IMG/VR virus record: IMGVR_UViG_3300028864_000112
Coordinates: 1-20,742 of that record
Reading direction: 5' to 3' (one strand)
Source: a virus
DNA length: 20,742 nt
Shown: one piece after another, positions 1 through 20,742 of the stretch
Layout: every line of letters starts with the position of its first letter
How positions within the stretch are numbered: position 1 is the first letter of the stretch
Notes under the pieces: model-generated
Seen by the model: only the letters and a program-made list of their open reading frames with translations
Databases searched by the model: none
What the model was told of the DNA's origin: nothing
Position numbers and translations under genes: made by a program

Positions 1-18
1 TGCATTCCAAATAAAAAC

Positions 19-106
19 GGAGAGGTGCTCGAGTGGCTGAAGAGGTACGCTTGGAAAGCGTATGTACTCCAAAAGGGTACCGGGGGTTCGAATCCCTTCC
101 TCTCCG
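19..106 (+). tRNA. tRNA-Ser (GGA anticodon), integration target
   Basis: The cloverleaf can be drawn by eye. The acceptor strand GGAGAGG (19-25) pairs with CCTCTCC (99-105), and G106 is the discriminator. The anticodon loop CTTGGAAAG carries GGA, which reads UCC serine codons. A long variable arm, as expected for tRNA-Ser, precedes the T arm with GTTCGAAT. CCA is not encoded. The 88-nt gene is intact because the element brought back the last bases of the 3' end. The direct repeat used for integration starts at 95, inside the T stem. Confidence 0.97.
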
Positions 107-107
107 C
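95..107 (+). repeat. attL core, 13-bp direct repeat
   Basis: CCTTCCTCTCCGC forms the 3' part of the tRNA-Ser gene and recurs exactly at 20471-20483, next to the integrase gene. The flanking bases differ on both sides (C94 versus G20470, A108 versus T20484), so 13 bp is the full exact repeat. A tRNA 3' end duplicated beside a tyrosine recombinase gene is the classic product of site-specific integration. Confidence 0.9.
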
Positions 108-138
108 AAAACATGCTGTAAATCAGCATTTTAAATTC

Positions 139-186
139 AACGAGGACTAAATAAGGGATAACACCTCTATTTAGTCCTCGTTTTTT
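139..186 (+). terminator. Rho-independent terminator just inside attL
   Basis: A perfect 15-bp stem, AACGAGGACTAAATA (139-153) with TATTTAGTCCTCGTT (168-182), has a 14-nt loop and is followed by a T run to 186. It reads in the direction of the tRNA and would end the tRNA-Ser transcript now that its own terminator is displaced beyond attR at 20492-20542. Confidence 0.85.
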
Positions 187-195
187 ACACATAAA

Positions 196-223
196 AGCCA
201 CTCAGATTTTATTCTGAGTGGCT
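196..223 (-). terminator. Terminator downstream of the Rex-like pair
   Basis: A perfect 11-bp stem, AGCCACTCAGA (196-206) with TCTGAGTGGCT (213-223), is flanked by ATAAAA on the left and CTTTATT on the right. It can end the minus-strand transcript of the two genes at 331-1703 and also block reading from the tRNA side. The 107 bases between it and the membrane protein gene hold nothing recognisable. Confidence 0.7.
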
Positions 224-330
224 CTTTATTAGCCGCAACAATAAAATGATCCAAAATTATACCATGGGCACTTTCTAAAAAGACTATCTGTTATAAATTA
301 ACATGAATGTATTTGTATTTAATTCATTTG

Positions 331-774
331 TTATTTGTTTAATTCATCATAAATCTGCTCATTAAGTTTTTGTATCTGAAAAAAATTTATAATAAAATAC
401 ATTATACCAAAAATCATTAATAGACAGAATACAATCGTCCAATTAATCGCTAAATCAAAATCAAATAATGATATAGTTGTAATAGGTTGCTTACAGAGCA
501 ACTTGCTTAACAAATACACAGCTGTGGTGAGCGAAAAATAAATAATAAAGGAGTCTCTTACTGTATTTAAATTAGTTCTAATACTACTTATTACAGCCTT
601 ATTTTTTATTCCATTCATATTGAATGTTACAATAAGACCCAACCCAACTGAAAACATTATTCCTGACACATTGAATATCGTTGAAATAAAAAATTCACCA
701 GGTATTGTTTTAATAAGAGTAGATAACAGTATTGATACTAAAGTAACCAGTACTATCCTTATAAATGTTTTCAT
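331..774 (-). CDS. Four-helix inner-membrane protein, RexB-like
   Basis: This is a 147-residue protein with about four hydrophobic segments (roughly residues 4-21, 30-52, 74-93 and 110-133) and a short charged cytoplasmic tail. Its size, helix layout and ending (a helix closing in FFQIQKL followed by a short polar tail) resemble RexB of phage lambda, the ion channel that depolarises the membrane during abortive infection. The start overlaps the stop of the upstream soluble gene as ATGA, so the pair is translationally coupled. The order, soluble protein first and membrane protein second, matches rexA-rexB. Kiwa also pairs a four-helix membrane protein with a soluble partner but usually has the membrane gene first. 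The membrane topology is clear; the family assignment is a by-eye inference. Confidence 0.5.
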   Translation of the reverse strand: MKTFIRIVLVTLVSILLSTLIKTIPGEFFISTIFNVSGIMFSVGLGLIVTFNMNGIKNKAVISSIRTNLNTVRDSFIIYFSLTTAVYLLSKLLCKQPITTISLFDFDLAINWTIVFCLLMIFGIMYFIINFFQIQKLNEQIYDELNK

Positions 775-1703
775 TTAGATATCTCTTTAATGTATAATTC
801 CATTTCTTGGAAAAGCTGCTCTTCACTAATCATCTTTGATTCTGTAAGCTCAATAATTACATCTTTGGTCATTATTAAATCAGTGCCATTTATTCTTTTC
901 CCTTTTTTTGTTACAAATGTAACATCATCTGTTTCAGTAATTGGTTTTAAATAAGCCCCCATTACTCTTTCGTAATCTTCTTTCTTCATTTCCTTAGGCT
1001 TATTAAACTTTAAAAGAAGTTGTGCTGATACAACTTGCTGTTTTATTATTTCATCAAAATCTTTTACGTCATTTAGAAAATGTTTCAAAAAGTCATCTTT
1101 TATTGTGAGTAAAGAATTACGGTGCACTTTATCACTATCATCTGAATAAATTGCAGAATCTTTAACTTCGATATTTTTAATTTCAGAAAGTGGTATTTTT
1201 TCTACTGAATTTACTCTTGGGGTAAATTCGTATAAGATGTCAACTCGTTCATTTTGAATTAACCAATTTATATATGTTTGAAATCTTTTTATATGTGTAT
1301 TTGCCTGAAAATTAGTCACCAAAAATGAATCATTCATAAAGAAATAATAATTCTCTTTAAATCTCATTTTTTGACCAGATTCATCATCCTTTTCTAATTC
1401 TGATATTGTTATTTGTTCGTGTTCTAAGAAGTCATCAGGTATTTTTGAAGTTTCATCAGCATAAAAAATTCTTAATATAGTTCCACAAATGTAACTCTTT
1501 GTCAATTTATAAGATGATAATAAATCTTCCTCTTTATTTTCATCTTCGGCATTTAATATCATCATTCTGTCGTTAGCTTTACTTTTAAAATCGACTAACC
1601 GTTTCTGAAGGTGATTTAGCAACTCGTTTTTAGGTTTATCCAACTCTTTATTTGGAATAGTAAATGCTCTTAATTTTACTGTTTTTGTGTTCTTTTTGCT
1701 CAT
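771..1703 (-). CDS. Soluble partner of the membrane protein, RexA/KwaB-like
   Basis: This is a 310-residue, charged, soluble protein without a signal peptide. A central stretch (roughly residues 85-150) has the pattern GTILRI, then SELEK, then YYFFMNDSFLVTNF and a helix ending INWLIQ. By eye this resembles the central part of lambda RexA, the cytoplasmic sensor of the Rex exclusion system. The same kind of pattern occurs in DUF4868 proteins such as KwaB of Kiwa. The gene lies in the cargo zone next to the tRNA, is the first gene of a two-gene operon and overlaps its membrane partner by 4 nt. I infer phage exclusion; no catalytic motif is visible. It could instead be an uncharacterised two-gene defence pair. 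Confidence 0.45.
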   Translation of the reverse strand: MSKKNTKTVKLRAFTIPNKELDKPKNELLNHLQKRLVDFKSKANDRMMILNAEDENKEEDLLSSYKLTKSYICGTILRIFYADETSKIPDDFLEHEQITISELEKDDESGQKMRFKENYYFFMNDSFLVTNFQANTHIKRFQTYINWLIQNERVDILYEFTPRVNSVEKIPLSEIKNIEVKDSAIYSDDSDKVHRNSLLTIKDDFLKHFLNDVKDFDEIIKQQVVSAQLLLKFNKPKEMKKEDYERVMGAYLKPITETDDVTFVTKKGKRINGTDLIMTKDVIIELTESKMISEEQLFQEMELYIKEISK

Positions 1704-1798
1704 ATTATAGTATTAATCATTTATGTATTGCCAAAAATACAATATTAAAACGAAATATTCACAATTATTTTAAGTATATTTTTTAATATTTTATTCTG

Positions 1799-1806
1799 CA
1801 AAGATA
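1799..1806 (-). promoter_or_regulatory. Candidate -7 box for the Rex-like operon
   Basis: Read on the minus strand, TATCTTTG fits the Bacteroidota -7 consensus TAnnTTTG and lies about 95 nt before the start codon of the soluble gene. A CTG about 21 nt upstream is a poor -33 box. A second -7 match, TATTTTTG at 1732-1739, is closer to the gene and is an alternative. Confidence 0.35.
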
Positions 1807-1872
1807 AATCGTAAATCTCTAAATTATCAGTACATGTCGGTTAAAACAAAAAAGTTCTACATTATGAGTCAT

Positions 1873-1944
1873 CAGTTCAACTCATTAATATGATGATAAG
1901 AAAAATCACACATCACATTATTGGGACCAATTTGAGTTGAACTG
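1873..1944. repeat. 12-bp inverted repeat beside the umuC remnant
   Basis: CAGTTCAACTCA (1873-1884) and TGAGTTGAACTG (1933-1944) are exact reverse complements 48 nt apart. They lie just upstream of the truncated end of the umuC remnant, so they could mark an old recombination or insertion boundary. No transposase is present between or beside them. Confidence 0.4.
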
Positions 1945-1974
1945 CACCCGGAATACAAGCCTGGAAGTTAAGGC

Positions 1975-2530
1975 TTGGAATCAATCCTATGAAAACTATT
2001 ACTAAAGTGGGCAACAAAGCTTACGAAGAAATACAAAACCTACAAATATGCTTATATAGTGATATAAATGAAAAACGAGAGAGCTTTAAAACTTACGAAA
2101 ATAGAAAACGATTGGGGAATTGGAAGACATCACTCAAAGAAACGTCAATACAGCTTGTGATTTCACTCAACAAAGCAAAGCATGGGTAAGACATCAAATG
2201 GGCGTTGTAGACGAAAGGACATGGCTTGAATTGTGTGGTAAGCCTTGCATTTAAACCGAATCACCAAAGTCAAAGAAAACAATATGTACTTCACGAAGCT
2301 TTGGATAGAAACTAACTACCATTGACCCGATATCGGAGGCAGTAGCAAACTTTGCTGCTAGTTATGCCGAAAAATTAAGGGCAAAGAAGTCTACTACAGC
2401 TATGGTTAATGTATTTATTCACACCAACCCTTTTGCAATGAATCATACATAGTATTACAATCAAATTACTTTGAAATTATCCGTTTCCAGTAATGACAGT
2501 AAACAAAATAATTCTGCTCGATTTTCACAG
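1975..2530 (+). pseudogene. umuC: Decayed C-terminal part of UmuC (Y-family DNA polymerase)
   Basis: Translating the plus strand in shifting frames gives, in order, the UmuC signatures GINPMKTITKVGNKA, DWGIGRH (2110-2130), TACDFTQQSKAWVR, RTWLELCGKPCI followed by a stop at 2252, ICTSRSFG followed by a stop, EAVANFAASYAEKLR and VFIHTNPF. At least three frame changes and several stops break it, and the N-terminal catalytic palm region is missing. UmuC is the catalytic subunit of the error-prone polymerase V. A later in-frame QTNMFDTR near 2535 may be the remnant of its C-terminal clamp-binding end. It is the only sizeable plus-strand remnant in this part of the element and is not functional. 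Confidence 0.85.
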
Positions 2531-2570
2531 ACTAATATGTTTGACACCCGCTATAAAAAAAATACAAAAA

Positions 2571-2592
2571 AGCCCCACAACAATGTGAGGCT
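2571..2592 (-). terminator. Terminator of the toxin-antitoxin-chaperone operon
   Basis: On the minus strand a stem AGCCTCACA / TGTGGGGCT with one G-U pair and a TTGT loop is followed by TTTTTTG and a further T-rich run. It lies 27 nt past the stop codon of the SecB-like gene. Confidence 0.8.
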
Positions 2593-2618
2593 TTCAATTA
2601 AATGCATAAATTGTTATT

Positions 2619-3044
2619 TTACATCCGAACATCATCGGTCACTAACTCTGTAACATTTATAGTCGGGACCACAAAACCATTGTAATTAGTACCTTCTGTT
2701 TTAGAATGTAGTATCCCTCTGACTGTACCTACAGTTAACACACAGAAATGGGTTATAACACTTTTGGGAACAACAATTTCGGCTCCTTGTACGAAAGTAT
2801 CCCAATCAGTAGTTTCAATGCTAAAAAAACAAGATGCTTCAATCATCAAAAATGGAACTTCTTGCTGTTCAAATTGAATAGAAGTCTTTACACTAATAAC
2901 TTTATCCACATTGTTAGCACCAAATTGTAAACCTATTTTTAGATTCACATCACTACCCATTTTAAAAGCGCTTTCTATTATTGCAAATTGATCTGTATTT
3001 ATTTTTACCAAAGCAAACTTAACACTCTTATTCTCAGTTCCCAT
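2619..3044 (-). CDS. SecB-like chaperone of a TAC toxin-antitoxin system
   Basis: This is a 141-residue protein with the SecB layout: beta strands over residues 47-75 (VDKVISVKTSIQFEQQ, then FLMIEASCFFSIE), a helix-like VPKSVITHFCVLTVGTVRG (92-110), and the ending VVPTINVTEL (125-134), which matches the PPINF region of SecB. In TAC systems such a chaperone binds the C-terminal addiction tail of the antitoxin and allows it to fold and neutralise the toxin. The start is set by the TAATG overlap: the antitoxin stop and this ATG share one base, so a longer upstream reading through the antitoxin is unlikely. It is the third gene of the operon and is followed by a terminator. Confidence 0.8.
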   Translation of the reverse strand: MGTENKSVKFALVKINTDQFAIIESAFKMGSDVNLKIGLQFGANNVDKVISVKTSIQFEQQEVPFLMIEASCFFSIETTDWDTFVQGAEIVVPKSVITHFCVLTVGTVRGILHSKTEGTNYNGFVVPTINVTELVTDDVRM

Positions 3045-3418
3045 TATGCTGCGTGTTCTAATGTTTTTGAAGTACTTGTATAGGAATCTTTTGTTGGTAA
3101 GATTACCAAGTTTCTTGCTGTCCAACTGAACACCTTAACTTCGGTGCTTGGTTTGCTTACTACCTGAATAATCTCTTCACCTAATTTTGCTTGAATTTTT
3201 AATATTGTATCAATATTAAAATTATGAGTACCTTTTAGCCATTTGCTGATTTCAGCTTCACTTTTTCCAAGAAGATTTGCAAGATCCTTTTGTTTCATAC
3301 CTTTCATTTCCAGAATATCGAAAATTCTGTCTGCAATGTCAATTGAAAAATCAACACTTTGTTTTATTTCCGGAGTAATAAGCTTTCTGCTAGCCTCCAT
3401 GATAGAGTTTCTTTTCAT
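3044..3418 (-). CDS. HigA-like antitoxin with chaperone-addiction tail
   Basis: This is a 124-residue protein with a helix-turn-helix of the XRE/HigA type (residues 35-80, core KQKDLANLLGKSEAEISKWL). It binds DNA and should neutralise the toxin encoded upstream. After the HTH comes a tail of about 37 residues with a hydrophobic, Trp-containing patch (VFSWTARNLVILP, 96-108). That is what a chaperone addiction (ChAD) segment looks like in HigA of TAC systems. The chosen ATG lies 10 nt after the toxin stop; the upstream in-frame extension overlaps the toxin gene and is unlikely. The gene is coupled to the SecB-like gene by TAATG. Likely autoregulated through its HTH. Confidence 0.82.
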   Translation of the reverse strand: MKRNSIMEASRKLITPEIKQSVDFSIDIADRIFDILEMKGMKQKDLANLLGKSEAEISKWLKGTHNFNIDTILKIQAKLGEEIIQVVSKPSTEVKVFSWTARNLVILPTKDSYTSTSKTLEHAA

Positions 3419-3428
3419 AATATTGTTG

Positions 3429-3920
3429 TTATTCCTCGTCTTGTATAGATAACGATAAATCACCATTTATGTTTTTGTCTATTATAAAATTTTTAAAGGT
3501 TTTTTCTTTTAATCTTAGCTCAAAATCAATCTTTTTGAGCGTTTCTACACATTTATCCAGATAGGCATCCTCGTTATATGTGGGAGTTGTTTTTAATCCT
3601 CCATTACCTAGAATCAGTATTTTGGGAGATACGCATATACAATATAGTCTTAAATTAGCAGTATCATAATGACTAGGAAGTTCTGCAGTTCTATCTTTCC
3701 ATTGTCCAGCATATCTAAAATGTCTTTCATCAATTCCATCTTTTATTATGCGTTCTAACCGATACATAATTGTTCCTATATCATTGGGATGAGATTCACT
3801 AAAAGACAGCAGAAAATTTTCAAACTCAGTATGAGTTTCATTCTCAAATTGAAATGAATAGAAGTTTACCTTTTCATATTCTTCCAAAAGTATAATGGAT
3901 AATTTTTTTATAGACTTCAC
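3429..3920 (-). CDS. HigB/RelE-like toxin of the TAC system
   Basis: This is the first gene of the toxin-antitoxin-chaperone operon. The protein has a region RTAELPSHYDTANLRLYCIC..ILILGNGGLKT, followed by an acidic stretch and a helix. This resembles the core beta strands of HigB/RelE-type mRNA interferases (a basic, aromatic strand, then a GGxKT-like turn). The open frame extends upstream to 3971, but that part carries the promoter, so translation must begin lower. The GTG at 3920 is the first in-frame candidate after the -7 box, giving 163 residues; a TTG about 33 nt further is the alternative. No Shine-Dalgarno helps decide. The fold assignment rests on context and pattern, not on an identified catalytic residue. 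Confidence 0.65.
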   Translation of the reverse strand: MKSIKKLSIILLEEYEKVNFYSFQFENETHTEFENFLLSFSESHPNDIGTIMYRLERIIKDGIDERHFRYAGQWKDRTAELPSHYDTANLRLYCICVSPKILILGNGGLKTTPTYNEDAYLDKCVETLKKIDFELRLKEKTFKNFIIDKNINGDLSLSIQDEE

Positions 3921-3937
3921 TTTTGAGTTAAGTTTTG

Positions 3938-3968
3938 CAAATGTACTACTTATTTTTATTAATACAAA
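3938..3968 (-). promoter_or_regulatory. Promoter of the TAC operon
   Basis: On the minus strand TTTG (3968-3965), 19 nt, then TACATTTG (3945-3938) is a full match to the Bacteroidota promoter pattern TTTG-N19-TAnnTTTG. It lies immediately upstream of the toxin gene and sets the lower start codon. A second TACATTTG at 4037-4044 lacks a good -33 box. Confidence 0.75.
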
Positions 3969-4138
3969 CAAATCGTCAATTATTTAATCAAAAAAAGCAA
4001 TATGAAAATTTCATACGAATTATCAATTTTGAAGTTGCAAATGTAAGATTAATTATTTACAAAATAATAAGAAATCATACTCCAATTTTAAACATTGAAT
4101 TGAGTTCCTTCAGCACAACTAACCATAATACATCTTAC

Positions 4139-5446
4139 TTAAATATCAAAACCTCTATTTCCAAATCGATTAGGCCTATAATTAATCCCTAGATTTTTAT
4201 CAATCTCTTTATCTTTCTTATTGAACCAATCATGTATCTCCAGGTTATCTATAAAAAGTCGAAGTCGACTTGGATCCGATTTATCATTTTCGATTTTAGC
4301 GATCGAGTGTTCTGTTTCAAATCTACAGAAGTGTTGAGAAGAATAGATTTTACCTTTAAACTCAACCGGTTTAAAAGCGAGTATCTTTTTTGTCAATTCC
4401 TCTGAGAACTCAGCTAATCTACACAGTTTCTCAATAATGAATAAATCTCTAATACTTGGGACCATGTCATATATCTTTCTAAGTTCTTCGCGGAGCTTGT
4501 CAGCTGTGTTTTTATATTCAGTCTTTAGTGTATTGATACGGTTATTTAGTTGCCTGGCTTCATTCTTTAGATTTGTATTTTCGGCTTTCAATGTATCAAT
4601 CTCACGCTGTTGTTTTTTTAGTTTAGAACTATCAAATACTGAACCTATACCCTCCATGGCCGAAGTAGCGACATTAACCGCAACACTCTTCATCTTGTCA
4701 GTTTTGATCTCCCGTTTAATTTTCATTAGTTCACCAGTCACTTGATCTTGTTGGTGAAGCAAACTACCAATATTGTTTTGCAGGCCGTCTGTTTGCGACA
4801 GCAATTCACGGTAATACTGCGATGTTGATATATGCTTAGCTTCTGAGCCGTCAATTCCTCGTTCTAGCCCATACTTATGCATGGATTCAGAATAGCTGTT
4901 TTGGTATTCTTTGAGCTTAAGTCGAGTCATTATATCATCTGCGCAAAGACGAACGGTACCAATACTTTTCTTGTTGTATTTTTTCTTTGGGGTAGATTGT
5001 TCTTGCTTGGCCTTTCTTCTTTCTCCGGTAGTAATGGGTACTATAGTGGCATGTAAATGCGGTGTTGATTCATCTAAGTGAAGTACCGCGGATACAACAT
5101 TATCCTTACCATAGGTTCTATTTAGCCACTCAATATTGTCATTGCACCAATCTTCAAGCCGGCCGGCCGATTCTATTTCCTTCATTTTATCAGGACTACC
5201 GGTAAGTAAAATTCTAATCGCTCGAACCTGAGTCTTTGATATCTTTCTGGAAATACCTGCATTATCTATTCTGTGTTGAATTGCTTGTGAGCGACTCGCG
5301 ACCCCTTCAGGGAACATTATAAGTTCTTTGTTTAGATGAGTGCGTAGAGGGTCGGCATTCGCAGGTGATATAGTTCTTTCAATATGCATTGACATTCCAG
5401 TATCAGCCCCGGAGGCTTTTTCTAAGTGGAGAACAGCGTAGGCCAT
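4139..5446 (-). CDS. MobV-family relaxase (Mob/Pre)
   Basis: This is a 435-residue protein that should nick oriT and pilot the DNA during conjugal mobilisation by a helper transfer system. The N-terminus (MAYAVLHLEKASG, then MHIERT) is typical of MobV proteins. The metal-binding and catalytic motif HLDESTPHLHA lies at 123-133, with H123, E126, H130 and H132 visible. Residues 215-250 and 275-327 are predicted coiled coil by heptad-like Leu/Ile spacing, and a basic patch (KKKYNKKS) follows the catalytic domain. No type IV secretion genes are present, so transfer would depend on another conjugative element. The frame is intact and full length for the family. It follows the candidate oriT and DUF3853 gene, as in Bacteroides mobilisable units. 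Confidence 0.93.
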   Translation of the reverse strand: MAYAVLHLEKASGADTGMSMHIERTISPANADPLRTHLNKELIMFPEGVASRSQAIQHRIDNAGISRKISKTQVRAIRILLTGSPDKMKEIESAGRLEDWCNDNIEWLNRTYGKDNVVSAVLHLDESTPHLHATIVPITTGERRKAKQEQSTPKKKYNKKSIGTVRLCADDIMTRLKLKEYQNSYSESMHKYGLERGIDGSEAKHISTSQYYRELLSQTDGLQNNIGSLLHQQDQVTGELMKIKREIKTDKMKSVAVNVATSAMEGIGSVFDSSKLKKQQREIDTLKAENTNLKNEARQLNNRINTLKTEYKNTADKLREELRKIYDMVPSIRDLFIIEKLCRLAEFSEELTKKILAFKPVEFKGKIYSSQHFCRFETEHSIAKIENDKSDPSRLRLFIDNLEIHDWFNKKDKEIDKNLGINYRPNRFGNRGFDI

Positions 5447-5502
5447 ATTGTTTTTTTAGCTTGGTTTTTGTATTTATAAAATCGTAGATTTGTCTTGGGT
5501 TT

Positions 5503-5600
5503 CCAAAGGGGTATTCCCCTTGGCTTAGTGGGCATTTTTAGTGTGGTGCAACGTAGCGTAAAGAAAATGCCCTAATAAGCTATGGCATTATTTATAATGC
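5503..5600. other. Candidate oriT: three hairpins upstream of the relaxase
   Basis: The 256-bp gap before the relaxase gene holds three inverted repeats. They are CCAAAGGGG / CCCCTTGG (5503-5511, 5516-5523, one bulged A), GGGCATTTT / AAAATGCCC (5530-5538, 5564-5572), and GCATTAT / ATAATGC (5585-5591, 5594-5600). The loop of the middle one contains TAGTGTGGTGCA (5539-5550), which recalls the TAGTGTG nic region of MobV plasmids such as pMV158, although it lies on the strand opposite to the relaxase gene. Position and structure fit oriT; the nick site is a guess. Confidence 0.55.
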
Positions 5601-5702
5601 TCTTACTTATGCTCATTGTTATATTTTTTTGGTTGTAAATTTGTTGTGTTCCCCTAATTTAGATTATTGTTCATTATTATTTCAATCGCTATATTGAATT
5701 TT

Positions 5703-5984
5703 TTATCCAAGTAATTCAATTGCTAGCTGAGCATCTATGACGATTATTTTACCTACTTCTGTTATAGCATTGTCTATTTTACCACTTTTTATAATGTCAA
5801 AAGCCGTAATCATACTACAACCTACGAGTTTAGAGATTCCAAAAACTCCAAAAACATATCTTTTGGAGGTTTCATATTTGGTAGAACTGTGGGAATCTTC
5901 ATTATTTATGTTACGTTGAAGAAACAAAAACTCCTCCCCTGTCATTTGCCAAAGTGGCATTTGCTTTAATTCATCAATATTCAT
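5703..5984 (-). CDS. DUF3853-type DNA-binding protein, copy 1 (mobilisation side)
   Basis: This is a 93-residue protein. Residues 44-92 (FGVFGISKLVGCSMITAF, then SGKIDNAITEVGKIIVI) form an excisionase-like winged helix: a helix-turn-helix that picks a site, followed by a short wing. Proteins of this family are frequent in Bacteroides mobilisable elements next to mob and replication genes. It is clearly paralogous to the protein at 16371-16673. It lies upstream of the candidate oriT and relaxase on the same strand, so a role in relaxosome formation or in controlling mob expression is plausible but inferred. Confidence 0.72.
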   Translation of the reverse strand: MNIDELKQMPLWQMTGEEFLFLQRNINNEDSHSSTKYETSKRYVFGVFGISKLVGCSMITAFDIIKSGKIDNAITEVGKIIVIDAQLAIELLG

Positions 5985-6047
5985 TTATTCCAGTATTACG
6001 ATTAATCAATAGCCTTGTACCATGGCTTTATTAATGTTCGAACGCTG

Positions 6048-6055
6048 CAAAAATA
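6048..6055 (-). promoter_or_regulatory. Candidate -7 box of the DUF3853/mob region
   Basis: Minus-strand TATTTTTG fits TAnnTTTG about 64 nt before the DUF3853 start. The palindrome GTTCGAAC (6036-6043) follows directly and could be an operator. No convincing -33 box is visible. Confidence 0.35.
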
Positions 6056-6096
6056 GGTTGGAATGAACCTGGTTAGTAGATGGAAATTTTCAAAAC

Positions 6097-6137
6097 AAAA
6101 AAGTTCTATTTCTATGATAATCACAGAAATAGAACTT
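6097..6137 (-). terminator. Terminator of the 304-aa gene
   Basis: A perfect 13-bp stem, AAGTTCTATTTCT (6101-6113) with AGAAATAGAACTT (6125-6137), is followed on the minus strand by TTTTTTG and TTTT. It lies 52 nt past the stop codon at 6189 and separates that gene from the mobilisation module. Confidence 0.85.
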
Positions 6138-6188
6138 GCTAAAGATTTAAAAACATGGTTTTAAATTGGTAAGAGATGGTAAATAGAA

Positions 6189-7103
6189 CTATATGACATA
6201 GTTTTTAAACATTTCATTTACATTTTCTGAAAAGAACTTATCTGCATCTGTCGCATTTTTACTTTCAACATCCCTATATCTTGAATAATAATTAGATTCG
6301 TCTTTATCAAGCTTATGGAGTATTACACTAATCCAATTATTCCTCACCTCTTTGTCTTTAATACAACTTGAAAATTTATGTAGAACATAATAAGCTCTTT
6401 TTATTGAGGATTTTTCAATTTTCAAATTCGAATTTAATTGCATTAGATTTATAGATTTGTAGAATTCTAATTCTGTCATACTTTCAAAAATAACCCCATT
6501 ACCTAGTTTATACACTTCGAAAACTATACCCATTGAAAAATACGGAGCTAAAGCTGAGTTATCAATGAATGACTTATACCTCTCATCTGATTTAAAATTA
6601 TTGTTTATCTCATTCAATAGGTATTTACAGAAAACATAAATCTCAAAATGATAGTCATTTAATATAAATCCATACTGACTATAAAATGTTGATTTATAAT
6701 AAGCATCTCTACCTGGCATCTCCATGTCCATACCTAAATAATTTTTCAGCATTACATTTGTTTCTGAATAGTATTCAGGGTGCCTTGATCTGTACGTATC
6801 CAGCATAAGTTGTTCTCGGTTATACTGCCTAAAGAATTTTTTATGTTTTTCATATAGTTGTACAATTTCAGTTGCAGTATCTTTAAGTCCTGTCAAAATT
6901 TCAACCCTCTCAGCACCTAAAACTTCTGGTGGATATTCTTCAATTATTTTCCACTCTGCAATACATCTCTCATATGCAGCACGAAAAATGTCTTGGGAGT
7001 CAAAATCAAAGTTAGTTCCTTCAGTGTTCAATTCTTTTACCCAATACTGTTTAATGTCAATTAGAATAAAATCTAACATTGACTGTACAATTTCTTTTCT
7101 CAT
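6189..7103 (-). CDS. Solitary 304-aa protein of unknown function
   Basis: This soluble protein is rich in Tyr, Phe, Asn and Glu, with no signal peptide, membrane segment or motif I recognise. Long amphipathic helical stretches alternate with aromatic clusters (for example YFSMGIVFEVYKLGNGVIF around residues 190-208). The gene stands alone between two strong terminators, with its own -7 box, TACATTTG, 30 nt before the ATG. It sits at the junction of the tail genes and the mobilisation genes, which is a typical place for an independently acquired cargo gene. Function unknown. Confidence 0.75.
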   Translation of the reverse strand: MRKEIVQSMLDFILIDIKQYWVKELNTEGTNFDFDSQDIFRAAYERCIAEWKIIEEYPPEVLGAERVEILTGLKDTATEIVQLYEKHKKFFRQYNREQLMLDTYRSRHPEYYSETNVMLKNYLGMDMEMPGRDAYYKSTFYSQYGFILNDYHFEIYVFCKYLLNEINNNFKSDERYKSFIDNSALAPYFSMGIVFEVYKLGNGVIFESMTELEFYKSINLMQLNSNLKIEKSSIKRAYYVLHKFSSCIKDKEVRNNWISVILHKLDKDESNYYSRYRDVESKNATDADKFFSENVNEMFKNYVI

Positions 7104-7132
7104 TTTATTTATAGTTAATAATTAATAATCTG

Positions 7133-7140
7133 CAAATGTA
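7133..7140 (-). promoter_or_regulatory. -7 box of the 304-aa gene
   Basis: Minus-strand TACATTTG matches TAnnTTTG 30 nt upstream of the ATG. A TTG lies 22 nt further up, longer than the usual 19-20. The box sits directly after the tail-operon terminator, giving the gene its own transcription unit. Confidence 0.5.
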
Positions 7141-7150
7141 ATAAATGCAA

Positions 7151-7192
7151 AAAAAACAGCCGCAATAATTTTACATTACTGCGGCTGTTTTT
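7151..7192 (-). terminator. Terminator of the tail-hub operon
   Basis: The stem AACAGCCGCA (7155-7164) with TGCGGCTGTT (7180-7189) is extended by AT pairs towards the loop. A runs on the left and T runs on the right make it work in both directions. It lies about 83 nt past the stop of the gpD-like gene; nothing else is visible in that gap. Confidence 0.85.
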
Positions 7193-7275
7193 AATAATCT
7201 TATAGAATAAAAATACTTATTAAACTTACACCGGCAAAGCATTGCTTATTTCAGGTGCATTTCGTTTATAGAATT

Positions 7276-8373
7276 TCATTCATTTGCTTCTTGGGTATCT
7301 ATCTGTACCGTTTCTTCTTTGGTAGGTAATGGTTTGCCAACTCTTGGAACTCGCTTTGGTTTCGGAATAGTACCAGTTTTCCTAATTTCAAGACTAGTAG
7401 TATATGCAGATCCACCTGATATTTTATGGGTACTGGTTACTATATGGTATTTCCCGCTAGCTAAGCCGAATCCGGTTAGATCAAAGTTCACACCGGCAAC
7501 TAATAATGGATCACCTTGAAATTCATCTAGCGTACCACTCTCTTTGAATTTATTTTTATTCCAAAGCCCGGCTTTTACTTTCGCCTCTGCTGTATGTACA
7601 TTATTAGCTTTACCGCTCAATATGTGAATGTCAAGCACATCATTATTCAAGATATCAGTCACTTCACTCTTTATTACTTTCCCTTTCTTTGGGTCCCGCC
7701 TTGAAAATGAAGCCGCAGCATAGGTATCATAGGTTTTATTAGTCATTGAATAATTTCCAATATCTGTCTTATCAATTTCCATTACACTTGGTGCATTATC
7801 AAGTGTATAATAATCAATAAAGACAAGATTATTACCTTTAACTGAAAACAGGAACCCATATTCTTTAGCTAACTCTGATAAAAATGATAAATCAGTTTTA
7901 TTCTCTTGTGTTTTTCGGTCAATATTTATGGCCGATAACTTGATACTGGAATTATCAACCAATTTAAAGCCATGTTTATTGCAGAAGAATATTGCAACTT
8001 GCTTCAAAGTCATTTTTTCAAATGCTTTATTATTTCTTGTCCGCAACGCTTTATTTATTCCTGTAGAAATTGTCTTCATTTCTATTATATCAGGCATCCC
8101 TGATAAAGTAATTTCATCTACTTGGAAAATACCACAGTCAATCAATTGATCACCATACCCAATAAATGCTTGAATTGTATCACCCTCTACCGGGTACCAT
8201 TCTTCACTCCACACACCTGAAGTATTATCAAAAGTCAATGTACATTCATCGCTTGCACCCTCTTCGTGATCTGTATACGTTATGGACGATAGATATTTAT
8301 CCACTGTTTTTGCAATATCCTTGTTATTCCAAATTACTTTAACGACTGTTTTTTTTGCAATTTCTTCCATCAT
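7276..8373 (-). CDS. Phage tail hub, late control D (gpD) family
   Basis: This is a 365-residue protein of the gpD/gp27/VgrG hub family, which joins the tail tube to the tail tip of contractile-tailed phages. The N-terminal part (ITYTDHEEGASDECTLTFDN, then a region with VEGDTIQAFIGYG and CGIFQVDEI) matches the first hub barrel. The central part (IDRKTQENKTDLSFLSELA, residues ~150-170) is the conserved segment of the D family. The length is usual for the family and the frame is intact. It is the last gene of a four-gene operon read from the repressor-controlled region at 9322-9439. P2-like D genes normally follow the tape measure gene, and here they do, but with the regulatory region between. 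No tube, sheath or spike gene is nearby. Confidence 0.85.
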   Translation of the reverse strand: MMEEIAKKTVVKVIWNNKDIAKTVDKYLSSITYTDHEEGASDECTLTFDNTSGVWSEEWYPVEGDTIQAFIGYGDQLIDCGIFQVDEITLSGMPDIIEMKTISTGINKALRTRNNKAFEKMTLKQVAIFFCNKHGFKLVDNSSIKLSAINIDRKTQENKTDLSFLSELAKEYGFLFSVKGNNLVFIDYYTLDNAPSVMEIDKTDIGNYSMTNKTYDTYAAASFSRRDPKKGKVIKSEVTDILNNDVLDIHILSGKANNVHTAEAKVKAGLWNKNKFKESGTLDEFQGDPLLVAGVNFDLTGFGLASGKYHIVTSTHKISGGSAYTTSLEIRKTGTIPKPKRVPRVGKPLPTKEETVQIDTQEANE

Positions 8374-8392
8374 ATTTTACATTTAAGTGTTT

Positions 8393-8737
8393 TTAATCTA
8401 AATCTTTAGTAATCCCCTTTATTGTTTCTGAAATTTCACTATAAAACCATTGGTGTCTATTTGCAACGATTGTTATTCGCAAAACATTATCTAAAAGGGA
8501 ACATATCTTATCTTCAAAAGGATCATCGCGAAACTTCACTTTAATTCTATTTATTTCGTTGATAATATCCCTTCCATTAAAAAGAGCAAACTCCGATAAT
8601 TCTTCTAACCCATCACAAATAATATTCTTTATATTCACTGTTGCTGTCTCTTTATTTCCATATGAACTTCCCAATACAACAGCCCCAATACCGCTAAAAG
8701 CCTCAACAAGATTTCCTTTTAATACATTTGACTCCAT
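8393..8737 (-). CDS. Unknown 114-aa protein in the tail-hub operon
   Basis: This small acidic soluble protein has a glycine-rich stretch near its N-terminus (AFSGIGAVVLGSSYGNKETA, residues 13-32), followed by mostly helical sequence and a Trp-containing end. It lies 19 nt upstream of the gpD-like gene and 24 nt downstream of the winged-helix gene, in one operon. I do not recognise the family. By position it could be a small tail protein or a regulator. Confidence 0.6.
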   Translation of the reverse strand: MESNVLKGNLVEAFSGIGAVVLGSSYGNKETATVNIKNIICDGLEELSEFALFNGRDIINEINRIKVKFRDDPFEDKICSLLDNVLRITIVANRHQWFYSEISETIKGITKDLD

Positions 8738-8761
8738 AATATTTCCTTTGATTAATGTGTG

Positions 8762-9043
8762 TTATTTTTTTACTTTCATTTTCCAAAATGGATACTGTAT
8801 TTCAGCAGCCATCAAATCGCACTCTGATACTTTATATTCGCGAACAGTTTGTTTACCGTTCCACCTCTCATACACTTTTATAAGTCCGTCCTTTGACCAC
8901 TGTGTAATATTTCTCTGCCTGTAATGCTCAAAAGCTGCATTTTCAGAGATAAAAAGCGTTTTGGGTCTATTCATAATTGACTCCAAATAAATTGCTGTTT
9001 TGCGAGCTATTATATCAGCTTCGCGTGCTAGTAATCCGTCCAT
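8762..9043 (-). CDS. Small winged-helix/excisionase-like protein
   Basis: This is a 93-residue protein. Residues 33-75 (FISENAAFEHYRQRNITQWSK, then GLIKVYERWNGKQTVREYKV) read as a MerR/excisionase-type helix-turn-helix with a wing: an aromatic helix, a recognition helix before SKDGLIK, and a beta hairpin. It starts 2 nt after the stop of the upstream 77-aa gene. A DNA-binding protein as the second gene after a repressor-controlled promoter suggests a Cro-, Xis- or activator-like role, which is inference. Confidence 0.6.
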   Translation of the reverse strand: MDGLLAREADIIARKTAIYLESIMNRPKTLFISENAAFEHYRQRNITQWSKDGLIKVYERWNGKQTVREYKVSECDLMAAEIQYPFWKMKVKK

Positions 9044-9045
9044 AT

Positions 9046-9279
9046 TTAATTATTTATTATTGAAAGTTTCTGTTTCGACCAAAACTGTATGAATTTTGCT
9101 TCACCACAATTCGACTTATATCGAAGTGCTATAGTAGAATATTTCTCTGCTATTTGGTAATCTTTAATAATATAAAACCATACTCTTGCCATTTGCAAAT
9201 ATGCACTATATGAAATTTCATCAAGATTCATTATTGTTTCTGTTTCCTGGCAGTTAGCGTCTATATTTCTTATTCCCAT
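9046..9279 (-). CDS. Unknown 77-aa protein, first gene of the repressor-controlled operon
   Basis: This small protein carries a helical segment (YSAYLQMARVWFYIIKDYQIAE) that recalls a single tetratricopeptide-like helix pair, but no repeat is present. The ATG at 9279 is preferred over an in-frame TTG two codons upstream; a later ATG (MNLDEIS) is possible. It lies directly downstream of the minus-strand promoter opposite the repressor gene, the usual position of the first early gene. Confidence 0.5.
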   Translation of the reverse strand: MGIRNIDANCQETETIMNLDEISYSAYLQMARVWFYIIKDYQIAEKYSTIALRYKSNCGEAKFIQFWSKQKLSIINN

Positions 9280-9317
9280 ATTCAAACATTAATTATATTG
9301 TTATACATTATTATTAT

Positions 9318-9439
9318 GGCACAAATATACTGCTATATAATATATAAACAGAGACTAATAAGTTAATAATTATCACTACATGATATATTTAACAACAAGT
9401 TATACTGCTGTAATGTATATAGCATTATCTTTGCTATAA
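9318..9439. promoter_or_regulatory. Divergent operator-promoter region of the repressor
   Basis: The 177-bp gap separates the plus-strand repressor from the minus-strand operon. A minus-strand promoter reads TCTG-N19-TATATTTG (-7 at 9322-9329). The plus-strand -7 box TATCTTTG is at 9426-9433, embedded in the inverted repeat TATAGCA (9418-9424) / TGCTATA (9432-9438). TGCTATA also occurs at 9331-9337, in the spacer of the minus promoter, and a related block beginning TATACTGCT occurs at 9326 and 9401. This is what a lambda-like switch with repeated operators would look like. Confidence 0.6.
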
Positions 9440-9456
9440 ATTAATATAATATAAAT

Positions 9457-9750
9457 ATGGAAAACAGAATTAAAGAAGTCCTAAAAAACAAGGGAATAAG
9501 CGTTGGGAGCTTAGCCGAAAAGGTGGGGATTACGCAGCCAAATATGTCAAATATAATAAATGGAAAAAATAATCCGGCGATTGAAACACTCGAGAAAATT
9601 GCATTAGCATTAGAAGTATCAATCTCTGAACTATTGGAAACAAAAACAGAGCTGTATGGTGTTGTATTATGGAAGAATAAGGCTTACCGGATAGATAACG
9701 AAATGGCATTAAAGCAATTGTACAATGATTATTTCGCAGAGAAACAATGA
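9457..9750 (+). CDS. CI-like XRE repressor
   Basis: This 97-residue protein is the only intact plus-strand gene of the element. Residues 4-60 are an XRE helix-turn-helix (SVGSLAEKVGITQPNMSNII). The short C-terminal part (LYGVVLWKNKAYRI, 66-79) is shared by many Bacteroidota phage and element repressors and may form a dimerisation strand pair. No LexA-like protease domain is present, so RecA-driven self-cleavage is unlikely and induction must be by another route. It is divergent from the 77-aa gene and should hold the tail-hub operon, and perhaps the element, silent. Its end converges on the tape measure gene. Confidence 0.85.
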   Translation: MENRIKEVLKNKGISVGSLAEKVGITQPNMSNIINGKNNPAIETLEKIALALEVSISELLETKTELYGVVLWKNKAYRIDNEMALKQLYNDYFAEKQ

Positions 9751-9773
9751 TTCAAAGTATCATTGTTTCTCTG
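9737..9773. terminator. Hairpin between the converging repressor and tape measure genes
   Basis: A perfect 15-bp stem, CAGAGAAACAATGAT (9737-9751) with ATCATTGTTTCTCTG (9759-9773), has a 7-nt loop. Its left arm covers the last codons and stop of the repressor gene. There is no long T run on either side, so termination is plausible rather than certain; the hairpin may also protect the transcript ends. Confidence 0.55.
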
Positions 9774-9799
9774 TTCAACATTAACCACCCAATTTAAAA

Positions 9800-11524
9800 T
9801 CATTTATTATAAGAAACCCTTAGATCATTCTTAAATGACCCTTTTACAATATTTGTAATCTCATCCTTATGTTTCTGAAGCATTTTTTTAAAGCTATCAA
9901 CGTCTCCACTATTTCCACCATTTATATTTACATTATATGTATAATTTAAAGCTGGAGAATTTTGTGTGTTCTTTGTTGTAGATATTTTATTATCAATCTT
10001 TGATTGATTACTTGAATAAATACTTTCAACCTTGGATTTATTTTTAACTTGTATAGCAGCTTTTTCATTATTATGTATACCTGATTTTTCAGCAGCTAGT
10101 ATTTTAGAATAGGTAGGCTGAATTGATTGAACCAACGTTACACTTTTACGCATTGCATTCATTTTAGCATCATAACCACTCAATGCTTTTACTCCTTTTA
10201 ATGCTTCGCTACCTGCTGCTGAAAACTTTCCTTTAAAGAGTAATCCTATTGCTCGACCCAAAGACCCCAAACCAGTTATAATACCTTTTATCCTATCAAC
10301 TACATAATCTTTCAAAATTCCACCAAATCCTTTTACAACTTCCCAGATAGTTTTAATTACAGCTCTGAAAGTTTCAAACTTTTTCCAACATACTGCTAAA
10401 ACGGCAACTAATGTACCTATTGCCAAAACGATCCATCCAATTGGACTAGCTATAAATGCCGCATTCCATAACCATTGGGCTGCTGTTACAATTCCAGTCC
10501 AAACAGACGAAATTTTCTGCGCAGCTATCATTTTATAATAACCAGAAGTAACTCCCCACATAACCAATTTAATGGCTTTAAAAACAGACACCACAGTTTG
10601 AACAGTTTTACTAATAACTACTACAGTTTTTATTGCAGTACCAATTCCCCAAATAGCTCCACCAACTATAGCTGCTATTTTAGCCCAATGCAATAATTGA
10701 GAAACTAAATCTCTATTGTTTGTTATCCAATCTGTAACATTATTTACAATCTCTAGAACTTTATCTGCTAAACGAGTAAATGCCGGCATCACGGCCAAGG
10801 CAATTTTATTTTTTGTGCCTTCCATCTTATCCGTCATTTCACGCAACTTTTTATTAAATTCAGCTGCTTTAGCTATACCTTCGTCATCGATCATTTCACC
10901 GTTCTTTTTCATTTCATCGGTTAATTCTGCTATTGACTTACTGCCTTTATTCAGCATAGGTATCATATCCTTACCACTTTTCCCAAACAGCAACATTGCC
11001 AAAGCTGTTTTTTTGGGACCATCAGCTGCTGACTTAAATTTATCGGATATTTCTTTTAATACCTGGGTAGTAGGCTTTAATTTTCCAGTACTATCTTTTG
11101 CACTTATTCCAGCAGCTTTAAATATTGCTATTGACGATTTTTGACCCATTGCGGCCGTCACCATTGTTTTTGACAACTTTGCTACTCCTGATTCAAATCT
11201 ATCACTTTCCATTCCAGCCCTTGAAGCTGCTTTTGCCCATACTTGGAACCCTTCATTCGACATTCCAATTTTTTGGCTTGATCGCGCAATCTCTTTAGCG
11301 TGAGTAGCTGTTGTTTTTGTCATTGCAAACAGAGAAGTTGCTACCGCAACACCTGATCCAATAACAGACATACCTATTTTTTGTAGGTTGCCGCCCATTT
11401 TGTCATATTTTTTTTGGAAATTACTCATTGATTTAAGTGATTTCCCCATTGCCCGGTCAACAACCATAGAAATTTTATCTGTCGCAGATAAAATAAGCCC
11501 TAATTTCATTGGTGATTCAGCCAT
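9800..11524 (-). CDS. Phage tail tape measure protein
   Basis: This 574-residue protein would set tail length and lie inside the tail tube. The N-terminal part (MKLGLILSATDKISMVVDRA, then long Ala/Lys/Ser-rich helices) and the motif ALAMLLFGKSGKDMIPMLN (residues ~180-198) are typical of TP901/P2 gpT-like tape measures. Several hydrophobic segments fall between about 280 and 380, including SPIGWIVLAIGTLVAVLAV. The C-terminus is polar with a short asparagine-rich part. At about 0.15 nm per residue it would specify a tail of roughly 85 nm. The gene follows the E/E'-like chaperone as in P2, under its own late-type promoter at 11550-11577. It is intact. Confidence 0.92.
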   Translation of the reverse strand: MAESPMKLGLILSATDKISMVVDRAMGKSLKSMSNFQKKYDKMGGNLQKIGMSVIGSGVAVATSLFAMTKTTATHAKEIARSSQKIGMSNEGFQVWAKAASRAGMESDRFESGVAKLSKTMVTAAMGQKSSIAIFKAAGISAKDSTGKLKPTTQVLKEISDKFKSAADGPKKTALAMLLFGKSGKDMIPMLNKGSKSIAELTDEMKKNGEMIDDEGIAKAAEFNKKLREMTDKMEGTKNKIALAVMPAFTRLADKVLEIVNNVTDWITNNRDLVSQLLHWAKIAAIVGGAIWGIGTAIKTVVVISKTVQTVVSVFKAIKLVMWGVTSGYYKMIAAQKISSVWTGIVTAAQWLWNAAFIASPIGWIVLAIGTLVAVLAVCWKKFETFRAVIKTIWEVVKGFGGILKDYVVDRIKGIITGLGSLGRAIGLLFKGKFSAAGSEALKGVKALSGYDAKMNAMRKSVTLVQSIQPTYSKILAAEKSGIHNNEKAAIQVKNKSKVESIYSSNQSKIDNKISTTKNTQNSPALNYTYNVNINGGNSGDVDSFKKMLQKHKDEITNIVKGSFKNDLRVSYNK

Positions 11525-11549
11525 ATAATTTGATAGTTAGTTCATTAAT

Positions 11550-11577
11550 TGAAGTCTTACAAAAATAAACTACATAA
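11550..11577 (-). promoter_or_regulatory. Late-type promoter of the tape measure gene
   Basis: A 28-bp block differs by only two bases from the block at 12225-12252 upstream of the tail chaperone gene. It contains minus-strand TATTTTTG (11567-11560), a -7 match, 35 nt before the ATG. Conservation extends on both sides of the -7 box (TTATGTA upstream, TAAGA downstream), suggesting recognition by an additional factor. Confidence 0.65.
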
Positions 11578-11675
11578 GTTTCAACTATTAAAATTATATA
11601 CGTCAATCCTGTTTCTGTTTCGCCTTTGTTTATTTGGGCTCCTACCCAGGGTATATGCTAGGTTATGAATCCACG

Positions 11676-11702
11676 AAAAAAGCCTTACATTACTGCAAGG
11701 CT
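11676..11702 (-). terminator. Terminator after the tail chaperone frameshift product
   Basis: On the minus strand AGCCTT, a 10-nt loop and AAGGCT are followed by six T residues. The stem begins 1 nt after the stop codon of the frameshifted chaperone, at 11704. It explains why the tape measure gene needs its own promoter. The stem is short. The 100 bases between it and that promoter show nothing else. Confidence 0.65.
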
Positions 11703-11703
11703 C

Positions 11704-11874
11704 TTATAAGTTTGTTACCGCAACAGGCTTTACTGCTTCCAGTTCCAATTCATACAGTTTGTATGCGCTTTCAAGGTATTCTGTAAACCTATCCACATAC
11801 ATGTTTTCTACTTCTGCTATCCCCGACGCTGTATAGTGTGCCAAAAACACAATATCTTCAGTCGGGATTATACG
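11704..11874 (-). CDS. E'-like extension of the tail chaperone, -1 frame (56 codons)
   Basis: Reading on in the -1 frame from the AAC codon of the slippery site gives an open frame of 56 codons (RIIPTEDIVFLAHYTASG to VAVTNL) ending in TAA at 11706-11704. It has no start codon of its own near its beginning and is acidic and helical. It is placed exactly where E' of P2 and T of lambda follow E and G. Translation by frameshifting would give a 145-residue fusion (89 residues from the zero frame plus 56). The tape measure gene follows, as these chaperones require. Confidence 0.75.
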   Translation of the reverse strand, partial: RIIPTEDIVFLAHYTASGIAEVENMYVDRFTEYLESAYKLYELELEAVKPVAVTNL

Positions 11875-11880
11875 TTTTTT
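11822..11880 (-). promoter_or_regulatory. Programmed -1 ribosomal frameshift signal
   Basis: The heptamer A AAA AAC (11880-11874, minus strand) is in phase with the zero frame (TTA AAA AAC) two codons before the chaperone stop. After a 7-nt spacer comes a stem CCCGAC (11866-11861) with GTCGGG (11827-11822). Its loop can form an inner stem, TGTG with CACA. A slippery heptamer, a 5-9 nt spacer and a downstream structure are the three parts of a classic -1 signal. Confidence 0.78.
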
Positions 11881-12140
11881 AATTCGTCCTCATCAATAAA
11901 TAACGAAGATAACAACTCTAAATCATCATCATACAAATCGAGTATATCTTCCAACACTACATTTTTGCCGTTAAATTGTACTTTAGTAGCAAACTGGGCG
12001 TATGTAGTTAAATACTCTTTACCCTTTGGCTGATTACCTGCATTTGCTAAATCGCGAACTGTAGCACGTTTCTTAGTTGCTACTACTCCATTACTAAGCG
12101 TTACCGATTCCGGTAATGCCTTTTCTTCTTTTTCTAACAT
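11868..12140 (-). CDS. Tail assembly chaperone, P2 gpE-like (zero-frame product)
   Basis: This 90-residue acidic protein has the pattern LSNGVVATKKRATVRDL, then KVQFNGKNVVLEDILDL and an acidic Leu-rich end, shared by small tail assembly proteins of the P2 gpE / Mu gp41 type. These act with a frameshifted longer form to load the tape measure protein before the tube assembles around it. The last codons TTA AAA AAC form the slippery site. The gene sits just before the tape measure gene, as in P2, and has its own promoter about 85 nt upstream. Confidence 0.8.
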   Translation of the reverse strand: MLEKEEKALPESVTLSNGVVATKKRATVRDLANAGNQPKGKEYLTTYAQFATKVQFNGKNVVLEDILDLYDDDLELLSSLFIDEDELKNV

Positions 12141-12224
12141 GTTGTCAATATTAAATGTGAATACTTATAAATTTTAATAACTCCTGATACAAATCAAAGA
12201 AATTCATTTCTTATATGTAAAATA

Positions 12225-12252
12225 TGAACTCTTACAAAAATAAAATACATAA
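12225..12252 (-). promoter_or_regulatory. Late-type promoter of the tail chaperone gene
   Basis: This 28-bp block is identical at 26 positions to 11550-11577. It carries minus-strand TATTTTTG (12242-12235) as the -7 box, 94 nt before the ATG, leaving a long leader. The pair of near-identical blocks marks a shared regulon for the tail genes. Confidence 0.65.
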
Positions 12253-12410
12253 TCTCCAATAGTGAAAAATAAGTACGTTTAACCAGTTTCAATCTCAAAT
12301 ACAAATCCCATTATTTTCAAAGAATATTACTTTTCAGCAATTATTATGTAGGTTTTGGGATTATTGAAAATTCATCATACACCCCAGTTTTAATAGTAAA
12401 TATGAACTTA

Positions 12411-12533
12411 TGCGTATGTAAATAAAAAAAAATAAAAGTGCGTACATAAATGCGTACATGTAATTAATCATATACGCATTTTCGCGCGCGCGACTTAATT
12501 GTGAAAATACAACAAAAAAAAATCAAGTGCGTA
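12411..12533. repeat. TGCGTA iterons with a CG run, candidate origin
   Basis: Within the gene-free stretch 12253-12652, TGCGTA occurs at 12411, 12439, 12451 and 12528, three of them as TGCGTACAT, with one inverted copy, TACGCA, at 12473-12478. Poly-A stretches alternate with them, and a CGCGCGCGCG run lies at 12483-12492, striking in AT-rich DNA. Iterons plus AT-rich tracts near a DnaB/DUF6291 replication operon suggest a replication origin or an initiator/repressor binding zone. The rest of the gap shows only a 10-bp palindrome, AACAATTGTT, at 12620-12629. Confidence 0.5.
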
Positions 12534-12652
12534 CATAAAAAAAAACATGTAACTAGATCGAAAACGGGAGTGTAGCCCACTGCTTTCAATAAAGGCTCAC
12601 AGTACCTTTTGTTAACAACAACAATTGTTCATAGGTCAAGATATACATATTC

Positions 12653-13138
12653 TTACTTTAATCCCCTCAATCTTTTAGTCTTAATCATGAATCGTTGCAA
12701 ATCAATTATTTTAGTATTTTGATTTATTTGATCCGTTGTAAATCCTTTCCTTCTTAACTTTTTCTTTACGTAGTTATCTTTTAGTAATTTCGTTTCATTG
12801 ATGTTCTGAGTCCTTCGCTTCTCAGTATAGCCTTCATAACCTTTGTAATTGAGTTTGTTATATTGCCGTTCCTTCTCCTTCTTCTCTTCAACCGTTAATC
12901 TTACAATTGGGTGTTCAATCCTATAGGCTATTAGTTCATTCACCCTTCGTTCATTCACCCTCTTTCTTTGAGCATAAACTTTATCAGGATTATTATTCTT
13001 CCACTCCTTTTGTTTGTCAGCATCTCTTTCTCTGTTTCTCTCTCTATAGAGCTTCTCCCGTTCGGCAATTTTAGCCTTATTTTTAATCCGATATTGTTGT
13101 TCATACAATTTCCGTTTGCTTTTGTCTTTATATGGCAT
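12653..13138 (-). CDS. Highly basic 161-aa phage-type protein
   Basis: This very Lys/Arg-rich protein begins MPYKDKSKRKLYEQQYR, a start seen in small phage nuclease-associated and DNA-binding proteins, and has a long charged helical middle. The last 50 residues (INETKLLKDNYVKKKLRRKG, then IIDLQRFMIKTKRLR) look like a compact conserved domain. No HNH Cys/His pattern is present, so nuclease activity is not supported. It starts 7 nt after the stop of the gpZ-like gene and is the last gene of that operon. Nucleic-acid binding is likely; function unknown. Confidence 0.65.
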   Translation of the reverse strand: MPYKDKSKRKLYEQQYRIKNKAKIAEREKLYRERNRERDADKQKEWKNNNPDKVYAQRKRVNERRVNELIAYRIEHPIVRLTVEEKKEKERQYNKLNYKGYEGYTEKRRTQNINETKLLKDNYVKKKLRRKGFTTDQINQNTKIIDLQRFMIKTKRLRGLK

Positions 13139-13145
13139 GGTAGTA

Positions 13146-13781
13146 TTATTTAGTTAACTTATTTATTTCATTTTGAAGCAATGCACGCAGCCTCGGTGGA
13201 AGGTTTGTTTTTACATATGTAACTGTTCGCTTCTGAATATCTTTATTGCTTACCATTGTCATTGGGGACGGTCCTCTCATTTCTGTTATACGTGCCTTAC
13301 CCTTTTCAGTTTTCACTTTATCATTAATAAAAGTTTTACCTTTATACAAACCCTGAGCATAAATCCCTTTATGTCCACTTGCCATAGTAGCAATGAATGC
13401 ATGTTTAAGAAGCTGATTTCGCCCACGTTTAATTTCAATAGTAACTCCGCCGGTACGTTTCTTCGGTGATTTGCTTTTGTTATTGTCTTTATTCTTAAAC
13501 CCAACCATTGGCACCGGTTTATAAGAATAACTAACTGCTGCATACAATCCTTCAACTGTACCACTTGCTGGCTTAAGAGTCGCCATACGATTAAGATATT
13601 TATTGTTAATCGTATATTCTTTTTTTACATCTTTCTTGACTTGGGAGATCACTCTTCTAGCTGTTATGTTTAGAGATAACGCAGTGGTTTTCAATATCAC
13701 TTTTTTCGACAGTTTATTTGCAAATTCTTGCTGTATTGACTTAAGTGATTTCTTACCTTCGATTGTCATACTAAATTTCAT
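13146..13781 (-). CDS. Minor tail protein Z (gpZ) family
   Basis: This 211-residue basic protein resembles the prophage minor tail protein Z family, which acts in tail completion and tail-head joining. The pattern is an N-terminal amphipathic helix, ALSLNITARRVISQVKKDV (residues ~34-52), a SGTVEGLYAAVSYSYKPVPM strand region, and a C-terminal GPSPMTMVSN followed by a helix. It has a strong Shine-Dalgarno (AAAGGAG, 5 nt before the ATG), uncommon in Bacteroidota and a phage-like trait. In phage genomes gpZ precedes the tail tube gene; here it runs in the replication operon and no tube gene follows. Confidence 0.72.
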   Translation of the reverse strand: MKFSMTIEGKKSLKSIQQEFANKLSKKVILKTTALSLNITARRVISQVKKDVKKEYTINNKYLNRMATLKPASGTVEGLYAAVSYSYKPVPMVGFKNKDNNKSKSPKKRTGGVTIEIKRGRNQLLKHAFIATMASGHKGIYAQGLYKGKTFINDKVKTEKGKARITEMRGPSPMTMVSNKDIQKRTVTYVKTNLPPRLRALLQNEINKLTK

Positions 13782-13805
13782 TTTTACTCCTTTCTAATAA
13801 TTATG

Positions 13806-14033
13806 TTAATTATGGTTCGACTTATCTAAAAGTACATTATTTATCTCCTCGTTTTGATACCATTCGTATATTTTCGTTATAACATCCAATTGCTCTATTG
13901 TCAAAGATTTTAAGTTTAGCTTACCGTTAATAATCTCGATTTCTATAACTTTTCCAGATGTACATCTAACTGCTGTTATTATCAAATTACCAGCATCATT
14001 CACTTTGTATGTTATATCATAAGTTGGGACCAT
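13806..14033 (-). CDS. Unknown 75-aa protein
   Basis: This small protein has a beta-rich first half (TYDITYKVNDAGNLIITAVR, then GKVIEIEIINGKLNLK) and a helical second half ending in hydrophilic residues. The ATG at 14033 is preferred over an in-frame TTG ten codons earlier. It lies 49 nt after DnaB and 24 nt before the gpZ-like gene, in the same operon. Not recognised. Confidence 0.5.
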   Translation of the reverse strand: MVPTYDITYKVNDAGNLIITAVRCTSGKVIEIEIINGKLNLKSLTIEQLDVITKIYEWYQNEEINNVLLDKSNHN

Positions 14034-14082
14034 TCTGCTGCATATTTTTTGTAAATTTCTCAAGTTATATCATCTTCATATT

Positions 14083-15459
14083 TTAAAACGGATCATCATC
14101 AGTTGACGAACTATTATTTAAAGGAATAGCGTTAATATTTTCAATCGGAGAAAAGAGTGTTATCTCTTTTTTGAAGGAACATATAAACCTAAGTAACCCT
14201 ATTGACCGACCTTTAGCAATGTCTATCATTGCTGTACCACTTGTATCTATGTGTGAGAATGGTTCAGGATAATTCCGACCATATACTTCTGGCCGATAAA
14301 CAAACATGACAATATCGGCAGCCTCAGCTATCTGTCCAGAATCACGTAACCGATTAAGGTTGGGTACCGGGTTTTGAGAATCTCTGTTTAACTGCGACAA
14401 TGCAATTATCCAAATATCCAGTTCTTTTGCCAGGTTCTTCAATCTACGTGCAACGTCAGCCATTTGTTGCTCCTTATTTACACCTTTCATGTTGACGTTT
14501 AATATCTGTAAGTAATCAACAATTGCCCCATCGATATCTTTCTTAATTTTCATTGTCCGGATAGATGCAATAATTGCGTCGATATTCGAAGTACTTCTTT
14601 CATCAAAATATATTTCTGACTTACAAACCCTAGTTAGATTTTTATCAATGACTTCGATTCGCTGAGAATCTAGCTTAGAGTATAGTATTTGATTTGACGG
14701 GATATGTGTCTCCATTGATATTAATCGAGCCGCTAACTGCACATTACGCATTTCTAAAGAATAAATAGCCATACGACTGCCGGCTTGACCCATATTTCTG
14801 ACAAGAGATAACATCAGAGCGGTTTTCCCCTGACTGGACTCCCCAGCTATAATAATGAGGTCAGACTTTTGAAAGCCGCCTGAAATTTGATTCAATTCTC
14901 GAAATCCGGTATCGCTTCCCGTTAAGGTACCGCAACTACTTAAATTTAAATCTATCTGCTTATAAACATCGTCAGCCACATCTGATAAACTTTTGAGGGC
15001 GTTTTGAGGTATATCATATGTTTTTTCTAATAATTCTCGGGCACGTTCAATAACTTCAGTTATATCTTCGTCTTCATTGAAACAACTGTTAGAAACATAC
15101 GAACCAATTTCAAAAAACTTCCTACGGATGCACTTGTCAAAAAGAACCGCGGCATGTTGGTACACGTCATAGGTAGAATAAAGGCTCATTTTAGTGAGTT
15201 CGTAGGCATCTGCATTAGCATTAGCTTTCCTCATTTCATTTAGAACCATCATTGAATCAGGGCGATCTCCACGTTCTGCAATAGATTTAATTGCTAAGAA
15301 TATTTCTTTATGAAAGTCGTTGTAAAAACAATCAACAGTAAGTAAATCTTTTACTTCTGAATATGAATTGCGTTCATTCATAAGGGTACCTATAACAAGC
15401 AATTCGGACTCTTTAGCGTATGGGAGCTGTCGGTCAGCTATATTAGATTTTTGTGCCAT
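14083..15459 (-). CDS. dnaB: Replicative DNA helicase, DnaB type
   Basis: This 458-residue hexameric helicase would unwind DNA at a fork of element replication. The N-terminal domain (residues ~10-110) is followed by a linker and a RecA-like core. In the core are Walker A GESSQGKT (206-213), YSLEM (233-237), the Walker B AIVDYLQI (312-319), the LSQLNR sensor (354-359) and LRDSGQIAEAADIVMFVYR near the end. All key residues are present. It overlaps the DUF6291-type gene by 17 nt, so the two are coupled. The C-terminus ends in a Ser/Asp-rich tail. Phage and satellite DnaB copies usually serve their own origin, which may be the iteron region at 12411-12533. Confidence 0.95.
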   Translation of the reverse strand: MAQKSNIADRQLPYAKESELLVIGTLMNERNSYSEVKDLLTVDCFYNDFHKEIFLAIKSIAERGDRPDSMMVLNEMRKANANADAYELTKMSLYSTYDVYQHAAVLFDKCIRRKFFEIGSYVSNSCFNEDEDITEVIERARELLEKTYDIPQNALKSLSDVADDVYKQIDLNLSSCGTLTGSDTGFRELNQISGGFQKSDLIIIAGESSQGKTALMLSLVRNMGQAGSRMAIYSLEMRNVQLAARLISMETHIPSNQILYSKLDSQRIEVIDKNLTRVCKSEIYFDERSTSNIDAIIASIRTMKIKKDIDGAIVDYLQILNVNMKGVNKEQQMADVARRLKNLAKELDIWIIALSQLNRDSQNPVPNLNRLRDSGQIAEAADIVMFVYRPEVYGRNYPEPFSHIDTSGTAMIDIAKGRSIGLLRFICSFKKEITLFSPIENINAIPLNNSSSTDDDPF

Positions 15460-16066
15460 TATTTTTGAGCCAATTAAGAGTTGTTCTATAAACAGATGTA
15501 TATTTTTTTGTCAAGTCTTTTTTGTTGTTCATTTGTTCTAAGATATCCCAAATCTGTGTCTTTGAATAGATTCCGATAAGTTTTTCAAAATCAACAAATG
15601 TCAATTGCTGATCGAGTTTTGCAACATTTGGACAGTCTTTTCTAATTCGAATATTTAATTTTTCGAAATTTATTTGATTTTGTGATTTCTCTTTGCAAAC
15701 ATCATCAGTAACAGAAACATCATCAGATACAGTATCAGAAACAGTATCGGCTTTTTTGGGTTCTTGGGTTTCCTCTTGGGTTTCCAAATAACCAACTGGG
15801 ATATTTGGGTTATCTTTAGAGGGTCGACCTCCCTTTTGTCCGTTCAACCGATTTCGTTGTACTACGTTTTGATACTTGATTTTATCTCGATCAAATTGCT
15901 GGCGTATTGTTGCCCATATTATTTTAACCGCAACAGATGATATTTCAGAAACAACACCACTCGAATTATACTCAAATATCAAATCCAACAATAATGATTT
16001 ATCTTCGCAAGACAACAGCTGGATTGGTTCATAGAATGAATTGTAAAGGACGAAACTATCTTTCAT
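15443..16066 (-). CDS. DUF6291-type replication protein, possible helicase loader
   Basis: This 207-residue protein has an N-terminal domain (MKDSFVLYNSFYEPIQLLS, then IRQQFDRDKIKY and the basic QKGGRPSK, residues 1-83) of the DUF6291 type found in phage and element replication operons of Bacteroidota. A low-complexity acidic linker with repeated TVSD/DDVS (109-122) leads to a helical C-terminal domain (FVDFEKLIGIYSKTQIWDIL). The domain layout resembles replisome organisers and helicase loaders. The start overlaps the stop of the 101-aa gene as ATGA, and its end overlaps dnaB by 17 nt. A role as initiator or loader is inferred from context. Confidence 0.7.
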   Translation of the reverse strand: MKDSFVLYNSFYEPIQLLSCEDKSLLLDLIFEYNSSGVVSEISSVAVKIIWATIRQQFDRDKIKYQNVVQRNRLNGQKGGRPSKDNPNIPVGYLETQEETQEPKKADTVSDTVSDDVSVTDDVCKEKSQNQINFEKLNIRIRKDCPNVAKLDQQLTFVDFEKLIGIYSKTQIWDILEQMNNKKDLTKKYTSVYRTTLNWLKNNGTKI

Positions 16067-16368
16067 AAGAATGTATCCTTTCTATGAAAAATATTTTGTT
16101 TATTGGGGTTCGTTCCACTAAAGCCTAAATTATTGTAGACATGTTCCATTACTACTACGCCAAAATTCAGAAACTTTCCTATGATTACCGCAGCATTAAT
16201 ATCAAAATTGACATTAATTTGCTCAATAGTAATGACATGACTCATTAATATTTGGGTAAGCATATCAATTTTAATGATTTTTTGATTACATTTGCACCGT
16301 ACTAGTTTGATAGATGTCTCCGGTTCGCTTCTCGCAAAAGCTCCGGAGGCTTTTTTTGGGTTATCCAT
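16063..16368 (-). CDS. Unknown 101-aa protein in the replication operon
   Basis: This small protein has a proline- and charge-containing N-terminus (MDNPKKASGAFARSEPE), a CKC pair near residue 25 and a hydrophobic middle (INAAVIIGKFLNFGVVVMEHVY). It follows a strong Shine-Dalgarno, AAGGAG, embedded in the end of the DUF3853 gene 2 nt upstream, and is coupled to the next gene by ATGA. Expression is therefore well supported although the family is not recognised. Confidence 0.6.
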   Translation of the reverse strand: MDNPKKASGAFARSEPETSIKLVRCKCNQKIIKIDMLTQILMSHVITIEQINVNFDINAAVIIGKFLNFGVVVMEHVYNNLGFSGTNPNKQNIFHRKDTFL

Positions 16369-16370
16369 AA

Positions 16371-16673
16371 TTATCTCCTTCCTCCATTCTTTTGCCCAGC
16401 TAAAGATAACGCTAAATCTTTGTCAATTACAATCTTCCTACCTACTTGAGTAATGGCTTTATCAATCTTACCTGAAGATTTAATTTTATGTGCAGTGGCA
16501 TAGCAACAGTTAAATATACTTTGAATACCTTTTATCCCATATTCATAGTTCTTATCTTGATTGCTTGTAACTGGAGGCTTTTGAATAGTAGTATTTTCCA
16601 ATCCTTTTAATCTTTCATATTCTCTAACTGGAATAATTACACTAGGCTCTAAATTATTAATTTGATTATACAT
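16371..16673 (-). CDS. DUF3853-type DNA-binding protein, copy 2 (replication side)
   Basis: This is a 100-residue paralogue of the protein at 5703-5984. The shared part is GIKGIQSIFNCCYATAHKI and SGKIDKAITQVGRKIVIDKDLAL (residues ~45-91), an excisionase-like helix-turn-helix and wing. The N-terminal parts differ. It is the first gene of the replication operon, right behind the GGTCGGGTA repeat block, a plausible binding target. It could regulate the operon or act in initiation. Confidence 0.75.
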   Translation of the reverse strand: MYNQINNLEPSVIIPVREYERLKGLENTTIQKPPVTSNQDKNYEYGIKGIQSIFNCCYATAHKIKSSGKIDKAITQVGRKIVIDKDLALSLAGQKNGGRR

Positions 16674-16734
16674 AAATGTGTTATTTTGTTTAGTTATACG
16701 GAGTGCCCTCCTAGTAAAGTAATTAATTACAGTG

Positions 16735-16742
16735 CAAATATA
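16735..16742 (-). promoter_or_regulatory. -7 box of the replication operon
   Basis: Minus-strand TATATTTG fits TAnnTTTG 61 nt before the DUF3853 start. No clear -33 box is visible at the normal distance, which would be expected for a promoter needing an activator. Confidence 0.45.
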
Positions 16743-16780
16743 GGTAACAAAATATATTATAATCTACTTATTATCTGCAA

Positions 16781-16873
16781 TTTACCCGACTAAATAAAGG
16801 TCGGAAAGGTCGGGTAAATAACAAAATACCCCGATAACATTAAGCTATCGGGGTAGGTCGGGTAGGTCGGGTA
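16781..16873. repeat. Hairpins and GGTCGGGTA repeats between the integration and replication operons
   Basis: Two perfect 10-bp stems lie side by side: TTTACCCGAC / GTCGGGTAAA (16781-16790, 16809-16818) and TACCCCGATA / TATCGGGGTA (16827-16836, 16846-16855). GGTCGGGTA occurs at 16808, 16856 and 16865, and a shorter GGTCGG at 16799. The second hairpin, followed on the minus strand by ATTTTG and TTATTT, can terminate the upstream operon. The extra repeats are not needed for that and look like protein-binding sites. Confidence 0.7.
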
Positions 16874-16877
16874 GTTT

Positions 16878-17678
16878 TTAAATCAACTCATCAATTTCTG
16901 CAAAGTAATTCGAAAATTCTCCCTTTTTGGGTTTAGCAAGTTTTATTGGATTACCCATTAAATCTATAAAAACAGTATCTATGATTTTTTGTGAAGGTAC
17001 AACTGTTAGAAGTTTTGATAAGAATTCTCTAAATGCCGTTTTATGCGGTTGACCTTGCCTATTAAGTACCAACCATTTTATTTTTTGAGGATTACTACAC
17101 TTTGCTTCTCCAATCCAATGCAATAAACTGTTAGTGTCACATTGGATATAATGTTCTAACTTTGGATATAATGCAAAAATTTGCTCAAAATTATATTTTA
17201 ATGAAAGTATTTTAAACGATTCTGATTCTTCGTCTCCGTTCATCAACCATACATAATATAAAAAGTGGGCCATACCATCAGTTACTTCATCAATAATTTG
17301 CTTTGACAAGTTTTCAAAATAATTGGTGGAAAACTCTACATCCTTATATTTTTCTTGAACTTTACTTATTATCCGCTCATGTTTTTTATATGCAGCATTT
17401 GAATATCCATAATATCCGGCCACTGCTTTATCCCAACCTTCTTTAAAAAATGGAAATAAATCAATTGAATCATCCCATAGAATTTGTAAACCTTTACCAT
17501 CTCTCGTTAATTCAAGTTTACGTATTTCTGTTTCTTTGAATATTTTCTTACTCGGTACTCTACTCTCCAATAACTTATATCGTTCAATACTGGACATATA
17601 ACGCAAATACACATCCTCTTTTAAGTCAATTTCCCTATATTGTTCTTTTGTCGGGAAAATTTTTGATAAAACAATCAT
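16878..17678 (-). CDS. Unknown 266-aa protein, tandem paralogue B
   Basis: This soluble protein is clearly paralogous to the one at 17852-18679. Shared landmarks in the same order are FFKEGWD near residue 77, a MAHFLYYVWL segment near 136, NPQKIKW (196-202) and PHKTAFREFL (211-220). The conserved C-terminal NPQKIKW/PHKTA part may be the functional core. Proteins of this look sit beside integrases in Bacteroides mobile elements, but their role is not known to me. It is the last gene read from the integrase side, before the terminator block. Confidence 0.75.
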   Translation of the reverse strand: MIVLSKIFPTKEQYREIDLKEDVYLRYMSSIERYKLLESRVPSKKIFKETEIRKLELTRDGKGLQILWDDSIDLFPFFKEGWDKAVAGYYGYSNAAYKKHERIISKVQEKYKDVEFSTNYFENLSKQIIDEVTDGMAHFLYYVWLMNGDEESESFKILSLKYNFEQIFALYPKLEHYIQCDTNSLLHWIGEAKCSNPQKIKWLVLNRQGQPHKTAFREFLSKLLTVVPSQKIIDTVFIDLMGNPIKLAKPKKGEFSNYFAEIDELI

Positions 17679-17695
17679 AATAATCGGTTTTAGGC

Positions 17696-17785
17696 TTATT
17701 GATTTAGTAAAAAGGCAAAGTGCTTTTCAATTGTTTCTTTCCTTACTCCAGGGTGTCCACTATTACCGGCCCCCTTTCATATTCG
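17696..17785 (-). other. Short coding-like remnant with a homopolymer shift
   Basis: In the 173-bp gap between the paralogues, the minus strand reads GNSGHPGVRKETIEKHFAF followed by LLNQ and a stop at 17698-17696. An ATG (ATGAAAGGGGG) lies upstream but in a different frame; one G less in the five-G run would join it into a 27-codon frame. It may be a decayed small gene or chance. Confidence 0.25.
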
Positions 17786-17851
17786 TTTTGTCTTATTACG
17801 GCACTTATCAATTTCACAAGTAATAATTAGAGTTTTAATGACCAAATAAAG

Positions 17852-18679
17852 CTATTTATTCGCTAATTTATCGAACATTTCCTGTGTTGTCGTATAATAA
17901 TTAGAGTATTCATCAGCCTTTGGTTTAGCTAATTGAATTGATTTACCTTTTGAATCAACAAAAACAGTTTTTACAATTTTATCTAGGGAAGAAGTTTTAC
18001 AAAGCATCATTAAAAATTCTCTTAATGCTGTTTTATGCGGTGAACCTTTACGGTTTAGTAATATCCATTTTATTTTTTGAGGATTGTCACATTGTTCATC
18101 GCAAAACCAATACTTCCAACTTTTTAAATCAATGCTGATATATTTTTGTTGTTCCAAACTTTTATGAAGTAATTCTAATTGATTATTATCATATTCAATT
18201 AGAAATTCAGGCTTTGCACAAACAGATTCTTTATCTATACTAATCAACCATACATAATAAAGATATCTAGCCATACCTTCTATTGCTTCTTCAATAGCTA
18301 CATAAGATAGTTTTTCAAAATATTTATACGGTAAATCTGTTGTTTCATATTTTTTTTGAATTTGCTCTTTAATTATTTCTTGAAATTTATAAGCGTTATT
18401 GACATACGTAAAATCACCATTGATAGCCAGATCCCATCCTTCTTTAAAAAACGGATATAGATTAATAGTGTCATCATAAGTTACAATAAATCCATTTCCA
18501 TCTCTAAAGTTTTCTTGATCACGTATTTTTTCATTCTTTAAAATAGCTTTATTCGGAGCTATTTCTTCTATATGTTCAAAACTTTTAATATATTGATTAT
18601 AGAGATTCATAACTTCATCCTTGACATCAATTTCTACAAATTGATGTTTCATTGGGAATGTTTCAGTAAAATCTATCAT
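17852..18679 (-). CDS. Unknown 275-aa protein, tandem paralogue A
   Basis: Paralogous to the neighbour at 16878-17678 over its whole length, with the same landmarks FFKEGWD, MARYLYYVWL, NPQKIKW and PHKTALREFL. The start at 18679 is chosen for two reasons. It aligns with the start of the paralogue (MIDFTETFP against MIVLSKIFP), and it overlaps the upstream stop as ATGA. An in-frame extension upstream to 18736 would run through the preceding gene. The strong divergence outside the landmarks suggests an old duplication with separate roles. Function unknown. Confidence 0.78.
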   Translation of the reverse strand: MIDFTETFPMKHQFVEIDVKDEVMNLYNQYIKSFEHIEEIAPNKAILKNEKIRDQENFRDGNGFIVTYDDTINLYPFFKEGWDLAINGDFTYVNNAYKFQEIIKEQIQKKYETTDLPYKYFEKLSYVAIEEAIEGMARYLYYVWLISIDKESVCAKPEFLIEYDNNQLELLHKSLEQQKYISIDLKSWKYWFCDEQCDNPQKIKWILLNRKGSPHKTALREFLMMLCKTSSLDKIVKTVFVDSKGKSIQLAKPKADEYSNYYTTTQEMFDKLANK

Positions 18680-18906
18680 AATGAGAGAATTAAAGTTGTC
18701 AAGGTAATAATGAAAAAAACAACAATAGGCATACACCCGGTAGTTGTTCTATTGTAAACTCGATTATAAGCCGCCTTTTTAGGGTTTGTAATCCACCCGT
18801 AACCTTTTGGAGCTTTAAACCCTAAATTGTGATTTACAAAACGTTTTACACTAGTACTTGCTGCAATCCTCTTATTTAAAGAAGGTATCTTTATCCCAAA
18901 TTCCAT
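18676..18906 (-). CDS. Small conserved basic protein with C-terminal membrane segment
   Basis: This 76-residue protein has a basic N-terminal part (IPSLNKRIAASTSVKRFVNH, then APKGYGWITNPKKAAYNRVYNRTT) and ends in one hydrophobic segment (IVVFFIITLTTLIL). The NPKKAAYNRVYNRT pattern is one I associate with small proteins near integrases and phage genes of Bacteroides, without a known function. It lies 32 nt after the integrase stop and is coupled by ATGA to paralogue A. Confidence 0.65.
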   Translation of the reverse strand: MEFGIKIPSLNKRIAASTSVKRFVNHNLGFKAPKGYGWITNPKKAAYNRVYNRTTTGCMPIVVFFIITLTTLILSL

Positions 18907-18938
18907 ATATTTACATTTTGATTAGTGCCTAATTACAA

Positions 18939-20312
18939 CTATTGAAAATCAAACTTCTTCATTTCTTTCTCCTTGAGTTGATCTACAATTTTGATGTAGG
19001 GCTTCATTGCTTTATAGTCTGAGTGACCAGTCCACCGCATAACCACCTCTGCAGGGATTCCTAAAAATAGAGCGTTTACAATGAATGTACGACGTCCACA
19101 GTGGGTTGTTAGTAGATCATATTTCGGATAAACTTCTTCTATTCGTTCATTTCCCTTAAAATACACAATCCTTTGCGGTTCATCAATACCGACAATTTCG
19201 CCCATGTCTTTCAGGTGTACATTCATCTTTACATTGCTAATAACTGGCAATGCCTTGTCATTTGGAAAATGAACATCTTTATACTTGTCAAGAATTGCTT
19301 TGCTATATTTATTTAGTTCGATTTTAAGCCCGTCAGTTGTCTTTTGCGTAACAATTGAAATAAACGTATCTCTAATGTCTGAACGGCTTAATTTGGATAC
19401 GTCTGAGTACCTTAAAGAGCTGAACGAGCAAAAGCAAAACACATCCCTAATTCTTGTAAGTGCTTTTTGGTTTTCTACTTCCAAATCAACCATTTTAATA
19501 ATTCCATTTTCGTCTGTAACCGGTTTTCCGTTTTTGTCCTTCAACTTTCTCTTGGCAGTTGAAAAATCAAAATTGTAAAGTGTCATTAATTCATCCCATG
19601 TCAAGTGGATAACTTCTTTTTGATTTCCGTCAGTTCCCTTAAACTTAGGTTTCCATGTTAGGTGTAAGGTTCCGGCATAATATCCTTTTCCAAATGCCCA
19701 ACGCAAGTACCACTTTACGAATGCGACATCTTTTGCAATAGTAGTGTTTCTTAATCCTTCTATTTGTAGATGATTAATGAAAAGCTGCATATCATTTTCA
19801 GATAATGTTTTCAGATCTAATTTTGGATTGAATGAAAACAAGTGCTTTCGAATAGTTGAAAATTTCGTGAACGTAGCAGGTGTCCATGCATTTTGCCATC
19901 CCATTGTCCTGGTAAATTCATCGAATACGCTAAAGAAAGTATGAATTTGTTCAGACTCGACTTCATTTAATTTTCCATTGGCTTCATTAAATGCATCTCT
20001 AAACTCAATTTCCGACGGCAAATAGTTCATAACTTCAAATGATTTAAAAACTTCATCTGCTAATGATTCTAGACGCTGAATTTCTTTGTTTATTTCGCTT
20101 GCCGCAACTCTATTTTTTGAGTGTGTTGATCCATTCTTGCACCGCTGAAACTCCTTTGACCATTTAGCAATGTCCACTCTGAAGCCAACATTAAATGCCA
20201 CAATTTTCTTTTCAAATCTGACTCGAAACCGCAACTTAGCATCTGGCTTGTATCCAGTTTCTATTGATCCCTCTTTATCTGGGAAGAAAAGATAATTTCT
20301 TTTAATTTGCAT
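18939..20312 (-). CDS. int: Tyrosine recombinase / integrase
   Basis: This 457-residue integrase should insert the element into, and excise it from, the tRNA-Ser gene. It has an N-terminal arm-binding part (1-90), a SAM-like core-binding domain (about 120-215) and a catalytic domain from about 235. Catalytic residues are all visible: R301 (SSLRYSDV), K324 (VTQKTT), H404 and R407 (THCGRRTF), H430 (WTGHSD) and nucleophile Y439 (MKPYIKI). The length is that of Bacteroides-type mobile element integrases. It lies beside attR and reads into the element, and its promoter is overlapped by a 15-bp palindrome. Confidence 0.95.
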   Translation of the reverse strand: MQIKRNYLFFPDKEGSIETGYKPDAKLRFRVRFEKKIVAFNVGFRVDIAKWSKEFQRCKNGSTHSKNRVAASEINKEIQRLESLADEVFKSFEVMNYLPSEIEFRDAFNEANGKLNEVESEQIHTFFSVFDEFTRTMGWQNAWTPATFTKFSTIRKHLFSFNPKLDLKTLSENDMQLFINHLQIEGLRNTTIAKDVAFVKWYLRWAFGKGYYAGTLHLTWKPKFKGTDGNQKEVIHLTWDELMTLYNFDFSTAKRKLKDKNGKPVTDENGIIKMVDLEVENQKALTRIRDVFCFCSFSSLRYSDVSKLSRSDIRDTFISIVTQKTTDGLKIELNKYSKAILDKYKDVHFPNDKALPVISNVKMNVHLKDMGEIVGIDEPQRIVYFKGNERIEEVYPKYDLLTTHCGRRTFIVNALFLGIPAEVVMRWTGHSDYKAMKPYIKIVDQLKEKEMKKFDFQ

Positions 20313-20321
20313 AATAATAAG

Positions 20322-20369
20322 TTTAGTCCCTACTTTACAAAAGTAGGGACTAAATTCAACATAAACAAA
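20322..20369 (-). promoter_or_regulatory. Integrase promoter covered by a perfect palindrome
   Basis: TTTAGTCCCTACTTT (20322-20336) and AAAGTAGGGACTAAA (20340-20354) form a perfect 15-bp inverted repeat with a 3-nt centre. The minus-strand -7 box TACTTTTG (20345-20338) lies at its centre, with TTTG (20369-20366) 20 nt upstream. Any protein bound to the palindrome would block the integrase promoter, so it is probably an operator. It ends 9 nt before the ATG. Confidence 0.7.
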
Positions 20370-20470
20370 TAAATACAGATGTATTTTAATAGAGTGTATA
20401 TTGATTAAATATCAGACATTTATAGCATTATATACATATAACAAATAATGATATATGTAAAATATAAGAG
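20370..20470. other. AT-rich arm between integrase promoter and attR
   Basis: About 100 bp of very AT-rich DNA contain the inverted repeat TACATATA / TATATGTA (20433-20440, 20452-20459), ending 11 nt from the att core. Such arms normally carry integrase and excisionase sites. No gene is present. Confidence 0.4.
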
Positions 20471-20483
20471 CCTTCCTCTCCGC
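20471..20483 (+). repeat. attR core, 13-bp direct repeat
   Basis: CCTTCCTCTCCGC is an exact copy of 95-107, the 3' end of tRNA-Ser. It marks the right border of the element, 158 bp upstream of the integrase start codon. Host DNA begins after it. Confidence 0.9.
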
Positions 20484-20491
20484 TGAAAAAA

Positions 20492-20542
20492 GTCAATATA
20501 AAAAGCCCTACAAAGAAAGTTTGTAGGGCTTTTTATATTGAC
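20492..20542. terminator. Strong bidirectional terminator in host DNA (former tRNA-Ser terminator)
   Basis: A perfect 23-bp inverted repeat (20492-20514 with 20520-20542) encloses the loop GAAAG. It has a GC-rich centre, AGCCCTACAAA, and T runs on both sides. It lies 8 nt past attR and so would directly follow the tRNA gene in the unoccupied chromosome. It now also separates the element from the host gene beyond. Confidence 0.9.
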
Positions 20543-20591
20543 CTTAAATAGGTTGGTCACTGTAAACAGAAAAAAACTGCAATTAATGTGG

Positions 20592-20742
20592 CTAAATAAG
20601 TTTTATAAAAAATCTGTTAAATAAAAACAATATGCAGATTGCCCCAAAAGTGCTGGATAATATAATAACAAACCAGTCGAATTTAGTGTTGAATCCAAAT
20701 TCTAGACTAATCAAATTGCCTACAATAATGCCTACAATTCCC
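20592..20742 (-). CDS. Partial small membrane protein, GlsB/YeaQ/YmgE-like
   Basis: The minus strand codes 49 residues up to a TAG at 20594-20592 and runs off the window edge. The sequence starts GIVGIIVGNLISLEFGFN and continues with a second hydrophobic segment, IILSSTFGAICILFLFNRFF. Two Gly-rich membrane helices with GAICILFLF near the end fit the GlsB/YeaQ/YmgE (transglycosylase-associated) family of stress-related membrane proteins. It is host chromosome. Its start is not in the window. Confidence 0.6.
   Translation of the reverse strand, partial: GIVGIIVGNLISLEFGFNTKFDWFVIILSSTFGAICILFLFNRFFIKLI

Follow-up and report, generated by a model that had tools for sequence, protein, structure and literature searches.

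The element of 20,376 bp integrated at positions 95–20483 of IMG/VR virus record IMGVR_UViG_3300028864_000112 is best explained, with a probability that we put at about three in four, as a putative phage satellite that is packaged through cos, provides some of the inner proteins of the tail and would be mobilisable by MobV. The record consists of a single window, that is, the whole stretch of 20,742 nucleotides that was analysed. Since the element carries a predicted packaging signal and inner tail proteins and no shell, it most likely hitchhikes in the particles of another virus. This reading is supported at the sequence level by the genes themselves, the matches of the cos-like site and a promoter to phage sites, recurrence in relatives and selection.

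We infer the steps of induction, packaging, dimer formation, chimeric tail assembly and conjugation as follows. The element would be an integrative satellite of ~ 41-kb temperate contractile-tailed Bacteroidota phages. In the presence of an active helper phage, it would excise and replicate using its own DnaB, and the helper terminase would cut and package it at the cos site that it shares with the helper. Packaging would probably be as a dimer in unmodified helper heads, because two element copies (40.75 kb) amount to 99% of one such phage genome (41,162 bp from att to att in the one prophage with both ends known, against 20,376 bp for the element). Copies of the helper-type late promoter would turn on the E/E' chaperone and the tape measure protein; Z and D would also be made, so that particles would have chimeric tails, with the helper's head, sheath, tube and fibres around a satellite-made lining of the DNA path. 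Separately, MobV and the oriT-like hairpin should permit conjugative transfer, given a conjugative helper.

Gene content of the element

The features are listed in Table 1. The exact att repeats that the original prediction had reported are present, as are its CI-like repressor and DnaB, both confirmed by profile matches; its bounds of 4139–16066 were too narrow, and its list did not include the cos-like site. The bacterial host probably belongs to the Bacteroidota.

Table 1. Features of the window (E-values are those of the profile or sequence matches)
Feature	Position	Strand	Evidence or remark
tRNA-Ser (gga), target of integration	19–107	+	
att core, left, CCTTCCTCTCCGC, at tRNA-Ser 3' end	95–107	+	13-nt repeat, exact
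Candidate defence system PDC-M64, cargo, three genes (2619–3125, 3044–3466, 3429–3971)	2619–3971	-	PADLOC (9e-10, 1e-36, 1e-37)
MobV relaxase, motif HLDESTPHLHA	4139–5446	-	NCBIfam MobV equivalog, 2.6e-64
oriT-like hairpin upstream of mobV	5497–5589	-	Similarity to plasmid stretches
DUF3853 protein	5703–5984	-	Pfam, 6.5e-26
Orphan downstream of D, predicted all-helical at low confidence	6189–7103	-	No family match; AF2 pLDDT 44
D, baseplate hub	7276–8373	-	phrog_52, 2e-79
Orphan within D operon	8393–8737	-	No match in family searches
Small probable regulator, phage-derived	8762–9043	-	84% identity to early gene of full phage L010
Small protein	9046–9285	-	Weak similarity to a protein of element L013
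CI-like repressor	9457–9750	+	HTH_26, 3e-15; 45% to L013 repressor
Tape measure protein	9800–11524	-	phrog_8462, 2e-57
Late-type promoter, tape measure gene	11550–11615	-	83% over 65 nt to L010 site, E = 3e-11
E and E' tail chaperone (E, 11868–12140)	11704–12140	-	-1 slippery site AAAAAAC at 11874–11880
Late-type promoter of E	12225–12290	-	76% identity to tape-measure promoter
R-like repeats (cosB-like)	12411–12535	-	Five TACGCA words
cosN-like site, AAAGGTACTGT-N28-CTCCC	12561–12609	-	
Orphan between Z and cos-like site, basic, all-helical	12653–13138	-	AF2 pLDDT 80, helices only
Z, tail completion protein	13146–13781	-	phrog_27 (tail completion/Neck1), 6e-20; Pfam Minor_tail_Z, 3e-8
DnaB-like replicative helicase	14083–15459	-	DnaB_C, 2e-62
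DUF6291 protein, probably replication accessory	15443–16066	-	Pfam, 9e-21
DUF3853 protein, copy 2	16371–16673	-	Pfam, 6e-20
Paralogous pair without assigned function (16878–17678, 17852–18736)	16878–18736	-	43–44% mutual identity
Tyrosine integrase	18939–20312	-	Phage_int_SAM_5, 1.1e-5
att core, right copy of CCTTCCTCTCCGC	20471–20483	+	13-nt repeat, exact

Profiles, identities and the frameshift bear out that the Z, E/E', tape measure and D genes are intact. Z is 77% identical to that of full phage L010, while D (79%) and the tape measure protein (49%) were closest to those of L005; the D family profile also matched the pyocin R2 protein 6u5h at 1.5e-13. E is divergent, beyond the reach of profile libraries, and is 58–64% identical to E of full phages. 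The slippery site A_AAA_AAC lies 10 nt ahead of the E stop codon, the E' extension of 56 aa is intact and each of the six relatives that were inspected keeps the -1 frameshift arrangement, so the chaperone probably works. The closest phage differs by part: L005 for D and the tape measure, L010 for Z and the promoter, and L037 or L030 for E. Purifying selection acts on Z and D of the element when they are compared with the phage copies (pN/pS of 0.19 and 0.15, respectively), and similar values were obtained between the related elements L013 and L011 (0.22 for Z and 0.18 for D).

Searching all six frames of the window with HMMs derived from full phages gave nothing credible for portal, capsid/protease, decoration, necks, TerS or TerL on the head and terminase side, nor for sheath, tube, N, X, V, W, J, I, H or fibre on the tail side; the best score among these families was a portal match at E = 0.003 on an 85-aa ORF. 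The window holds no complete virion gene set by this measure, and the predicted lack of capsid, portal, terminase, tube and sheath genes stands. We recognised no capsid-remodelling gene in the element. Structure prediction had been suggested for the orphans: the phage-family HMMs found no capsid or terminase among them, and neither did AF2 models of the two orphans starting at 6189 and 12653 give any sign of these folds, the former model being uninformative.

The predicted MobV relaxase with a hairpin-rich upstream region was confirmed. The relaxase is 43% identical to MobV of a Bacteroides plasmid, and the hairpin is related to the stretches that precede mobV in two Bacteroides plasmids, pBUN1 (9e-8) and B. 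finegoldii plasmid 36 (1e-5). A TAGTGTG word of the pMV158 type near mobV was dropped, and we claim no nick site, because the Bacteroides relatives do not have this word at that place. The element thus has the relaxase and a putative oriT of an integrative mobilisable element. It resembles NBU-type elements and Bacteroides MobV plasmids in these two features and in tRNA-gene integration; phage packaging sites or tail genes are not known in either. A relaxase next to cos would unite two transfer routes within one element.

The cos-like site, late-type promoters and related elements

The stretch 12525–12617 is 79% identical over 94 nt (6.5e-14) to the gap between Z and TerS of phage L010, and in related full phages the matching cos-like site adjoins the small terminase gene, just upstream. 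The pattern AAAGGTACTGT-N26..30-CNCCCNNTTT occurred once in the window, in none of 100 shuffles, and in 19 of 2.9 million viral contigs (10 full-phage, 5 element and 4 unrelated). A relaxed pattern (52 contigs) was rejected, the additional matches being mostly unrelated. No other 170-nt slice of the window contains four or more TACGCA words. The repeat words pair elements with phages group by group: TACGCA occurs five times in the window and four to five times in phages L010, G003, L066 and L098, and TCCGAA occurs four times in element L022 and five times in phages G001 and G007. The cos-like site and matched repeat words together point to a signal for helper packaging, and such matches offer a sequence test to pair satellites with helpers. 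The promoters of E and of the tape measure gene match the promoter of a phage head operon; the L010 site to which the tape-measure promoter was aligned lies upstream of the portal operon.

The original prediction asked whether the same tail subset recurs without capsid genes, and subsets of it do. Gene subsets of the window were found without head genes in three divergent elements, namely L013/L014/L012 (Z, cos, HTH, tape measure, D), L011 (Z, cos, HTH, D) and L022 (DnaB, cos, TerS, E, D and the beginning of Z), and in one partial contig, L035, whose D is truncated by the contig end and which therefore counts as no more than a candidate. L011 and L022 are also partial contigs. D, the cos-like site and Z (in L022, its start only) are common to all four elements examined; the tape measure is present in two of the four, two of the four being fragments. 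A tree of D with five elements forced at least four changes and rejected a single clade (AU p = 9e-32); the elements' D genes represent at least four separate captures. L013 and L011 each have an HTH protein that is just 20–24% like TerS of L010 and L022, and that might possibly act as TerS, because of their position and a 44% match of the L013 protein to part of G008 TerS. Further complete elements were found neither by a D search of about 990 genomes in groups around two host MAGs nor by a cos-pattern search of 395 genomes.

Alternative explanations

Of the two options in the original prediction, the tail-supplying satellite is strongly favoured over the reduced prophage. Points that weigh against the satellite are that the window, unlike L022, has no TerS, that L011, L022 and L035 are partial contigs and that no one phage is nearest in every part. 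A P2/Mu-like prophage that lost its head, sheath, tube and lysis genes and gained a mobilisation module would account for the finding that the tail genes, cos-like site and promoters all have homologues in full phages; P2/Mu-like Bacteroidota prophages of the L005, L010 and L023 types have homologous Z, cos-like site, E, tape measure, D and late promoter, but also a full set of head, tail and terminase genes. We consider such decay very unlikely because of the cos-like site with its repeat words, the late promoters, the recurrence, the purifying selection on Z and D and the closeness of the retained genes to different phages. We found no degraded genes and nothing credible left of the remaining structural families. 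A late-type promoter serves E separately, and separate captures placed subsets of these genes in divergent elements. The element also brings its own module for replication, and its integrase is unrelated.

Alternatively, the tail proteins might serve as weapons: ill-fitting Z, tape measure or D would poison helper tail assembly and shield the host, and would not enter infectious particles. Tail-assembly inhibitors are known in PICIs and P4-like elements (Tai, PMC11364771), and both the candidate defence cargo and the partial tail-gene set would be consistent with this role. It is nevertheless unlikely, as the proteins are full-length, Z and D are conserved as the phage copies are, the E' frameshift is kept, D remains near phage D (79% in the window, 86–88% in L013) and PLE particles do incorporate the tape measure and hub (PMC12987554). 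An NBU-like element moving by conjugation only, with phage genes as accidental cargo, would fit the MobV and related oriT-like hairpin, the DUF3853 proteins and the tRNA integration. We regard this as highly improbable: conjugation would have no use for late-type promoters or for a packaging-type site accompanied by matched repeat words, Z and D are under selection, and L013, whose contig shows no visible relaxase, retains phage parts.

Comparison with known satellites

The tail-supplying satellite would not be wholly the new type that had been predicted. Until the PLE work of 2026, satellites were thought to use unaltered helper tails; in March 2026, it was shown that Vibrio PLEs, which also encode a chaperone, build their own tape measure and hub into chimeric tails (PMC12987554). 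PLE1, PLE4 and PLE11 of V. cholerae are, like the element, integrated and without major capsid genes, and carry a tape measure and tail assembly chaperone; PLE11 adds a baseplate hub, a likeness by gene content (PMC12987554). They belong to a different phylum, and their helper is the virulent ICP1, whereas that of the element would be temperate P2/Mu-like phages. Unlike PLEs, the element adds Z and a relaxase with an oriT-like site, and has no recognised capsid-remodelling gene. Its D and Z are 77–79% identical to phage copies, against 20% for the PLE11 tape measure and chaperone and 41% for its hub (PMC12987554).

It is an even question whether a group of satellites of Bacteroidota phages, independently of PLEs, replaces the DNA-path parts of helper tails (tail completion protein, tape measure with chaperone, and hub) by repeated capture of genes from different phages, one member exiting by either cos or MobV–oriT. 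What looks new is the independent recurrence around Bacteroidota phages, the added tail-completion protein and the relaxase–oriT module in the same element. If this is true, the separate captures of hub, Z and tape measure would indicate that satellites in general have a strategy of controlling the inside of the tail, and would aid in learning its purpose: DNA ejection, entry range or helper harm.

PICMI also does not remodel capsids and fills the helper head with a concatemer (PMC10803314); for the element, a dimer is proposed. PICMI is about 6 kb, is found in Vibrionaceae and has no identifiable packaging or virion genes (PMC10803314); the element, at 20.4 kb, sits at tRNA-Ser rather than a fis site and carries tail genes rather than a minimal set. 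With PICIs and cf-PICIs it shares an integrase, repressor, replication module and putative cos-type packaging. As predicted, its profile is otherwise unlike theirs: the TerS with which PICIs redirect packaging is present in L022, and possibly in L013 and L011, but not in the window (HMMs, six frames), and of the heads and packaging genes that cf-PICIs make for themselves the HMMs found no trace. Some cf-PICIs have been reported with putative tmp genes (PMC12987554).

Boundaries and gene content of the element

The window is a complete IMG/VR record. It begins with a tRNA-Ser gene, whose final 13 bases recur exactly near the right end, next to the integrase; the element is therefore 20,376 bp long. 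Two further IMG/VR records hold the same element, with 100% protein identity across the covered parts apart from one exception at a contig edge (98-100%). The families recognised were MobV, DUF3853 (two copies), D, a CI-like repressor, tape measure, Z, DnaB, DUF6291 and integrase. Three further genes form a candidate defence system, PDC-M64, and next to them lies a gene pair, its 310-aa product without a convincing match in Pfam, NCBIfam or PADLOC, that may be a defence unit of unknown type.

MobV shares 43% identity with its counterparts on Bacteroides plasmids and retains HLDESTPHLHA (the motif was recognised by reading the sequence). Upstream of its gene, the hairpin stretch is similar to the region in this position on Bacteroides plasmids with a related MobV. 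A Bacteroides finegoldii plasmid (L131), among the closest in MobV, has in addition a Hachiman defence gene, HamA, close to an integrase.

Using HMMs made from the related full phages, we found nothing credible in any frame of the window for portal, capsid-protease, decoration, neck A/B, sheath, tube, N, X, V, W, J, I, H, fibre, TerS or TerL. The top score among these families was for portal, on an 85-aa ORF (E=0.003 before correction for the number of models).

Features of the window and of related elements and phages
Sequence	Position	Feature
Window	331-774, 771-1703	Two-gene unit (331-1703): small probable membrane protein, 310-aa protein
Window	5497-5589	Hairpin stretch upstream of MobV
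Window	7276-8373	D, baseplate hub
Window	8762-9043	Gene 84% identical to an early gene of phage L010
Window	9800-11524	Tape measure
Window	11704-12140	E/E', tail chaperone
Window	12525-12617	Noncoding match to L010, including the cos-like site
Window	12653-13138	Basic, all-helical orphan
Window	13146-13781	Z, tail completion
Window	16878-17678, 17852-18736	Tandem paralogues, 43-44% identity; relative in element L035
Window	20471-20483	Repeat of tRNA-Ser end
L013 (overlapping copies L012, L014)	Adjoins mnmE-like gene	Integrase, replication genes, Z, HTH protein, tape measure, D, divergent repressor
L011	Partial contig	Z, HTH, D
L011	620-2121	Helicase-like gene and VRR-NUC nuclease upstream of Z; module unlike DnaB of the window
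L022	MAG contig	DnaB, TerS (41-44% to phage TerS), E, D, start of Z
L035		Partial candidate element
L010, phage	13809-16433	Three related genes; motifs resemble SSGGFVFYDT and GSRLCF

A cos-like site and candidate late promoters

Comparison of the window with its relatives at the DNA level gave two noncoding matches besides the genes. One of them lies in the Z-TerS gap of the phage contig L010 (79% over 94 nt, 6.5e-14). This gap in phages G003, G008, G001 and G007 has in common AAAGGTACTGT, about 28 bases and a C-rich stretch, and the same arrangement is present at the corresponding place in elements L013, L011 and L022. The AAAGGTACTGT-type pattern occurs once in the window and in none of 100 shuffles. 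Of 2.9 million viral contigs, 19 contain it: 10 full-phage contigs, where it lies beside TerS, 5 element contigs and 4 unrelated ones. The location of the site upstream of TerS, together with a TerL of the GpA type, suggests a lambda-like cos.

Repeated words lie beside this site, in the position of lambda cosB. TACGCA occurs five times in the window and four to five times in phages L010, G003, L066 and L098; TCCGAA occurs four to five times in phages G001 and G007 and in element L022; and TCCGCA occurs five times in phages G008 and L111. Elements L013 and L011 have none of the three words beside the site, and no other 170-nt slice of the window contained four or more copies of TACGCA. Packaging by the terminase of a matched helper would require a grouping of this kind. 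Because the window has no TerS, packaging of its element would rely on that of the helper. The orphan adjoining the site, within the Z-to-cos interval, may have a role in packaging.

E (90 aa) shares 58-64% identity with its homologues in several full phages and had no convincing match in profile libraries. A slippery site, A_AAA_AAC, lies 10 bases upstream of its stop; a -1 shift there fuses E with a 56-aa extension, likewise in six relatives. A terminator-like hairpin lies 3' of E', and the tape measure would then have its own promoter. The second noncoding match is a 66-nt repeat upstream of both E and the tape measure, also found directly upstream of the L010 portal operon (83% over 65 nt, 3e-11; 42 of 50 agreed positions there, about 30 at other places). 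From its position and repetition we infer that the repeat is a promoter. Given its recurrence at the portal operon, the tail genes of the window bear a signal that probably drives helper late genes.

Related elements and origin of the tail genes

The window's D shares 79% identity with D of phage L005 and 74% with D of L007-L009. These phages carry contractile-tail sets, and capsid and portal genes are also present in L005/L006. L010 is related to the window through Z (77%) and through an early gene (84% to window 8762-9043), and its contig and L007 have 1,189 nt in common at 100%. The L010 genes between TerL and portal (table) adjoin a reverse transcriptase-like gene, and the locus looks like a diversity-generating retroelement.

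In the L013, L011 and L022 contigs the gene subset occurs with no head, sheath or tube gene. As L011 and L022 are fragments, genes absent from them may lie beyond the contig ends. Each of the four elements examined has D, cos and Z (Z is incomplete in L022); tape measure and E occur in two of four each.

D and Z are 80% and 78% identical to the phage copies, with pN/pS of 0.15 and 0.19 and synonymous sites near saturation; a comparison of element L013 with element L011 gave 0.18 and 0.22. The tape measure is less constrained (0.50). In the D tree, the five elements adjoin different phages and at least four changes are forced; a single element clade was rejected for D (AU p=9e-32) and Z (p=6e-5). 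The nearest homologue also differs by gene: L010 for Z, L005 for D and tape measure, L037 and L030 for E. These comparisons point to repeated capture of genes rather than gene loss by one prophage.

Proposed contribution to helper particles

Particles of the Vibrio cholerae satellite PLE11 incorporate the satellite's own tape measure and hub; a chaperone gene of the satellite is adjacent, and the phage supplies most other tail parts (PMC12987554). The window likewise has the trio of tape measure, chaperone and hub but differs in adding Z. The Z-family member of phage 80alpha lies inside the neck, in contact with DNA and tape measure; for lambda gpZ, binding to a DNA end has been proposed (PMC11661146). 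Based on these likenesses, the element would provide parts lining the DNA path, i.e. Z, tape measure with its chaperone, and hub. The element might in this way eject its own DNA more effectively, enter other hosts or harm the helper.

A full prophage of the related phage type in genome G001 measures 41,162 bp between 43-nt repeats, one of which lies in tRNA-Asn. Two elements amount to 40,752 bp, or 99.0% of this prophage. Because of this agreement, and since no gene for altering capsid size was recognised, packaging as a dimer would be the simplest prediction. Helper heads are filled by concatemers of PICMI, small satellites of Vibrionaceae (PMC10803314).
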